Positions 1-64,000 of a stretch of 64,000 bases of DNA are shown here, one piece after another. The DNA comes from Hyphomicrobium sp. NDB2Meth4. GTDB taxonomy: Bacteria; Pseudomonadota; Alphaproteobacteria; Rhizobiales; Hyphomicrobiaceae. The stretch lies in the NCBI RefSeq assembly GCF_900117445.1, contig NZ_FPEJ01000001.1, positions 734,501 through 798,500 on the forward strand, given 5' to 3'. Position 1 is the first letter of the stretch, and each line of letters starts with the position of its first letter. The notes below the pieces were generated by a model, which saw only the letters and a program-made list of their open reading frames with translations, did not search any database and was not told where the DNA came from. The translations under genes and the position numbers were made by a program.

Positions 1-461
1 GCATTGAGGAACACCGGCTCCGCATCGACCGCAAGGGCGCCGCCCACGTATGCGCTGTAATAGGGATTGCACATCAGAACGGCCTGCCGTCCGCTGACGT
101 TCTTGCGCCCCGCCGCCGATAGCGCGGCAAGGAAAAGCCCTTCTCGTGAGCCATTTATCGGCAGAATCTCGCTGTCGGCGTCCGGCGCCGCGGCGGCACC
201 GTAACGTCGCTCCGACCATTTCGAGATGGCCTCGCGCAGAGCCTGCGTGCCCCGAATCGGTGGATACTGCCCGTAGCTCGCCACGGCCTCGGCCAGCTTG
301 CTCGCCACGAACGCCGGCATCGGCTCGCGCGGCTCCCCGATTGTCAGATCGATCGGCACTTGATGCCCGGCTGGAGACGAACCCAGCAGCTTCCGCAATT
401 GCGTGAAAGGCGAAAGCACAGCGCCGTTGGCAAGCGCTGCCAGTCCGGAGGGCGTGGCCAT
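1..461 (-). CDS. dapC: N-succinyldiaminopimelate aminotransferase (DapC-like), 5' part only
   Basis: PLP-dependent class I/II aminotransferase; DapC makes N-succinyl-LL-diaminopimelate in lysine and murein synthesis. Only the first 153 codons are in the window; the 3' end lies beyond position 1. The visible N-terminus contains IDLTIGEPREPMPAFV, the YPPIRGTQALREAI stretch, the NGSREGLF PLP-phosphate loop and the MCNPYYSAY substrate-pocket segment, the usual order for alphaproteobacterial DapC-like enzymes. The ATG at 461 opens the conserved region. The Schiff-base lysine lies in the missing part, so substrate specificity is inferred from family resemblance. Confidence 0.8.
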   Translation of the reverse strand, partial: MATPSGLAALANGAVLSPFTQLRKLLGSSPAGHQVPIDLTIGEPREPMPAFVASKLAEAVASYGQYPPIRGTQALREAISKWSERRYGAAAAPDADSEILPINGSREGLFLAALSAAGRKNVSGRQAVLMCNPYYSAYVGGALAVDAEPVFLN

Positions 462-620
462 GGTCGAACCCTGAGTGCCGACGGCAGCCGCTGTCGGCTG
501 CTGCTGTCGCTGCCAATAGCGGCCGCGCGAGCCAGCGTCTACAGCGACTACGCTCAGGCAGTCAGAGAATTACGATCGGTGATGCCGCCGGGACTGCGGG
601 CGCGCGAGCGCTCTTGTCGA

Positions 621-755
621 TCAGCCGCGCGCCAGGAGATGCTCTGCCGTAACGACATGCACGCTGCTTCCGAGGCGGAGCGAACCGGTGCAGCCAGACA
701 GTTGAACGGCTAGGAGGGCGAGGAGGGTCGCCAGAAGAACTCGGTACATACGCAT
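621..755 (-). CDS. Very small putative lipoprotein (44 aa)
   Basis: A 44-residue open frame starting MRMYRVLLATLLALLAVQ followed by the lipobox LSGC, then about 20 residues ending in LARG. Basic N-terminus, hydrophobic core and lipobox cysteine are what a signal peptidase II substrate needs. It lies upstream of the dapC-like gene on the same strand, about 160 bases away. Resembles entericidin/LptM-size lipopeptides only in architecture; function unknown. Such short frames can be chance, but the signal sequence is convincing. Confidence 0.55.
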   Translation of the reverse strand: MRMYRVLLATLLALLAVQLSGCTGSLRLGSSVHVVTAEHLLARG

Positions 756-898
756 CTCCGAGGGTCCAGATTGGATCGCCATTGGCGCTGAACCGGAGGG
801 TGAATAATTTAGGTTAAAAATTCGTAGACAAATGGCCGGCTGCGCACCGTTCCGTTGGTTATACGAGAAAAATCCCCGCGCCTCTCCAACGGGCTAGC

Positions 899-1357
899 TT
901 GGCCTCGTACCCGGAGCGCGACACCTTGCCCATCGCCGAATACGCCCGCTGTATCCTCTCGATCGCCGAGACTGTGCACTGCTGGCTTGCGGCCCTTAGC
1001 GCCCTCGACGGCGCCCGCCGGGCGCGGGTTGCGGCCTACGCCGAGAAGATCGCCGCCACCCTTGATCGCGCCAGCGTGGCCCTGAGGCAGCTCGAGGCAG
1101 CCCCGCGCGACCGGTCGGCGCGTGAGCGGGCCGTGCGCGAACTCGGGCGTATCAGCGGCTACATCGAAACAATGGTCGAGGTTCTCGAGCATCACCTTGA
1201 CGGGCGCAAGCTCGCAGGAGTTAAAAGGCGCCTAGAGTTGCTTCGGCCAGGGGAGCTGACGAAAACCGTCGTCGCGGGCCGCAAGCCTACCCATATCGAC
1301 CGCTTGGCCTCGGCCGAGGGCTATTTCCAGGCTCTCGCAGACGGGCTCAGAATGTAA
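899..1357 (+). CDS. Hypothetical protein, helical, 152 aa
   Basis: Open frame of 152 codons ending 20 bases before leuD, opening with a TTG. The product is rich in Ala, Arg, Leu and Glu with heptad-like spacing, probably all helical, without signal peptide or membrane segment. No family recognised. The start is uncertain because there is no clear Shine-Dalgarno sequence. Reality is suggested by codon usage like its neighbours and the position just ahead of leuD. Confidence 0.5.
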   Translation: MASYPERDTLPIAEYARCILSIAETVHCWLAALSALDGARRARVAAYAEKIAATLDRASVALRQLEAAPRDRSARERAVRELGRISGYIETMVEVLEHHLDGRKLAGVKRRLELLRPGELTKTVVAGRKPTHIDRLASAEGYFQALADGLRM

Positions 1358-1377
1358 GGCGCTGAAAGAAAGCCAGC

Positions 1378-1983
1378 ATGGACAAGTTCACGACCTTGAC
1401 CGGTGTCGCCGCCCCGCTGCCGCTGCGCAACATCGACACCGACATGATCATCCCCAAGCAGTTCCTGAAGACCATCAAGCGCACCGGGCTCGGCAAGAGC
1501 CTGTTCTACGAGATGCGCTATGACCAGGAAGGCAAGGAGATCCCCGAGTTCGTCCTCAATCAGCCGGCCTATCGCCAGGCGACGCTCCTCGTCACCGGCG
1601 AGAACTTCGGCTGCGGCTCCTCGCGCGAGCATGCACCCTGGTCGCTGCTCGACTTCGGCATCCGCTGCATCATCGCGCCGGACTTCGCTGACATCTTCTA
1701 TAACAACTGCTTCCAGAACGGCATTCTGCCCATCAAGCTGCCGCAGTCCGAAGTCGACAAGCTGATGGACGATGCGAGCCGCGGCGCCAACGCCACCCTC
1801 ACCGTCGATCTGGAAAAGCAGGAGATCCGTGGCCCCGATGGCGGCGTCATCAAGTTCGACATCGATCCGTTCCGCAAGCACTGCCTGCTCAACGGCCTCG
1901 ACGCCATCGGCTTGACGCTCGAGAAGAAGCAGGCGATCGAGAAGTTCGAGACGTCGGCCTCTGAATCGCGGCCCTGGCTGTAA
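1378..1983 (+). CDS. leuD: 3-isopropylmalate dehydratase small subunit
   Basis: Small (swivel-domain) subunit of isopropylmalate isomerase, which with LeuC converts 2- to 3-isopropylmalate in leucine synthesis. The 201-residue product has the usual length. Diagnostic blocks are the N-terminal [16 protein letters not shown], the [11 protein letters not shown] loop and the [16 protein letters not shown] segment. leuC is not in the window, so the two subunits are encoded apart or leuC lies elsewhere, as is common in this order. Confidence 0.96.
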
Positions 1984-2038
1984 CAGCCGCTCCCGCCCTC
2001 CCGTATCCCGGTTATCGATGGATCACCGGGAGGGCGCC

Positions 2039-2524
2039 ATGTGGCGATCAGCACTAACTTTTGTCGCGGGCGGAATTCTCGGCACCGGATTCGGCACTGC
2101 TCTCGGATTTTTCCTTTTCCCCTACGTCTTCCCGCCACCGCCTGCGACTGAGCAATTGACCGCCGCCGAGCAAACAACGCGGCTCGCCAAAGGCTCTTTC
2201 ATCCACGCCAACCCATCCGACCCGGTCCACTACGGCAAGGGAGGCGTCGCGGTATATGATGGCGTGGTGTTCTTGGAGCCGGACTTCGAAGTTGGCCCTG
2301 GCCCCGACCTTCACGTCTACCTTGTGCCCAAGCAGGGCGTTCGCTCCTCGGCAGATCTGGCAGACGCAAAATTTGTCGATCTCGGAAAGCTTCGCAGCTT
2401 CAAGGGCAGCCAAAAATATGCGATCCCCGCGGGGACGGATTTGAAGGCCTATCCGAGCGTCGTCATTTGGTGTCAGCAGTTCGGGGTTCTGATATCGCCC
2501 GCTGACCTCGCGTTCGAGGGCTAG
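2039..2524 (+). CDS. DM13-domain membrane-anchored protein
   Basis: An N-terminal hydrophobic segment (about residues 4-28) is followed by a DM13 domain. The domain shows GSFIHANPSDPVHYGKG near its start, then VVFLEPDFEVGPGPDLHVYLVP and KFVDLGKLRSFKGSQKY, with the VVIWCQQFGV cysteine near the end that is typical of DM13. DM13 domains are thought to act in redox or electron transfer outside the cytoplasm. A GGGAGG ribosome site just upstream favours the ATG at 2039 over one seven codons earlier. Substrate unknown. Confidence 0.75.
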   Translation: MWRSALTFVAGGILGTGFGTALGFFLFPYVFPPPPATEQLTAAEQTTRLAKGSFIHANPSDPVHYGKGGVAVYDGVVFLEPDFEVGPGPDLHVYLVPKQGVRSSADLADAKFVDLGKLRSFKGSQKYAIPAGTDLKAYPSVVIWCQQFGVLISPADLAFEG

Positions 2525-2550
2525 CACAAGCAGCAAAACTAGGAGGCCGC

Positions 2551-2946
2551 GTGGCTAAGCCGATCCACATGATGGTGCGTGTTCTCGACGAGGCCCGCAG
2601 CGTCGACTTCTACAACAAAGCGTTCGGCCTCGAGATTTCTCAGCGCGCCGATTTCCCCGACTTCACCCTCATCTACATGAAGGGCGCGCAATCGCCCTTC
2701 GAAGTGGAGTTGACCGTCAACAAGGGCCGCACCGAGCCTTATGTGCTCGGCGACGGCTATGGCCACATCGCTTTTGCTGTCGACGATCTCGAAGCGGAGC
2801 ACGCGCGCATCAAGTCCGCCGGCCTCACGCCGAAGGACATCAAGCAGATGACGCATGATGGAAAGCCGTTCGGAAAGTTCTTCTTCATCGAAGATCCCGA
2901 CGGCTACAAGATCGAGGTCCTGCAACGCGGCGGCCGCTTCACCTGA
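2551..2946 (+). CDS. Glyoxalase/VOC-family protein (lactoylglutathione lyase-like)
   Basis: 131-residue vicinal-oxygen-chelate protein resembling GloA, which isomerises the glutathione hemithioacetal of methylglyoxal. Metal-ligand positions are visible: His6 in PIHMMVRV, Glu in the PFEVELTVN strand, His in YGHIAFAV and Glu in the GYKIEVLQ strand. The GTG start is supported by an AGGAGG site just upstream. It follows the DM13 gene by 26 bases and may be cotranscribed. Exact substrate not provable from sequence. Confidence 0.8.
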   Translation: MAKPIHMMVRVLDEARSVDFYNKAFGLEISQRADFPDFTLIYMKGAQSPFEVELTVNKGRTEPYVLGDGYGHIAFAVDDLEAEHARIKSAGLTPKDIKQMTHDGKPFGKFFFIEDPDGYKIEVLQRGGRFT

Positions 2947-2965
2947 GCGGCCGCGTGCTGCACTC

Positions 2966-3223
2966 TTACCACTCGTAGTTCGACGACGGCTTCGGATAGC
3001 GGAGGCTCTTCGGAGTCTTCTGCGGCCACTGCGCACCGAGGTTACGAAGGTAAGAGGACTCGCTCGGCTGGCACCAGATGTTGCCGTAGAAGCCGAACGG
3101 CCCGTTGTACGGCTTGCAGTCGCCGCCGCTGCTGTACTGCCGGTAGCGGCCCGCGTCTGCCGAGTGAGCGCCCATCGTCAGCGCGAGCCCTGCCACCAGA
3201 GCACCTACGAATAATCCGCGCAT
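2966..3223 (-). CDS. Small secreted hypothetical protein (85 aa)
   Basis: Begins with a clear Sec signal peptide (MRGLFVGALVAGLALTMGA, likely cleavage after a SADA motif), leaving a mature protein of about 60 residues rich in Tyr, Gly, Ser and Pro with two cysteines that could form a disulfide. A strong GGAGGGACAG ribosome site precedes the ATG. No family recognised. It runs convergently to the VOC gene. Confidence 0.65.
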   Translation of the reverse strand: MRGLFVGALVAGLALTMGAHSADAGRYRQYSSGGDCKPYNGPFGFYGNIWCQPSESSYLRNLGAQWPQKTPKSLRYPKPSSNYEW

Positions 3224-3358
3224 CTGTCCCTCCGATGCATGAACTCATGCCGGTTTATCCGGCTGATCCATGGTTAGCGGAGCGAGGTTGCTTTCACGCT
3301 CGATCTGAGCTGAAGGATTGATTCAAATGCCGGGTATTTGGGAAACGAACGCCAGCGC

Positions 3359-3895
3359 TTAGGCCAGTGCGGCTCGTGCTTCGGCTAATGCCCCCGACAG
3401 CACATGCGAGAACTCGCGGCGCTCATCGTCGGTGAGAAATCGGGCAAATGCGAACTCGCGCCCATGTGAGGCGAGCCGCAGATCGGTGCGCCCTTGCGGT
3501 CCTTCCGCAATGAAGACGCGCACCCAGTAGGGGTTGAAGTCGAAGCTTTCCTGCTGGCCGGAAGGATGCACGCGCGTGATCGTCAGCGCCTGTGGCGTGA
3601 GGTCGATTTTCTCGTAGAGCCGTCCCGCGCGATAGTTCAGGCGAAAGGCGAGGTAGACCAGCGCAACGTCGAGCCCGAAAAAGCCGAACACCGGCCAGGC
3701 ACCCTTCATCAAGAACACCATGCCGGTGATGAAGCTCACGCTGCCGATGGCGATCATCAGCACCAGAAACCCCTTCGGCCCCAGCGAGCGATGCGGATAA
3801 AGCACGGCTCGGAATTCGCCTCGCTCGCGCGAGCCCGCGCTCGTTTCTGTGCGCGGCACGATTGGCGCTTGTCTCGGATCGAGGTTTTCGCTCAT
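3359..3895 (-). CDS. DUF2244 family membrane protein
   Basis: 178-residue protein with two adjacent transmembrane helices (about residues 43-65 and 68-88) followed by a cytoplasmic beta-rich half (LTITRVHPSGQQ, FNPYWVRV, LASHGREFAFARFLTDDER). This arrangement and the conserved FNPYWVRV and GREFAFARFL blocks match DUF2244. Function unknown; often near cytochrome oxidase or nth in alphaproteobacteria. Divergent from nth with only 30 bases between the starts. Confidence 0.85.
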   Translation of the reverse strand: MSENLDPRQAPIVPRTETSAGSRERGEFRAVLYPHRSLGPKGFLVLMIAIGSVSFITGMVFLMKGAWPVFGFFGLDVALVYLAFRLNYRAGRLYEKIDLTPQALTITRVHPSGQQESFDFNPYWVRVFIAEGPQGRTDLRLASHGREFAFARFLTDDERREFSHVLSGALAEARAALA

Positions 3896-3925
3896 CTGCC
3901 AAGCCTAGCGCGGGGAACGGCAGTT

Positions 3926-4717
3926 ATGAAGAGGCAGGGCGGCCAAGCCGCGAAGCAACAAACAAAAGCGGCGGCGGCGAAAGCGCCGGCGAAGCCTGCC
4001 AAAGGTAAAGTGCGGCGCGACGAGCTGCCGCCTGCGACGAGCGCTAAGCGCACGCGGGGCCGCAGCCGCACGCGCCTCTCCAAAGACGCAATCCAGGAGA
4101 TGTTCTCGCGCTTTCAAGCAGCCGATCCCGAGCCCAAGAGCGAGCTCGAATACGTTAATCCTTTCACGTTGCTGGTAGCTGTCGTGCTCTCCGCCCAGGC
4201 CACCGACGCCGGTGTCAACAAGGCTACGCGCGCCCTCTTCAAAATTGCCGACACGCCGGAAAAGATGGTCCGCCTGGGCGAGGATCAGGTGCGCGACTTC
4301 ATCAAGACGATCGGGCTCTATCGCAACAAGGCGCACAATGTCATCGAGTTGTCTCGCCAGCTCGTCGCCAACCACGGCGGCAATGTCCCGCATGATCGTG
4401 CAGCGCTCGAAGCGCTTCCCGGCGTCGGCCGCAAGACGGCGAACGTGGTTCTGAATGTCGCCTTCGGCGAACCGACCATGGCCGTCGATACGCATGTGTT
4501 CAGAGTTGCAAATCGAACAGGCCTATCGAGCGGAAAGACACCACTCGAGGTCGAGGAGGATCTGCTTCGGGTAATTCCTGCCGAGTTCGCTCTACACGCC
4601 CACCACTGGCTCATCCTGCATGGCCGCTACGTTTGCAAAGCGCGGTGTCCGGAATGTCCGGATTGCCTCGTTCGCGATATCTGCCTTTTCGACGCAAAAA
4701 CGCCGTGTCCTGACTGA
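3926..4717 (+). CDS. nth: Endonuclease III
   Basis: DNA glycosylase/AP lyase of base-excision repair, acting on oxidised pyrimidines. The helix-hairpin-helix with catalytic Lys is LPGVGRKTANVV (Lys170), the catalytic Asp is in VDTHVFR (Asp188), and the C-terminal [4Fe-4S] ligands Cys237-X6-Cys244-X2-Cys247-X5-Cys253 are intact. The ATG at 3926 gives 263 residues with a Lys/Ala-rich, probably disordered N-terminal tail of about 50 residues. The longer open frame upstream overlaps the DUF2244 gene on the other strand and is not coding. Confidence 0.95.
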   Translation: MKRQGGQAAKQQTKAAAAKAPAKPAKGKVRRDELPPATSAKRTRGRSRTRLSKDAIQEMFSRFQAADPEPKSELEYVNPFTLLVAVVLSAQATDAGVNKATRALFKIADTPEKMVRLGEDQVRDFIKTIGLYRNKAHNVIELSRQLVANHGGNVPHDRAALEALPGVGRKTANVVLNVAFGEPTMAVDTHVFRVANRTGLSSGKTPLEVEEDLLRVIPAEFALHAHHWLILHGRYVCKARCPECPDCLVRDICLFDAKTPCPD

Positions 4718-4962
4718 GGTAAGCGCCCGGACACATATTGTGATTGCTACAAAGGTTGGAGGAATCGCTCGGCATTAACGTTCGCGGCTCGCGAAGCCCG
4801 ATAAATACCGGTTAGTCGCGTCTCTCGGCGGCCAATTCCTTAACGCCGCCCGCGCCATTTGATTGAAACGCCGCGCGTTCACTTAAGTCAGCGCATACAT
4901 ATGACTGCGTATCGTCCTCGCATACGGGCCACAGCCTGGCATGTGGAGGGGCACAATTCTCT

Positions 4963-6771
4963 ATGGGTAGGAAACCCACACCCAGTTGCGGTTGCAGTCC
5001 AACTAACGCCGAGCGTCAGGATCCCGCGGAGATAGCCGCCACCGACGTTCTGCTGGAGCAAAAACGGACTCTCGAGCAACTCAACGCTTGGTTCGAGCTC
5101 GCCCTGAACAATATGGTTCGCGGGCTCTCCATGTTCGATTCCGAACAGCGCCTGATTGTCTGCAACAGGAGCTACAGGCAGATCTACGAGCTTCCCGAGG
5201 AGCTGACGCAACCCGGGACGCACCTGCGAGACATCGTCCAATATCACTTGCGCCAGACCACTGGCCGCGATTGCGCGCTCGACGAAGCACGGTTCTCCGA
5301 TTGGCTTTCGACGCATCTTGGCAAGCTGGCGCAGGGCCAGTCTTTCACCCAGGTGCAGAACCTCCGTTCCGGACGCACGTTGCTGGTGACGTATCAGCCG
5401 CTTGCCGATGGCGGCTGGGTCGACATTCAAGAGGACATCACCGAAAAGCGTCGCGCCGAAGAAAAGATAGAATGGCTCGCGCACCACGACGCACTGACGG
5501 GCGTCGCCAACCGCTTCTATTTTCGCGAGACCTTCGAGCACGCGTTGAAGGGACTGGGCAAAGGCTGCACGCTGGCCCTGCACTGGCTCGATCTCGACGA
5601 GTTCAAAGAGGTCAACGACACCTACGGCCATCCCATCGGCGACGCGTTGCTGAAGGCCGTCGCGCAGCGCCTTCGCTCGTGCATCCGGCGCACTGATTTT
5701 CTCGCCCGTCTCGGCGGTGACGAGTTTGCCATCATACAATCCGGGGCCGGGCGCAGCGAACAGTGCGAGCGCCTCGCCAAGCGCGTCCTTGCTGCCGTTG
5801 GCAGGCCCTACAACATTCTCGGCAACGTCATCACGGTCAGCGCCAGTCTTGGCGTCGTGCGCGCGCCCGTCCACGGACGCACGCCCGATGAACTCCTGAA
5901 GAATGCCGATGTCGCGCTGTATAACGTCAAGTCTGCAGGCCGTCGCGGATTCGAGCTATATAATCGCGACAGCAATCGCCAGATCATGGCGCAGCGGCGT
6001 CTAGAGCTGGATATTCATTCAGCCCTCAGCCGCGATCAGTTTCAGCTCCACTATCAGCCGATCCTCAGCTTGCACTCGCATAATGTCGTCAGCTGCGAGG
6101 CGCTTCTCCGCTGGGCACATCCACACGACGGCCTGATCGCCCCCACCGACTTCCTGCCCGTGGCCGAGAAGACCGGTGCGATCGTCGACATCGGACGTTG
6201 GGTTTTGCACCAGGCCTGCCGCGACGCGACGCACTGGGCGAGTGAGCTGTCTGTAACGGTGAACCTGTCGCTGCTGCAGTTCGAGAGCGGAGATCTCGCA
6301 AGCGTCGTCGAGGGCGCGTTGTCGGCCGCCGGTTTGCCGGCCAGCCGGCTCGAGCTTGAAATCAGCGAGGGGCTCATCTGCCGTGACAAAGGCCGCTTGT
6401 GCGACACGTTGCATGAGCTGCGCGAGCTTGGCGTCGGCATCACGCTCGACGACTTCGGCCAGTCCACCGGCTCATTGAGCTCGTTGCGGTCCTTCCCGTT
6501 CGACAAGGTGAAGATAGATCGCGCGCTCGTACGTGCCCATCCTGCGGGCAACGGCGACAACGCGGCAATGGTGCGCGCCGTCGCTAGCCTCGCTGACGAC
6601 CTGGGCATGGGCACGGTGGCGGAAGGCGTCGAGACCATTGACGAGCTGAATACTGTGACGCGTGCAGGCTGCAAGCGCGCGCAAGGCTTCTACATCGGTC
6701 GTCCGGTCCCGGCGGCCGAGCTTGGCGCGGTGCTGATGGAATGCGCGCAGCGGCACACCTGCGCAGCCTGA
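4963..6771 (+). CDS. PAS-GGDEF-EAL cyclic-di-GMP turnover protein
   Basis: A soluble 602-residue signalling protein: a PAS-like sensory domain (about residues 30-165), a diguanylate cyclase domain with an intact GGDEF motif (about residue 250) and a phosphodiesterase domain with CEALLRW (about 380), the DDFG motif and AEGVET. Both motifs look complete, so it may be bifunctional or use one domain as a regulator. No membrane segment is seen, so it probably senses a cytoplasmic signal. It occupies the place downstream of hisF where other Rhizobiales carry hisE. ATG start after a GGAGGGGC stretch. Confidence 0.93.
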   Translation: MGRKPTPSCGCSPTNAERQDPAEIAATDVLLEQKRTLEQLNAWFELALNNMVRGLSMFDSEQRLIVCNRSYRQIYELPEELTQPGTHLRDIVQYHLRQTTGRDCALDEARFSDWLSTHLGKLAQGQSFTQVQNLRSGRTLLVTYQPLADGGWVDIQEDITEKRRAEEKIEWLAHHDALTGVANRFYFRETFEHALKGLGKGCTLALHWLDLDEFKEVNDTYGHPIGDALLKAVAQRLRSCIRRTDFLARLGGDEFAIIQSGAGRSEQCERLAKRVLAAVGRPYNILGNVITVSASLGVVRAPVHGRTPDELLKNADVALYNVKSAGRRGFELYNRDSNRQIMAQRRLELDIHSALSRDQFQLHYQPILSLHSHNVVSCEALLRWAHPHDGLIAPTDFLPVAEKTGAIVDIGRWVLHQACRDATHWASELSVTVNLSLLQFESGDLASVVEGALSAAGLPASRLELEISEGLICRDKGRLCDTLHELRELGVGITLDDFGQSTGSLSSLRSFPFDKVKIDRALVRAHPAGNGDNAAMVRAVASLADDLGMGTVAEGVETIDELNTVTRAGCKRAQGFYIGRPVPAAELGAVLMECAQRHTCAA

Positions 6772-6789
6772 GATGACGTGCGGCGCCGC

Positions 6790-7569
6790 TCAGCTGGCAG
6801 GCCGCACCGCGATGCCCGCTTCGGCCATGTGCTGCTTGGCTTCGCCGATCGTGTAGGTGCCGAAGTGAAAGATCGATGCGGCAAGCACCGCACTCGCGTG
6901 CCCCTGCGTAATCCCCTCGACCAGATGATCGAGATTGCCGACGCCGCCTGACGCGATCACCGGGATAGTCACCGCGTCGGAGATCGCCCGCGTCAGCTCC
7001 AGATCGAAACCGGCTTTCGTGCCGTCGCGATCCATCGAAGTCAGCAGGATTTCGCCCGCACCAAGTTCGGTAACTTGCCTTGCAAACTCTATGGCATCGA
7101 TGTCCGTCGGCGTGCGCCCGCCGTGTGTGAAGATCTCCCACCGCGGCGTCTCGCCCGGTTGCGAGACACGCTTGGCGTCGATGGCGACGACGATGCACTG
7201 AGCGCCGAACTTCTCGGATGCTTCTTTGACGAACAGCGGATTCTTCACCGCCGCGGTGTTGATCGACACCTTGTCGGCTCCCGCATTCAGCAGTTTGCCG
7301 ATGTCCTCGATCGTGCGCACGCCCCCGCCAACGGTCAGCGGCATGAAGCACCGCTCGGCCGTCTGCTCCACCACGTGGAAGATGTTGTCGCGATCCTCAT
7401 GGCTCGCGGTGATGTCGAGGAAGCAGAGTTCATCAGCCCCTGCAGCATCGTAAGCCGCGGCCGCTTCGACAGGATCGCCCGCATCGATCAGGTCGACGAA
7501 ATTGACGCCTTTGACGACACGGCCGTCCTTCACGTCGAGACAAGGAATGATGCGGGTTTTCAGGGTCAT
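6790..7569 (-). CDS. hisF: Imidazole glycerol phosphate synthase cyclase subunit
   Basis: (beta/alpha)8 cyclase that with HisH converts PRFAR and glutamine-derived ammonia into imidazole glycerol phosphate and AICAR. Start [16 protein letters not shown] places the catalytic Asp at residue 12; the second catalytic Asp is in LTSMDRDGT. Length 259 matches the family. The frame stays open 50 codons upstream, but the family start is at 7569. It is separated from hisA by a SnoaL-like gene instead of being adjacent. Confidence 0.97.
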
Positions 7570-7603
7570 TTTGGCCTTCGTCGTGGGATTGTATCGAGAC
7601 CCC

Positions 7604-8035
7604 CTACTGGGGTCGTTTGAGCAGCGCTGCAAATGTAGCCAGTGCGGCAGCGTCTTGATAGACCTCGAGCCTGCAGATTCGGTCGCCCGAGAACACGATG
7701 ACGTTGCGGCTGGTGGCACTGTGACTCATGCCCGTTTGCGGGTCGCGCCATGTGAACTCGAAGTTCGCTCTCGCCTGATTGCCTGAAAGGCTGAAGCTCA
7801 CCAGCTTGATGTCGATGTCGCTCGTATCTCGTAGGCCGGCGAGACGGAGGAGATAGGCCTGCCGGCCGGTGATGGTCCTGGGACCATTATTCTCGCCACC
7901 CCAGTTCGAGAAGTATGTCAGATCCTCGGTATACATCTCGCGCAGAGCGGCAAGATCGCGTCGATTCCAGGCCGCTTCCGCAGCCAGGACGACTTCGAGC
8001 GCACGTTCCTTTGTGATCGATTCTCGCGATGTCAT
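7604..8035 (-). CDS. SnoaL-like / NTF2-fold protein
   Basis: 143 residues with the cone-shaped NTF2/SnoaL fold pattern: N-terminal helix [28 protein letters not shown] and later beta strands ([36 protein letters not shown]). Members include isomerases, dehydratases and binding proteins, so no reaction can be given. It lies between hisA and hisF on the same strand, a place where these genes are normally adjacent, and is therefore probably an insertion transcribed with them. Confidence 0.75.
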
Positions 8036-8088
8036 GCACCGGCCCAGGCCATCTGAGTAAACAGGCTACCGTGCGTTGACGAGCCCGG

Positions 8089-8826
8089 CTAGCTTCCCGC
8101 TCCCGCGGCCAGCAACGCCAGCGCTTCGCCTGCATCAAGACGCCCGTCATAAAGCGCCCGTCCGCTGATCGCACCCTCTAACATCGCGTATTCCGGCTGC
8201 AGCAGCGCCTTCACATCGTCGATGGAGGCAAGCCCGCCCGACGCGATCACCGGGATGCTCGTCGAACGCGCCAGCTTCGCCGTCGCTTCGAGGTTGAGGC
8301 CCTTGAGCACGCCATCGCGCTCGATGTCCGTGTAGATGATCGCCGACACACCGGCATCTTCGAAGCGCTTCGCCAGTTCCTCCGCGGTCAGCTCGGACGT
8401 TTCCGCCCAGCCTTCGACGGCCACTCTTCCGCCCTTGGCATCGATGCCAACCGCGATCCGCCCCGGATATTCGACGCAAGCCCGTCGCACCAGCTCTGGA
8501 TCGCGCACGGCGATCGTGCCCAAGATCACCCGGTCGACGCCGCTGTCGATCCAGTTCGCAATCGTCTTGATGTCGCGAATGCCGCCGCCGAGCTGCACGG
8601 GCATTTGCACCGCATCGAGGATGGCATCGACCGCTGCCGAATTCACCGGCTTGCCGGCAAAGGCGCCATTGAGGTCGACGATGTGCAGGTACTTGAAGCC
8701 CTGTTCCTCGAAGGTGCGCGCCTGCGCTGCCGGATCGTCATTGAATACCGTGGCGGCATCCATTTCGCCCAATTTCAGGCGCACGCATTTGCCGTCTTTG
8801 AGATCGATCGCGGGAAAGAGGATCAC
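8089..8826 (-). CDS. hisA: 1-(5-phosphoribosyl)-5-[(5-phosphoribosylamino)methylideneamino]imidazole-4-carboxamide isomerase
   Basis: (beta/alpha)8 isomerase converting ProFAR to PRFAR in histidine synthesis. The start [17 protein letters not shown] gives the catalytic Asp8; the second catalytic Asp is in YTDIERDG; phosphate-binding loops QLGGGIRD and VIASGGLAS are present. Length 245 is normal. It starts with GTG behind an AGGAAG ribosome site. Confidence 0.97.
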
Positions 8827-8978
8827 TTGCGGTGGCTTCCTGTCGGTTCGCCAGCCGGATAGAAGATGCTGGCCATCAGTTCGCTGTTATTGCGAGCGAT
8901 AGAAGTTTTGTGGCCAGATAAGTCAAGGCCACGTCCGCCACCCTAGTAACCGCGAGAGCGATCACCCAAGTCACTGCC

Positions 8979-9287
8979 ATGGCCGTTGCGTTCCTCAATA
9001 GTGTTCCGAAGGCGCTTGCCCGCCGCCCGCTCACCGAGGCGGATGCCGTCGACATCTGGATCGCCCGTTGGCTGCGTATTCGACGCAAGGACCTCGTACG
9101 ACGCTACGGCTGCGATCCGCGTCGCCTCTATGAAATTTGGGAAGGCGTGCGCTTCGCCGCCGCCCGCGCTAAGGCCCTCGAAGTGTTCGAGGAACGCTAT
9201 CCGGGCTTGATGGATCGCGTCGATTTTGGCCCGCACCAGCGCCACCCACGCGACGGCCATCAGGGTCAGCTTTCGCTCTTCGAATGA
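8979..9287 (+). CDS. Hypothetical protein (102 aa), basic
   Basis: 102-residue soluble protein with ADAVDIWIARWLRIRRKDLVRRYGCDPRRLYEIWEG, a helical, Arg-rich region that looks like a small helix-turn-helix or nucleic-acid-binding unit. I recall similar proteins as a conserved hypothetical family in Rhizobiales. It is on the plus strand between hisA and hisH, against their direction. No good ribosome site was seen. An overlapping minus-strand frame (8876-9088) is less credible. Confidence 0.6.
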   Translation: MAVAFLNSVPKALARRPLTEADAVDIWIARWLRIRRKDLVRRYGCDPRRLYEIWEGVRFAAARAKALEVFEERYPGLMDRVDFGPHQRHPRDGHQGQLSLFE

Positions 9288-9452
9288 CACTGCCGCGAGT
9301 AGAACAACGTAGAACAGCATGAGAACAAATGCTGGACACCGCCACTGAATCGTGCGATGTTCTCCCTACGTTCGCAGCGCCGCAAATGCAGCGCAATCAG
9401 ACCCCAGTATCGCGTCTCTCCCCTCACAGATCCAGCTCAGAGAGACACCGCT

Positions 9453-9815
9453 ATGCGCACCCTCATCATCTCCTACGACCTGGCCCAGCCACACCGGAAC
9501 AAGCACATCCTTGCGCAGCAGATCATGGCTCTCGGTCATTCGTGGGCCCGCCCGCTCGAGCAGACCTGGTACGTGAAGACAGACGCCCGCGAGGAAGAGA
9601 TTGAGGCGCAGCTGCGCGGCATGCTCGACCCCGATGACGGCCTCCTCATCCAGGCGACCCGCGATGAGGCGGTCATGACCAACACCGCGCTGCGCTGGTT
9701 CCGCCAGCGGCGCGCCGGCGTCGAAACCGGTGGCGACACCAATGTCATCGCCTTTCCGATGCCCCAACCTTTCGTCGACGATCAGCAGGAGCTGCCCCTC
9801 GCCGAAGCTTGTTGA
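9453..9815 (+). CDS. SinR-family / Cas2-like fold protein
   Basis: 121-residue protein beginning MRTLIISYDLAQPHRNKH, a beta-strand with SYDL like Cas2 and VapD ferredoxin-fold proteins; later WARPLEQTWYVKTDAREEEIEAQL and DDGLLIQATRDEAVMTNTALRWF fit a second beta-alpha-beta unit. Databases call relatives SinR family proteins. No cas1, other cas gene or repeat array is nearby, so it is not a CRISPR component. Function unknown. It precedes a strong terminator. Confidence 0.7.
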   Translation: MRTLIISYDLAQPHRNKHILAQQIMALGHSWARPLEQTWYVKTDAREEEIEAQLRGMLDPDDGLLIQATRDEAVMTNTALRWFRQRRAGVETGGDTNVIAFPMPQPFVDDQQELPLAEAC

Positions 9816-9922
9816 GTTTGCGTCTCTAGTAGCTGTTGCGTCCCCTAGTCCCGCGTCCCTGCGTTCTCTCAGTCCGCGTATCTCAGTCCAAGTCTCCCCC
9901 TCCGGTATTGCGTGAGGCGCCC

Positions 9923-9955
9923 GGCCCGATCCGTTCCCCCGGATCGGGCCTTTTT
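9923..9955 (+). terminator. Rho-independent terminator after the SinR-like gene
   Basis: Perfect 11-bp stem (GGCCCGATCCG at 9923-9933 with CGGATCGGGCC at 9940-9950), a six-base loop and a run of five T. It ends the plus-strand transcript of 9453-9815. Confidence 0.88.
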
Positions 9956-10115
9956 CGTTGCCGGGAGTGGAGCTCCTGCCGGCTTCGCCAGCACGAGGGA
10001 AGTGGACCAGTGAACCGCGGCCCTCTTGGACGCGAAGCGGCAAGGGCGCACGGCGCCCCGATCGTCCGAGCGTTTAACGGTGAGGACGTGAATCGGCGGC
10101 GCAAAGCGTGGCGCC

Positions 10116-10131
10116 CCGGCGCGAGCGCCGG
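10116..10131. repeat. REP-like palindrome, copy 1
   Basis: CCGGCGC-GA-GCGCCGG, a 7-bp perfect hairpin, lies downstream of hisH. An identical 16-mer occurs at 26769-26784. The rest of the gene-free stretch 9816-10190 holds only the terminator above and GC-rich sequence; an open frame there (9836-10174) has Arg/Pro/Ser-rich, non-protein-like composition. Confidence 0.5.
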
Positions 10132-10190
10132 CCCTCAGCAGAGCAACACGCGCATTGAGTGCGAGCCGCCGTAGCTTGTGCCAGTAAAAA

Positions 10191-10844
10191 CTACACCTTC
10201 CACTTCAGGAAGTTCGCGATCAGCTTCAGCCCCAGCGTCTGGCTCTTCTCGGGGTGGAACTGCGTGCCCGCCATGTTGTCCCGGGCGATCATCGCCGTCA
10301 CCGGCCCGCCGTAGTCTGTCTCGGCCACCACCGACGCGCGATCGTTCGCGACGAAATGATACGAGTGCACGAAGTATGCGTGCAGTCCCTGAGGCCCGGT
10401 CGGAATGTCCGCCAGCAGCGCGTGCGGCGTGATCACCGTCAGCGTGTTCCAGCCCATGTGTGGGATCTTCAGGCTCGCATCGTTCGGCTCGATGTGGCGC
10501 ACCTCGCCGCCAATCCAGTCGAGCCCCTGCGTCACCTCGAATTCGAGCCCGCGAGTCGCCATAAGCTGCATGCCGACGCAGATGCCGAGGAACGGCCGCC
10601 CCTTGCCGCGCACTGTCTCTTCCAGCGCTTCGCGCATACCGGCGACCGCTTCCAGCCCGCGCTTGCAATCGGCATATGCGCCGACACCCGGCAGCACGAC
10701 GCGATCCGCCGTCGCGACCACCTTCGGATCGTTCGTCACGTTGATTTCGGCATCAGCCCCACACTCACGTGAGGCGCGCTCGAAGGCCTTGGCCGCGGAG
10801 TGAAGGTTTCCCGAGCCGTAATCGATGATGGCAACGCGCTGCAT
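10191..10844 (-). CDS. hisH: Imidazole glycerol phosphate synthase glutaminase subunit
   Basis: Class I glutamine amidotransferase supplying ammonia to HisF. The triad is complete: Cys89 in GICVGMQL, His197 and Glu199 in QFHPEKSQ; the GVGAYADC oxyanion-strand region is present. 217 residues, normal length. It starts two bases after the DUF2628 stop, suggesting an operon hisB-DUF2628-hisH. Confidence 0.97.
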
Positions 10845-10846
10845 TT

Positions 10847-11362
10847 CTAAGCTTCAGTCCCAGCCGGTGCGCGATCCCCGCGCTTGAACATCCCTGTGGC
10901 TTGCGCCAGCGCGGTTTGCGTCCAGGAAGGCCGTGCGCCAGAACCCACGGCGACAGTCGGCGCAGCCGGGATCTCCGTGCGCGTCGGCAGCCATACTTCC
11001 AGGAAGCGCCGCTCGCAATCTTCGCGCGAGCTACCCGACACCGTGCCGACCAGGGGCCAACCGCGACGCTCCAGCGAGGCGCTGTAGAGGTTGCCCGCCT
11101 CGAAACCGAACAGCACCTGCATGGCGAGCAATATGCCATTGCCGAGGTCGGGCGCGCCAAGTGCCGTGAACGCCCAAACGATGAGCCCGGCGAGCGCCAT
11201 GAAGGCGATCAATTCCAGCCACATCCGCTTCCACAGCAGCCAGACGGCTGGCAGCAGCGCCGCCAGCCAGGAAAAGCCGTCCTTCACGAACAGCAGTTGC
11301 TCGGCGCTTTCCAGCCGATTGGCCGATGCGTTCGGCGGCTCATGCACGGTGTAGATGACCAC
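10847..11362 (-). CDS. DUF2628 family membrane protein
   Basis: 171 residues; begins [10 protein letters not shown], then [27 protein letters not shown] and two or three transmembrane helices (about 30-50, 50-75 and 80-95), with a soluble tail. The [12 protein letters not shown] block is typical of DUF2628. Function unknown; the position between hisB and hisH is conserved in many Rhizobiales. GTG start. Confidence 0.85.
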
Positions 11363-11388
11363 GGAACGGCCTCACGCGAAAAGGTTCG

Positions 11389-11985
11389 TCAGCAGGCAAG
11401 CGTGCCCTTCGTCGAGGGTACGCGGCCCGCCTGGCGCGGATCGACTTCGCTCGCAGCGCGAAGAGCGCGCGCCAGCCCCTTATAGCAAGTCTCGGCGATG
11501 TGGTGGTTGTTGTCGCCGTAGAGGTTGGCGACGTGCAGCGTGATGCCGGCGTTCTGCGCAAACGCCTGGAACCACTCGCGGAACAATTCCGTGTCCATTT
11601 CACCGAGTTTCGGCTGCGTGAACTCCACATTCCACACCAGGTACGGCCGGCCCGAAATGTCGACCGCGACGCGCGTCAGCGTGCCGTCCATCGGCAGGTG
11701 CACGTCGGCGTAGCGGGTGATGCCCTTCTTGTCGCCGAGCGCCTTCGCCACCGCCTGTCCCAGCGTAATGCCGGCATCCTCGGTGGTGTGGTGGAAATCG
11801 ATGTGCAGGTCACCCTTCGCCTTGAGGGTGATGTCGATCATTGAATGGCGGGCAAGCTGCTCCAACATGTGGTCCAGAAAGCCGACGCCGGTCGAGATAT
11901 CGTACGCGCCGGTGCCGTCGAGATCGACCGTCGCGGTGATCTCGGTCTCCTTGGTCTTGCGGGAAATCGTCGCCTGCCGCTTCAA
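11389..11985 (-). CDS. hisB: Imidazoleglycerol-phosphate dehydratase
   Basis: Mn-dependent dehydratase of histidine synthesis, monofunctional type (198 residues). Metal-binding motifs are present: [46 protein letters not shown]. The start appears to be TTG at 11985, behind AAGAGG; no in-frame ATG lies close by. It is divergent from hslV, with about 125 bases shared for promoters. Confidence 0.96.
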
Positions 11986-12110
11986 GTTAGGCCTCTTGGC
12001 TAATGGCTTGCCTCGCTGGAAACGAGCGTTTATCAGCTTGAGCCCTGCCGTTCCAGCGCCGCGGCAAGCGCCTTGCGGGCCTCAAAACCCGCCGTCTGGA
12101 TGCTAATGCA

Positions 12111-12692
12111 ATGCAAACTTCTGGTTCTTCCGCGGATGCTCCGCGCTCCTGGCACGCCACCACCATACTCACCATTCGTAAAAATGGTCGTGTGGTCATC
12201 GCTGGCGATGGTCAGGTGAGCCTCGGCGCCACCATTATCAAGGCCAATGCCCGCAAGGTTCGCCGGCTCGGCAAGGGCGACGTAATCGGCGGATTCGCTG
12301 GCGCCACGGCTGATGCCTTCACCCTGTTCGAGCGCCTCGAAGCCAAGCTGGAGCAGTATCCCGCCCAGCTCACCCGCGCCTGCGTCGAACTCGCCAAGGA
12401 CTGGCGCACCGACCGCTATCTGCGCCGCCTCGAAGCCATGATGCTGGTTGCCGACGCCGAAAGCACCCTGGTCTTGACCGGCACCGGCGACGTCCTGGAG
12501 CCCGTGCGCCACGTCATGGGCATCGGATCGGGCGGCAACTATGCGCTCGCGGCGGCCCGCGCGCTGCTCGACCAGCCGCTCGACGCTGAGACGATTGCCC
12601 GCAAAGCCATGGCTATTGCTGCTGAGATATGCGTTTACACCAACGATAACCTGGTCATCGAAAGCCTGCCGTCCACGCGGCGGGACGAATAA
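12111..12692 (+). CDS. hslV: ATP-dependent protease HslVU, peptidase subunit
   Basis: N-terminal-nucleophile threonine protease forming a double hexameric core regulated by HslU. The short pro-region ends at [20 protein letters not shown], giving a mature N-terminal Thr. The domain is intact through [14 protein letters not shown] and the C-terminal TNDNLVIE strand. 193 residues. The partner hslU is 1.5 kb downstream, separated by two membrane-protein genes rather than directly linked. Confidence 0.96.
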
Positions 12693-12722
12693 AGACCGGT
12701 AACGCCGCAGGGGAGACGACGC

Positions 12723-13046
12723 ATGGCGTGGATGTTCCTAATCGCCGCCGGGGCACTAGAGGTGGCGGCGACGACGGCATTTCGCTTCTCGGGCGGATTG
12801 AGCCCGAGCAGGCTCGGCTTCACGCTCACGTTTTTTGCTCTCGCCGGGCTCAGCCTCTATTGCCTCAACCGCTCCCTCGAAGGCGTCCCGCTTGGGACCG
12901 CCTACGCTGTTTGGACGGGTATTGGTGCCGCCGGCACCGCAGTCCTCGGCGTATGGGCCTTCGGCGAGGTCGCAACGCCGCAGCGCATGATGCTGCTCTT
13001 CGCCCTGGTTGCCTGCATCGTCGGCCTCAAGTTCGTCTCGGCTTGA
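12723..13046 (+). CDS. SMR-family small multidrug/guanidinium exporter
   Basis: 107 residues with four transmembrane helices. The essential membrane glutamate is in helix 1 (AAGALEVAATTAFRFS, Glu13), and GTAYAVWTGIGAAGTAVLGVWAFGE is the helix 3 signature of the family (SugE/EmrE/Gdx). It exports cationic compounds in exchange for protons. Drug versus guanidinium type cannot be settled from sequence. It starts 30 bases after hslV. Confidence 0.9.
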   Translation: MAWMFLIAAGALEVAATTAFRFSGGLSPSRLGFTLTFFALAGLSLYCLNRSLEGVPLGTAYAVWTGIGAAGTAVLGVWAFGEVATPQRMMLLFALVACIVGLKFVSA

Positions 13047-13063
13047 CGGCATCCTTGAGCCGC

Positions 13064-14125
13064 ATGATCCGCGACGAGCACATCGACCTTGGCGTCGCCC
13101 AGGGCATTATCACCGCCGAGCAAGCGACCCGTCTGCGCGCACTGGCCGCTGATGCCGCCACGCCGCCGGCCGATCAATCGGCAGCTATTGACCCCGACGA
13201 TGAGCGCTTCCGCCTCATCGGTGGCTTCAACGACATCTTCGTCGCCATCGGCATCCTGCTTCTCGTCTCGGCCCTCTTCGGCCTGTCGAGCACGCTCGGC
13301 TCCGGCGTTGTCTTCGCCGCGCTCGGCATGGTCGCAGCGTGGGCCCTGTCCGAGGTGTTTGCCCGCCGCCTTCGGTTGGCCCTGCCCGCGATAACACTAT
13401 CCCTGATGTTCGCCTCGGCCGGCGGTATCGTCGCCTATGGCGCCGCCGCCGTGGCAATGCAGGCGACTGGCGTTCTGGCCGAGCCGACCACCTCTATGAC
13501 TTGGCTGCTCTGCGGACTTGGCACCGCCCTCTCCGCAGCGCTCCACCGCTGGCGCTTCAACGTACCGATCGACACTGCCATCGTCGCTGGCGGGCTCGCC
13601 TGCGCGGTCGTCGGCGCGAGCGGCATGATCGACGCCCAGTGGACCAGCGACCATCAACCCCTGCTGCTGGCCATCCTTGGTGCCATCATCTTCGTCGCAG
13701 CCGCCTGCGTTGACGCGACTGACCCGCGACGCGTGACGCGCCGGTCCGATGTCGGCTTCTGGCTGCATCTCCTCGCCGCGCCGCTGCTGGTACAAGCCAT
13801 GACGTCGCTGGTTTTCGGTCCCGCCGAAGAGCTTGGCGTCGCCAAGGCGATTGGCGTTCTCGCTCTGTTTGCCGCCTTCGGTCTGGTCGCGCTCGTGCTC
13901 GATCGTCGCGCGCTGCTGGTCTCCGGGCTAACCTACGCCGGCATCGCCATCGGCTATTTGCTTTCAGAAAGCCTGGCGAAAGATGTTTCCGTTTCCTTGA
14001 CCCTACTGGGCCTTGCCGCTCTTGTGCTGCTACTCTCGGCCCAGTGGCGCCGCCTGCGCGCCGCTGCCGTCAATACGCTGCCTCTCGGCAGCTTCCGCCA
14101 ATTCGTCCCACCCGCTTCCGTATAA
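13064..14125 (+). CDS. Polytopic membrane protein (DUF2157-like)
   Basis: 353 residues. A short soluble N-terminus (MIRDEHIDLGVAQGIITAEQATRLRALA) resembles the start of DUF2157 proteins, followed by about ten hydrophobic helices (from about residue 48 to 335) in pairs. No transport motif recognised. The ATG at 13064 begins the coherent protein; the frame stays open further upstream only as a shadow of the SMR gene. Function unknown. Confidence 0.75.
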   Translation: MIRDEHIDLGVAQGIITAEQATRLRALAADAATPPADQSAAIDPDDERFRLIGGFNDIFVAIGILLLVSALFGLSSTLGSGVVFAALGMVAAWALSEVFARRLRLALPAITLSLMFASAGGIVAYGAAAVAMQATGVLAEPTTSMTWLLCGLGTALSAALHRWRFNVPIDTAIVAGGLACAVVGASGMIDAQWTSDHQPLLLAILGAIIFVAAACVDATDPRRVTRRSDVGFWLHLLAAPLLVQAMTSLVFGPAEELGVAKAIGVLALFAAFGLVALVLDRRALLVSGLTYAGIAIGYLLSESLAKDVSVSLTLLGLAALVLLLSAQWRRLRAAAVNTLPLGSFRQFVPPASV

Positions 14126-14181
14126 CGGAGGAAGGCGCCAGATAAGATGGCGCCCGGCGCACGACACCACAGGACCCACCG

Positions 14182-15498
14182 ATGACCAACTTCTCCCCGC
14201 GTGAAATCGTTTCCGAGCTGGACCGCTACATCGTCGGGCAGGCCGACGCCAAGCGTGCCGTGGCGATTGCGTTGCGTAACCGCTGGCGCCGCCAGCAGCT
14301 CGTCGGGGACCTAAAGGAAGAGGTTCTGCCCAAGAACATCCTCATGATCGGACCGACCGGCGTCGGCAAAACGGAAATCTCGCGCCGCCTCGCCAAGCTC
14401 GCTGGCGCGCCATTCATCAAGATCGAGGCCACTAAGTTCACCGAAGTCGGTTACGTCGGCCGCGACGTCGACAGCATCATCCGCGATCTCGTCGAGGTCG
14501 CGCTGTCGCTCGTGAAGGACGGCAAGCGCAAGGAGGTGCGCACGCGCGCCGAAAAGAACGCCGAAGAGCGCGTTCTGGACGCCCTCGTTGGCCCCGCCGC
14601 TTCGCCCGGCACGCGAGAGTCGTTCCGCAAGAAGCTGCGCGACGGCGAGCTGAACGACAAGGAAATCGAAATCCAGGTGTCCGAGGCACCCGGTGCTGGC
14701 CTGCCGATGTTCGACATTCCCGGCGCACCGGGAGCTTCCATCGGTGCAATCAACCTCGGCGACATGCTCGGCAAGGCCTTCGGCCAGCGCATGAAGCCGC
14801 GCCGCGTCACCGTCGCCGACAGCTACGACGTTCTGATTGCCGAGGAGAGCGACAAGCTCATCGATAGCGAGACGCTGTCGGGCGAAGCCATAAGCGCCGT
14901 CGAGAACAACGGCATCGTCTTCCTCGATGAGATCGACAAGATCTGCTCGCGCTCCGATTCCGGGCGTGCCACCGGCGATGTCTCGCGCGAAGGCGTCCAG
15001 CGCGATCTCCTGCCGTTGATCGAGGGCACCACCGTTTCGACGAAATACGGGCCGGTGAAAACCGATCACGTGCTGTTCATCGCCTCGGGCGCGTTCCACG
15101 TCGCCAAGCCGTCAGACCTGCTGCCCGAGCTGCAAGGTCGCCTGCCGATCCGCGTCGAGTTGCAGGCCCTGACGCGAGAGGACTTCCGCCGCATCCTCAC
15201 TGAACCGGAGGCAAGCCTCATCAAGCAGTACATCGCGCTGCTGGCCACCGAGAGTCTGAACATCAACTTCACCGACGATGCCATCGACGCGCTCGCTGAC
15301 GCCGCCGTTCAGGTCAACTCGACCGTCGAGAATATCGGCGCCCGCCGCCTGCAGACGGTGATGGAGCGCGTCCTCGATGAAATCTCGTTTGACGCTTCCG
15401 ACCGCGGCGGACAATCGGTCACGGTCGATGCGGCATACGTCAACGATCGCATCGGCGACCTCGCCAAGAACGCCGATCTGTCCAAGTTCATTCTCTAG
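14182..15498 (+). CDS. hslU: ATP-dependent protease HslVU, ATPase subunit
   Basis: AAA+ unfoldase of HslVU. Walker A is GPTGVGKT, Walker [10 protein letters not shown]; the [15 protein letters not shown] block (with the GYVG pore loop) and the arginine-finger region follow, and the C-terminal DLSKFIL tail that inserts into HslV is intact. The I-domain (about residues 110-240) carries [22 protein letters not shown]. 438 residues, typical length. Confidence 0.97.
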
Positions 15499-15644
15499 CG
15501 TTCGCGGGATCTACCGACGGCCATTCGCCGCCGGACTGATCTGCATCGCTTTGTGCTCCCGCTGACACATCCCTCTGCAGGTTCGGCATGATGCAGTGCA
15601 CTCGCTCTTGAACGGCGTGCAGCCGGACCGGTACTTTGGCCCGC

Positions 15645-16031
15645 ATGGAAAGTCGAGTTCAGTTGCCGCGTAATCGACTGGCCGGAGCGTTGGCGCTTCT
15701 GGGGCTGGCGTTCTACGCGCTGCTCCTGCCCCTTCACCTCACCTCGCAATTCGAGCATCAGCTTTTCGCGGCCGAGTTCGGCTTGGCCGAACAAACAATC
15801 TGCACCACTGACGGGAGCAATGCGGCCGGCACCTCCGCGCCGGGGGCACCATCTTCCAGCTGCCCCATCTGCAAAGGCCTCGCGGCATTCCAGCTTGCTC
15901 TGGCGCCTGCGCCATCCGTCGTGGCTCCACCTGCGCACATTCATGCGCCACTAGCACTCGCCTCCCATGAGGATGTCGCGAGCGCAACGACCATCCCTGC
16001 CAGAAGCCGCGGACCGCCCGCCCAGGCCTGA
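15645..16031 (+). CDS. DUF2946-like protein, probably copper-associated
   Basis: 128 residues with an N-terminal membrane helix (LAGALALLGLAFYALLLPLHL), a CPICKGLAAFQLALAP motif in the middle and a His-containing tail (PAHIHAPLALASHED). The CPxC-type motif with hydrophobic flank is the hallmark of DUF2946, a family often beside copper genes. It lies directly upstream of a copper-type TonB receptor on the same strand, supporting a role in copper handling. Start uncertain (TTG at 15636 or ATG at 15645). Confidence 0.65.
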   Translation: MESRVQLPRNRLAGALALLGLAFYALLLPLHLTSQFEHQLFAAEFGLAEQTICTTDGSNAAGTSAPGAPSSSCPICKGLAAFQLALAPAPSVVAPPAHIHAPLALASHEDVASATTIPARSRGPPAQA

Positions 16032-16164
16032 CCGCGTGGATCGTGAAGGCAATCCGCCAGCAGCGTGATGCTGCACGCGTGCCTCGGCCACGTCGTTCTG
16101 CGTCAAGCGTCGCAGCGCCTGTTGAAGCGCGCGCGCTCAAGTAGCGTCCCTGGGAGTAGCGTTC

Positions 16165-18474
16165 ATGTATCGGAGTTACGGCGTACCGCTCGCTTGCGCG
16201 AGCGCGGTCGCAATCATTGCGGTAACGGCGGGTGCAACGGCATCCGCGCAAGAAGCCTCGACAGCCCTTCCGCCCGTCGTCGTCGAGCAGAAGCAGCTGC
16301 CGAACAAGCCGACCAAGAAGAAGGTGGCGAAGAAGTCGTCCGCGCAGCAATCCACCGCCGGCGATGCCAATGGCGAGGATGATCACGCCGCCATGGGCCA
16401 TGGCCCCGCGGATATCGGCGTCGGCCATTCGGGCATGGCCGTGCCGCTCAACACGACGCGCGTGGACCGCAAGACCATCCAGTCGCAGGCGCCGACGTCC
16501 AGCGACACGGCAGCGATCATGAGCCGTGCGCCCGGTGGCAGCATCTTCTCTGGTGGCGGACTGTCCAGTCTGCCGGTCCTCAACGGCCTCAACGACGACC
16601 GCGTGAAGGTGCTGCTCAACGGCATGGTTGTGACCTCGGCGTGCTCCAATCACATGAACCCGCCGCTGTCCTACATCGATCCATCGCAGATCGTCGCTGC
16701 CGAAGTGATCGCGGGCGTCACCCCGGTCAGCAAGGGCGGCGACAGCCTTGGCGGCACCATCGTCGTCGAATCCGCCATTCCCGAGTTCGCCACGGGCGAT
16801 GGCGTAAAGACCTCGGGTTCTCTCTCGACGTTCTATCGCAGCAACGGCGACAAGGTCGGTGTGTCTGCCACAGCCAACGCCGCGACACAGAACGTCAGCG
16901 TGGGGTACGCTGGTTCCTGGACCAAAGCCGACGACTACGAGCGCGGCGGTGACGGCGCTACGGTCCTCTCGACCCTATATCAGGCCGCCAACCACTCGCT
17001 GACCTTCGCCGCCAAGGACGCCGACAACCTGCTCGTCGTCCAGGGCACCTATGCGACGATCCCCTACCAGGGGTTCATCAACCAGCGCATGGACATGGTC
17101 GACAACGAGGCGTGGATGCTCAACGCGCGCTACGTCGGCCGCTTCGACTGGGGTCTCCTCGACGCGCGCGCCTTCTATCACAACACCAGCCACGCGATGG
17201 ACATCCTCGAGGACAAGCAACCGGGTGCCATGCCGATGCGCACCGAAGGCACCGATGCGGGCTATTCGGTCAAGGCGGAGATCCCGCTTTCCAGTACCGA
17301 TCTGGTCCGCATCGGCAACGAGTTCCACCACCAGGGCTTGGACGATTGGTGGCCGCCGCTCTCCGGCAGCATGATGATGGGGCCCGACACCTATTGGAAC
17401 ATCAATGGCGGGCGCCGCGATCGCCTCGGCACCTTCCTTGAGTGGGAGCACCGCTGGGATCGCTCATGGACCACCATGATCGGCGCCCGCAACGACGTCG
17501 TCTGGATGGATACCGGCAACGTACAGGCCTATAGCGATGCCAGCTGTCTGATGATGATGATGGGCATGTGCATGATGCCCAATCCCGACGCCGCGGCCGC
17601 AGCCGCCTTCAACAGCAAGGATCGCTCGCGCACGGACGTGAACTTCGACATCACCGCCATGGCCCGCTACGAGCCATCGGCGAACGAGGTGTACGAGTTC
17701 GGCTATGCCCGCAAGACTCGCTCGCCCAGCCTCTATGAGCGCTACTCTTGGGGTGTCGGCAGCATGGCCGCCACGATGATCGGTTGGTATGGCGACGGCA
17801 ACGGCTACATCGGCAACCCTGATCTCGACCCCGAGGTGGGCCACACGCTCAGCTTCACCGCGGGCTGGCATGACAAGGCGCATCGTGACTGGATGCTGCA
17901 CATCACGCCCTACTACACCTACGTCGAAGACTACATCGACGCCGACTACGTCGCCGCGATGTCCAACGCCAACTTCGTCACCCTGCGCTTCGCCAATCAC
18001 GACGCACGCCTCTACGGCGTTAACGTGTCAGGCTCGGCACTGTTGTGGGAGAGCAAGCGAGACGGTCGCTTCGACGTGTCGGGCGTGGTTGGCTACGTCA
18101 ACGGCGAGAACCTCGATAGTGGCGACAACCTCTATCACATGATGCCGTTCAACGTTCGCCTGGCGCTTCAGCATAGCCTCGGCAACTGGTCGAGCATTGC
18201 CGAGTTGGTTGCGGTCAGCCGCAAAGCCGAGATCAACGAGCTGCGCAATGAGCCGCAGACGCCCGGATATGCAATCCTCAATCTGCGCACCAGCTACGAG
18301 TGGCAGAACATGCGCTTCGATGTCGGCGTCGATAACGTGTTCGACCAGCTCTACTACCCGCCGCTGGGTGGCGTCGATTGGGCCGGCTACAAGGCCGGCG
18401 GTCAGGTCGGAACCATCGGGGCTGTTGCAGGCGAAGGCCGCTCCTTCAATGCCGGCGTCACAGTGAAGTTCTGA
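16165..18474 (+). CDS. TonB-dependent outer-membrane copper receptor (OprC-like)
   Basis: 769-residue TonB-dependent transporter: signal peptide (about 1-28), plug domain with MSRAPGGSIFSGGG and VKVLLNGM, then a 22-strand barrel ending in an aromatic VTVKF. Copper signatures are visible: CSNHM (Cys160-X3-Met164) in the plug, followed by NPPLSYIDP, and HAM (His343-X-Met345) in the barrel, matching the CxxxM and HxM sites known in OprC. A Met/Cys-rich segment (Cys461-Met471) may be an extra metal site. A DUF2946 gene lies upstream. Substrate inferred as copper. Confidence 0.85.
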   Translation: MYRSYGVPLACASAVAIIAVTAGATASAQEASTALPPVVVEQKQLPNKPTKKKVAKKSSAQQSTAGDANGEDDHAAMGHGPADIGVGHSGMAVPLNTTRVDRKTIQSQAPTSSDTAAIMSRAPGGSIFSGGGLSSLPVLNGLNDDRVKVLLNGMVVTSACSNHMNPPLSYIDPSQIVAAEVIAGVTPVSKGGDSLGGTIVVESAIPEFATGDGVKTSGSLSTFYRSNGDKVGVSATANAATQNVSVGYAGSWTKADDYERGGDGATVLSTLYQAANHSLTFAAKDADNLLVVQGTYATIPYQGFINQRMDMVDNEAWMLNARYVGRFDWGLLDARAFYHNTSHAMDILEDKQPGAMPMRTEGTDAGYSVKAEIPLSSTDLVRIGNEFHHQGLDDWWPPLSGSMMMGPDTYWNINGGRRDRLGTFLEWEHRWDRSWTTMIGARNDVVWMDTGNVQAYSDASCLMMMMGMCMMPNPDAAAAAAFNSKDRSRTDVNFDITAMARYEPSANEVYEFGYARKTRSPSLYERYSWGVGSMAATMIGWYGDGNGYIGNPDLDPEVGHTLSFTAGWHDKAHRDWMLHITPYYTYVEDYIDADYVAAMSNANFVTLRFANHDARLYGVNVSGSALLWESKRDGRFDVSGVVGYVNGENLDSGDNLYHMMPFNVRLALQHSLGNWSSIAELVAVSRKAEINELRNEPQTPGYAILNLRTSYEWQNMRFDVGVDNVFDQLYYPPLGGVDWAGYKAGGQVGTIGAVAGEGRSFNAGVTVKF

Positions 18475-18480
18475 CAAAGA

Positions 18481-18509
18481 AGGGGGTGGCGCTTCTGGCG
18501 CCGCCCCCT
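18481..18509. terminator. Hairpin between convergent genes
   Basis: A 12-bp stem (AGGGGGTGGCGC with GCGCCGCCCCCT, one G-T pair) with a five-base loop, seven bases after the TonB receptor stop. Read on the minus strand the stem is followed by TTCTTTGTC, so it may terminate the dipeptidase transcript as well. Confidence 0.65.
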
Positions 18510-18530
18510 ACGCACCTCGTGGCGGCGGCG

Positions 18531-19595
18531 TCAGGCTTCCCGCGCGCTCATCGCCTGCTTCAGCACCCGCGCGAAATTGCCGATCGCCAGCTTGCGGATG
18601 CTCTCATCGGCAAAGCCGGCCTTCTGCCAATAGCGAACCATCTTTTGCGCGTCCGCATAGCTCGTGATCGCCGGCCGTGCGATCGCATTCATGTCCGTGC
18701 CGATACCGGCGTGATCGATACCGATCCACTCACCCAGTTCCCACAAACGCTCCGCGTAGGCCTCCGGCGTCGCTCCTACATCCGAGCGCATCGGCCACAG
18801 CCCGACAACGCCGCCCTTGCCGGCGATCATTTTCGCCGTATCGATCGGCAACTGCCGCGCCTGCCACACCGGCATCTTCCAGTTCGGCTGCCGCGTGCGC
18901 GTCACCGACGAATGCGACCAGACCACCGGCTGCTTGGCGACCTCTAGCGCTTCGCGCACCGCCGTATCGGTGCAGTGCGCCAGATCGACGAGCATCCCCA
19001 GCCGATTGCACGTCTCGATCACCTTGCGGCCGAGATCGGTCAACCCACCGTATTGCGGACGCTCCGTCTGGAAGTCTCCCAGCGGATTTTCGATGTAGTG
19101 CACCAGCTGCACGCTGCGGATGCCGAGTTCATAGGCGTGCTCGATCGGCGCCGGATTGTCCTCGACGAATGTCGCCCCTTCGACCGTGAGCACGACGTGC
19201 GGCTCGCCTGCCACCGCCTTGTCGATGTCCTCGGGGGTGAGGACCAGCTTCAGATTCTGCTGATCGAGGTGCTGCTTGATGCGCGCAAGATCGCTCTCGA
19301 ACCACGCCCCGGCTTCGCCGCGCTTGGGCTGACCATTCTGCTTGATGCCCTTTGGGGTGACGCGCAGCCATGGCACGTCCCCGACAAGCGACCACGCCAC
19401 CAGCGTCGCGTTGCCGGCCGCCATCGTAGGACCTAACGGCCTCTTCTCCGGTGAAGCGCCCATGCCGAAGAAGAACAGGTGCGCGTGCATATCGCCGATG
19501 TAAATGGGCGGCGATGCCTGCGCCCTTGCAATGGGCGACAGCGCGCAGGAGGCGGCTACGGCCCCCTGTACGAACTGCCGGCGATCAATGCTCAT
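18531..19595 (-). CDS. Exported membrane dipeptidase-like protein (peptidase M19)
   Basis: 354 residues. The N-terminus SIDRRQFVQGAVAASCALSPIARAQA is a twin-arginine signal. The mature part has the amidohydrolase/renal dipeptidase pattern: YIGDMHAHLFFFG at the first metal site, MLVDLAHCTD, PVVWSHSS and HAGIGTDMNAI. It probably hydrolyses dipeptides or related amides in the periplasm with a Zn pair. The substrate is unknown. The minus-strand gene at 19717 lies upstream of it. Confidence 0.85.
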   Translation of the reverse strand: MSIDRRQFVQGAVAASCALSPIARAQASPPIYIGDMHAHLFFFGMGASPEKRPLGPTMAAGNATLVAWSLVGDVPWLRVTPKGIKQNGQPKRGEAGAWFESDLARIKQHLDQQNLKLVLTPEDIDKAVAGEPHVVLTVEGATFVEDNPAPIEHAYELGIRSVQLVHYIENPLGDFQTERPQYGGLTDLGRKVIETCNRLGMLVDLAHCTDTAVREALEVAKQPVVWSHSSVTRTRQPNWKMPVWQARQLPIDTAKMIAGKGGVVGLWPMRSDVGATPEAYAERLWELGEWIGIDHAGIGTDMNAIARPAITSYADAQKMVRYWQKAGFADESIRKLAIGNFARVLKQAMSAREA

Positions 19596-19616
19596 GGGGT
19601 CTGCTGCGGTCCCGCT

Positions 19617-19720
19617 TAGAGTGCTTCCGGAAAAGTGGGAGCCGGTTTTCCGATAAGAAGCACGACAAATTAAAGACCTAGGGCCGGCCCGCGGTTCAAT
19701 GAACCGCGGAACGGCTCTAG
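19617..19720. repeat. Rhizobiales-type palindromic repeat plus adjoining large hairpin
   Basis: Two imperfect palindromes. At 19621-19663 GTGCTTC and GAAGCAC flank GGAAAA...TTTTCC; this closely resembles a dispersed repeat I recall from Rhizobiales genomes. At 19689-19709 CCGCGGTTC-AAT-GAACCGCGG forms a 9-bp stem, itself flanked by CTAGGGCCG and CGGCTCTAG. The second hairpin reaches the stop codon of the next gene and may act as its transcription end. Confidence 0.7.
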
Positions 19721-20985
19721 TTGATCACCACTGTCGCCACGTAGTCCATGGTGCGCCTGTTGTTGTTCTCGGGCAGCAGCGTGTTGATGAGGTACGAGGT
19801 AGGCGAATAGTTCTCGGCGATGCCGGCCCAGTTGAATCCGGTTCCGATCAGGCGCGCGCGCCAGTTCTGCCACATGCGGCCAGTCATGCCGACGTAGTAA
19901 CTCTTGAGCCGTTCAAACCGCGGCTGCATCTCTTCGGCAACCTTGCGGTGACCAACGGACATCTTCGACATGCCGGCCGGGTTCTCGACAAAGATGCTTT
20001 CCAGCAGCGGCTTTCGCGCTTCGTCGGACAAATCCATCTGGTCGATGACCAGCATCGGGCCATCGGCAAGACCCGAGTACGTGCTGCGACCGTGCGTCGG
20101 CAGCACGTTGCCGGTCGCCTTCATCGGCTGCATCGGCATCTTGATGCACGCAGGCACGCGGCTGCCCTTGAAGGCTTCGCCGTCCTTGGCCGGATCGCAG
20201 TCGCGTAGCGACAGCAGCGCAAATACGAACTCCGAGCAGTACATATCGAGCGGCTTGCCCGAATGGCCCTGCCCGAGCGCGATCTGTCCGAACTGCTTCA
20301 CGAAGTCGAGGTTCGAGCCCGGCTTGTACTTTGGTGCGTTGTAGTCCTGGTTGAAGCTGATCTGGCTTGGATAGACCTTGCCGGCGCTGGCGTTGAGGCG
20401 CGTCGCCCAAGCCAGCAGGTTGGCCTTCTGCGTATCCGTTAGATCGCGCGGACGGATGATGTGCAGGAAGTTCAGCGTCCGGTAGTGCTCGCTGGTCAGG
20501 TCGCCGCGCCCGACGTATTCGCCATCGAGCGGGTTGTCGAGATTGCGCAGCGTGCCGCCTTTGTCGACATATCCGAAACCGGTGTGGCTAATGCCCATCT
20601 GGATGTTGGGATAAGCCCCCGCGCCGCCCCACTCGGTCCGGAACGTCAGCAGGATGTCGCCGGTCTGCACCAGCCCACTCTTCCCCAACCGCGCGGCCAA
20701 CCCCGATCTCTTCGCCACGATCAGGCGCAAGCCGACGTCGCCCTTGGCGTTGACGCCGTCCGGGTGCTTGAACTCTACCAGCTTATCGGAGGTGTTGAAG
20801 CTTTTTGGCAGCGGCGCCCACGCGCTTTTCGGAACTGCAAAATAGACGGGAATATTCAGTTTCTTAGCGAGGTCCGCGTTGGTCTTCTCGTTGTACGTGA
20901 ACTCGGCGCCGACGGCTGTCAGCGATCCGGAAAGAGTGCATGCAACGGCGCAAGCGGTCGCCAGCGCGTTCGTTCTCAGGGACAT
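19717..20985 (-). CDS. Exported YiiX-like permuted papain-fold (NlpC/P60-type) protein
   Basis: 422 residues after a start chosen at 20985, where GGGAGAA lies nine bases upstream. Signal peptide about residues 1-27 (ending AVGA). The central part fits YaeF/YiiX permuted papain-like enzymes: a GDILLTFRTEWGGAGAYPNIQMGISHTGFGY segment with the candidate His, and DMYCSEFVFALLSL with the candidate catalytic Cys. Such proteins cleave amides or thioesters of lipids or peptides. Substrate unknown. Confidence 0.7.
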   Translation of the reverse strand: MSLRTNALATACAVACTLSGSLTAVGAEFTYNEKTNADLAKKLNIPVYFAVPKSAWAPLPKSFNTSDKLVEFKHPDGVNAKGDVGLRLIVAKRSGLAARLGKSGLVQTGDILLTFRTEWGGAGAYPNIQMGISHTGFGYVDKGGTLRNLDNPLDGEYVGRGDLTSEHYRTLNFLHIIRPRDLTDTQKANLLAWATRLNASAGKVYPSQISFNQDYNAPKYKPGSNLDFVKQFGQIALGQGHSGKPLDMYCSEFVFALLSLRDCDPAKDGEAFKGSRVPACIKMPMQPMKATGNVLPTHGRSTYSGLADGPMLVIDQMDLSDEARKPLLESIFVENPAGMSKMSVGHRKVAEEMQPRFERLKSYYVGMTGRMWQNWRARLIGTGFNWAGIAENYSPTSYLINTLLPENNNRRTMDYVATVVIN

Positions 20986-21286
20986 TTTGGGCGTTCTCCC
21001 ACGCAACTTATGCCCATTGCTTAGCACGGGCTAAATATCCCCCAAACTGTGTCTTCTGATTGCGGCGCCAGCACGGTGAAACCGTTAATCGCGAGCGGGA
21101 GGTTGGTGTCAGTCGAGCGCCTTCGCGCCGGACGGATCAACTGCCGCACGCCCACGCGGCACCCGAAGCAACACAGCCGCGTGAATTTAGCGCGCCCGTT
21201 CACGCGACCGTCAGCGACAGGTGGGTATCAATTTCGCTTCTCGTCCGTAATATGGGCTCTCAACGAAGAAGGAACCGCTCCGAGGA
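20986..21286. other. Divergent intergenic region
   Basis: About 300 bases between the YiiX-like gene and the antiporter gene. It must hold both promoters, but I see no clear -35/-10, operator, hairpin or small gene in it. Confidence 0.4.
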
Positions 21287-23038
21287 ATGCCGCACGACAC
21301 TCCGCTTATCACCACCATTGTTGTCGGTCTTTGCCTCGCATTTCTGCTAGGAGCCATCGCACAACGCATCCGCGTCTCCCCGCTTGTCGGCTATCTGCTG
21401 GCGGGTGTCGTGCTTGGCCCCTACACCCCTGGATTCGTCGCCGATCAGTCGCTCGCCAGTGAATTGGCTGAGATCGGCGTAATCCTTCTGATGTTCGGTG
21501 TCGGTCTTCACTTCTCCCTTAAAGACCTATGGTCCGTGCGCGCCATCGCGGTCCCCGGCGCTATCTTTCAGATCGCCGTCGCGACTGCCTTCGGCATGGG
21601 CCTCGCCAATCTTCTGGGATGGCCCCTTGGCGCAGGACTGACGTTCGGCCTCGCCCTGTCTGTTGCCAGCACCGTCGTGCTCCTCCGCGCCTTGCAAGAG
21701 CGGCGCATCATAAACACGGAGCGCGGCCGCATCGCTGTCGGCTGGCTGATCGTTGAAGACCTTGTGATGGTCCTGACGCTGGTTCTGCTGCCGGCCCTCG
21801 TGCCCCTGCTCGACGGAAGTCTGGAAAACGCCAGCCCTTTCGGCGTTACCAACATCTTCGAAACCCTCACCATCACCGTCGCCAAATTGGTCGCGTTCGT
21901 CGTCGTCATGCTGGTGGTCGGCCGCCGGGTGATCCCGTGGATATTGCACTATGTGGCCCACAGCGGTTCGCGCGAGCTCTTCCGGCTTGCGGTCCTCAGC
22001 ATCGCGCTGGGATGCGCCTACGGTGCCGCGCAGCTCTTCGACGTCTCTTTCGCGCTCGGCGCCTTCTTCGCCGGCATGATCCTGTCGGAATCCGCGCTGA
22101 GCCAGCAGGCAGCTTCCGAGACCCTGCCGCTGCGCGATGCTTTCGCGGTCCTCTTCTTCATTTCCGTCGGCATGTTGTTCGACCCGGCGATTCTTTTGAA
22201 CGCGCCGTTCCTGGTGCTCACCACGGTCGCCATCATCATCATCGCCAAGTCGGTTGCCGCGCTCGTCATCGTTCGCTTGTTCCGCCGCCCCTGGGTAACG
22301 GCAGCGACGATCGCAGTAAGCCTCGCGCAGATCGGCGAGTTCTCGTTCATTCTCGTCGGCCTCGGCGTCACTCTGGGGCTCATGCCCCAACTTGGCCGCG
22401 AGTTGATCCTTGCTGGCGCGATCATCACGATTCTGCTCAACCCGCTGCTATTCATGCTCCTCGATCGCATGAAGCCGTGGCTTGAAGCACGCGACGGCGC
22501 CGCCGCGGCGCCGGCAACCACTCAACCACCGCCGCAGCCGTCGCCTGCGACTGCACCGGCCGAAGGTCCAGCCCCCGCCCCGGTTGCAAGTCAGGCGAAG
22601 GCCGAAATCGAAGCCACGACGCAGGAAGGGCACACGGTGCTCATCGGCTACGGCAACATCGGTCGCTGGATCGGCGAGGCACTGGCCGCCGCCAAAATTC
22701 CGCTCGTAGTCATCGAGGAGAAAGACGCGATTGTAGAGAAGCTGAGCGCTGCTGGCATCGAAGCCCTCGCGGGCAGCGCACCGTCGGCACTGTCTGCCGC
22801 CAATCTATCGAAAGCGCGCGCACTTTTGGTCGCCGTTCCTGAAGCTTTCGAGGCGGGGCAGATCGTCGCCCAGGCCCGAGCTGCAAATCCCTCGCTCTTC
22901 ATCGTCGCCCACGCCCATTCTTCCGAGGAGACCGAATATCTCTCCAAACTCGGGGCGAACGCGGTGGTCGAGGGAGCCCGCGAGATCGCCGATACCATGG
23001 TCGCGCGCCTCGTGTCAGAGGAGCGGCGCACAGCATAA
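21287..23038 (+). CDS. YbaL-type monovalent cation:proton antiporter (CPA2/Kef)
   Basis: 583 residues: about 12 transmembrane helices (7-395) with the CPA2 blocks SPLVGYLLAGVVLGPYTPGF, ELAEIGVILLMFGVGLHFS and SVASTVVLLRAL, a Pro/Ala-rich linker (about 405-440), then a TrkA-N/RCK domain with the nucleotide-binding GYGNIGRWIGEAL. It probably exchanges K+ or Na+ for H+ under ligand control. A Pro-rich linker and rather short C-terminus distinguish it from E. coli YbaL. Confidence 0.92.
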   Translation: MPHDTPLITTIVVGLCLAFLLGAIAQRIRVSPLVGYLLAGVVLGPYTPGFVADQSLASELAEIGVILLMFGVGLHFSLKDLWSVRAIAVPGAIFQIAVATAFGMGLANLLGWPLGAGLTFGLALSVASTVVLLRALQERRIINTERGRIAVGWLIVEDLVMVLTLVLLPALVPLLDGSLENASPFGVTNIFETLTITVAKLVAFVVVMLVVGRRVIPWILHYVAHSGSRELFRLAVLSIALGCAYGAAQLFDVSFALGAFFAGMILSESALSQQAASETLPLRDAFAVLFFISVGMLFDPAILLNAPFLVLTTVAIIIIAKSVAALVIVRLFRRPWVTAATIAVSLAQIGEFSFILVGLGVTLGLMPQLGRELILAGAIITILLNPLLFMLLDRMKPWLEARDGAAAAPATTQPPPQPSPATAPAEGPAPAPVASQAKAEIEATTQEGHTVLIGYGNIGRWIGEALAAAKIPLVVIEEKDAIVEKLSAAGIEALAGSAPSALSAANLSKARALLVAVPEAFEAGQIVAQARAANPSLFIVAHAHSSEETEYLSKLGANAVVEGAREIADTMVARLVSEERRTA

Positions 23039-23137
23039 GCCTTGTGCGCGCAGCTAACATATTGGCGCGGTTTCATACTTCCGTCGATTTTGCTCTGCAA
23101 CAAAGGCTTCGAATCGCGTTTATTGCGTAGCGGGGCG

Positions 23138-24487
23138 ATGAGAATGATCGATGGATATCAGAGCCTGCTGGCCAGCTTGGCCGCGGCCGCGGTCATCGCG
23201 GGTTATGCGCATAGCGCGCTCGCTGGCGAGGGCGGCTGCGCAGCCACCAACGCCGGTACCCTGAATGCCACGATCTCTGCGTCTGGTACGGCCACGCGTC
23301 AGATATCGCTCGAATCCGGCGACCTGCTGACATTTTCCGCCACCAGCGCCACGGTTGCTCTTGTCGGTGGCGAAGGCGCGCCGGCAACGCTCGTCGGCGG
23401 GACGACCACATCGGCGACCTTCAAAGCGCCGGAGGCCGGAAGCTATTCCTTCCAGTATTCCGCCGCTGTCGGCGCGGGCAGCATCCGCGTCACCTGCCTT
23501 TCTACGCAAACGGAAGCGGCAAATGCCGCCTTCCTCGAACGCCGCAAGGCGCTGCTCAACTCCCGCGAACCCGATCGGCTCCGCATAGATAGAGCGCCCA
23601 CACCGATTGCCAATGGCGACAAGCCGCTGTCGAGCAACGTGTCTGTCGGCGACAACGGCCGCGCCAATGGCGTTGAGTTCTCCGTCAGCCTGTCAGAGAT
23701 CACGGCGGCCGCTCAGGGGAACAAGAAGGTCGATCCTGGCATCGTCGATTTCTGGCTCGAGGGCCGGATGCAGGCCTACGACAGCAGCCTCGATACCGGC
23801 AACAACCTCAGCGTCCTCTATCTCGGCACCCGGTCGATGCTCAGCCCCGACATCATGGTCGGCGCGCTCGCCCAACTCGATCGCGGCGTCGAAACCTTCG
23901 ACCAGGACACGCCCGAGATGGCGGCGCGCGGCTGGATGCTCGGACCCTACATGAGCATGAAGCTCGGTCCCGGCGTCGTGTTTGACACGCGCGCAGCGTG
24001 GGGCGAAACCGAAAACGCCGTTGCAAGCGCCGCCATCGATGACAGCCTCACCGCCCGCCGTCTTGTTCGCAGCAAGCTGACGGGCACGCGTGAGTTCGGC
24101 GGCTGGAAGGTCGCCCCCAGCGTCGGCCTCGTCTACATCGAAGATGCCCTGCGCGACTCTGCGACCAACGAGACCAAAGCCGTCGGCACCGGAAAGGTCG
24201 AGGTGCTCCCTGAAATCTCCAAGCGCTTCGCACTCGACGATCAGACTTTCATCGAGCCGCGCGCCGCGGTTGGAGCGTTCGTCGGCTTCGATGATCTGCA
24301 GGCGCTCAATCCCGCAGTCACGACCGTTGGACCGACGGATGTGCAGTTGAAAGCCGAAGCTGGGGTAGCTGTTGGCCTCAAGGACGGTGCGAAATTGAAT
24401 GCAACCGGCGGCGTTGAAAGTGGAACGGCCTCGACCGCTGACAATTGGATGGGTCGGCTGCAGCTGAACGTGCCGCTCGGCAAATGA
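23138..24487 (+). CDS. Autotransporter-like outer-membrane beta-barrel protein
   Basis: 449 residues from the ATG at 23138. Signal peptide MRMIDGYQSLLASLAAAAVIAGYAHSALA, a small beta-rich N-terminal domain with two cysteines (GGCAATNAG, RVTCLS), a linker with RRKALLNSREPDRL, and a C-terminal barrel of about 250 residues (VDFWLEGRMQAYD, WMLGPYMSMKLGPGVVFDTRAAWG, ending GRLQLNVPLGK). The pattern resembles the barrel of alphaproteobacterial autotransporters, but the passenger is very short, so it could be a simple surface barrel. No substrate known. Confidence 0.7.
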   Translation: MRMIDGYQSLLASLAAAAVIAGYAHSALAGEGGCAATNAGTLNATISASGTATRQISLESGDLLTFSATSATVALVGGEGAPATLVGGTTTSATFKAPEAGSYSFQYSAAVGAGSIRVTCLSTQTEAANAAFLERRKALLNSREPDRLRIDRAPTPIANGDKPLSSNVSVGDNGRANGVEFSVSLSEITAAAQGNKKVDPGIVDFWLEGRMQAYDSSLDTGNNLSVLYLGTRSMLSPDIMVGALAQLDRGVETFDQDTPEMAARGWMLGPYMSMKLGPGVVFDTRAAWGETENAVASAAIDDSLTARRLVRSKLTGTREFGGWKVAPSVGLVYIEDALRDSATNETKAVGTGKVEVLPEISKRFALDDQTFIEPRAAVGAFVGFDDLQALNPAVTTVGPTDVQLKAEAGVAVGLKDGAKLNATGGVESGTASTADNWMGRLQLNVPLGK

Positions 24488-24490
24488 GGC

Positions 24491-24505
24491 GTTGCGCGAC
24501 GCAAC
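24491..24505. repeat. GTTGCG/CGCAAC inverted repeat, copy 1
   Basis: GTTGCG-CGA-CGCAAC right after the barrel-protein stop. The same arms recur at 27481-27493 (1-base spacer) and 34470-34483 (2-base spacer). Confidence 0.4.
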
Positions 24506-24673
24506 AAAGCTCCAATTTTGTCAACATCCTTCTTACGCCCATGCAATGGAAAGTTATTTTACGTGTCGCAATAGGCACGTATAGTGAGGTTGTAGGTGAT
24601 TAGGAGTAGCTGCGGGTCGCTGCCATTGGCAGTTGGAATTCTCCCCCCGAACCCAGTCTCTCCCGTGGCGCTG

Positions 24674-24691
24674 ATCTCCTGCGAAGGAGGT
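24674..24691 (+). promoter_or_regulatory. Hairpin that occludes a ribosome-binding site
   Basis: ATCTCCT-GCGA-AGGAGGT: a seven-pair stem (one T-G) closed by a GNRA-type loop. The 3' arm is the near-perfect Shine-Dalgarno AAGGAGGTGA of the gene at 24697. Folding would hide the ribosome site, as in RNA thermometers or ligand-controlled leaders. A second small hairpin (ACGTG/CACGT, 24561-24580) lies upstream in the roughly 200-base leader. Confidence 0.55.
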
Positions 24692-24696
24692 GACGC

Positions 24697-24900
24697 ATGG
24701 CATGCCCGAAGATCGAAGTCCGCGGTAAGAGAGTGATCCTTCTCAGCGGCTTTCACGACGTGGTCAAAGCAGCCCGCCCCCAAGCAGTTCTCGGCGAGTG
24801 TGATGTGAAGCAGGTCGATGGTCTCCATCAGTCTGCAAGACTGCATCCCGACGCGGTTGCCTTTGGCTATGTCGCAGGACGGTGGGTTCCGGCTGCCTAG
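24697..24900 (+). CDS. Small hypothetical protein (67 aa)
   Basis: 67-residue soluble basic protein starting MACPKIEVRGKRVILLSGFH. No family recognised. It is judged real because of the optimal Shine-Dalgarno sequence (AAGGAGGTGA, five bases before ATG), which is itself in a hairpin, and because a hairpin follows the stop. Single-gene transcript likely, about 140 bases upstream of rlmN. Confidence 0.6.
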   Translation: MACPKIEVRGKRVILLSGFHDVVKAARPQAVLGECDVKQVDGLHQSARLHPDAVAFGYVAGRWVPAA

Positions 24901-24927
24901 CCGGACCTGAACCGCGCTTTCATGCAG

Positions 24928-24954
24928 ATCCCCGGGTCCCCTGGATCCGGGGAT
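24928..24954 (+). terminator. Possible terminator hairpin
   Basis: ATCCCCGG (24928-24935) pairs with CCGGGGAT (24947-24954). Only TTTGCTGTATT follows, so the T-run is weak; it may also be a stability element. Confidence 0.45.
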
Positions 24955-25036
24955 TTGCTGTATTAGGGCAGCATCGTTAGATAAGGGCAGATCTTTCGCC
25001 TGGATGCCCTCTTGGGTGTTCTCTCTTGGAATTGCC

Positions 25037-26245
25037 ATGTCGCTCGCCCTTGAAACCACGGCTGGGGCCAACGCCGTCGTAGCCGACAAGCCGTCTCTGG
25101 CCGGGCTCACCCGTGATGGCCTGCGCGCCGCGCTGGCCGCTGCCGGAGTGCCTGAGAAGCAGCTGCGCATGCGCGTCAACCAGTTGTGGAGCTGGCTTTA
25201 CGTGCGCGGCGTGCGGGACTTCTCCGAGATGACCGACGTGGCGAAGGAGCTTCGTGCCAATCTCGCCGAGCGTTATTCGCTGAGCCGCCCCGAAATCGTC
25301 TCCGAGCAGGTGTCCGTCGATGGCACGCGCAAATGGCTGCTGCGACTGCCCGCGCAAGCGCGTGATGGTCGCCCGCCCGAGGTGGAGACCGTCTACATCC
25401 CCGAATCCGATCGCGGCACGCTGTGCATCTCCAGTCAGGTCGGCTGCACGCTGAACTGCACCTTCTGTCATACCGGCACGCAGCGCCTCGTGCGCAATCT
25501 CACTGGCCAGGAGATCGTCGGCCAGATCATGCTGGCACGCGATCGCATCGGCGACTGGCCCGGCGCCACACCGCCCGGTGATGGACGCCTGCTGCCCTCC
25601 TCCGAGCGCAAGATCACCAACATCGTGCTCATGGGCATGGGCGAGCCCCTCTACAACTTCGACAACGTCAAGGCTGCCATGGAAGTGGCGGCCGACGGCG
25701 AAGGCTTATCGGTCTCCAAGCGCCGCATCACCTTGTCGACGTCGGGCGTCGTGCCGGAAATTGCGCGCTGGGGTGCTGATACGGGCACCATGCTCGCGAT
25801 CTCGCTGCATGCCGTGCGCGATGAGCTGCGCGACGAGCTCGTGCCGATCAATCGCAAGTATCCAATCGCCGAGTTGCTGGAAGCCTGCCGCAACTATCCC
25901 GGCCTGTCGAACGCGCGCCGCATCACGTTCGAATACGTGATGCTGAAGGGCGTCAACGACAGCCTCGCCGAGGCGAAAGAGCTTGTGCGCCTTCTCGCCG
26001 GCATCCCGGCTAAGATCAATCTCATCCCCTTCAATCCCTGGCCGGGTGCACCGTACGAGTGCTCCGATTGGGACCAGATCGAGCGGTTCGCCGAAGTGGT
26101 CAATCGCGCGGGTTACGCAAGCCCGGTGCGCACGCCGCGCGGCCGCGACATCTACGCAGCGTGCGGCCAGCTCAAGTCGGCCAGCATCAAGCAGCGCGCT
26201 TCCGAGCGCGCCGTCCCCGCGCAGCTCGCAAGCAGCGGAGACTGA
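25037..26245 (+). CDS. rlmN: Dual-specificity RNA methyltransferase RlmN
   Basis: Radical SAM enzyme methylating C2 of A2503 in 23S rRNA and A37 in some tRNAs. The [4Fe-4S] motif is CTLNCTFC (CxxxCxxC); the [12 protein letters not shown]-binding block and the methyl-carrying C-terminal Cys in YAACGQL are present. ATG at 25037 gives 402 residues; the frame remains open 11 codons further upstream. It overlaps nothing and is followed six bases later by a small membrane-protein gene. Confidence 0.96.
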
Positions 26246-26250
26246 GCTTC

Positions 26251-26682
26251 GTGTTCTGGAGAACTGCCGGGCGCCTGCTTATCGTCATCCCGTTTGCTAT
26301 GCTCGCTGCATCGCTCACCGTGATGTTCATTCTGGTGACGCTCGGGCTCGAGCGCATCACCGCCTTCCTCCATGCTGCGCCGATCGAAACGGACGATCCC
26401 GAACAGCTCTTCGCCATCATGGATCAGAGCTTGATGCTGATTGCGAGCCTCACGCTCATCCCTGCGCTTCTCGTCGTCATCGTCGGCGAGATCGCCCGCA
26501 TCCGCTCTTGGATTTACTACGTGGCTGGCGGCGGCGTCGCGCTCGCGGCCATTCCCCTGCTCGCCCGCTACGGCCAGAGCGGCACCATCACCACGCCGGA
26601 GGCGCTGGTCTGGCAAATCTTCGCCACAGCGGGCTTTGCCGGCGGTTTCGTCTACTGGCTCATCGCCGGCCGCAACGCCTGA
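26251..26682 (+). CDS. Small membrane protein, paralogue of 26927-27430
   Basis: 143 residues, GTG start six bases after rlmN. Four predicted helices (about 8-30, 55-75, 82-105, 118-138). The pattern GEIARIRSWIYYVAGG...ATAGFAGGFVYWLIAGR is clearly related to the protein encoded 240 bases downstream. Function unknown; probably translated with rlmN. Confidence 0.7.
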   Translation: MFWRTAGRLLIVIPFAMLAASLTVMFILVTLGLERITAFLHAAPIETDDPEQLFAIMDQSLMLIASLTLIPALLVVIVGEIARIRSWIYYVAGGGVALAAIPLLARYGQSGTITTPEALVWQIFATAGFAGGFVYWLIAGRNA

Positions 26683-26690
26683 TCACGATG

Positions 26691-26844
26691 CCACCGGACG
26701 CAAAGCCTCGCTCGGCTTGTGTCGCCCATAAACTCAGCCGCCGTCAGGCGGCCAGGCGCCAACGGCGCCCGGCGCGAGCGCCGGCTATCAGCCTGCACAG
26801 CCCCCACCGCACAGAAAGCCTCTCTCAGCTTGTGTCGCCCATTA
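26691..26844. repeat. Direct repeat pair flanking a triple-hairpin element
   Basis: A 41-base unit at 26691-26731 recurs at 26804-26844 (35 of 41 identical, both containing GCTTGTGTCGCCCAT). Between the copies lie three consecutive hairpins: GCCGCC/GGCGGC (26737-26752), GGCGCC/GGCGCC (26755-26769) and CCGGCGC/GCGCCGG (26769-26784). The last is identical to the palindrome at 10116. It looks like a REP/BIME-type mosaic element between the two paralogous genes. Confidence 0.6.
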
Positions 26845-26926
26845 GCCAGCCCCAGCCTTTTTCGGTTGAGCCACGCGAGCGAGGCCCTGTAAGCTCCGGC
26901 CGGGGTGGAAACCAGTGGGATTGGCC

Positions 26927-27430
26927 ATGCTTACGCTGTTGCGCGTTCTTTTCGGCTTTGCCGTCGCCTGTCTCGTCGCCGGCGTCGCGACCGTCGCCTT
27001 CGTCGTTAGCCCCATCGAGCTGGCGAACCTTCCCGCCGAGGCCCAGCCCGAGCGCCTCACCAACGCTGGCATCCTCGCGCTCCTCGCCGCAACCCATTCA
27101 GCGCTGTTCGCTTTTCCCTTCGCGCTCATCCTCATCGGGATTGCCGAGCTGACACGCGTGCGCTCGCTTCTCTATTACGTGCTCGCAGCTACCACGATCG
27201 CGTTGGGCGGCCTGCTGGCCATCTTCCTCTATGAGGTCCCCGGCCAGCCCTCGATCCTCAACGACTACGCCGTTGCCGCCTTCGCAACTGTCGGAATCCT
27301 GTCCGGCTTCACCTATTGGCTGTTCGCCGGACGCGGCGCCGGGGGCAGGCGCAGCGGCACTACGCCCGCTGCTACGACGCCCGAACCGGACACGACAGAG
27401 GGCGACACCCCCGCGCCTCAGCCGACCTGA
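26927..27430 (+). CDS. Small membrane protein, paralogue of 26251-26682
   Basis: 167 residues from ATG 26927 (an in-frame GTG lies four codons upstream). Four helices, with IGIAELTRVRSLLYYVLAATTIALGG and ATVGILSGFTYWLFAGR matching its upstream paralogue, and a Thr/Pro/Glu-rich tail of about 30 residues. No characterised family recognised. Tandem duplication is the simplest origin. Confidence 0.7.
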   Translation: MLTLLRVLFGFAVACLVAGVATVAFVVSPIELANLPAEAQPERLTNAGILALLAATHSALFAFPFALILIGIAELTRVRSLLYYVLAATTIALGGLLAIFLYEVPGQPSILNDYAVAAFATVGILSGFTYWLFAGRGAGGRRSGTTPAATTPEPDTTEGDTPAPQPT

Positions 27431-27480
27431 GCTTCCGGCAACCACCGAAAGACCAAGCCTTTTTCACGCGCAATTGTGTT

Positions 27481-27493
27481 GTTGCGACGCAAC
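27481..27493. repeat. GTTGCG/CGCAAC inverted repeat, copy 2
   Basis: GTTGCG-A-CGCAAC, 57 bases before the start of the gene at 27550. Placement suits a promoter operator. Confidence 0.4.
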
Positions 27494-27549
27494 GAAGAGG
27501 CTACTCTTGATGAAATATCGTGTTGCGGGGGCAAGGAGAGGTTCACCGC

Positions 27550-28263
27550 ATGCTCGACCCTGAGCTCCAGCAACGCTTCGCCCGCCAGTGCGCTGAGGCA
27601 GCGTTCGGCTACTCTGCAGCAGGCACTGCCGCATACGCTGCATTCGCCGACCAGGTGCTGAACTTCTGGTCGTCCATTCTTCAGCCTCAACCGCAGTCAA
27701 CCAAGCGTGAGCTAGCGCCTTGGCAGTGGCCGGTGCCGATGCCGGCCTCCAAATCCAAAGCAGCCCCGGCAAGCAATCCTTTTGCCGCCAACCCCTTCAT
27801 GTGGGCACTTCCGGGCCCGGTCGCGCCTCCGGCCCCTAAGACGCCGGCGATGCCGACCAACCCCTGGGAGGCGATGGCCCAGTTCGCCGACGTCATGAGC
27901 GGCGCTCTCACCGCCATGACAGCGGTTCCCGTCAAACCTGCAACCACCAAGGCCGACCCGATGTCGGCTTGGCTGGCGGCGTTCCCGTTCACACCGCCGA
28001 CAGCCGCTTGGCCCATGGCTTTCATGATGATCTCGCAAGGCGTGCCGCACGCCGTGGCATGGCCGACCGCCGAAGCCAACGCAGCCGTCATGGATGCCGC
28101 CGAGACGGCCCGCCGGTCGATCCAGAAGGCGTTCGCCAGCTATCAGTCGGAAGGCGGTCACGCCGCCGGCGGAGGCGTCTGGCCGCCGATGGAGATGCTG
28201 ACGCTCTTCACGGCCGTGCCGATGAATGTCGGCACCATGCTGACGGCAATGAAGCTGCACTGA
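27550..28263 (+). CDS. Ala/Pro-rich hypothetical protein, possibly phasin-like
   Basis: 237 residues; ATG chosen behind AAGGAGAGG. A helical N-terminus (LDPELQQRFARQCAEAAFGYSAAGTAAYAAFADQVLNFW), a long Pro/Ala/Met/Trp-rich middle with repeated NPFAANPF-type phrases, and a C-terminal amphipathic helix (ETARRSIQKAFASYQSEGGH). The helix-rich ends and hydrophobic centre recall polyhydroxyalkanoate granule proteins, but there is no clear phasin domain; this is inference. An inverted repeat lies in its promoter region. Confidence 0.6.
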   Translation: MLDPELQQRFARQCAEAAFGYSAAGTAAYAAFADQVLNFWSSILQPQPQSTKRELAPWQWPVPMPASKSKAAPASNPFAANPFMWALPGPVAPPAPKTPAMPTNPWEAMAQFADVMSGALTAMTAVPVKPATTKADPMSAWLAAFPFTPPTAAWPMAFMMISQGVPHAVAWPTAEANAAVMDAAETARRSIQKAFASYQSEGGHAAGGGVWPPMEMLTLFTAVPMNVGTMLTAMKLH

Positions 28264-28270
28264 CGTAACT

Positions 28271-28289
28271 CGGCCGCCTCATGCGGCCG
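28271..28289. terminator. Hairpin between convergent genes
   Basis: CGGCCGC-CTCAT-GCGGCCG, seven pairs, in the 35-base gap between two convergent genes; no T-run on the plus strand. It may act as a weak terminator or repeat fragment. Confidence 0.4.
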
Positions 28290-28298
28290 CCGTCAGGG

Positions 28299-28550
28299 CT
28301 AAGTCGTCTTCTTCTTGAAGCGTGTCGATTTCTTCTGGCAGTGCGCTTTGCGCTTCTTGCCGTTCTTCATCGTGATCTCTTTGTACCAAGAGCACTGCGC
28401 CATAGCCGTGCAGGCGCTGTTGTCGAGCCCCGCGCATTCGGACGGCGGCTTCTTCTCGACCTTTTTCTTCTCGTCCGCGGCGTCGGCAGCGACGCTGAAC
28501 GATAGCAACACGGCGGCAGCGAGCGCGATCTGCCGAAAATGAATACGCAT
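28299..28550 (-). CDS. Small secreted Lys/Cys-rich protein (83 aa)
   Basis: Start at 28550 gives MRIHFRQIALAAAVLLSFS, a signal peptide with likely cleavage after VAADA. The mature part has four cysteines (SECAGLDNSACTAMAQCSW and AHCQKK) and ends in a very basic tail (KKSTRFKKKTT). Two disulfides and a periplasmic location are plausible. No known family. Confidence 0.65.
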   Translation of the reverse strand: MRIHFRQIALAAAVLLSFSVAADAADEKKKVEKKPPSECAGLDNSACTAMAQCSWYKEITMKNGKKRKAHCQKKSTRFKKKTT

Positions 28551-28814
28551 GAAACGATGTCCCCCGAGCCTAACGACCAATGAGAATATAACAGGAACAC
28601 TCACCAAATTGAACGGGCCGAACATACCCAGCCAGCAATCTGCCGAGTGGATGATGCAATCCGAGCACATCCGCTTCCGGACCCGCCGACCTCTCCCAAG
28701 CGCGCATTTCGCGCGACAAGGTGCCCGCCGATATGGCGCAGCTGTGCGGAATGCCGTACAGGGCGGTGCGCTTATTGAACTCGCAGTGCATCCAACCTAA
28801 CGAACGAGCTCTCC

Positions 28815-30047
28815 ATGACCTCCAAGCCCAAGCCGATCAAAAAGGTCGTGCTCGCCTACTCCGGCGGCCTCGATACCTCGATCATCCTCAAGTGGCTGCA
28901 GCAGACCTACGGCGCGGAGGTCGTCACCTTCACCGCCGATCTCGGCCAGGGCGGCGAACTGGACCCGGCGCGCGAGAAGGCACTGATGCTCGGCATCAAG
29001 CCCGAGAACATCTACATCGAAGACCTGCGCGAGGAATTCGTCCGCGACTACGTCTTCCCGATGTTCCGCGCCAACGCTCTCTATGAGGGCATCTATCTGC
29101 TCGGCACCTCGATCGCCCGCCCGCTCATCGCCAAGAAGCAAATCGAGATCGCCCGCGCCACCGGCGCCGACGCCGTCTGCCACGGCGCCACCGGCAAAGG
29201 TAACGACCAGGTCCGCTTCGAGCTTTCCTACTACGCGCTCGAGCCGTCGATCCGCATCATCGCCCCCTGGCGCGACTGGGAGTTCAAGAGCCGCGAGGAC
29301 CTCATCGCCTTCGCCGAGCAGAACCAGATCCCCATCTCTAAGGACAAGCGCGGCGAGGCCCCGTTCTCCGTCGACGCCAACCTCCTGCATTCCTCTTCGG
29401 AAGGTAAGGTGCTCGAAGATCCGAACGTCGAGCCGCCGCCTTACGTCTTCCAGCGCACCATCTCGCCGGAGGAGGCACCCGACAAGCCAACGGTCATCAC
29501 TGTCAGCTTCAAGAAGGGCGACCCCGTCGCCATCAACGGCAATCCCATGAGCCCCGCGAACATCCTCGCCACGCTCAACGACTACGGCCGCGACAACGGC
29601 ATCGGCCGCGTCGATCTTGTCGAAAACCGCTTCGTCGGCATGAAGTCGCGCGGCATCTATGAAACGCCCGGCGGCACCATCCTCTGGCACGCGCACCGCG
29701 CCATCGAGTCGATCACCCTCGACCGCGGCGCCATGCACCTCAAGGACGAGCTGATGCCGCGCTACGCCGAGCTCATCTATTACGGGTTCTGGTTCTCGCC
29801 CGAGCGCGAGATGCTGCAGGCCGCCATCGATAAGAGCCAGGAGCACGTCGAGGGCGAAGTGACGCTGAAGCTCTACAAGGGCAACGTCATCGTCATCGGC
29901 CGCGAGAGCCCCAAGAGCCTCTATTCGTCGACGCTCGTCACGTTCGAGGATGACAAGGGCGCGTACGATCAGAAGGACGCCGCCGGCTTCATCAAGCTCA
30001 ACGCGCTGCGCCTGCGCACCCTCGGCCTGCGCGACCGCAAGGGCTGA
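28815..30047 (+). CDS. argG: Argininosuccinate synthase
   Basis: ATP-dependent ligase joining citrulline and aspartate in arginine synthesis. The ATP loop [15 protein letters not shown] is at the N-terminus, followed by [11 protein letters not shown] and the [27 protein letters not shown]-terminal block. 410 residues, normal. The upstream 260 bases show no recognisable operator. A terminator follows. Confidence 0.97.
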
Positions 30048-30068
30048 ATTTAGCGACGACAAAACGAG

Positions 30069-30100
30069 ACGGCGGCGGCTTCACGGTCGTCGCCGTTTTT
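30069..30100 (+). terminator. Rho-independent terminator of argG
   Basis: ACGGCGGCG pairs with CGTCGCCGT (one mismatch or G-T) around a GGCTTCACG loop and is followed by five T, 22 bases after the argG stop. Confidence 0.75.
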
Positions 30101-30104
30101 GCAT

Positions 30105-30866
30105 CTACGCCGGCGCGCCAGCGCCATCGCCGACGAGTCCGTCAAACGCCGCCGCAAGGCCGTTCCAATCGGTATCGCGGATCAGCGCCTCCTCCAGCGC
30201 ATCCTCGCCCCGCAGCCAGCGCTGCGCGCCATCGGGCATCTGCAGCGCCAGATGCAGCCCGTGAATCAGCTCGTAAGCCCGCCACGCATACCCGTGCACG
30301 CGCAGCGCCGACTGCAGCGCGTTCTGCACCAGGCTGCGCATCACCGCGTGCGGCTCCGACAAGGGCACATCCACCTCGCGCCCCGCCGCTGCGTCGATGC
30401 ACGCCATCTTGTCGAACGAGGCATGTCCGCGGCACGCGAGCGGCCGGACAGGATGAATGATGCAGCTGTCCCGCACCATCAGCGGACAGAAGCACTGCGC
30501 CGCCATACGCGGCTCGGAAGCCAGTCCGCACGCAACCTCATCTGCCTCGGCGATGCGCCCTGGCAGATGGAGCTGCGCGCCGGCCTCTGTCGCATCCACC
30601 CGTCGGATGTAGTCGGCTAGCAGGAAAATTTCCGGCGCCGTCGCCGTCACGCGGATGCAGCAGCAGGCGGGACAACCCTTGTGGCAGGCGAGGACCTGCA
30701 GGCCCTCTGTCTGCAGCGTGACGTTGCCCTCGAAGAGATCGAACGCTTCTGACGCGAGCGCTGGGATCAGGCCCGGATGCCCGCGTCCCGCTTCGACCAT
30801 CTGGCTGAATCGGCCGTGCGCGGTTCGGAAGAAATCGACGGGCTCTGCGCTTTCCACGGATGTCAT
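30105..30866 (-). CDS. YkgJ-family cysteine-cluster protein
   Basis: 253 residues with the CHKGCPACCC motif followed by CPLM...CIIHPVRPLACRGH, the YkgJ/DUF-type zinc or iron-sulfur-binding cysteine cluster. N- and C-terminal helical regions flank the cluster. Biochemical role unknown. It converges on argG, sharing the terminator region. Confidence 0.85.
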   Translation of the reverse strand: MTSVESAEPVDFFRTAHGRFSQMVEAGRGHPGLIPALASEAFDLFEGNVTLQTEGLQVLACHKGCPACCCIRVTATAPEIFLLADYIRRVDATEAGAQLHLPGRIAEADEVACGLASEPRMAAQCFCPLMVRDSCIIHPVRPLACRGHASFDKMACIDAAAGREVDVPLSEPHAVMRSLVQNALQSALRVHGYAWRAYELIHGLHLALQMPDGAQRWLRGEDALEEALIRDTDWNGLAAAFDGLVGDGAGAPA

Positions 30867-31016
30867 GGCTCTGGTACGGCGCAGCGGTGTGCGCGAGCAG
30901 CGAAGCGAAAAAGGCTATCAGGCGAGCTTATCGCCCGCGCCGGAAATTGCGATAACCACCCGCTGACCTAAGTCGCCTCTCCGGCAATCGCGTCACCTCA
31001 GTTCGGGACCCACCGC

Positions 31017-31328
31017 ATGCACTACGTTCTCTTCTACGAATACGTCCCCGATTACCTTGAACGTCGCGAGCCCTTGCGCGCCGCGCATATGGCGCTTGCG
31101 GCACCGCTGATCGAACGCGGTGAGCTGTTTCTTGGCGGAGCGTTCGCCAATCCCGCCGACGGCGCCATGATCGTCTTTTCCGGAAACAGCCCCGCGGTGG
31201 CCGAAAATTTCGCCAAGGCCGATCCCTACGTCGCAGCCGGCCTCGTCACCCGATGGTGGGTGCGCGAATGGACCACCGTCGTCGGCAAAGATGCCGCCCA
31301 GCCAGTGAAGCTGCCGCCCGTCGGTTGA
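31017..31328 (+). CDS. YciI-family protein
   Basis: 103-residue ferredoxin-fold YCII protein: MHYVLFYEYVPDYLERREPLRAAHM, then GELFLGGAFANPADGAMIVF and a terminal helix. YciI-like proteins have a His-Asp pair and putative dehydrochlorinase or binding roles; no specific reaction is known. An inverted repeat TTATCGC-N14-GCGATAA lies about 60 bases upstream (30928-30955). Confidence 0.85.
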   Translation: MHYVLFYEYVPDYLERREPLRAAHMALAAPLIERGELFLGGAFANPADGAMIVFSGNSPAVAENFAKADPYVAAGLVTRWWVREWTTVVGKDAAQPVKLPPVG

Positions 31329-31507
31329 TTGCCGCAGTGCCTCTGTTAAGCTGCAAGCGCCATGAGCATGATCATCTTCCACATCGCATCGACCTTCTTC
31401 GAAGCCTGAGTGCGCTCGTCCTAGAGACGCCCGTTCTCACCTGAAGGTCAGATTGCCAGCAACTGCGCCCCGTCGTGGGCGCGGCTGGCCGATGTTTGGA
31501 AAAATGC

Positions 31508-32311
31508 ATGCCCGATACATATGGATTGCACCCTCTCAGCGAGGCGCAGATTCAAAACTTCATCGACGATGGCTTCGTCAAGATTGACGCGGCGTTCGAC
31601 CGTTCAATTGCGGAGGCGGTGCGGGCCAGAATCTGGCGTGACACCGGCTGCGATCCCGACGAACCACACACATGGTCCGAGCCGGTAATTCGCCTCGGCA
31701 TGTATACCGAAGCGCCGTTCGTCGCTGCGGCGAACACCGAGGTGCTTCACGCAGCCTTTGACCAGCTCGTGGGACGTGACCGCTGGCTCGCTTGCCGCGC
31801 CATGGGGACATTTCCAGTTCGATTTCCGTCTGCAAGCGATCCCGGCGACACCGGTTGGCATGTCGACGTGAGCTTCGATTGGGAGAAGCCAGACTTCATG
31901 GACTGGCGCGTCAACGTCGTCTCGAAGGGACGCGCATTGCTCATGCTGTTCCTTTTCTCGAACGTCGGAGAAAGGGACGCGCCGACTCGCATTCGAGTTG
32001 GCTCCCATGCCGACATTGCGCGAGCGTTGGCACCAGCTGGCGATGCCGGCCTCACGTTGCGAGAACTTGTGCCGGTCATTGAAGCTGCGCCATCACGAGA
32101 AGAAACCCTGGCGACTGGAGAGGCGGGAACGGTCTATCTGTGCCATCCATTCCTGGTGCACTCTGCTCAGCCCCACTTTGGGACTGAACCCCGCATCATG
32201 GCGCAGCCGCCCCTCCTGCCGAAACGGCAGCTGCACTTAGCGCGCGCTGAGGGTGACGACTATTCGCCAGTCGAGATCGCGATCAGGAACGCGCTCGGGT
32301 CGCTCGAGTAA
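31508..32311 (+). CDS. Phytanoyl-CoA dioxygenase (PhyH) family protein
   Basis: 267 residues from ATG 31508. Fe(II)/2-oxoglutarate dioxygenase fold: the HxD pair is in GWHVDVSFDWEKPD, the distal His in CHPFLVHSAQPHFG, with a downstream Arg (EPRIM) for 2-oxoglutarate. N-terminus IQNFIDDGFVKIDAAF is typical of PhyH. Substrate unknown; neighbours give no clue. Confidence 0.8.
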   Translation: MPDTYGLHPLSEAQIQNFIDDGFVKIDAAFDRSIAEAVRARIWRDTGCDPDEPHTWSEPVIRLGMYTEAPFVAAANTEVLHAAFDQLVGRDRWLACRAMGTFPVRFPSASDPGDTGWHVDVSFDWEKPDFMDWRVNVVSKGRALLMLFLFSNVGERDAPTRIRVGSHADIARALAPAGDAGLTLRELVPVIEAAPSREETLATGEAGTVYLCHPFLVHSAQPHFGTEPRIMAQPPLLPKRQLHLARAEGDDYSPVEIAIRNALGSLE

Positions 32312-32312
32312 A

Positions 32313-32342
32313 AAAGGCGCGGGGCGGCGCTGTCGCCGCCCC
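32313..32342 (-). terminator. Terminator of the AsnB-like gene
   Basis: GGGGCGGCG (32321-32329) pairs perfectly with CGCCGCCCC (32334-32342). On the minus strand the stem is followed, after GCGCC, by a run of T (plus-strand AAAAAA just after the PhyH stop), so it serves 32356-34353. Confidence 0.8.
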
Positions 32343-32355
32343 GATCTAAAGGCGT

Positions 32356-34353
32356 CTAAGCCGCGGCGGGCGCGGAGACGGCTGCCGGACGCTCCACTTC
32401 GGGGCGCGGGGAGTTTTGCGGTAGCTCGCACAGCCCGCCGCCCATGTAGAGCTGGTGCCAGAGCTGCGTCGACAGCACGCCGGTGAGGCCCATCTTCAGG
32501 AACACGTTGATGTTCTTGTCCTCGCCCCGGCCAATCGCCTCGTAGTCGCGCCGCACGGTCTCGACGTCGAAGTATCCGGTTCGGGCAAGCGACTCCGGAC
32601 TCATCAGGTCGCGCACGTACTGCGGCGGATTGATGAAGAAGCTTTCGGCCAGCGGCGCGCGGAACATGCCCTTCTTGCGCCACGCGCTCTCCTTCGGCAG
32701 CACGCGCGCAGCGGCATGACGCAGAAGGTACTTGTCGCGCATCAGCCCGCGCAGCTTCCACCGCGGAGCGAGCTTCGAGACATATGAGATCACGTCCTCG
32801 TCGAGGAACGGGTAGCGCGTCTCCACGCTGTTCGCCATCGCCACGCGGTCACCCTTGTGGTTCAGCAGCAGCCCCGGCAGATGGACCTTGTAGCCGTAAT
32901 ACAGCGACTGATTGAGCGGATCCCACTTGCGCACGCGGTCGGCGTCGATCGGCACGTCCTCGTAAGGAACGTGATCGCCAATGCGCTCCTTCATTTCGGC
33001 ACTGAAGTAGCGATCGCGCGACTGCCCAACGAGATGGTAGATTAGCGTCTGCGCGTGCGCGCGTCCCATCATGTCGTCGATGCGCTTTAGCTGTGCCTTC
33101 GTCATGTAAGGCGCCATGCGCATGCGGAACATGCGGTTGACCGCATCCGATGCGTACGTGCCGCCTGCATCCATGAAGTAGCTGAGCTTGCGCAGCTTGA
33201 ACCAGATGTACCCGGCGAAGCCTTCGTCCGATCCCTCACCCGTCAGCGCCACCTTGTAGCCCTGGTCGCTGACCTCCTGCGCCAGCCGCCACAGGGCCGC
33301 GCACGAAGTGTCGATCACCGGGCAATCGGTCGATGCGATCAGTTGCGGATAGGTGTTTGCGATCACCGTACTGTCGGAGCGCAAGATCGTCGGCTTGCAG
33401 CCGAGCGCCCGTGCCGTGAACAGCGCATCCGACGTCTCGTCCAGGCCCTTGCCGGGCACCTGGATGGTGAAGCTCGGAACTGGGGAGCCACGCAGCTTTG
33501 AAGCCGTCGCCAGCACGTAGGCGGAATCGACACCGCCCGACAGATAACCGACGACCGGCACATCGGCCCGCAGGCGAATCTCGACCGCGCGGCGGAACCG
33601 CGCCTCGAACTCGTCGATCAGCGTCGTGGCATCGCCGTCCAGTTCCTCGCCCGCGTTGGGGAAGTCGAAATCCCAATACTGGCGTTCGACGATCTCCGCG
33701 GGCTTGCCGTCGCCGCGGAACTGCATCTTCAGGTAATGCCCAGGCAGCAGCGAGTGCACACCCTCGAACATAGTGCGCCGCGTGCCCATGCTGAAGAACG
33801 TGAAGAGGTGATCGATGCCGCGCGGATCGGGCGCCGCGTCGATGGCGCCTGATGCCAGCAGCGCTTTGATCTCCGATCCGAAATACAGCCAGTCGCCCTG
33901 ACGGCTCCAGTGCAGCGGACAGATGCCGACGCGATCGCGCGCAAGAAACACGGTGCGCTTGGAGAAGTCATACAGCGCAATCGCGAACTGTCCCTTGAGC
34001 TGCTCGAACACGCCCTCACCGTACTCCTCATAGAGGTGGACGATGATTTCGGTGTCGGTGTGCGTGCGGAACTTGTGGCCCTTCGCCTCCAGCTCCGCCT
34101 TGCGCTCGGGATAGTCGAACAGCTCGCCGTTGTAGACCACGGCGACGGTGCCATCTTCGTTGAAGATCGGCTGCGAGCCATCGCCAAGCCCGACAATCGA
34201 AAGACGCCGGTTGGCAAAGCCGATGCCTGGACGGATCAGATAGCCGTCCTCGTCGGGTCCGCGATGCCATAGGGCATCAGCCATTCTATGGACGATTGCA
34301 GCGTCGGGCTGCCGCTTGCCATTAAGGTCGATCAATCCGGCGATGCCGCACAT
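32356..34353 (-). CDS. Asparagine synthase (glutamine-hydrolysing)-like amidotransferase
   Basis: 665 residues. N-terminal class II glutaminase with nucleophile Cys2 (MCGIAGLIDL), RRLSIVGL and YNGELFDY; then the PP-loop synthetase domain with YLSGGVDSAYVL and GEGSDEGFAGY. It transfers ammonia to an activated carboxylate; asparagine is the default product, but relatives act in polysaccharide or peptide pathways. The Pro/Ala-rich C-terminal 25 residues are additional. It is monocistronic, with its own terminator. Confidence 0.88.
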   Translation of the reverse strand: MCGIAGLIDLNGKRQPDAAIVHRMADALWHRGPDEDGYLIRPGIGFANRRLSIVGLGDGSQPIFNEDGTVAVVYNGELFDYPERKAELEAKGHKFRTHTDTEIIVHLYEEYGEGVFEQLKGQFAIALYDFSKRTVFLARDRVGICPLHWSRQGDWLYFGSEIKALLASGAIDAAPDPRGIDHLFTFFSMGTRRTMFEGVHSLLPGHYLKMQFRGDGKPAEIVERQYWDFDFPNAGEELDGDATTLIDEFEARFRRAVEIRLRADVPVVGYLSGGVDSAYVLATASKLRGSPVPSFTIQVPGKGLDETSDALFTARALGCKPTILRSDSTVIANTYPQLIASTDCPVIDTSCAALWRLAQEVSDQGYKVALTGEGSDEGFAGYIWFKLRKLSYFMDAGGTYASDAVNRMFRMRMAPYMTKAQLKRIDDMMGRAHAQTLIYHLVGQSRDRYFSAEMKERIGDHVPYEDVPIDADRVRKWDPLNQSLYYGYKVHLPGLLLNHKGDRVAMANSVETRYPFLDEDVISYVSKLAPRWKLRGLMRDKYLLRHAAARVLPKESAWRKKGMFRAPLAESFFINPPQYVRDLMSPESLARTGYFDVETVRRDYEAIGRGEDKNINVFLKMGLTGVLSTQLWHQLYMGGGLCELPQNSPRPEVERPAAVSAPAAA

Positions 34354-34707
34354 GGGTCCTCATCGGGGTCGAGAATCGCAGGCCGCGCGATTCGGCTTAG
34401 GTTGTAGTCGACAATGTTCTGGTAAAGGGTGAGTTACACAACGTCGCAAAACATCGGCCGCAGCAGGCCGTTGCGTACGCAACTTCGTCCCATAAAGCCA
34501 GTACCTGACCATCCAGCACCCAATTGAGGCGCGGGAGGCAAAGCCGGGCATGTTATTCACATCACAGCATAATTTAGGGATGTCTCAGCACTAAACGAGT
34601 GCCGCCGCATGCGACGATCTGCTTCGCCAACAAGCGCCGAATGGCACCCTCCGGGCCGTGAATAGCCCACCAGCTTGTACACGGGAATATGCCCGCGCGG
34701 CGACGGC
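34354..34707. other. Intergenic region upstream of the AsnB-like gene
   Basis: About 350 bases between the AsnB-like start and the radC stop. It contains the inverted repeat at 34470-34483 in promoter position for the AsnB-like gene; I see no gene, tRNA or terminator in the rest. Confidence 0.4.
34470..34483. repeat. GTTGCG/CGCAAC inverted repeat, copy 3
   Basis: GTTGCG-TA-CGCAAC, a perfect 14-base palindrome about 117 bases upstream of the AsnB-like start on the minus strand. Confidence 0.4.
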
Positions 34708-35436
34708 TCAGATCAGCTGCAGCGATTTGAGGCTCGCATGCCCCTCGCGCCCGACGATGATGTGGTCGTGGACGGAGATCCCCAGTGGGGCCGCCGATTG
34801 GATGATCTGCTTCGTCATGTCGATGTCCGCGCGCGACGGCGTCGGGTCGCCCGAGGGATGATTGTGCACCAGGATGATCGCCGTCGCTGAAAGCTCCAGC
34901 GCTCGCTTCACCACCTCCCGCACATAGACCGGGGTATGGTCGACAGTCCCCTGTTGCTGCACCTCGTCGGCGATCAGCCGGTTGCGCTTGTCCAGAAACA
35001 GAATGCGAAACTGCTCGCGGTGCTCATGGCTCTGTGCTGCGTAGAGATAGTCGAGCACTTGCTTCCACGACGACAGCGCCGGACGCTGCACCAACTCGCT
35101 CCGCATCATGCGCAAAGCGGCCGCCCGCACCAGTTTCAATTCGGTGATGACGCTATCGCCGACGTCCTTCACTTCCTTGAGCCGTTGCTCCGGCGCGTTG
35201 ATCACCTCCGCGAACGTGCCGAACCGCGCGAGCAACTGCTTGGCGATACCCTTCGTATCCCTGCGCGGCAGAGCCCGGAACAGCAGCAGTTCTAGAAGCT
35301 CGTAATCCGGCAGCGCGTCGGCGCCGCCCTTGCGGAAGCGCTCGCGCAGCCGTTGGCGATGGCCTGCATGATCGGGCGTCGCGGCTTTGAAGAGCGCGCC
35401 TTGTTCGTTGACCCCGCTCTCCTCGCGATCCGGCAT
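34708..35436 (-). CDS. radC: RadC / JAB-domain protein
   Basis: 242 residues: N-terminal helix-hairpin-helix region ([37 protein letters not shown]) and C-terminal JAMM metalloprotease-like domain with the [11 protein letters not shown] zinc motif. Despite its name, a DNA-repair role is not established. ATG at 35436, with GAGG 13 bases upstream, is preferred over a TTG ten codons earlier that would overlap map. Confidence 0.92.
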
Positions 35437-35452
35437 GGCGTTGGTGCTGACC

Positions 35453-36277
35453 TCAGCTCGCGGCAAAGCGTGGGAAATCGAGGCCCGCGGGCGATTTGGT
35501 GAAGATCTCGCAGCCCGTCTCCGTGACGCCGACGCTGTGCTCGAACTGCGCCGACAGCTCGCGATCGCGCGTCACCGCCGTCCATCCGTCAGGCAGCACC
35601 TTCACGTGCGGCCGACCGAGATTGATCATCGGTTCGATCGTGAAAAGCATGCCGGGCTCTAGCACGACGCCTTCGCCCGCTTCGCCGTAGTGCAAGATAT
35701 TCGGGCGGTCGTGGAACGTGCGTCCCAGCCCATGGCCGCAGAAGTCACGCACCACGGAGCAGCGCTCGCCTTCTGCAAACGCCTGGATCGCAGCGCCGAT
35801 ATGGCCGGTCGTGGCGCCGGGCTTCACTTCGGCAATCCCGCGCATCAGAGCTTCGTAGGTGACCGAAATCAGCCTCTCGGCCCGGCGCGAAATCTGTCCG
35901 ACAGGATACATGCGGCTGGTATCGCCGTGCCATCCATCGACAATCAGAGTGACGTCGATGTTGATGATCTCGCCTTCGCGCAGCGGCTTCGGCCCCGGAA
36001 TACCGTGGCAAACGACGTGGTTGATCGAGGTGCAGATTGCCTTTGGGAAGCCGCGGTAGTTCAGCGGTGCCGGATAGGCATCGTTGTCGAGCGCAAATTT
36101 CAGAACCCGCTCGTCGAGTTCTTCTGTGGTGACGCCCGGCTGCACGTATTCGGTCAGCATATCGAGCGCTTGGGCGGCGAGCTGGCCCGCCTTGCGCATC
36201 CCGGCGAAGCCCTCGGGCCCGTGCCGCTTGACCTTTCCATCCCGATCAGCCGTGCGGCCGACTTCAACATTCGACAT
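35453..36277 (-). CDS. map: Methionine aminopeptidase, type I
   Basis: Removes the initiator Met from nascent proteins. Metal ligands can be recognised in [20 protein letters not shown] (two Asp), [21 protein letters not shown] (His), MLFTIEPMI (Glu) and [12 protein letters not shown] (Glu), with the substrate His in [14 protein letters not shown]. The start at 36277 (274 residues) is chosen by comparison with usual length; ATG codons at 36316 and 36355 are alternatives. radC follows 16 bases downstream. Confidence 0.95.
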
Positions 36278-36684
36278 CTCTGAAGAATCCTGTTGGCCCG
36301 GCGGAGCCGAGACCATGACGTTAATGAGCGCTGGACGCTGTTGACCAAGGAGCATACTTAGATGCACCCGGCCTGCCCACCCATTTAATGGGCGCTTTGC
36401 GGCGTCCCAAGAGGTGCGAGCAGAGCCCTGGTCCGCATCGAGTGGCTGACCAACAGCGGCCGGTTGTCGCAAAACTTCAAACTGGAATAGATTTAGCCTG
36501 ATGTCCGTCAGTCTAGAAGCCCCATTTTACAGGGCTTTGCGGCCCAAACGTGCACGTTGCCGCTCCGATTATCACGCGCTGGCGGAAACTTAGGCGCGAC
36601 ACTTTTCGATCTCCCGATTACGCTTTTGCGATGCAGCGGAGAACACCAAGTCTCCTCGAACCGTCGATATCGCGAGGCGGTGAA
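36278..36684. other. Divergent intergenic region between map and nifA
   Basis: About 400 bases holding both promoters. A hairpin AAGCCC/GGGCTT lies at 36517-36537. I looked for a sigma-54 -24/-12 element, a TGT-N10-ACA NifA site and a FixK-type TTGAT-N4-ATCAA box ahead of nifA and found no convincing one, so control of nifA is not visible. Confidence 0.45.
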
Positions 36685-38421
36685 ATGATTTCTGTAAAGC
36701 AGCCGACGACTGTAATGCCGTCAGCGCCCGCCCCCAAACAGCTGGGCGAGGTCGCTCTGATCGGCATCTACGAAGTCTCGAAGATTCTCGCCAAACCGGC
36801 GCGGCTCGAGACGACACTTTCCAACGTCCTCAACCTGCTGTCCTCGTTCCTCGACATGCAGCACGGCACCATCGTCCTCCTTGACGATGACGACGTGCCC
36901 GGCATGGTCGTCGGCACCGTATGGACGGAAGAGGTCGCCTACGAGGGTCACCAGCACTTGCCCCGCAAGGTGCTGGACCAGATCATTGCGACGTCCATGC
37001 CGTTGGTGCTCGAGAACGCCGGCGAACACCCCCTCTTCCACGGGGCATCGCGGGAAACCACCTCGACCGCCGATGGGCAGCCCGTTTCCTTCATCGGAGT
37101 TCCCATCAAGATTGAGGACCGCGTCGTCGGCACCCTGTCGATCGTGCGTGTGTGGGACAAAGGCAGCGAATTCCGCTCCGATCACGACGTTCGCTTCCTG
37201 TCGATGATCGCCAACCTTATTGGCCAGACCATCCATCTGCATCGCGTCATCTCCCGCGACCGCGAGCGCCTGATGGATCAGAGCCGTCGGCTCGAAAAAG
37301 AGCTGACGAGCGTCAAGCCGGGCAAGGAGCGGTCGCGTGTCGCCGGCATCATCGGCGACAGCGCCGCCATTCGCGCGCTGCTGAGCAAGATCGAGATCGT
37401 CGCCAAATCGAATGCGACGGTACTGCTCCGCGGCGAGTCCGGAACGGGCAAAGAGCTCTGCGCCCGCGCCATTCACGAGTTGTCGACCCGCTCCAAGGGA
37501 GCTTTCGTTAAGGTCAACTGCGCGGCCCTACCTGAATCGGTGCTGGAATCGGAACTGTTCGGCCACGAGAAGGGTGCATTCACTGGCGCCATCGCCTCGC
37601 GCAAAGGCCGCTTCGAGCTTGCCGATGGCGGTACCATCTTCCTCGACGAGATCGGTGAGATTTCGCCTGCGTTCCAGGCCAAGCTCCTGCGCGTCCTGCA
37701 GGAGGGCGAGTTCGATCGCATCGGCAGCACCAAGACCCAGAAAGTCGACGTGCGCGTCGTCGCTGCCACCAACCGCGATCTCGAGGAGGCTGTCAGCCAA
37801 GGCACGTTCCGCGCCGACCTCTACTATCGCATCAGCGTCGTGCCGCTGCGCATTCCTTCGCTGCGCGAGCGCAAAGGTGACATCCCTCTTCTTGCCGAGA
37901 GCTTCCTCACCCGCTTCAACAAAGAGAACAATCGCAACCTGAAGCTCGCCTCCAGTGCCATCGACGTGCTGAAGGCCTGCTACTTCCCAGGCAACGTGCG
38001 CGAACTCGAAAACTGCGTGTTCCGCACCGCGACGCTGGCCTCCGGCGCTTCAATTGTCGATGACGACTTCGCTTGCCGCCACGATCTCTGCCTCTCTTCG
38101 CTGCTGTGGAAGGGCGGCGGCGGAAATTCGCTTCCGGAGCGCCCCAAGCCGCAAATCCCACTTCCCGTTATGCCCACATCGGCGGAGCCGGCGCGGCCGG
38201 CGATGCCGGTGCCAGCTGAAGCCCGCTCGCCCATTTCAGAGTCTGATATGGGTGGAGCGCTCGATGGCGATGGCGCTCCCTCGACCGAACGCGATCGCCT
38301 CGTAGAGGCCATGGAAAAGGCGGGCTGGGTCCAGGCCAAGGCCGCGCGCATTCTCGGTTTGACGCCGCGCCAGATTGGCTACGCGCTCAAAAAGCACGGC
38401 ATCGAGATCCGCCACTTCTGA
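36685..38421 (+). CDS. nifA: Nitrogen fixation transcription activator NifA
   Basis: Sigma-54-dependent activator of nif genes. Order: GAF domain (about 45-190), AAA+ domain with Walker A GESGTGKE (250-257), GAFTGA (297-302) and Walker B GGTIFLDEI, an interdomain linker, and a C-terminal Fis-type helix-turn-helix (VQAKAARILGLTPRQIGYALKKHG). The cysteines Cys432-X11-Cys444-X19-Cys464-X4-Cys469 match the motif of oxygen-sensitive rhizobial NifA. The ATG at 36685 is preceded by GAGGCGG; an upstream ATG at 36631 is possible. Matching target sites lie at 40499, 46523 and 55221. Confidence 0.97.
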   Translation: MISVKQPTTVMPSAPAPKQLGEVALIGIYEVSKILAKPARLETTLSNVLNLLSSFLDMQHGTIVLLDDDDVPGMVVGTVWTEEVAYEGHQHLPRKVLDQIIATSMPLVLENAGEHPLFHGASRETTSTADGQPVSFIGVPIKIEDRVVGTLSIVRVWDKGSEFRSDHDVRFLSMIANLIGQTIHLHRVISRDRERLMDQSRRLEKELTSVKPGKERSRVAGIIGDSAAIRALLSKIEIVAKSNATVLLRGESGTGKELCARAIHELSTRSKGAFVKVNCAALPESVLESELFGHEKGAFTGAIASRKGRFELADGGTIFLDEIGEISPAFQAKLLRVLQEGEFDRIGSTKTQKVDVRVVAATNRDLEEAVSQGTFRADLYYRISVVPLRIPSLRERKGDIPLLAESFLTRFNKENNRNLKLASSAIDVLKACYFPGNVRELENCVFRTATLASGASIVDDDFACRHDLCLSSLLWKGGGGNSLPERPKPQIPLPVMPTSAEPARPAMPVPAEARSPISESDMGGALDGDGAPSTERDRLVEAMEKAGWVQAKAARILGLTPRQIGYALKKHGIEIRHF

Positions 38422-38454
38422 CGCGCGCTGACAACGCGCGTCACTTCTCCTTGC

Positions 38455-39300
38455 TCACACAGCCTCTATGGTGACGGCGACATCGCGCGGCCGCCCGAAG
38501 TAGGGCATCGACGTCACCAGCACGTCGGCGCCGGTCCCCGCATATTCGGCCGCGTTTTCCGTTGTAATTCCGCCAGCCGCCGCAACCAGTGGCCGCTTCG
38601 GTGCGCTCTTCAATGCCGCGACGAGATCTCTGACCTCCGCCGGGCTGAACTTCTCCGCCTGTATCACGTCGAAGCCCGCCGCCGCCGCTTCAAGCGCCGC
38701 GGCGATGCTTTTAGCCTCGATGACCAGTTTCTTTTCAGGCACCGCCCGCCGCAGACGCGCAACGAGCTCGGCGAGAGGAACGTCGGCGAGAAAAGCCCGG
38801 TGCTCCGGAAAGACGAGCACGCTTTCCGACAAGCCGAGCCGATGCATCGAAGCCCCGCCGGCCTGTACGGCGCGCGCCGCGAACGATTTGGTTCCTGGCG
38901 TATTCTTGCGCGTGCAGGCGATGCCGATATCGGGGGCAACGCGACGCGCGGCCTCCACGATCGCACGCGCAGCGCTGGCTACGCCCGACCACGCTTCGAT
39001 CAGCGTCTGCGACACCTTCCAGCCGCGATGCAATGCTTCCGCAGTTCCGGTGGCCGTGAGGATCTCCGCGCCAGATTCAAGGCTGGCGCCCGAGCGCGTC
39101 TGCGCCGTAACACTCTCGCACCCCGCCAGCCGCAGCAGCGCCACGGCGCTTTCGACCTCCGCCACTACCATTGGTCCGCGCGCCCTGAAAGTCATCCGGC
39201 CCGCCGCGCCACCGATGCCAAGCGCCGCGGTGGTCAAATCGCCAAAGGGAACGTCGTCGGCCAGCAGGGCCTCGAGCTCGCTCGGAAATGCCGCAGTCAT
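38455..39300 (-). CDS. modD: ModD, quinolinate phosphoribosyltransferase-like molybdenum protein
   Basis: 281 residues of the NadC fold: DDVPFGDLTTAALG, the ACTRKNTPGTKSFAARAV strand with the phosphate-binding Arg/Lys, and VIEAKSIAAALEAAAAGFDVIQAEKFSP. ModD proteins resemble nicotinate-nucleotide pyrophosphorylases but occur with molybdate transport or nif genes; their reaction is unsettled. Here it sits between nifA and two other molybdenum-linked genes, arguing for ModD rather than NadC. Convergent with nifA. Confidence 0.85.
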   Translation of the reverse strand: MTAAFPSELEALLADDVPFGDLTTAALGIGGAAGRMTFRARGPMVVAEVESAVALLRLAGCESVTAQTRSGASLESGAEILTATGTAEALHRGWKVSQTLIEAWSGVASAARAIVEAARRVAPDIGIACTRKNTPGTKSFAARAVQAGGASMHRLGLSESVLVFPEHRAFLADVPLAELVARLRRAVPEKKLVIEAKSIAAALEAAAAGFDVIQAEKFSPAEVRDLVAALKSAPKRPLVAAAGGITTENAAEYAGTGADVLVTSMPYFGRPRDVAVTIEAV

Positions 39301-39496
39301 GCCAGTGGTCCTCTGAGAAACTTAGAGTCGCAGCGCGTGGGATTGGCCACAAGTGCGTCGGGTTTCAGACAATGCCGCGCGTAGCAACCGCCCCTCTTCC
39401 CGTCTTTACGCCCGATTTCATGGTCGGCTACACTTCGGCATGCAGATTGCTCAATCGTGAGTAGCGGCCCTGCGGGCCTCATCTGCGGAGAGCGAC

Positions 39497-40147
39497 ATGC
39501 AATTTATGAGCTACCACGAGCACCTGCTGAAACTTGCAGGCGTCATCTATCGCTCCGGCGAAGACGATGTCGATGGATTGCTTGCCGGCTTTGCCGCCGA
39601 TCTCGTCCGCGAAGGCCACCGCATCGGCGGCGTCGTGCAGTTCAACGGCAAGAAGGCAGCCGATCCCAGGGCCGGAATGTCGCTTATCGACCTCATGACC
39701 GGACGCTCTATCTCGATCAGTCAATCGCTGGGCGCCGCGTCATCTGCCTGCAAGCTCGATCCGTCCGGCCTGGCGGACGCTGCCGTAGCAGTCAGCCGAG
39801 CCATCGCCGAGAACGTCGAACTCGTCATAGTCAACAAGTTCTCCAAGCAGGAAGCGAGTGGCGGTGGCCTGCGCGCCGAAATCGCCGACGCCGTGGTGGC
39901 GGGTCTTCCGATCCTCACCGCAGTTTCCGACAAGTGCTACGACGACTGGATCAGTTTTACCGGCGGATACGGGACGACGCTGGCGTGCGAGCGCAGCATC
40001 ATTGACGATTGGTGGCGCGGTATATCGCAGCGTGAAGGTCGCGCGCGCCTGCTGGCCAGCCTCGAGCAGGTGTTCGAAGCCGCAGCCGCGCAACCGCCAC
40101 CTGCGGACACGACTGACGCGCGGCTACTTCCCTATCATAACGTCTGA
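39497..40147 (+). CDS. DUF2478 family protein, molybdenum-associated
   Basis: 216 residues with an NTPase-like pattern: the CKLDPSGLADAAVAVSRAI segment, ELVIVNKFSKQEASGGGLRAEI and LTAVSDKCYDDWISFTGGYG are typical of DUF2478 (P-loop-like fold without a clear Walker A). Family members are found beside molybdate uptake and nif genes. Role unknown, perhaps molybdate sensing or delivery. Its last 24 bases overlap the Mop gene on the other strand. Confidence 0.8.
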   Translation: MQFMSYHEHLLKLAGVIYRSGEDDVDGLLAGFAADLVREGHRIGGVVQFNGKKAADPRAGMSLIDLMTGRSISISQSLGAASSACKLDPSGLADAAVAVSRAIAENVELVIVNKFSKQEASGGGLRAEIADAVVAGLPILTAVSDKCYDDWISFTGGYGTTLACERSIIDDWWRGISQREGRARLLASLEQVFEAAAAQPPPADTTDARLLPYHNV

Positions 40148-40330
40148 TGACTTGATCACCGCCGATACCGCATCGCCGACCTTGAGACCGAGGTCGTCGA
40201 CCGCCTCGTTGGTGATCGACGACGTCATGATCAGCCCAGGTGCCAACTCCACCCTCACGTGAGCGGTGGTCGACCCCTTCGTCACGGCGACCACACGACC
40301 AGGGAGCACGTTGCGTGCGCTGAGCTTCAT
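40124..40330 (-). CDS. Mop-type molybdate-binding (TOBE) protein
   Basis: 68-residue single TOBE domain: MKLSARNVLPGRVVAVTKG, AHVRVELAPGLIMTSSIT and LGLKVGDAVSAVIKSSDVMIGK, the classic molbindin pattern. Molbindins oligomerise and store or buffer molybdate and tungstate. An AGAGG ribosome site supports the short start. It is divergent from the LRV/suf unit and shares its regulatory region. Confidence 0.9.
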   Translation of the reverse strand: MKLSARNVLPGRVVAVTKGSTTAHVRVELAPGLIMTSSITNEAVDDLGLKVGDAVSAVIKSSDVMIGK

Positions 40331-40498
40331 GAGCTTTGCCTCTGCTGAATTCCGATCGCGGCATTGTTGCCTGCTTTGGTTATCGGGCCGTTCTCGACGC
40401 CGAGCCATTGCCGGCGATGCCGCATCATCGCTCCGGCTATTCAGCGCTCGCCGCACTGTCAGCACATCCGCGCCCACGGCTGCGATGTCATCCGCTGG

Positions 40499-40514
40499 TG
40501 TCGGACATACGACA
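40499..40514. promoter_or_regulatory. NifA upstream activator site 1 (LRV/suf)
   Basis: TGT-CGGACATACG-ACA, an exact TGT-N10-ACA site, 87 bases before the -24 element at 40601. Confidence 0.75.
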
Positions 40515-40529
40515 CGCATCAGCCATCTA

Positions 40530-40545
40530 TGTCGCGGGAACGACA
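40530..40545. promoter_or_regulatory. NifA upstream activator site 2 (LRV/suf)
   Basis: TGT-CGCGGGAACG-ACA, a second exact TGT-N10-ACA, 31 bases (about three helical turns) after site 1, so both lie on one face of the DNA. Confidence 0.78.
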
Positions 40546-40600
40546 GACAGAAATCCCCGACGCGCACATTATAACTATTCAAATTCAACCAGTTAATCTC

Positions 40601-40616
40601 TGGCACGCGGCTTGAA
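40601..40616 (+). promoter_or_regulatory. Sigma-54 promoter of the LRV/suf unit
   Basis: TGGCAC-GCGGC-TTGAA: the -24 half is perfect, while the -12 half has GA in place of the usual GC. It lies 56 bases after a NifA site and about 170 bases before the LRV start. Confidence 0.7.
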
Positions 40617-40784
40617 AGGGTGACGGTACGACTTCGGTCGTCAGGCCTTTCGGAGCGAACAGATGGCGAGTCACAGCGCAGGCGAACGGTCTCGCATCAT
40701 TGCAAAACGCAGCAGCGCAACCAGCGCGGAACGGCGCCGGCCTCTGACCTGCGTCAGCGAAAAGTTCGCCGCGGAGGCGCGGCA

Positions 40785-41595
40785 ATGAGCGGCGCGGACG
40801 ACGCAAACGCTGCGCTGGCGGCCATCGATTGGCTTGGCCGCCCTGTCCAGTGTGGCGACTGCCCGCATGAGCCGATCCGCGCTGAAGCACGCTGCGATCT
40901 CGGTCGCATCTGCGTCCGCGATCAGCGCGCCCGCCGCATCGATCGCTTCTTCGCTGCAAATCCCGCTGAAGCCGACAAGTACCTGAAGCACCCCTATTTC
41001 GAGACGCGCGTGCTGGCCGCCAAGTACGCCAGCATCTTCCTGCTGCCTCCTCTGATGGACGACCCCGAGCCGGACGTGCGCACCATGGTTGCGCAGCGAC
41101 TGCCGCTGAACCGCATCGCCCATCTTTCCAATGACCCTGATCGCAAGGTGCGCATGGTTCTGGCGCAGCGGCTGGAAGGCGCAGCGCTCGTCGCCATGCT
41201 GCACGATGTCGACTACTGGGTGCGCCTTGGTGCCGTAAAGCGCGTGCCCGAGGACGTGCTGCCCATCGCCATGCACGACTCGGATCCCCAGGTGCGCCGC
41301 GAAGTGGCGCGCCGCATCAAGTCGGACGTGCTGCCGGCCATGTCGTTCGATCCAGATCCCTTGGTGCGCGTCGCCGTCGCTGCACGGCTGGAGCCCAAGC
41401 AATTGATGGCGCTGGTCGAAGATGACGATTTACGCGTCCGTTACGTCGTCGCAGAGCGCGGCACGCCATTGGTGTTGGCGCGCCTTCAGGACGATCCCGA
41501 CCCCGAGGTCAAACAGCTTGCGCGCCAGCGCGCCAAGTCTGGCGGCGACACGACGCCCTCGAGCGCCAACAACGTATGCATTAGCGGAGAGAAGA

Positions 41596-41621
<26 letters not shown>
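40785..41621 (+). CDS. 4Fe-4S leucine-rich-repeat-variant (LRV) protein
   Basis: 278 residues. The N-terminal domain has Cys23-X2-Cys26 ([10 protein letters not shown]), Cys37 and Cys43, ligands of a [4Fe-4S] cluster; the rest is a solenoid of about eight 24-residue repeats such as [24 protein letters not shown] and [24 protein letters not shown]. It matches the nif-linked LRV protein of Azotobacter; function unknown. GGAGG precedes the ATG. Its last 26 bases overlap sufB, implying translational coupling. Confidence 0.9.
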
Positions 41622-43077
<1,456 letters not shown>

Positions 43078-43107
43078 TCCAGCCCGCAACGGATGAAGGA
43101 ATATGCA

Positions 43108-43866
<759 letters not shown>

Positions 43867-43870
43867 ACCG

Positions 43871-45208
43871 ATGAACATGGAAGCACGCCCGGTTAGAACC
43901 GCCGCCGACGAAGCCTTCATCAAGGCGTTTGCCGAGGTCGGTGCAGACCTTCCCGGCAGCGCCAACGTCAAGGCGCAGCGCGCCGCCGCGTTTGGGCGCT
44001 TCGAGGCGTGCGGGCTGCCCACGCGCCGCGTCGAGCAGTGGAAGTACACCGACCTGCGCCAGTTCCTGCGCGAAGCACGCCCACTCGCGGCACCGCCAGG
44101 AGCTGTAGAGCGCCAGCGCGCCAACGATGCGGGGCGTGCCTTCGCAGCCATCAAGCCGCGCCGCCTCGTTTTCGTTGACGGAACGTTCGTTGCCGAGCAG
44201 TCAGATCTCACCAAGCTCGATGACGGCCTGACCATCACCTCGCTCGCTGACGCGCTCGCCGCTGGCGATGCCGAGGTGGTCAAGCGCATTAGCGATTCGA
44301 ACGTCAGCCAGGGCGACATCGCGTACGCGCTCAACACCGCGTTCATGGCGGGCGGCGTGGTGATCGCCGTCGAGGCAGGCAAGCACATTGCCAGGCCAAT
44401 CCATCTCGTCTTTGCCAACTGCGCCGAAAAGCCGGCCAGCATCTTCGTGCGCTCGCAGGTCTCCTTGGGCGCCGGCGCACGCTTGACCCTGCTGGAGAGC
44501 CACGAGGCCTTCGGCGCCGAGGAATACCACGTCAACAGCGCCATCAACGTCGATCTCGGCGAAGATGCAGAGCTGGATCACGTCAAGCTCGGCAGTGATG
44601 CCGCTGCCGCCATCCACGTGTCGACCACCGGCGCGGTGCTGGCCGCTGGCGCTCGTCTCCGCGACTTCGCGCTCACAAGCGGCGGCGCCATGGTGCGCAA
44701 CCAGCTGTTCGTCACCTGCAACGGGACGGGCGCAATCGTCGATCTGCGCGGCGCGAACCTGCTCAAGAACCGCCAGCACGCCGATACAACACTCGTTCTC
44801 GACCACGCCTCGCCAGGTTGCCAGAGCCGCGAGCTATACAAGTCTGTTCTGGACGACACCGCCCGCGCGGTTTTCCAAGGCAAGATCATGGTGCGCCGCA
44901 AGGCGCAGAAGACCGACGCGCGCATGATGTCTCAAGCGCTGTTGCTCTCGGAGACGGCCGAGACCGACAACAAGCCTGAGCTCGAGATCTTCGCCGACGA
45001 CGTCCAGTGCGGCCATGGCACCACCTGTGGCGCGCTGGATGAAAAGATGAAGTTCTATCTGATGGCCCGCGGCATTCCCGCAGACGAAGCCGAGGCGCTG
45101 CTCATCAAGGCCTTCCTTGGCGAGGTGATCGACGGCATCTCTAGCGAGGGCGTCCGCGTTGCGCTCAGCGCCATCGTCGATGCGACGATGGACGCACGGG
45201 GACACTGA
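43871..45208 (+). CDS. sufD: Fe-S cluster assembly protein SufD
   Basis: 445 residues; partner of SufB. A helical N-terminus (RRVEQWKYTDLRQFL is diagnostic) is followed by a beta-helix and the C-terminal block DVQCGHGTTCGALDEKMKFYLMARGIPADEAEALLIKAF, which contains the conserved His and Cys. It begins four bases after sufC and ends one base before the sufS start. Confidence 0.95.
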   Translation: MNMEARPVRTAADEAFIKAFAEVGADLPGSANVKAQRAAAFGRFEACGLPTRRVEQWKYTDLRQFLREARPLAAPPGAVERQRANDAGRAFAAIKPRRLVFVDGTFVAEQSDLTKLDDGLTITSLADALAAGDAEVVKRISDSNVSQGDIAYALNTAFMAGGVVIAVEAGKHIARPIHLVFANCAEKPASIFVRSQVSLGAGARLTLLESHEAFGAEEYHVNSAINVDLGEDAELDHVKLGSDAAAAIHVSTTGAVLAAGARLRDFALTSGGAMVRNQLFVTCNGTGAIVDLRGANLLKNRQHADTTLVLDHASPGCQSRELYKSVLDDTARAVFQGKIMVRRKAQKTDARMMSQALLLSETAETDNKPELEIFADDVQCGHGTTCGALDEKMKFYLMARGIPADEAEALLIKAFLGEVIDGISSEGVRVALSAIVDATMDARGH

Positions 45209-45209
45209 C

Positions 45210-46451
45210 ATGCATCCAGCGGTCAAGAACGGCAGTTATGACGTCGAGCGCGTGCGTGAGGATTTTCCCATCCTCAGCATGCGCGTGCACGGCAAGCCGC
45301 TTGTCTATCTCGACAACGCTGCATCCGCGCAGAAGCCGGAAGCCGTCCTTGGCCGCATGCAATACGCCTATACGTCCGAATACGCCAACGTGCACCGCGG
45401 GCTGCACTATCTGTCTAACGCTGCCACAGCCGCGTTCGAGGAAGCCCGCGAAAAGGTGCGCGCGTTCCTCAATGCCGAGCGCGCGGACGAGATTGTGTTC
45501 ACACGCAGCGCCACTGAGGCGATCAATCTGGTGGCCTATACGTTCGGCCGCGACCGGATCAAGCCTGGCGATGAAATCGTGCTCTCCATTATGGAGCACC
45601 ACGCCAACGTCGTTCCTTGGCATTTCCTGCGCGAGCAGTACGGCGCCGTTATCAAGTGGGCGCCCGTCGACGACGACGGCAACTTCCTGATCGACGAGTT
45701 CGAGAAGCTGCTATCGCCACGCACGCGCATGGTGGCCATTACCCACATGTCGAACGTGCTCGGCACCATCGTGCCGGTGAAGGAGGTCGTGAGCCTCGCT
45801 CATGCGCGCGGCATCCCCGTGCTCGTCGACGGCTCGCAGGGTTGCGTCCATCTCGACGCCGACGTGCGCGACATCGACGCGGATTTCTACGTCATCACTG
45901 GCCACAAGCTCTACGGGCCGACCGCCATCGGCGCTCTCTACGGCAAGTACGAGCTTCTGGAGAGCATGCGCCCCTTCAACGGCGGCGGCGAAATGATCAA
46001 CGAGGTGTTCGAGGACAAGATCACCTACGGCGTGCCGCCGCACCGCTTCGAAGCCGGCACCCCACCGATCGTCGAGGCGATCGGTCTTGGCGCCGCGCTG
46101 GATTACATCGCTTCCATCGGGAAGCAGCGCATCCGCGCCCACGAGACCGAGTTGACGAAGTACGCTCACGAGCGGCTTCGCGAGATCAACTCCCTGCGCA
46201 TCATTGGCAATGCCGCCGACAAGGGAGCCATCGTCTCCTTCGAAATGAAGGAAGCGCACGCACACGACTTTGCGACCCTCATCGATCAATCGGGCGTCGC
46301 CGTCCGCGCCGGCACCCATTGCGCCATGCCGCTGCTGCGCCGCTTCGGCGTCGGCGCCACGTGTCGCGCCTCGTTCGCGCTTTACAACACGCGCAGCGAA
46401 GTCGACCGCCTGGCAGAAGCGCTGATCAAAGCGCGCGACCTCTTCGCCTGA
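45210..46451 (+). CDS. sufS: Cysteine desulfurase SufS
   Basis: 413 residues, PLP enzyme supplying sulfur. The Schiff-base Lys is in ITGHKLYGPTAIG, the catalytic Cys in RAGTHCAMPLLRRFG (group II, SufS type), and YLDNAASAQKP opens the fold. No sufE gene follows in the window. With no nifS nearby, it is a good candidate for the sulfur donor to nitrogenase cofactors. Confidence 0.95.
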   Translation: MHPAVKNGSYDVERVREDFPILSMRVHGKPLVYLDNAASAQKPEAVLGRMQYAYTSEYANVHRGLHYLSNAATAAFEEAREKVRAFLNAERADEIVFTRSATEAINLVAYTFGRDRIKPGDEIVLSIMEHHANVVPWHFLREQYGAVIKWAPVDDDGNFLIDEFEKLLSPRTRMVAITHMSNVLGTIVPVKEVVSLAHARGIPVLVDGSQGCVHLDADVRDIDADFYVITGHKLYGPTAIGALYGKYELLESMRPFNGGGEMINEVFEDKITYGVPPHRFEAGTPPIVEAIGLGAALDYIASIGKQRIRAHETELTKYAHERLREINSLRIIGNAADKGAIVSFEMKEAHAHDFATLIDQSGVAVRAGTHCAMPLLRRFGVGATCRASFALYNTRSEVDRLAEALIKARDLFA

Positions 46452-46522
46452 CCAATCCGCTATCGCCGCACTTCGTCGTTCGTCGCCTCCGCGACGCACG
46501 ACGCATGCGCGCTCCTGACCGA

Positions 46523-46538
46523 TGTCGGGTTCCCAACA
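46523..46538. promoter_or_regulatory. NifA upstream activator site 1 (nifB)
   Basis: TGT-CGGGTTCCCA-ACA, an exact TGT-N10-ACA match, 38 bases upstream of a second site. Confidence 0.75.
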
Positions 46539-46560
46539 GCTCCGACATTTCTCGCGCCGC

Positions 46561-46576
46561 TGTCGGCATCGCGACA
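46561..46576. promoter_or_regulatory. NifA upstream activator site 2 (nifB)
   Basis: TGT-CGGCATCGCG-ACA, an exact TGT-N10-ACA match, about 60 bases before the -24 element. Confidence 0.78.
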
Positions 46577-46634
46577 TCGCAAGCGACAATTGGAAAGCGG
46601 CGTTATTTCAATGTGTTGGAGAGCGTGCGACGCG

Positions 46635-46650
46635 TGGCACGCAAGTTGCC
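46635..46650 (+). promoter_or_regulatory. Sigma-54 promoter of nifB
   Basis: TGGCAC-GCAAG-TTGCC matches the -24/-12 consensus with GG and GC in correct spacing; 98 bases before the nifB start. Confidence 0.88.
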
Positions 46651-46748
46651 TAGAGCCTTTCTAGACGGCGATTGGGTCGTCGGCCGACACGGGACAAAAG
46701 CTCGGCCGCCGATGCAATCGCCACCACGGGCATAGCGAGGTCGGCACT

Positions 46749-48311
46749 ATGGACGGACTAGTTGAACGCAACGTTGAGGCAGCGAAGGAAGATCCGCGCT
46801 CACTCGACGAGGTGATGCAGGAAATTGCAGAGCACAAAGGCTGCGGCACCAAGGGCGGCAGCGGCAAGGCGAGCTGCGGCACTGGCGCAGGTCAGGGCGA
46901 TATGCCCGCTGAGATCTGGGAGAAGGTGAAGAACCATCCCTGCTACAGCGAGGAAGCGCACCACCACTATGCACGCATGCACGTCGCCGTTGCGCCGGCC
47001 TGCAACATCCAGTGCAACTACTGCAATCGCAAATACGATTGCGCCAACGAATCGCGCCCCGGCGTGGTCAGCGAGAAGCTGACGCCTGAGCAGGCGGCCA
47101 AGAAGGTGCTCGCGGTCGCATCGACCATCCCGCAGATGACGGTGCTCGGCATCGCAGGCCCTGGCGACCCGCTCGCCAACCCTGCCAAGACCTTTAAGAC
47201 CTTCGAGCTGATTTCGCAGACAGCCCCCGACATCAAGCTGTGCCTATCGACCAACGGTCTGGCCCTGCCTGAGCACGTCGACACGATCCAGAAGTTCAAC
47301 GTCGATCACGTCACCATCACCATCAACATGGTCGACCCGGAAATCGGCGCCAAGATCTATCCCTGGATCTTCTACAATCACCGCCGCATCGAGGGCGTCG
47401 AAGCAGCGCGCATTCTCTCCGAGCACCAGCTGCGCGGCCTCGAGATGCTCACCGAGCGCGGCATCCTCTGCAAGATCAACTCGGTGATGATCCCAGGCAT
47501 CAACGACAAGCACCTTGTCGAGGTGAACAAGGCCGTCAAATCGCGCGGCGCCTTCCTGCACAACATCATGCCGCTCATCTCCGCGCCCGAGCACGGCACC
47601 GTCTTCGGCCTCACCGGCCAGCGTGGTCCGACGGCGCAGGAGCTGAAGGCGCTGCAGGACGACTGCGAAGGCGAGATGAACATGATGCGTCACTGCCGTC
47701 AGTGCCGCGCCGACGCCGTTGGTCTGCTTGGTGAGGATCGCTCTTCGGAGTTCACCACCGACAAGATCATGCAGATGGACGTCAAATACGACCTCGACAC
47801 GCGCAAGGCCTATCAGGAGAAGGTCGAAGGCGAACGTCAGGCCAAGGTTGAAGCCAAGCAGGCAGAGCTTGCCACGATGGCCGGCGAGATGAGCGACATC
47901 AAGATTCTCGTCGCTGTCGCCACCAAGGGCAGCGGCCGCATCAACGAGCACTTCGGTCACGCCAAAGAGTTCCAGATTTACGAGCTCTCCACCTCCGGTG
48001 CGAAGTTCGTCGGTCATCGCCGCGTCGATCTCTACTGCCAGGGCGGCTTTGGCGACGAAGCGAGCCTAGAGACGGTCATCCGCGCCATCAACGACTGCGC
48101 GGCAGTGTTCGTCGCCAAGATCGGCGGTTGCCCCAAGAACGATCTGCTCAAGGCCGGCATCGAGCCCGTCGATCAGTACGCGATGGAGTTCATCGAGCAG
48201 TCGGCAATCTCTTACTTCAAGGACTACCTGCAGCGCGTGAAGAGCGGAGAGATCGAGCACGTCACGCGTGGCGATGCCGACATCCGCCAGGGCGCGCTCA
48301 TCAACGCTTAA
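46749..48311 (+). CDS. nifB: Nitrogenase cofactor biosynthesis protein NifB
   Basis: 520 residues. The radical SAM domain carries CNIQCNYC (Cys85-X3-Cys89-X2-Cys92) with further Cys ligands for the K clusters, and makes NifB-co (the 8Fe-9S-C precursor) inserting carbide. The C-terminal part (about 385-505) is a NifX-like domain ([27 protein letters not shown]). Full-length two-domain form. It is the first gene of the promoter at 46635. Confidence 0.97.
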
Positions 48312-48334
48312 ACTCGACTAACTGGAGCTGATAA

Positions 48335-48559
48335 ATGGCCTACAAGATCGTCGCATCGCAGTGCACATCGTGCTCGGCTTGCGAGGCGGAATGCCCGAAC
48401 GTCGCCATCTCCGAGAAGAACGGCACGTTCGTTATCAACCCGAAGAAGTGCACCGAGTGCATCGGTCACTTCGACATCCCGCAGTGCGTCGCGGTGTGCC
48501 CGGTCGATGATACGTGCATCATCGACACCTCCTATCCGCGCTACCAGGCGCCGGCTTGA
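48335..48559 (+). CDS. fdxN: 2[4Fe-4S] ferredoxin FdxN
   Basis: 74 residues, two cluster motifs: [12 protein letters not shown] and [18 protein letters not shown]; the longer spacing in the second motif is typical of FdxN. It is the electron donor to NifB or nitrogenase in several diazotrophs. It follows nifB by 23 bases. Confidence 0.95.
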
Positions 48560-48572
48560 GGAGGACGCTTCC

Positions 48573-48926
48573 ATGGACATGAGCGTAACACCCGCTGCAC
48601 AGAAGTTCATCCAACGCATGTTGCGCTTCGACGGCGGTCCGGGAAGCGGGTTCCGTCTCGAGGTTACGGCGGGAGGCTGCTCCGGACTGGCGGCACAGTT
48701 CAGCGTCGAGACGCAACCGCGCTCGGGCGATGCTGTCGTGGACGTGAGCGGCGTCAAGTTCTTCCTGCCGGCCGAAAGCCGACTGCTGCTCGACGGAGTC
48801 ACGGTCGACTTCGTCGACTCGCCGCTGCAGACCGGGTTTGTGTTCCACGATCCCAAGGCCAAGTCGTGCGGCTGCTCCTCGGAGAAGGCGCCGGCAGTTG
48901 ACGCTTCGTCGCTCAAGCTGAGTTAG
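48573..48926 (+). CDS. IscA/HesB-type Fe-S carrier, nif-linked
   Basis: 117 residues of the A-type carrier family: MSVTPAAQKFIQRML, then GGCSGLAAQF and C-terminal SCGCSS supply the three conserved Cys. A-type proteins accept or pass clusters; next to nifB and suf genes it probably serves nitrogenase maturation. GAGGAGG lies about ten bases before the ATG. Confidence 0.9.
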   Translation: MDMSVTPAAQKFIQRMLRFDGGPGSGFRLEVTAGGCSGLAAQFSVETQPRSGDAVVDVSGVKFFLPAESRLLLDGVTVDFVDSPLQTGFVFHDPKAKSCGCSSEKAPAVDASSLKLS

Positions 48927-48934
48927 GGGCGACG

Positions 48935-49474
48935 ATGACGGCAGCGGTCAGGAGCATGGAGGCACCTCTGGCGGACGACGCGCTCATCGCGAGCGTATTG
49001 CTCGGTCAAGGTCTCCCGGCCGCTGCCGAACACCATCTGCGCATGGCGAGCTTGTCCTATCACAACGCAGACCTTGCAGAGCAGCACCTGCGTGACGCCG
49101 AGGCGCTCGCCCCGGGCCATGCGGCCGTGCTGATCGGTCTCTACCGGTTTTACTTCTACAAAGGCCGTCTCGATGAGGCGCTCGACGTTGCGCGCGTATG
49201 CCTCGCCAAGGCAGCCCGCGAGAATGGGCTCAGCAGCAATTGGCGCGACGTCGCGCGTGACGACGCGGATTTCAGCGGTTGGGACGCAGTGCTGCCGCGC
49301 TTCTATCTCTTCACGCTCAAGGGCTATGCGTACCTCAATATGCGCCTCGGCAACGAGGGCGAAGCGCGCCTTGCGGTGGAGAAGCTTCTCGATCTCGATC
49401 CCACAAACAAACTGGGCGGCCGCGTGCTTCTCGAAGTGCTCGAGCGCAAGGGCCGCGATGATGACGACGACTGA
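48935..49474 (+). CDS. TPR-like nif-associated protein (paralogue of 53819-54298)
   Basis: 179 residues, mostly helical with tetratricopeptide-like pairs: AEHHLRMASLSYHNADLAEQHLRDAEALAPG, VLIGLYRFYFYKGRLDEALDVARVCL and FYLFTLKGYAYLNMRLGNEGEARLAVEKLLDLDP. It ends in an Asp-rich tail. A related protein lies on the other side of the island (53819). Probably a scaffold or chaperone; role unknown. Confidence 0.75.
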   Translation: MTAAVRSMEAPLADDALIASVLLGQGLPAAAEHHLRMASLSYHNADLAEQHLRDAEALAPGHAAVLIGLYRFYFYKGRLDEALDVARVCLAKAARENGLSSNWRDVARDDADFSGWDAVLPRFYLFTLKGYAYLNMRLGNEGEARLAVEKLLDLDPTNKLGGRVLLEVLERKGRDDDDD

Positions 49475-49512
49475 CACCAACGCAAAACGCTTCTGATCCA
49501 CGAGGTGCGACG

Positions 49513-49833
49513 ATGACGAACATCAGCCGCGATAGCGACACGGTCGAGCTCAACGACCCGCCTTTGTACGACTACGGGGCCAAGGTGCGCTCACGCCGCA
49601 CGATCCGAAATGACGGGACGTTCCCCGGCAAGGACATCGGCGAGATTCTCGTCAAGAAGGGCGAGGAGGGCTACGTGGTCAGCATCGGCACGTTCTTGCA
49701 GCAGTTCTACATCTACGGCGTCGAGTTCGTGAGCACGGGCTATCGCGTCGGCATGAAGCGCAAGGAGCTCGAGCCCGCCAATCCCGAGCCCGCGCCCGCG
49801 CCGGCAGCATCCGCGCCGGAGTCCGAACTATGA
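49513..49833 (+). CDS. nifZ: NifZ, copy 1
   Basis: 106 residues with the SH3-like NifZ fold: YDYGAKVRSRRTIRNDGTFPGKDIGEILVKKGEEGYVVSIGTFLQQFYIYGVEFVSTGYRVGMKRKEL. NifZ takes part in P-cluster formation on NifK. It carries a Pro/Ala-rich tail and overlaps the next gene by ATGA. Confidence 0.92.
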   Translation: MTNISRDSDTVELNDPPLYDYGAKVRSRRTIRNDGTFPGKDIGEILVKKGEEGYVVSIGTFLQQFYIYGVEFVSTGYRVGMKRKELEPANPEPAPAPAASAPESEL

Positions 49834-50168
49834 GCGAGCAAACGAGCACTGCCGAAACGGCGGCACCAGCAGAGGCTGTCATCCCGCGCGAGCCAGTCGC
49901 CCCCAAGTTCGAATGGGGCCAGCGCGTGCGCGCCACCGTCGATCTCTTCAATGACGGCTCTTTCCCCGACGTTCCCGAGGACGAGCTTCTCGCCAAGGTC
50001 GGCGACGTCGGTGAGATCGTGCAGGTAGGCCGCCACGTCGAGGCGAACGTCGCAATCTACTTGGTCGAGTTCAACGAGCGCCGCATCGTCGGCTGTCTCG
50101 AAAACGAGATCGAGCTCTCCAGCGCACCACCGACGATCGATGTCAAACAAAAGGACGCCAGTGAATGA
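49830..50168 (+). CDS. nifZ: NifZ, copy 2
   Basis: 112 residues; a second, divergent NifZ domain (KFEWGQRVRATVDLFNDGSFPD, AKVGDVGEIVQVGRHVEANVAIYLVEFNERRIVGCLENEIEL). The N-terminal 25 residues are Thr/Ala/Pro-rich. ATGA overlaps on both sides indicate coupled translation of nifZ-nifZ-nifT. The pair may have split roles in maturation of the two P-clusters. Confidence 0.88.
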   Translation: MSEQTSTAETAAPAEAVIPREPVAPKFEWGQRVRATVDLFNDGSFPDVPEDELLAKVGDVGEIVQVGRHVEANVAIYLVEFNERRIVGCLENEIELSSAPPTIDVKQKDASE

Positions 50169-50377
50169 AGGTGATGATCCGCAGGAGCCACGAAGGCCAG
50201 CTTTCCGCCTACGTGCCCAAGAAGGATTTGGAAGAGCCGATCGTCGAGGTTGAGAAGCCCGATATGTGGGGCGGTTTCATCATGCTCGCAAATGGATGGA
50301 AGCTGCAGCTTCCCGAGATGGCACCCGAAACCATGCTCCCGATCACGGTCGAGGCGCGCAAGCTGAGTGGGGAATAG
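50165..50377 (+). CDS. nifT: NifT/FixU protein
   Basis: 70 residues: MKVMIRRSHEGQLSAYVPKKDLEEPIVEVEKPDMWGGFIMLANGWKLQLPEM, the standard NifT pattern with the WGG motif. Role unclear and dispensable in many diazotrophs. Overlaps nifZ copy 2 by ATGA. Confidence 0.93.
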   Translation: MKVMIRRSHEGQLSAYVPKKDLEEPIVEVEKPDMWGGFIMLANGWKLQLPEMAPETMLPITVEARKLSGE

Positions 50378-50379
50378 TC

Positions 50380-50649
50380 ATGTCGCTTGAACAGGACGAA
50401 ATTGCCGACATTGAACAGGTTCTGACGACGCGTCCTCCCGAGACGGTATTCGCCGAGCTTCGTGAGCGCTTCCCCGACCTGTCCCTCACGCGTTGCGATG
50501 TTTCCGACATCGACACCGAAACGCCGTTCCGCGAGTACGGCCGCTTCAGCCTCTACCTGGTCGACAGCGCCGATCATTGCTGGCGCCTCACCGATGACCC
50601 CAGCCGCGCGACGGGGCTTGTTGTAGCGGAGCGCAAGACGCTGTCATGA
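50380..50649 (+). CDS. DUF6129-like nif-associated protein
   Basis: 89 residues from ATG 50380: helix EIADIEQVLTTRPPETVFAELRERFPDLSL, then beta-rich TRCDVSDIDTETPFREYGRFSLYLVDSADHCWRLTDDPSRATGLVVAE. I recall a small family (DUF6129) with this pattern in nif clusters. Function unknown. It ends with an ATGA overlap with the DegT-like gene. Confidence 0.75.
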   Translation: MSLEQDEIADIEQVLTTRPPETVFAELRERFPDLSLTRCDVSDIDTETPFREYGRFSLYLVDSADHCWRLTDDPSRATGLVVAERKTLS

Positions 50650-51797
50650 AGCCCACGTGGATCCCACTTTCTGATCCCGACATCACGCACGACGAGCTCG
50701 ATGCGGTGAGCGAGGTGCTTCAGTCACCGCGCATCTCCGCCGGGCCGGTCGTCCAGCGCTTCGAGGCGGCATTCGCCCACTACCTCGGACGCAGGCATGC
50801 TGTCGCGGTATCCAGTGGGACCATGGGCATTGTGCTCGCCCTGCAGGCGGCCGGAATAACAGCTAACGACGAGGTGGTGGCCTCGCCCTATGGCTGGCGC
50901 GAAAGCGCCCACGCCATCGCCGCGCTAGGGGCCCGCCCGCTGTTCGCCGACATCGACTATTGGGCCGGCACCATCGTGCCCGAGAAGGCGGAAGCCGTCA
51001 TCGGCGCGCGCACAAAGGCCATCATCGGCGCCAACGTGAACGGCCATCCGGCGCCATGGAACAAACTGCGCGAGGTGGCAAACCGCCATCGCACCGTGTT
51101 GATCGAGGACTCCACCGAGGCCATCGGGTCGATCTACCAGGGCAAGAAGGTAGGCACCTTCGGCGACATGTCCGTGTTCGATTTCTCACAGCCAGGCCCC
51201 CTCGTATGCGGCGAAGGCGGCATGGTTGTTACCGATGACGACGACCTCGCCAGCAAACTGCGGCAGCTGCGCAGCCGCCGCCCCGAGGACCGTTCATCCG
51301 TGGTCTTTGGCATGACGGCACCCTTTCAGTGCGCCATGAGCGACATGTCGGCCGCGCTTGGTCTGGTGCAGCTCGAGAGGCTCGAGGTCATCCTAGAAAA
51401 GCGCAAGCGCGCCGAGCGCTGGTACTACGATTACGTTCAGTCGTTCGAGGGCATCAAGGATCCCTACATCGGCCCCGACGTCGACGTCGTGCATTGGTTC
51501 CTTTACGTCGTGCATCTCGGTACTCGCTTCTCGCGCTCCAGCCGCGACGCCATCGTCGAGGACCTGCACACCGAGAGTATCGAGGCGGCCGCATACGCCA
51601 CTCCGCTGCACGTGCAGCGCCGCTACATCGAGTACGGCTACCGGCGCGGAAGTTTGTTCGTCACCGAGAAGGTGGCTGATCGCGCTGTCGCCCTCCCATT
51701 CCACACTCACCTGACTGAAGAGCAGATAGCTTTCATCATCGGAACGATGAAGGACGCATCGATCAACGTGGGTGCTGGTACCGCCATCTACCTGTAG
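50646..51797 (+). CDS. DegT/DnrJ/EryC1/StrS-family protein lacking the PLP lysine
   Basis: 383 residues of the sugar aminotransferase (AHBA) fold: SDPDITHDELDAVSEVLQSP, the RRHAVAVSSGTMGIVLAL phosphate loop, LIEDSTEAIGSIYQGKKVGTFGDMS with the PLP-ring Asp, and CGEGGMVVTDDD. The Schiff-base lysine, normally five residues before GEGG's first Gly, is Gly184 here (FDFSQPGPLVCGEGG), so transamination is not expected. Relatives lie in alphaproteobacterial nif clusters. A binding, structural or sensory role is plausible. Confidence 0.85.
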   Translation: MKPTWIPLSDPDITHDELDAVSEVLQSPRISAGPVVQRFEAAFAHYLGRRHAVAVSSGTMGIVLALQAAGITANDEVVASPYGWRESAHAIAALGARPLFADIDYWAGTIVPEKAEAVIGARTKAIIGANVNGHPAPWNKLREVANRHRTVLIEDSTEAIGSIYQGKKVGTFGDMSVFDFSQPGPLVCGEGGMVVTDDDDLASKLRQLRSRRPEDRSSVVFGMTAPFQCAMSDMSAALGLVQLERLEVILEKRKRAERWYYDYVQSFEGIKDPYIGPDVDVVHWFLYVVHLGTRFSRSSRDAIVEDLHTESIEAAAYATPLHVQRRYIEYGYRRGSLFVTEKVADRAVALPFHTHLTEEQIAFIIGTMKDASINVGAGTAIYL

Positions 51798-51844
51798 GCG
51801 GACCCGAACAACACAGCCATCGGATTATCCAGGAGACCAAAATA

Positions 51845-52150
51845 ATGCCCACCATGACGATCATGCCATCCGGCAAAACAGTGGATGTCGTCGAAGGCGC
51901 ACGCGTCCTCGATGCCCTGCTCGCCGCCGAGGAAGGCATCGCGCACAAGTGTGATGGGAACGCCAAGTGCGGCGCTTGCCATATCTTCGTCCACGACGGC
52001 CGCCGCAGCCTTTCAAAGGTTCAGCGCGCTGAGAACGAGAAGCTCGACACCATCGTCGGCGTCGGCTCGAAATCGCGGCTCGCATGCCAGGCGCGCTTTG
52101 GCACAGACAACGTGACGGTGGAGCTTCTGGGCTTCTCGTCGGGATTCTAA
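51845..52150 (+). CDS. Plant-type [2Fe-2S] ferredoxin
   Basis: 101 residues. Ligands CDGNAKCGACHIF...RLACQA (C-X5-C-X2-C, then a distant Cys) are of the adrenodoxin/plant type. N-terminal TIMPSGKTVDVVEGARVLDALLAAEEG is typical. Likely a nif-regulated electron carrier; the nif cluster encodes at least three different ferredoxins in this window. Confidence 0.92.
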   Translation: MPTMTIMPSGKTVDVVEGARVLDALLAAEEGIAHKCDGNAKCGACHIFVHDGRRSLSKVQRAENEKLDTIVGVGSKSRLACQARFGTDNVTVELLGFSSGF

Positions 52151-52173
52151 CAGCCAACAGAAGGAGTACGGAA

Positions 52174-52392
52174 ATGGGAGAGGCAATGGTGCTTGTGCAT
52201 GTCCGTTTTGCGCCGGACGGCAGCGTCACCGAGATCGGCGAGCGCCCGGCGGGCGCGACGCCACAGAAGTGGTTCGACACCCTGAGCGAGGAGCTGAAGG
52301 GGCAGTACCAGCCACTGTCCGGCGGCCGCGGCGTTTTCCGTGAAACGCGCACGCGCATTGAAGCGCTCAAGAGCGGAGCAACGATTCAATGA
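52174..52392 (+). CDS. Small nif-associated hypothetical protein (72 aa)
   Basis: 72 residues, MVLVHVRFAPDGSVTEIGERPAG followed by PQKWFDTLSEELKGQYQPLSGGRGVFRETRTRIEAL. A good AAGGAG ribosome site supports ATG 52174. The stop overlaps the SIR2-like start by ATGA, so the two proteins are probably made together and may be partners. I recognise no named domain. Confidence 0.75.
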   Translation: MGEAMVLVHVRFAPDGSVTEIGERPAGATPQKWFDTLSEELKGQYQPLSGGRGVFRETRTRIEALKSGATIQ

Positions 52393-53309
52393 GCCAAGGC
52401 AGCATCGAGGCAATTCGCTCGGCGCTCGGAGCCGGCACGCTCATCCCGTATCTGGGACCAAGCGTACTGGCGCTCACCGGTGACGATTGCCCGGTGCCGA
52501 CCTCCGCAGATCAGTTGGTCGCACGCCTCACCGCGAAGGCGAGCGTGCCGCACAAGATCCGCAATAACCTATCTGCGGCGGCGCAGTTCATCGAGAACTT
52601 CAAGCATCGCAAGACTGTCGCCAAGGCAATGGCTGAAGCCTTCGACCCGAAGGTTCCGCCGACGGTGTTGCACCGGTTCTTCGCCGCCCAGCCCAAGCTG
52701 CCGCTGCTCGTGCACGCTTGGTATGACGACCTCCCTCAGCAGGCGCTTGCGGGACGGCCGTCCTGGGGCATCGTCCAGGGCGTCAGCCAATCGGAGCACT
52801 TCGGCAACTGGGTGCACTACCTGCGTCCGGACGGAACGCGCGTGGACGCCGGGGCCGCAGCGACCAGCGCCGCCGAAGGCATGCCGCCCGCCGTGGCGCC
52901 GGTCGAAGCAGCAAACTGGGCAACGTTGCTCTATCAGCCGCTCGGCTCCGTGCGTCCCGCCGCAAACTTCCTGGTGTCCGACACCGACTATGTCGAGGTG
53001 CTCACAGAGATCGACATTCAAACGCCGATCCCCGAGCCGGTGCAGAACATCCGGCGCGGTCGTCACTTCCTGTTCCTTGGCTGCCGTTTCGCCAACCAGC
53101 TCGAGCGCACGTTCGCGCGCCAGATCATGAAGCGCTCTTCGGACAAGCATTGGGCTGTCCTGCCCGATGAGCCGACCCGCAACGAGGCACGCTTCTTGGT
53201 CGAGCAGAACATCGAGCGCATCGCCATCCCGCTCGACAAGTTCATCGGCGATCTGGTGCAGCCGCGCGAGGCAACGGCCAACGGCGCCTGGATGGCGGCG
53301 CAACACTGA
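52389..53309 (+). CDS. SIR2-like nif-associated protein with degenerate active site
   Basis: 306 residues of the prokaryotic SIR2-like fold: N-terminal AGTLIPYLGPSVLAL (usual LIPFLGAGVS), LPLLVHAWYDDLP (usual TTNYD), LYQPLGSVRPAANFLVSDTDY (usual K-HGS) and GRHFLFLGCRFANQL (usual FLGYS). The catalytic His of the HG motif is Leu185 and the TN pair is HA, so NAD hydrolysis or deacylation is doubtful. It may bind NAD or a nucleotide as a sensor. Coupled to the 72-residue protein upstream. Confidence 0.8.
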   Translation: MSQGSIEAIRSALGAGTLIPYLGPSVLALTGDDCPVPTSADQLVARLTAKASVPHKIRNNLSAAAQFIENFKHRKTVAKAMAEAFDPKVPPTVLHRFFAAQPKLPLLVHAWYDDLPQQALAGRPSWGIVQGVSQSEHFGNWVHYLRPDGTRVDAGAAATSAAEGMPPAVAPVEAANWATLLYQPLGSVRPAANFLVSDTDYVEVLTEIDIQTPIPEPVQNIRRGRHFLFLGCRFANQLERTFARQIMKRSSDKHWAVLPDEPTRNEARFLVEQNIERIAIPLDKFIGDLVQPREATANGAWMAAQH

Positions 53310-53339
53310 TCGCACTTTACGATTGACGGAGATAAGACG

Positions 53340-53711
53340 ATGAAAGTGGCCTCAGCGTTTGAGGGAAAGAACCCCGACGAGATCAAGGCAGAGCTCGCCG
53401 GCGGCAAGTTGGTGTTCTACTCGGTAGCGCGTCCGGTGAGCGCGGATGCTCCCGTGGAGCGCAGTGAAGTCCTTGCGACATTCACCTTCGCAACACCCGC
53501 GTTCGCCGCCAGCGCCGCACCTCAGTTCGAGAGCAATCCCGTCAAGGCAAGTGCTGTCGGCACACCGGGCTTTGCGCGCGCATTTAAGGCGGATGGTACG
53601 ACAGTCGCCGATTTTTCTGTCGGCCCTGGCAAGGCCGAGATCAAGCTCAGCGAAATCTCGACGGTTGCCGACTTCCCAATTGAAGTGAAGTCTATCGCCC
53701 TGCCGGCCTAA
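53340..53711 (+). CDS. Nif-associated hypothetical protein (123 aa)
   Basis: 123 residues, beta-rich: KLVFYSVARPVSADAPVERSEVLATFTFATPAF, then SNPVKASAVGTPGFARAFKADGTTVADFSVGPG. No signal peptide. A GGAGATAAG ribosome site precedes the ATG. No family recognised. Last gene before the terminator, so it belongs to the nifB transcript or a sub-operon from the 72-residue gene. Confidence 0.7.
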   Translation: MKVASAFEGKNPDEIKAELAGGKLVFYSVARPVSADAPVERSEVLATFTFATPAFAASAAPQFESNPVKASAVGTPGFARAFKADGTTVADFSVGPGKAEIKLSEISTVADFPIEVKSIALPA

Positions 53712-53743
53712 GCGGCGAGCCGTCTCTGCAACGAACTCTCAAA

Positions 53744-53775
53744 GGCCAGCCTCCGCGAGGCTGGCCTCCTTTTTT
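53744..53775. terminator. Strong rho-independent terminator of the nifB operon
   Basis: Perfect 10-bp stem GGCCAGCCTC/GAGGCTGGCC with a CGC loop, followed by TCCTTTTTT. A-rich sequence on the other side is short, so it serves mainly the plus strand; it separates two convergent nif units. Confidence 0.92.
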
Positions 53776-53818
53776 GCGCAGGTGGCTCCGGGCCGTGCAT
53801 GTAACGACGGAGAGAGCA

Positions 53819-54298
53819 CTACACCAGCGCATCGGCCAGACTGGCGACCACTGGCCATCCAATTGATCCGGTTGGATCGAGCCGTTCAAGATGCCGGAGC
53901 GCTTCGCGCGCTTCGGCGGGCTCCTCGCGACGCAGCCGTATGAATGCCAGCGCCTTTAGCGTGTAGAGCGCAAAGCGGCCGGGTCCATCGATCGGCTCGC
54001 CAGGCGGTGTCCACGCACGAAAATCGTCCGCCCACCCCGCTTGCCGCGCCGCCTCCCGCAAGCCCGCCTCCGCCGCTTCCAACGCCAGGTCGAGGCTGCC
54101 TTGATACGTGTGAATCTTGTAGAGGCAGAAATAGAGCGGCAGATGCTCTGGCCCTTCCTCCAGCGCCTCGCGGAACAGGCGGTCGGCTTCCGCCCGGTCT
54201 GTGCGGTAAGCGGCGACCCCACGCTGCACCAAGTTGTCGATTGATTGGGGCAGCGCGCCGAAGTCGATCAGCTTCTCGAGCGCGAGCACATTGTTCAT
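53819..54298 (-). CDS. TPR-like nif-associated protein (paralogue of 48935-49474)
   Basis: 159 residues: QRGVAAYRTDRAEADRLFREALEEGPEHLPLYFCLYKIHTYQGSLDLALEAAEAGL, FALYTLKALAFIRLRREEPAEAREALRHLERLDP. The order and spacing of these helices parallel the protein at 48935. Start at 54298 overlaps the rhodanese stop by ATGA. Third gene of the divergent pseudo-receiver operon. Confidence 0.75.
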   Translation of the reverse strand: MNNVLALEKLIDFGALPQSIDNLVQRGVAAYRTDRAEADRLFREALEEGPEHLPLYFCLYKIHTYQGSLDLALEAAEAGLREAARQAGWADDFRAWTPPGEPIDGPGRFALYTLKALAFIRLRREEPAEAREALRHLERLDPTGSIGWPVVASLADALV

Positions 54299-54657
54299 GA
54301 CTGAGTGCCGGGAATCTCGACTGGCGCTCCCTCGACAGTACGCCAAAGTTCGAATCCGCCATCGAGGCTGAACACATCCTCGAATCCGAAATCGACGAAC
54401 GTCTGCGCGTAGGTCTGGCTGGCATTGCCATGGTAACAGTAGATCAGGACGGGATGCTGCTTCGGATGGCTCGTCAGCAGCTCGTACACTTCCTTGTCGG
54501 AGACCCAACGCGCCGCGGGGAGATGCCCCTCCGCGTAGCTTCTTTGATCCCGCACGTCGAGGATCAGAAGCTCACACTCGCGGCCTTCTATGAGGTTGCG
54601 CGCTTCGCCCATGCCGATGCGCTTGAATGCAGCCCGAACCCGCATGGCGCTTTTCAC
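54295..54657 (-). CDS. Single-domain rhodanese-like sulfurtransferase
   Basis: 120 residues. The active-site loop CYHGNASQ (Cys74) is like that of GlpE, and LLILDVRDQRSYAEGHLPAARW is the usual N-terminal rhodanese block. It may carry persulfide sulfur for nitrogenase cluster assembly, or respond to it. Starts with GTG overlapping the previous stop (GTGA); an ATG four codons later is possible. Confidence 0.85.
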   Translation of the reverse strand: MKSAMRVRAAFKRIGMGEARNLIEGRECELLILDVRDQRSYAEGHLPAARWVSDKEVYELLTSHPKQHPVLIYCYHGNASQTYAQTFVDFGFEDVFSLDGGFELWRTVEGAPVEIPGTQS

Positions 54658-55097
54658 AGCCTCTGTATGGGTTGCAACAAATCGAGCGACAGCATCGGCA
54701 GCTTACGACGCCCAAGCAGCACGTCCACCTTGTAGCGCACCGATTCGATCGTCAGTGGCTTTGCAAGAATGTCGTGCGCCCCGGATTCGAGGCACGACAG
54801 CGCCAGAGGATCGTTTGCGGCGTCCGCCACGAGCATGACCTTGGTGTCGGGGAGACGGGTCGCGATTTCCGCCAGTACGGCTGTACCTTTCTCCTGCACG
54901 ACATTCGTTCCGAGCAGTAGTAGATCCGGCTTCCAGTCGACAGCCTTCTGAAAGGCATGGTCGAGACTGTTGAGCTCGTGCGTCTCGTTCTCGTCGTGCA
55001 GCATGAATTGCAGCGCTGAGCGGATGATCTCGTCGTTATCGACGACGAAGATGCGCTTGTTCTCGACCGCCCGCGAAGATTCGACCCCAATCTGCAT
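54654..55097 (-). CDS. Pseudo-receiver (CheY-like) domain protein
   Basis: 147 residues of the receiver fold. The acidic pocket (VVDNDE, Asp20/Asp22/Glu23) and Lys113 (ILAKPL) remain, but the phosphoacceptor position in DLLLLGTNV is Gly63. Phosphorylation is therefore not expected; signalling by binding is likely. No output domain. GAGGTC precedes the ATG. First gene of a coupled three-gene unit facing away from nifH. Confidence 0.85.
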   Translation of the reverse strand: MQIGVESSRAVENKRIFVVDNDEIIRSALQFMLHDENETHELNSLDHAFQKAVDWKPDLLLLGTNVVQEKGTAVLAEIATRLPDTKVMLVADAANDPLALSCLESGAHDILAKPLTIESVRYKVDVLLGRRKLPMLSLDLLQPIQRL

Positions 55098-55131
55098 GTT
55101 GACCTCGCCATCTATTCCTCATTGAGGCGAA

Positions 55132-55147
55132 GCAAAGCTCATACCAG
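55132..55147 (-). promoter_or_regulatory. Possible sigma-54 promoter of the pseudo-receiver operon
   Basis: On the minus strand TGGTAT-GAGCT-TTGCT keeps the key GG and GC with correct spacing, 35 bases before the gene start. The NifA sites at 55221 and 55272 could serve both directions. Confidence 0.5.
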
Positions 55148-55220
55148 CGCCCTCCCGGCCAGAGCCCCGCGCAAATCCCGCACAAACCGGCGATTCTGCA
55201 TTCCCGTCCCTGATCTGCGT

Positions 55221-55236
55221 TGTGTTCTTTCATACA
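55221..55236. promoter_or_regulatory. NifA upstream activator site 1 (nifH)
   Basis: TGT-GTTCTTTCAT-ACA, an exact TGT-N10-ACA match, 51 bases before site 2. Confidence 0.72.
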
Positions 55237-55271
55237 GGCGCCACCCCCGATGTCGCCCAGCCCGGCGCGAA

Positions 55272-55287
55272 TGTCGGGTTTAGAACA
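55272..55287. promoter_or_regulatory. NifA upstream activator site 2 (nifH)
   Basis: TGT-CGGGTTTAGA-ACA, an exact TGT-N10-ACA match, 71 bases before the nifH -24 element. Confidence 0.8.
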
Positions 55288-55357
55288 TCTCGCAACAACA
55301 CCGCCGCGCGAGCCGTAAGCGGCTGTAATTACGCGCAATTCAGCCGCCTGAAAAGGC

Positions 55358-55373
55358 TGGCACAGTCGTTGCA
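55358..55373 (+). promoter_or_regulatory. Sigma-54 promoter of nifHDK
   Basis: TGGCAC-AGTCG-TTGCA, a consensus -24/-12 element, about 145 bases before the nifH start, leaving a long untranslated leader. Confidence 0.92.
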
Positions 55374-55483
55374 AAACTCTTCATTGCAGGCGGTTGGCTG
55401 CTGGATCGATGGGCGCATGCGGGCGAGCACGACATCCAGAAATCACACAGCAGCCACACCGCAGGAAGGACCAGCGCAATTAG

Positions 55484-56410
<927 letters not shown>

Positions 56411-56432
56411 GCGACGTCACCACACACCCAAT

Positions 56433-56458
56433 GTCGGTCCCGCATCGGCGGGACCGAC
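56433..56458 (+). promoter_or_regulatory. nifH-nifD intergenic hairpin
   Basis: GTCGGTCCCGC-ATCG-GCGGGACCGAC, a perfect 11-bp stem without T-run, between nifH and nifD. It is expected to stabilise the nifH 3' end after processing, giving more NifH than NifDK. Confidence 0.75.
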
Positions 56459-56484
56459 TAGGCAGGCAATTTCGAGGTAGCACC

Positions 56485-57948
56485 ATGAGCCTAGCGACAG
56501 CGGAAAAGCTCGAAGACATCAAGGCACGCAACAAGGCGCTCATCAGCGAGGTTCTCGAGGTCTATCCCGAGAAGACAGCAAAGCGCCGCGCCAAGCACAT
56601 CGGCACTTACGAAGAGGGTAAGCCCGACTGCGGCGTAAAGTCGAACATCAAGTCCATCCCGGGCGTCATGACCATTCGCGGCTGCGCATATGCCGGCTCG
56701 AAGGGCGTGGTCTGGGGTCCGATCAAGGACATGATCCACATCAGCCACGGCCCGGTGGGCTGCGGCCAGTATTCGTGGGCCGCACGCCGCAACTACTACA
56801 TCGGCACCACGGGCATCGACACCTTCGTCACGATGCAGTTCACCTCCGACTTCCAGGAGAAGGACATCGTTTTCGGCGGCGATAAGAAGCTCGCCAAGAT
56901 CATGGACGAAATCCAGGATCTGTTTCCGCTCAACAAGGGCATCACCGTTCAGTCGGAGTGCCCGATCGGTCTCATCGGCGACGACATCGAAGCCGTTTCC
57001 AAGCAGAAATCCAAGGAATACGGCGGCAAGACCATCGTTCCGGTTCGCTGCGAAGGTTTCCGCGGCGTATCGCAGTCGCTCGGCCACCACATCGCCAACG
57101 ACGCCGTTCGCGACTGGGTGTTCGACAAGTCTGCCGGCAAGCCGGTTCCGTTCGAGTCCTCGCCCTACGACGTTGCCATCATCGGTGACTACAACATCGG
57201 CGGCGACGCCTGGTCCTCGCGCATCCTGCTCGAGGAGATGGGATTGCGCGTGATCGCCCAGTGGTCTGGTGACGGCACCATTGCTGAGCTCGAGGCAACG
57301 CCCAAAGCCAAGCTGAACGTGCTGCACTGCTACCGGTCGATGAACTACATCTCGCGCCACATGGAAGAGAAGTACGGTATCCCGTGGGTCGAGTACAACT
57401 TCTTCGGACCCTCGAAGATCGCCGAGTCTCTGCGTCGCATCGCCAGCCACTTCGACGACAAGATCAAGGAAGGCGCTGAGCGCGTCATCGCCAAGTATCA
57501 GGCGCTGATGGCCGCCACCATCGCCAAGTATCGCCCACGCCTCGAAGGCAAGAAGGTGATGCTGTTCGTCGGCGGTCTGCGTCCGCGCCACGTCATTGGC
57601 GCTTACGAAGACCTCGGCATGGAAGTTGTCGGCACCGGCTACGAGTTCGGCCACAACGACGACTACCAGCGCACCACGCACTACGTGAAAGACGGCACGC
57701 TCATCTATGACGACGTGACCGGCTACGAGTTCGAGAAGTTCGTCGAGAAGATCCAGCCCGACCTCGTCGGCTCTGGCATCAAGGAGAAGTACGTCTTCCA
57801 GAAGATGGGCGTACCCTTCCGCCAGATGCACTCCTGGGACTACTCGGGCCCCTATCACGGCTACGACGGCTTCGCGATCTTCGCACGCGACATGGACATG
57901 GCGATCAACGCGCCAGTCTGGAAGCTCGCAAAGACTCCTTGGAACTGA
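56485..57948 (+). CDS. nifD: Nitrogenase MoFe protein alpha chain
   Basis: 487 residues. P-cluster cysteines are in [19 protein letters not shown] and [10 protein letters not shown] regions, the FeMo-co Cys in [13 protein letters not shown] and the FeMo-co His in [15 protein letters not shown], characteristic of the Mo rather than V or Fe-only type. Start chosen at 56485 behind GAGGTAG; the open frame extends upstream inside nifH but is not coding there. Confidence 0.98.
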
Positions 57949-57955
57949 CAACCGC

Positions 57956-57982
57956 TGGCCGCGCCTTGAGCGGGCGCGGCCA
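57956..57982 (+). promoter_or_regulatory. nifD-nifK intergenic hairpin
   Basis: TGGCCGCGCC pairs perfectly with GGCGCGGCCA around a seven-base loop, eight bases after the nifD stop, without T-run. Likely an mRNA stability element. Confidence 0.6.
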
Positions 57983-58014
57983 CCCTCACCCAATTCGTTT
58001 GGAAGGATTCCGCC

Positions 58015-59574
58015 ATGGCGCAGAACGCCGACAACGTCCTCGACCACTTCGACCTATTCCGCGGGCCGGAATACAAGGAGATGCTCGAGAACAAGAAGAA
58101 GAACTTTGAGAATGCCGTGCCGGCGGACGAGGTTGAGCGCGTCCGTGAGTGGACTAAGACGGAAGAGTATCGCGAAAAGAACTTTGCTCGCGAAGCGCTG
58201 ACCGTCAATCCGGCTAAGGCTTGCCAGCCCCTCGGCGCCGTATTCGCCGCGGTTGGCTTCGAATCTACGCTGCCGTTCGTGCACGGCTCGCAGGGTTGCG
58301 TCGCTTACTACCGCAGCCACTTCTCGCGCCACTTCAAGGAGCCGAGCTCCTGCGTTTCTTCGTCGATGACCGAAGACGCGGCGGTGTTCGGCGGCCTCAA
58401 CAACATGATCGACGGCCTCGCCAACAGCTACAACATGTACAAGCCGAAGATGATTTCGGTGTCGACCACGTGCATGGCTGAAGTCATCGGCGACGACCTC
58501 AACGCCTTCATCAAGACGGCGAAGGAAAAGGGCTCCGTTCCGCAGGAGTACGACGTTCCCTTCGCCCACACGCCTGCCTTCGTCGGCAGCCACATCACCG
58601 GCTACGACAACGTCATGAAGGGCATCTTCGAGCACTTCTGGGATGGCAAGGCAGGCACCGCGCCCAAACTCGAGCGCCAGCCCAACGAGACGATCAACTT
58701 CATCGGCGGTTTCGACGGCTACACCGTAGGCAACCTGCGCGAGGTCAAGCGCATCTTCAGCCTGATGAACGTCGACTACACCATCCTGGGTGACAACTCC
58801 GACGTCTGGGACACGCCGAGCGACGGCGAGTTCCGCATGTACGACGGCGGCACCACTCTCGAGGAAGCGGCCAACGCCGTGCACGCCAAGGCGACCATCT
58901 CGATGCAGGAGTTCTGCACTGAGAAGACGCTCCCCTACATCCAGGGCAAGGGACAGGAAGTCGTCGCCTTCAACCACCCGATCGGTGTTGCCGCGACCGA
59001 CAAGTTCCTCATGGAGATCTCGCGCATCACCGGTAAGCCGATCCCCGAGGAGCTCGCAAAGGAGCGTGGCCGCCTCGTCGACGCCATGGCTGACTCCAGC
59101 GCGCACATCCACGGCAAAAAGTTCGCGATCTACGGCGATCCCGACCTCACGCTCGGCCTTGCCGGCTTCCTCATGGAGCTGGGCGCAGAGCCGGTGCACG
59201 TTCTCTCGACCAACGGCGGCAAGACCTGGGAGAAGCGTTGCAACGAGCTGTTCGCCTCTTCGCCCTTCGGCGCCAACTGCCACGCATATGCCGGTCGCGA
59301 TCTTTGGCACATGCGCTCGCTGCTCTTCACTGAACCGGTCGACTTCCTGATCGGCAACACCTACGGCAAGTACCTCGACCGCGATACGGGCACGCCGCTC
59401 ATCCGCATCGGCTTCCCGATCTTCGATCGCCACCATCACCACCGTTATCCGGTGTGGGGCTATCAGGGCGGCCTCAACGTGCTGGTGTGGATCCTCGACA
59501 AGATCTTTGACGAGATCGACAACAACTCGAACGTGCCGTCGAAGTCCGACTACTCGTTCGACATCATCCGCTAA
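58015..59574 (+). CDS. nifK: Nitrogenase MoFe protein beta chain
   Basis: 519 residues. P-cluster ligand regions [37 protein letters not shown] and [12 protein letters not shown] are intact, and the [20 protein letters not shown] region is conserved. Length and N-terminal [15 protein letters not shown] match the long Mo-type beta chain. AAGGA precedes the ATG. Confidence 0.98.
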
Positions 59575-59580
59575 CCGGTC

Positions 59581-59609
59581 GCGCCGTCTGCCCTCGTGGT
59601 GGGCGGCGC
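59581..59609 (+). promoter_or_regulatory. nifK-nifE intergenic hairpin
   Basis: GCGCCG pairs with CGGCGC and CCC with GGG, with a four-base bulge. No T-run, so it may reduce or stabilise read-through into nifE rather than stop it. Confidence 0.45.
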
Positions 59610-59642
59610 CCCGCTTCTTGGCCCGTTGTCTGGGAGATCCCG

Positions 59643-61307
59643 ATGAGCACGCTCGCCAATAAGATCCAGGAGGTCTTCAACGAGCCCGGCTGCGGGAAGA
59701 ACCAAGGCAAGTCGGAGAAAGAACGCAAGAAGGGCTGCACTAAGCAGTTGACGCCTGGCGGTGCCGCCGGCGGATGCGCTTTCGACGGTGCCAAGATCGC
59801 ACTCCAACCCATCACTGACGTCGCTCATCTGGTGCATGGCCCCATCGCCTGCGAAGGCAACTCCTGGGACAACCGCGGCGCCAAGTCGTCTGGATCGCAG
59901 CTTTATCGCACCAGCTTCACCACCGACATCAACGAGACCGACGTCGTCTTCGGCGGCGAAAAGCGTCTCTATAAGTCGATCAAGGAAATCATCGAGAAGT
60001 ACGATCCGCCGGCCGTCTTCGTTTATCAGACGTGCGTGCCCGCGATGATCGGAGACGACATCGGCGCTGTCTGCAAGACCGCCACCGAAAAGCTCGGCAA
60101 GCCCGTCGTTCCCATCTATTCGCCCGGCTTCGTCGGCGCCAAGAACCTCGGCAACAAGCTCGCTGGCGAAGCAATCCTCGACTACGTGATCGGCACCGAG
60201 GAGCCCGAGTACACGACGCCGTACGACATCAACATCATCGGTGAATACAACCTCTCCGGCGAGCTATGGCAGGTGAAGCCGCTGCTCGACGAGCTTGGCA
60301 TCCGCATCCTCGCCTGCATCTCCGGCGACGCCAAATACCATGAGGTTGCCTGCTCGCACCGCGCCAAGGCCGCGATGATGGTTTGCTCCAAGGCGATGAT
60401 CAACATCGCCCGCAAGATGCAGGAGCGTTACGACATTCCCTACTTCGAGGGCTCCTTCTACGGCATCGGCGACATGAGCGACTCCCTGCGCGAGATCGCC
60501 CGCCTCCTCATCGAACGTGGCGCGCCCGCCGAGCTGATGGAGCGCACCGAGGCGGTGATCGCCCGCGAGGAAGCGCGCGCCTGGAAAGAGATTGAAGTTT
60601 ACAAGCAGCGTCTCGCCGGCAAGCGCGTGCTGCTCATCACCGGCGGCGTCAAGTCGTGGTCGGTCGTTGCCGCGCTGCAGGAAGGCGGCATGGAAATCGT
60701 CGGCACCAGCGTCAAGAAGTCGACCAAGGAAGACAAAGAGAAGATCAAGGAGATCATGGGCCAGGACGCGCACATGATCGACGATATGACGCCCCGCGAG
60801 ATGTACAAGATGCTCAAGGAGGCGAAGGCCGACATCATGCTGTCGGGCGGCCGCTCGCAGTTCATCGCCCTCAAGGCGAAGATGCCCTGGCTCGATATCA
60901 ACCAGGAGCGCCACCACGCTTACGCCGGCTACGTCGGCATGGTCGAGCTGGTGCGCGAGATTGACAAAGCGCTGTCCAACCCGATCTGGGAGCAGGTCCG
61001 CCGCCCCGCGCCCTGGGACGAGACCACCTGGGAAGAGGTTGCCGACGCCGCCATAGCCAAAGAAGCAGCCGAGCTTGCGGCCAACCCGGAGCTGGCCGAG
61101 CAGAAGCGTCGCGCGCAGAACGTCTGCAACTGTAAGGCCATCGACACCGGCACCATCGAGGACGCGATCCGCGACCACAAGCTGACGACGGTCGAGCGCA
61201 TCACGGAGCACACGCACGCTGGTGGTGGCTGCGGCAAGTGCGCGGGCTCGATTGCGTCCATCCTCGCGCGCGTCAGCGAGACCGCGTCCGTGACGGAAGC
61301 TGCGTGA
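59643..61307 (+). CDS. nifE: FeMo-cofactor scaffold NifE with C-terminal BFD [2Fe-2S] domain
   Basis: 554 residues, longer than the roughly 475 of Azotobacter NifE. The NifD-like core has CAFDGAKIALQPITDVAHLVHGPIACEGNSWDNRG. The extension contains Cys495-X-Cys497...Cys530-X2-Cys533 (NVCNCKAIDTG, AGGGCGKCAGS), the BFD-like [2Fe-2S] pattern of the NifU central domain. NifEN converts NifB-co toward FeMo-co. The extension could bring clusters or electrons to the scaffold. I recall longer NifE forms from other rhizobia. Confidence 0.95.
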   Translation: MSTLANKIQEVFNEPGCGKNQGKSEKERKKGCTKQLTPGGAAGGCAFDGAKIALQPITDVAHLVHGPIACEGNSWDNRGAKSSGSQLYRTSFTTDINETDVVFGGEKRLYKSIKEIIEKYDPPAVFVYQTCVPAMIGDDIGAVCKTATEKLGKPVVPIYSPGFVGAKNLGNKLAGEAILDYVIGTEEPEYTTPYDINIIGEYNLSGELWQVKPLLDELGIRILACISGDAKYHEVACSHRAKAAMMVCSKAMINIARKMQERYDIPYFEGSFYGIGDMSDSLREIARLLIERGAPAELMERTEAVIAREEARAWKEIEVYKQRLAGKRVLLITGGVKSWSVVAALQEGGMEIVGTSVKKSTKEDKEKIKEIMGQDAHMIDDMTPREMYKMLKEAKADIMLSGGRSQFIALKAKMPWLDINQERHHAYAGYVGMVELVREIDKALSNPIWEQVRRPAPWDETTWEEVADAAIAKEAAELAANPELAEQKRRAQNVCNCKAIDTGTIEDAIRDHKLTTVERITEHTHAGGGCGKCAGSIASILARVSETASVTEAA

Positions 61308-61314
61308 GGCGCTG

Positions 61315-62688
61315 ATGGCAAAGGTTTCCACATCTAAGAAAGCCTGCACGGTCAACCCGCTCAAGATGAGCCAGCCGATCGGCGGCACGCTGGCCTTCAT
61401 GGGCGTCGAGGGCTGCATGCCGCTGCTGCACGGTTCTCAAGGGTGCACGTCGTTCGGCCTGGTGCTGTTCGTTCGCCATTTCCGCGAAGCCATCCCGATG
61501 CAGACCACGGCCATGAGCGAGGTCGCAACCGTGCTGGGCGGCCTCGAGAACGTCGAGCAGGCTATCGTCAACATTTCTAATCGCACCAAGCCGAAGATCA
61601 TCGGCATCTGCTCGACGGGCGTCACCGAGACCAAGGGCGACGACGTCGACGGTTTCATCCGCATCATCAGAGAGAAGCATCCCGAGCTCGACCACGTGAA
61701 GCTCGTCTATGTTTCGACGCCAGATTTCAAGGATGCCTTCCAGGACGGCTGGGCAAAGACTGTCACGCAAATGGTGCGAGACCTAGTCTCGGCCCCCCAG
61801 CCGGGTGCACCGCGCCGCACTGGTCACGTCAACGTTCTGCCCGGGTGCCACCTGACGCCCGGCGACATCGATGAGCTGCGAGAGATCATCGAGGCATTCG
61901 GCCTTACCCCGTCGTTCCTCCCTGATCTCTCCGGCTCGCTCGACGGCCACATTCCCGATGATTTCACGCCGACGACGCTGGGCGGTATCTCGCTCGACGA
62001 AATCGCCGCGATGGGTTCCGCCGAAATCACCATTGCCGTCGGCGAGCAGATGCGCGTTGCAGCGCTCGCCATGCAGGAAAAGACCGGCGCCCCTTCTGTC
62101 GTCTTCGATCGCCTCACCGGCCTCGCCCCCAACGACGAGCTGATGGCGCTTCTCGCACGCGTCAGCGGCCGCCCAGTTCCCCGGCGCTATCGTCGTCAGC
62201 GTGGCCAGCTGGTCGACGCCATGCTCGACGGCCACTTCCAGTTCGGCGGCAAGAAGATCGCCATCGGCGCTGAGCCAGATCTTTTGTGGGCCACGGCCAG
62301 CTGGCTGCACGAGCTTGGCTGCGAAATCACCGCGGCCATTACTACTACGCATTCTCCGCTGCTGGAGCTCGTCCCAACAGACGAAGTCCTGATCGGCGAT
62401 CTAGAAGATCTCGAGCACCGCGCCGCCGACTGCGACCTCCTCATCACTCACGCCCACGGGCGCCAGGCAGCAGAGCGTCTGCACATTCCGCTGTTCCGCC
62501 TCGGCATCCCGACATTCGACCGCCTCGGTGCCGGCCACGTGCTCACGGTCGGCTATCGCGGCTCGCGTGATCTGATCTTCGACATCGGCAACATCTTCAT
62601 TGCCAACGCGCACGAGGCAGAACCCGACACATGGAAGATCCCGAACGAGGCGAGTGATGATGCCAGTGCGTCGGTTACGACTCATTAG
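61315..62688 (+). CDS. nifN: FeMo-cofactor scaffold NifN
   Basis: 457 residues, NifK-like subunit of the NifEN scaffold. TVNPLKMSQPIGGTLAFMGVEGCMPLLHGSQGCTSFG and ISNRTKPKIIGICSTGVTETKGDD are diagnostic. It begins seven bases after nifE, so the two are coupled. Ends about 40 bases before nifX. Confidence 0.96.
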   Translation: MAKVSTSKKACTVNPLKMSQPIGGTLAFMGVEGCMPLLHGSQGCTSFGLVLFVRHFREAIPMQTTAMSEVATVLGGLENVEQAIVNISNRTKPKIIGICSTGVTETKGDDVDGFIRIIREKHPELDHVKLVYVSTPDFKDAFQDGWAKTVTQMVRDLVSAPQPGAPRRTGHVNVLPGCHLTPGDIDELREIIEAFGLTPSFLPDLSGSLDGHIPDDFTPTTLGGISLDEIAAMGSAEITIAVGEQMRVAALAMQEKTGAPSVVFDRLTGLAPNDELMALLARVSGRPVPRRYRRQRGQLVDAMLDGHFQFGGKKIAIGAEPDLLWATASWLHELGCEITAAITTTHSPLLELVPTDEVLIGDLEDLEHRAADCDLLITHAHGRQAAERLHIPLFRLGIPTFDRLGAGHVLTVGYRGSRDLIFDIGNIFIANAHEAEPDTWKIPNEASDDASASVTTH

Positions 62689-62728
62689 CCCCGGCCTGGA
62701 CACAGGCGATGGCGACAATGGAGGTAAC

Positions 62729-63139
62729 ATGAAAATAGCGTTCGCTACTCAAGACCTGAAGCGCGTCGATGCGCACTTCGGCTGGGCGAAGAATATCGCC
62801 ATCTATGAGGTGTCGCCCGAGGGCCATCAGTTCATCGAAGCGATCCAGTTCGATGGCGATCTCCAGGAAGACGGCAACGAGGACAAGCTTCTTCCGAAGC
62901 TGGATGCCATCGCCGACTGCGCCATTCTCTATGTCGCGGCTATCGGCGGATCGGGCGCAGCCCGCGTCGTCGCCAAGAACATTCATCCCATCAAGGTTAG
63001 CCAGCCCGAGGACATCGTCGAGATCCTCGGCAAGCTGCAAGCCGTGTTGAAGGGAACGCCTCCTCCCTGGCTGCGCAAAGCCATGATGAAGGGGCAGGAG
63101 CGCAGCTTCGATTTTGAGGACGAGGTGGAACATGCCTGA
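62729..63139 (+). CDS. nifX: NifX, NifB-co/FeMo-co precursor carrier
   Basis: 136 residues: [28 protein letters not shown], with [19 protein letters not shown], the NifX/NafY fold. GGAGGT precedes the ATG at 62729. It shuttles cofactor precursors between NifB and NifEN. Eight bases overlap with the next gene. Confidence 0.94.
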
Positions 63140-63602
63140 GGCTGCAGCAGCAGTGGTCGCCGAGCCGAAAACGGAATCGGTATTTATCAAGGAGCTGGTC
63201 AAGCAGTGGCGCGCGCAGGATTTGCACGGCGCCTGGGAGGGAAAGACTGACCTCGACCTGCTCGAGCCATACATCCTCGACAAAGAAAAGCGCAAAGAGA
63301 TCCCCCTCATCGGGGATCCCGATCCCGAGACGCTGTGGCGCCTGGAGCTCTTCTACAACGCCGTCGGGCTCTCGATTGAGCGCGCAACTGGCATCATGGT
63401 CTCGCCGATCATGAAGATGCACCACGAAGGCTTCGGCCGCATGGTGCTCACCGCCGGACGTCTCGTCGTCGTCAACAAGCACCTGCGCGACGTGCACCGC
63501 TTCGGCTTCCCGACCTACGAGAAGATGGCCGAGGAAGGCGAGAAGCTCGTCACCGCCGCTGTCGAGATGATCACCAAGTATCCCGAAGTCGCGAACTACT
63601 AA
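63132..63602 (+). CDS. NifX-associated nitrogen fixation protein (DUF269)
   Basis: 156 residues: [79 protein letters not shown], the DUF269 pattern. It always accompanies nifENX and affects the cofactor pathway by an unknown route. Starts inside the last codons of nifX. Confidence 0.93.
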
Positions 63603-63617
63603 AGAAGAGGCACGACC

Positions 63618-63824
63618 GTGGCTGATATCGACGCGCTGAAGGCCGACATCAAGAAGCTGTCCGCCAAGGCCACCAACATGAAAATGAACCTGCACGACCT
63701 CTCCGAGGAACTGCCCATCAACTGGACCAGCATCCTCTCAGTCGCTCAGGAGACGTACGACTCCTACAAGGCGCTGGAGGAGGCTCGTGCAGCACTGAAA
63801 CAGGCTGAGGCCAGCGCCGCCTGA
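63618..63824 (+). CDS. CCE_0567/DUF683 family metalloprotein
   Basis: 68 residues: IDALKADIKKLSAKATNMKMNLHDLSEELPINWTSILSVAQETYDSYKALEEARAAL, a two-helix antiparallel protein with the DLSEELP motif. Found beside DUF269 in nif clusters, where a metal-binding dimer has been described. GTG start. Confidence 0.9.
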   Translation: MADIDALKADIKKLSAKATNMKMNLHDLSEELPINWTSILSVAQETYDSYKALEEARAALKQAEASAA

Positions 63825-63864
63825 GTGCGGCGCGAATTGACGGAATGTGGAAGGGGCACGGACG

Positions 63865-64000
63865 ATGTTCACCAGACGCGATGGTAAGCCGTGGGAGCCG
63901 GAGTACCTCGTTGAGATCAACGCCACGACCTGCATCGGATGCGGCCGGTGCTTCAAGGTCTGCGGCCGCGACGTCATGCATCTGTGCGGCATCAACGAAG
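63865..64000 (+). CDS. Ferredoxin III, nif-specific (5' part)
   Basis: Starts MFTRRDGKPWEPEYLVEINATTCIGC; the first cluster motif CIGCGRCFKVCGRD is present, and the window ends within HLCGINE of the long insert typical of ferredoxin III. The 3' part lies outside. It continues the nifHDKENX transcript; ribosome site AAGGGG. Confidence 0.9.
   Translation, partial: MFTRRDGKPWEPEYLVEINATTCIGCGRCFKVCGRDVMHLCGINE

Follow-up and report, generated by a model that had tools for sequence, protein, structure and literature searches.

The sirtuin-like gene msi351 of M. loti belongs to the NifA regulon, and a mutant carrying an msi351::lacZ insertion was fully effective in symbiosis, in nodules (PMC3538637, in excerpt). 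In R. capsulatus, the "SIR2 family protein" Rcc03262 was quantified in the wild type and was not found in a nifA double mutant (PMC6925177, in excerpt). On the acid mine drainage fosmid DX-1A-14, the 426-bp gene nrf3, a "two component response regulator," has a sigmaN site and is listed after rhodanese and globin (PMC3912193, in excerpt). Within the terms searched, two papers on Azoarcus and one on NifA of P. phymatum named neither SIR2 nor DegT, and the combination of pseudoenzyme or receiver with nif gave nothing relevant among the literature matches listed.

The window, a stretch of 64,000 nucleotides, is a Hyphomicrobium-like nif cluster (Table 1) in which an earlier, sequence-only reading had suggested an undescribed binding-based system of dead enzymes. 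For the SIR2-like gene "undescribed" was wrong, since it was already published as the nif-operon gene msi351 (excerpt of PMC3538637); for the DegT-like gene, no description was found in the literature searched. By place and description, the window gene resembles msi351 in lying after nifB, fdxN, nifZ, and nifT/fixU and in its NifA-type promoter. However, the excerpted M. loti listing names no DegT-like gene (PMC3538637), and the rhizobial relatives L082 and L083 keep a His that the window protein has lost.

From close spacing we infer that nifB, fdxN, the iscA-like gene, both nifZ copies, nifT, the DegT-like gene, the ferredoxin gene, and the SIR2_2-like gene form an operon; the real start of the IscA/HesB-like gene probably lies further inside its ORF. 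Terminator-like hairpins numbered 7 in the region against 6.7 expected from shuffles. Of 81 loci, 53 gave a match to TPR protein 1, counting the window's own, where the match is a cross-match to TPR protein 2; among the same 81, the 123-aa protein was found at its own locus, L002, and L004. Cysteines 36, 42, 45, and 81 of the 2Fe-2S ferredoxin are conserved in the alignment. The description of the units as NifA-type was borne out, with NifA- and sigma54-type sites before nifB and between the receiver gene and nifH. In the latter interval, one sigma54-type site (55131-55146, minus strand, 1 mismatch) points to the receiver and another (55358-55373, plus strand, exact) to nifH, with NifA-type elements at 55221 and 55272; the calls used what we take to be the consensus patterns of such sites. 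The TPR proteins are paralogous as claimed (34% identity over 118 residues), and the DegT-like, SIR2-like, and receiver frames, described as intact, are all open over the coordinates in Table 1.

Table 1. Features of the nifB run and of the divergent run next to nifH (window positions)
Feature	Coordinates	Strand	Basis or remark
NifA-type upstream elements (46523, 46561) and sigma54-type site (46635-46650, +, 1 mismatch), before nifB	46523..46650	+	pattern search
nifB, opens run	46749..48311	+	annotated nifB in related loci
fdxN-type ferredoxin	48335..48559	+	relatives annotated 4Fe-4S binding protein
IscA/HesB-like iron-sulfur accessory protein	48507..48926	+	coordinates are ORF bounds
TPR protein 1	48935..49474	+	Pfam TPR_19, 1.6e-6
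NifZ copy 1	49513..49833	+	Pfam NifZ, 8.5e-33
NifZ copy 2	49830..50168	+	PF04319 genome search recovers both copies
NifT/FixU	50165..50377	+	PF06988, 4.9e-30
DUF6129-like small protein	50380..50649	+	Pfam, 1.1e-4, slightly below cut-off
DegT-like pseudo-transaminase	50646..51797	+	Pfam DegT_DnrJ_EryC1 (PF01041), 1.3e-89
2Fe-2S ferredoxin (Fer2), adjoins DegT-like gene	51845..52150	+	Pfam
Small protein, 72 aa	52174..52392	+	matches no Pfam family
SIR2_2-like protein	52389..53309	+	Pfam SIR2_2 (PF13289), 4.3e-18
123-aa protein, last in run	53340..53711	+	ORF
Terminator-like hairpin, 11 pairs, T tail	53743..53767	+	longest stem of such sites in region
TPR protein 2	53819..54301	-	paralogue of TPR protein 1
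GlpE-like rhodanese	54295..54657	-	GlpE model, 5e-26, 91.1 bits, under cut-off of 102
Receiver-only protein, Gly63 for phosphoacceptor Asp	54654..55097	-	Pfam Response_reg, 9.6e-14
NifA/sigma54-type region, receiver/nifH intergenic	55131..55373	.	pattern search
nifH	55517..56410	+	ORF and comparison with related loci

The claim that the DegT-like protein lacks the PLP lysine was confirmed by a phmmer alignment, in which Gly184 stands opposite the lysine of GDP-perosamine synthase. We compared 73 distinct nif DegT rows (L109 is the window itself and was not counted apart) with 14 ordinary DegTs as controls, with cofactor-site roles as given for Ser194, Asp170, and Lys199 of Spr1654 (PMC5936713, in excerpt). 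The Schiff-base lysine was present in 0/73 nif DegTs and 14/14 ordinary DegTs. The cofactor-phosphate Ser, likewise present in all 14 controls, was replaced by Asp in all 73 (Asp179 in the window), whereas the ring-nitrogen Asp, Asp155 in the window, was kept in every one. Misalignment of the lysine was ruled out, as no K occurs in columns 181-188 of the 73 rows.

In predicted fold (3dr4, TM 0.88/0.92), in 30-34% identity, and in the ring-nitrogen Asp, the nif DegTs resemble GDP-perosamine synthase and ArnB, which are DegT-family sugar aminotransferases; they differ from these in the replacement of the lysine, the phosphate Ser, and the column-130 His and in an extra conserved C-terminal tail (369-381). 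The invariant segment at 371-383 has a pLDDT of 51-68. In a tree of 42 nif rows, including the window, and the 14 controls, a branch with SH-aLRT 100 separated the nif DegTs from the rest, and bit scores were 477-682 for nif DegTs versus at most 257 for others.

ColD and the E1 3-dehydratases are DegT-family proteins that function without the lysine, using a His at that position and PMP. The DegT-like protein could accordingly still be an enzyme, a lysine-free, PMP-dependent dehydratase that takes its electrons from the 2Fe-2S ferredoxin encoded next to it. Its sequence relatives of solved structure include E1 and ColD, the Fer2 gene is its neighbor, and Asp155 is kept in 73/73. However, none of the 73 nif DegTs has His at the lysine position, where Ser or Gly mostly stands, and because the phosphate cup has Asp in 73/73, PMP should be disfavored; we consider a dehydratase improbable.

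The SIR2-like protein had been said to lack the catalytic His and the TN motif, and both losses are seen: the place of KLHGS reads QPLGS, with Leu185, and that of TTNYD reads HAWYD, with Trp111 for Asn. The paired TxNxD...HG motif (Asn plus His) was found in 0/101 distinct nif SIR2-like sequences, an identical pair being counted once, versus 23/26 ordinary SIR2_2 proteins. His alone was retained in 8 of the 101, and Asn was lost in all of these; His-keeping members are under-sampled in the set of 80 loci because these were the best 80 of 244. A loop at 202-215 is invariant, and the pLDDT at 201-210 is 46; the low pLDDT of this loop and of the DegT tail may also stem from shallow alignment.

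The top fold matches of the SIR2-like protein were the SIR2 domains of the defense proteins ThsA and DSR2 (best E 7e-11), and a PDB sequence search returned a single match at E 1.1. Identity to ThsA and DSR2 was nonetheless 12-17% among the 50 matches listed, and unlike them the protein is much shorter, has lost the paired Asn/His, and is nif-linked. The fold matches and the eight His-keeping sequences would suit a protein that keeps some other activity or is a domesticated defense NADase. This is very unlikely: wherever His is kept Asn is lost, and no PADLOC model matches at 0.001, for which reason a defense gene was rejected.

The receiver lacks the phosphoacceptor Asp, as had been claimed, with Gly63 at the site and Asp20 and Lys113 retained. 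The phosphoacceptor was present in 1 of 25 receivers (L076), which reads Ser-Ala-Cys where the window reads Asp-Asn-Asp; the conserved Lys (K113) was found in 20/25 rows, and the N terminus and alpha1 are conserved in the alignment. By its excerpted description, nrf3 is a comparable nif-linked receiver-type gene. The neighboring GlpE-like rhodanese retains its cysteine in CYHGNAS, which we take to be the rhodanese active-site motif. In the proposed comparison with orthologues, the loss was complete for the DegT lysine and had exceptions elsewhere, namely the eight SIR2-like His residues, never accompanied by Asn, and the single receiver Asp.

Purifying selection acts on all three genes: dN/dS against Hyphomicrobium SB8 was 0.151 for the DegT-like gene, 0.140 for the SIR2-like gene, and 0.095 for the receiver gene, compared with 0.092 for nifB and 0.089 for nifH, and decaying pseudogenes were rejected on these values. 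In the phylogenetic profile that had been proposed as a check, the SIR2-like gene occurred in 15/41 nifD-positive genomes versus 2/357 others (p 1.3e-14) and the DegT-like gene in 6/41 versus 0/357 (p 8.5e-7), so that both were almost confined to nif-bearing genomes among those sampled. The two genes lay on the same strand, at most 3 kb apart, in 71 of 72 loci having both. They are not obligate partners, because 13 of 85 SIR2 loci, some ending at contig ends, had no DegT match.

Across 44 nif-bearing genomes, the SIR2-like protein occurred with NifW (16/17 versus 3/27, p 3.6e-8; per family 11/12 versus 2/10, p 0.0015), a correlation that may be partly a lineage effect; two exceptions, G222 and G385, are weak NifW matches. 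Association with NifZ was weaker (per family p 0.056), and the SIR2-like protein did not follow NifT. Although 77 of the 80 loci that carry both genes have nifT no more than 6 kb upstream of the SIR2-like gene, the NifT-SIR2 partnership suggested by this adjacency has no support from the profile, because NifT is present in 41/44 genomes whether or not SIR2 is. Catalytic loss is not general in these clusters, since the NifS-like cysteine desulfurase found in the clusters of other loci keeps Lys and Cys in 59/59 rows each (short matches and those not above 250 bits were left out).

The distributions are nested: the SIR2-like gene is broad, reaching rhizobial plasmids and Acidobacteriota, the DegT-like gene occupies a subset, and the receiver a smaller subset. 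Among the fetched loci, as distinct from whole genomes, L011 and L024 have the receiver and no DegT-like gene, and locus L009 of Methylocella silvestris TVC carries relatives of all three. A single obligate three-part system was therefore rejected. What stands of the binding-based nif system first proposed is the family-wide residue loss, the conservation, and the nif linkage; its unity is not supported, given the nested distributions, the receiver lying in a separate gene run, and the full effectiveness of the msi351 mutant.

Nesting, together with the fully effective msi351 mutant (excerpt of PMC3538637), would also suit unrelated passengers, that is, optional nif accessory genes of small effect whose shared catalytic loss is coincidental. 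We hold this to be unlikely in view of the degT/sir2 linkage, the low dN/dS and nif association, and the NifS-like PLP enzyme that remains intact in the clusters of other loci.

Because the DegT-like and SIR2-like proteins are conserved despite their lost catalytic residues, they probably act by binding; both keep their predicted folds, and their invariant segments of low model confidence also suggest binding. We tentatively propose, with a probability of about 0.45, that they are non-catalytic accessory factors that bind in nitrogenase metallocluster assembly or protection in diazotrophs with NifW and NifZ. On this view, some partner or ligand belonging to the NifB/NifZ/cysteine-desulfurase/ferredoxin pathway would bind the remodeled cofactor pocket and invariant tail of the DegT-like protein, and the SIR2-like protein would use its rebuilt NAD pocket and invariant loop (202-215) likewise. 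The full effectiveness of the msi351 mutant counts against this proposal. The receiver may be a separate adaptor, independent of phosphorylation and divergent from nifH.

The earlier reading of the proteins as ligand or redox sensors, regulating nif expression or nitrogenase activity, draws on the pockets being conserved yet rebuilt and on the frequency of receiver and TPR folds in signaling. It appears unlikely, since Pfam shows no output domain, the DegT-like and SIR2-like genes lie inside the nifB run, and the receiver is separable from the DegT-like gene. The neighbors (nifB, fdxN, the iscA-like gene, two nifZ copies, the ferredoxin gene, and elsewhere an intact cysteine desulfurase) fit metallocluster assembly better than sensing. 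A more specific form of the assembly reading, speculative and itself unlikely, is a pseudoenzyme complex in which the dead transaminase and the dead sirtuin, together with the neighboring 2Fe-2S ferredoxin and NifZ/NifT, would make up a scaffold that guards or delivers metallocluster precursors in NifW-bearing, probably micro-oxic diazotrophs; the DegT pocket (N130, H134, D155, E158, D179, and C188) could then hold a metal or cluster and not PLP.

Moving nitrogen fixation into new hosts needs every assembly factor to be known. In many Proteobacteria, records name these neighbors of nifB DegT-family aminotransferase and SIR2 family protein. The evidence against those enzyme identities redirects their study and offers specific residues and a tail as targets for testing.

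We compared 73 distinct nif-linked DegT-like sequences (the window protein and 72 relatives) with 14 ordinary DegTs from 14 genomes. The column of the PLP lysine, Gly184 in the window protein, held Lys in 14/14 ordinary DegTs and in 0/73 nif-linked ones (Ser in 35, Gly in 33, Leu in 2, and Cys, Ala and Gln in one each), which bears out the loss claimed in the sequence-only reading. Five residues ahead, all 73 nif-linked proteins carried Asp versus Ser in all 14 ordinary ones, and column 130 was Asn (73/73) versus His (13/14). In Spr1654, the equivalent Ser194, together with Thr59, is reported to hold the cofactor phosphate and Asp170 the ring nitrogen, with Lys199 PLP-bound (PMC5936713). Window residues D179, D155 and G184 are spaced as Ser194, Asp170 and Lys199, and the ring-nitrogen Asp is retained in nif DegTs. 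These also share a C-terminal tail (K369, D370, S372, N374, G376, A377, G378 and I381, each in at least 70/73) that ordinary DegTs lack (gap in 12 or 13 of 14 from 376 onward), and form one side of a branch with an SH-aLRT of 100 (42 nif DegT rows used). The AlphaFold model (pLDDT 91.4) best matched GDP-perosamine synthase. On a Bradyrhizobium plasmid (locus L085, 9001-10123), a nif DegT-like stretch in two alignment pieces, with no gene listed in an incomplete gene table, is perhaps broken.

The paired Asn/His motif of SIR2 proteins was present in 0/101 distinct nif SIR2-like sequences versus 23/26 ordinary SIR2_2 proteins (genomes of the same class; 30 control loci, four nif-type ones excluded). 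The Asn column held Trp in 96 and Asn in 5, and the His column Leu in 55, Ile in 22, His in 8 and others in 16; the five Asn-bearing members, all distant, lacked His, and the eight with His lacked Asn. Loss of the His alone is not universal. In a tree of the 101 rows, the eight His-keepers fell into one 11-row group with three members lacking His. The model (pLDDT 86.6) best matched the defence protein ThsA; residues 202-215 include many invariant positions, and block 201-210 had the lowest confidence (pLDDT 46). The closest relative among the best 80 of 244 came from Hyphomicrobium sp. SB8 (79% identity). Five SIR2-like fragments beside longer copies (L104-L108; genomes G043, G200 and G253), four with in-frame stops, are probably decayed second copies.

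The receiver phosphoacceptor site was Gly in 20 of 25 sequences, Ala in 2, and Asn, Ser and Asp in one each, so that the claimed absence of Asp stands with a single exception. The N-terminal MQIG was present in 25/25 and the LQFML...DE.ETHE region was near-invariant, with a variable loop past the phosphorylation site. The invariant MQIG, D35, E38 and H40 lie distant from that site in sequence. Receiver and nifH were divergent and <1.2 kb apart in 25/25 fetched loci with both genes.

General decay of the cluster was ruled out as the cause, because intact neighbours kept their key residues: a NifS-like class V enzyme, found between nifZ and nifT at other loci and absent from that interval in the window, retained lysine and cysteine in 59/59 rows kept, and the four cysteines of the 2Fe-2S ferredoxin were retained in 51 to 54 of 54 rows. 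The loss is therefore specific.

Features of the window, by position
Feature	Position	Strand	Remarks
NifA-like protein	36550-38421		GAF, sigma54-activator, Fis-type HTH
NifA-type elements	40499, 40530		upstream of LRV_FeS gene
sigma54-type site	40601		one mismatch; upstream of LRV_FeS gene
LRV_FeS protein gene	40620
suf-like run	within 40499-46451		after LRV_FeS gene
Plus-strand run	46749-53711	+	nifB, fdxN, iscA-like, TPR1, nifZ, nifZ, nifT, DUF6129-like, DegT-like, 2Fe-2S ferredoxin, 72-aa gene, SIR2_2-like, 123-aa gene
DUF6129-like protein	50380-50649
123-aa protein	53340-53711		end of nifB run
Terminator-like hairpin	53743		3' of nifB run
Minus-strand run	55097 down to 53819	-	receiver, rhodanese, TPR2
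nifH	55517		divergent from minus-strand run

In this 4.08-Mb genome, gaps inside the nifB run are at most 47 bases, and NifA/sigma54-type sites lie upstream of both runs. The window holds 14 NifA-type elements (5.4 expected; 14 reached in 0/100 shuffles) and 7 sigma54-type sites (3.7 expected); 8/100 shuffles reached 7, so for the latter positions alone are telling. Judged from its upstream sites, the LRV_FeS gene may be NifA-controlled, together with the following run, which we take to be suf-like from its ORF sequences. The 123-aa protein matched the phage virion-protein profile phrog_3758 (4.6e-17); tblastn of phage records at 1e-3 gave no match. In the DUF6129-like protein, D43, C67 and A77 were identical in 68/68 rows and H66 in 66 (window included).

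Among 398 genomes of the phylum, nifD scored above cut-off in 41, and counts for the SIR2-like and DegT-like genes were evaluated by Fisher tests. Of the 17 SIR2-like genomes, 15 were nifD+, as were all six DegT-like genomes (every one SIR2+); 26/41 nifD+ genomes lacked the SIR2-like gene. The two exceptions had nifD-family matches below cut-off, G253 with a broken nifD piece and G068 with such a match only. DegT-like scores were 477-682 bits in the six genomes and, after a gap, at most 257 bits elsewhere; the receiver (strict limit 1e-25) occurred in four genomes, all DegT+. Across 44 nif-bearing genomes, the SIR2-like gene tracked NifW (16/17 SIR2+ vs 3/27 SIR2-), NifZ more weakly (16/17 vs 9/27) and NifT not at all (16/17 vs 25/27); the NifW link persisted per family (11/12 vs 2/10). 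Another nif gene was matched in 81/85 loci, the other four (L015, L027, L068 and L080) being short contigs or at contig ends. Plasmid records matching the SIR2-like gene numbered 75, including 55 from Rhizobium.

That the system is undescribed does not hold for the SIR2-like gene, which is named in nif clusters of Zymomonas (PMC8594446), Rhodovulum (PMC9412634), R. capsulatus (PMC6925177), P. stutzeri (PMC11332353) and M. loti, where the mutant is reported as fully effective (PMC3538637); the rhizobial relatives aligned here were only those of R. tropici and M. huakuii. For the DegT-like gene, no relevant paper appeared among the matches listed from the openly licensed PMC literature.

These conserved proteins have lost catalytic residues. 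They are best read as accessory proteins that assist nitrogenase metallocluster assembly without catalysing a reaction: the closely linked DegT-like and SIR2-like proteins would act there by binding, and the receiver would be a separate adaptor.
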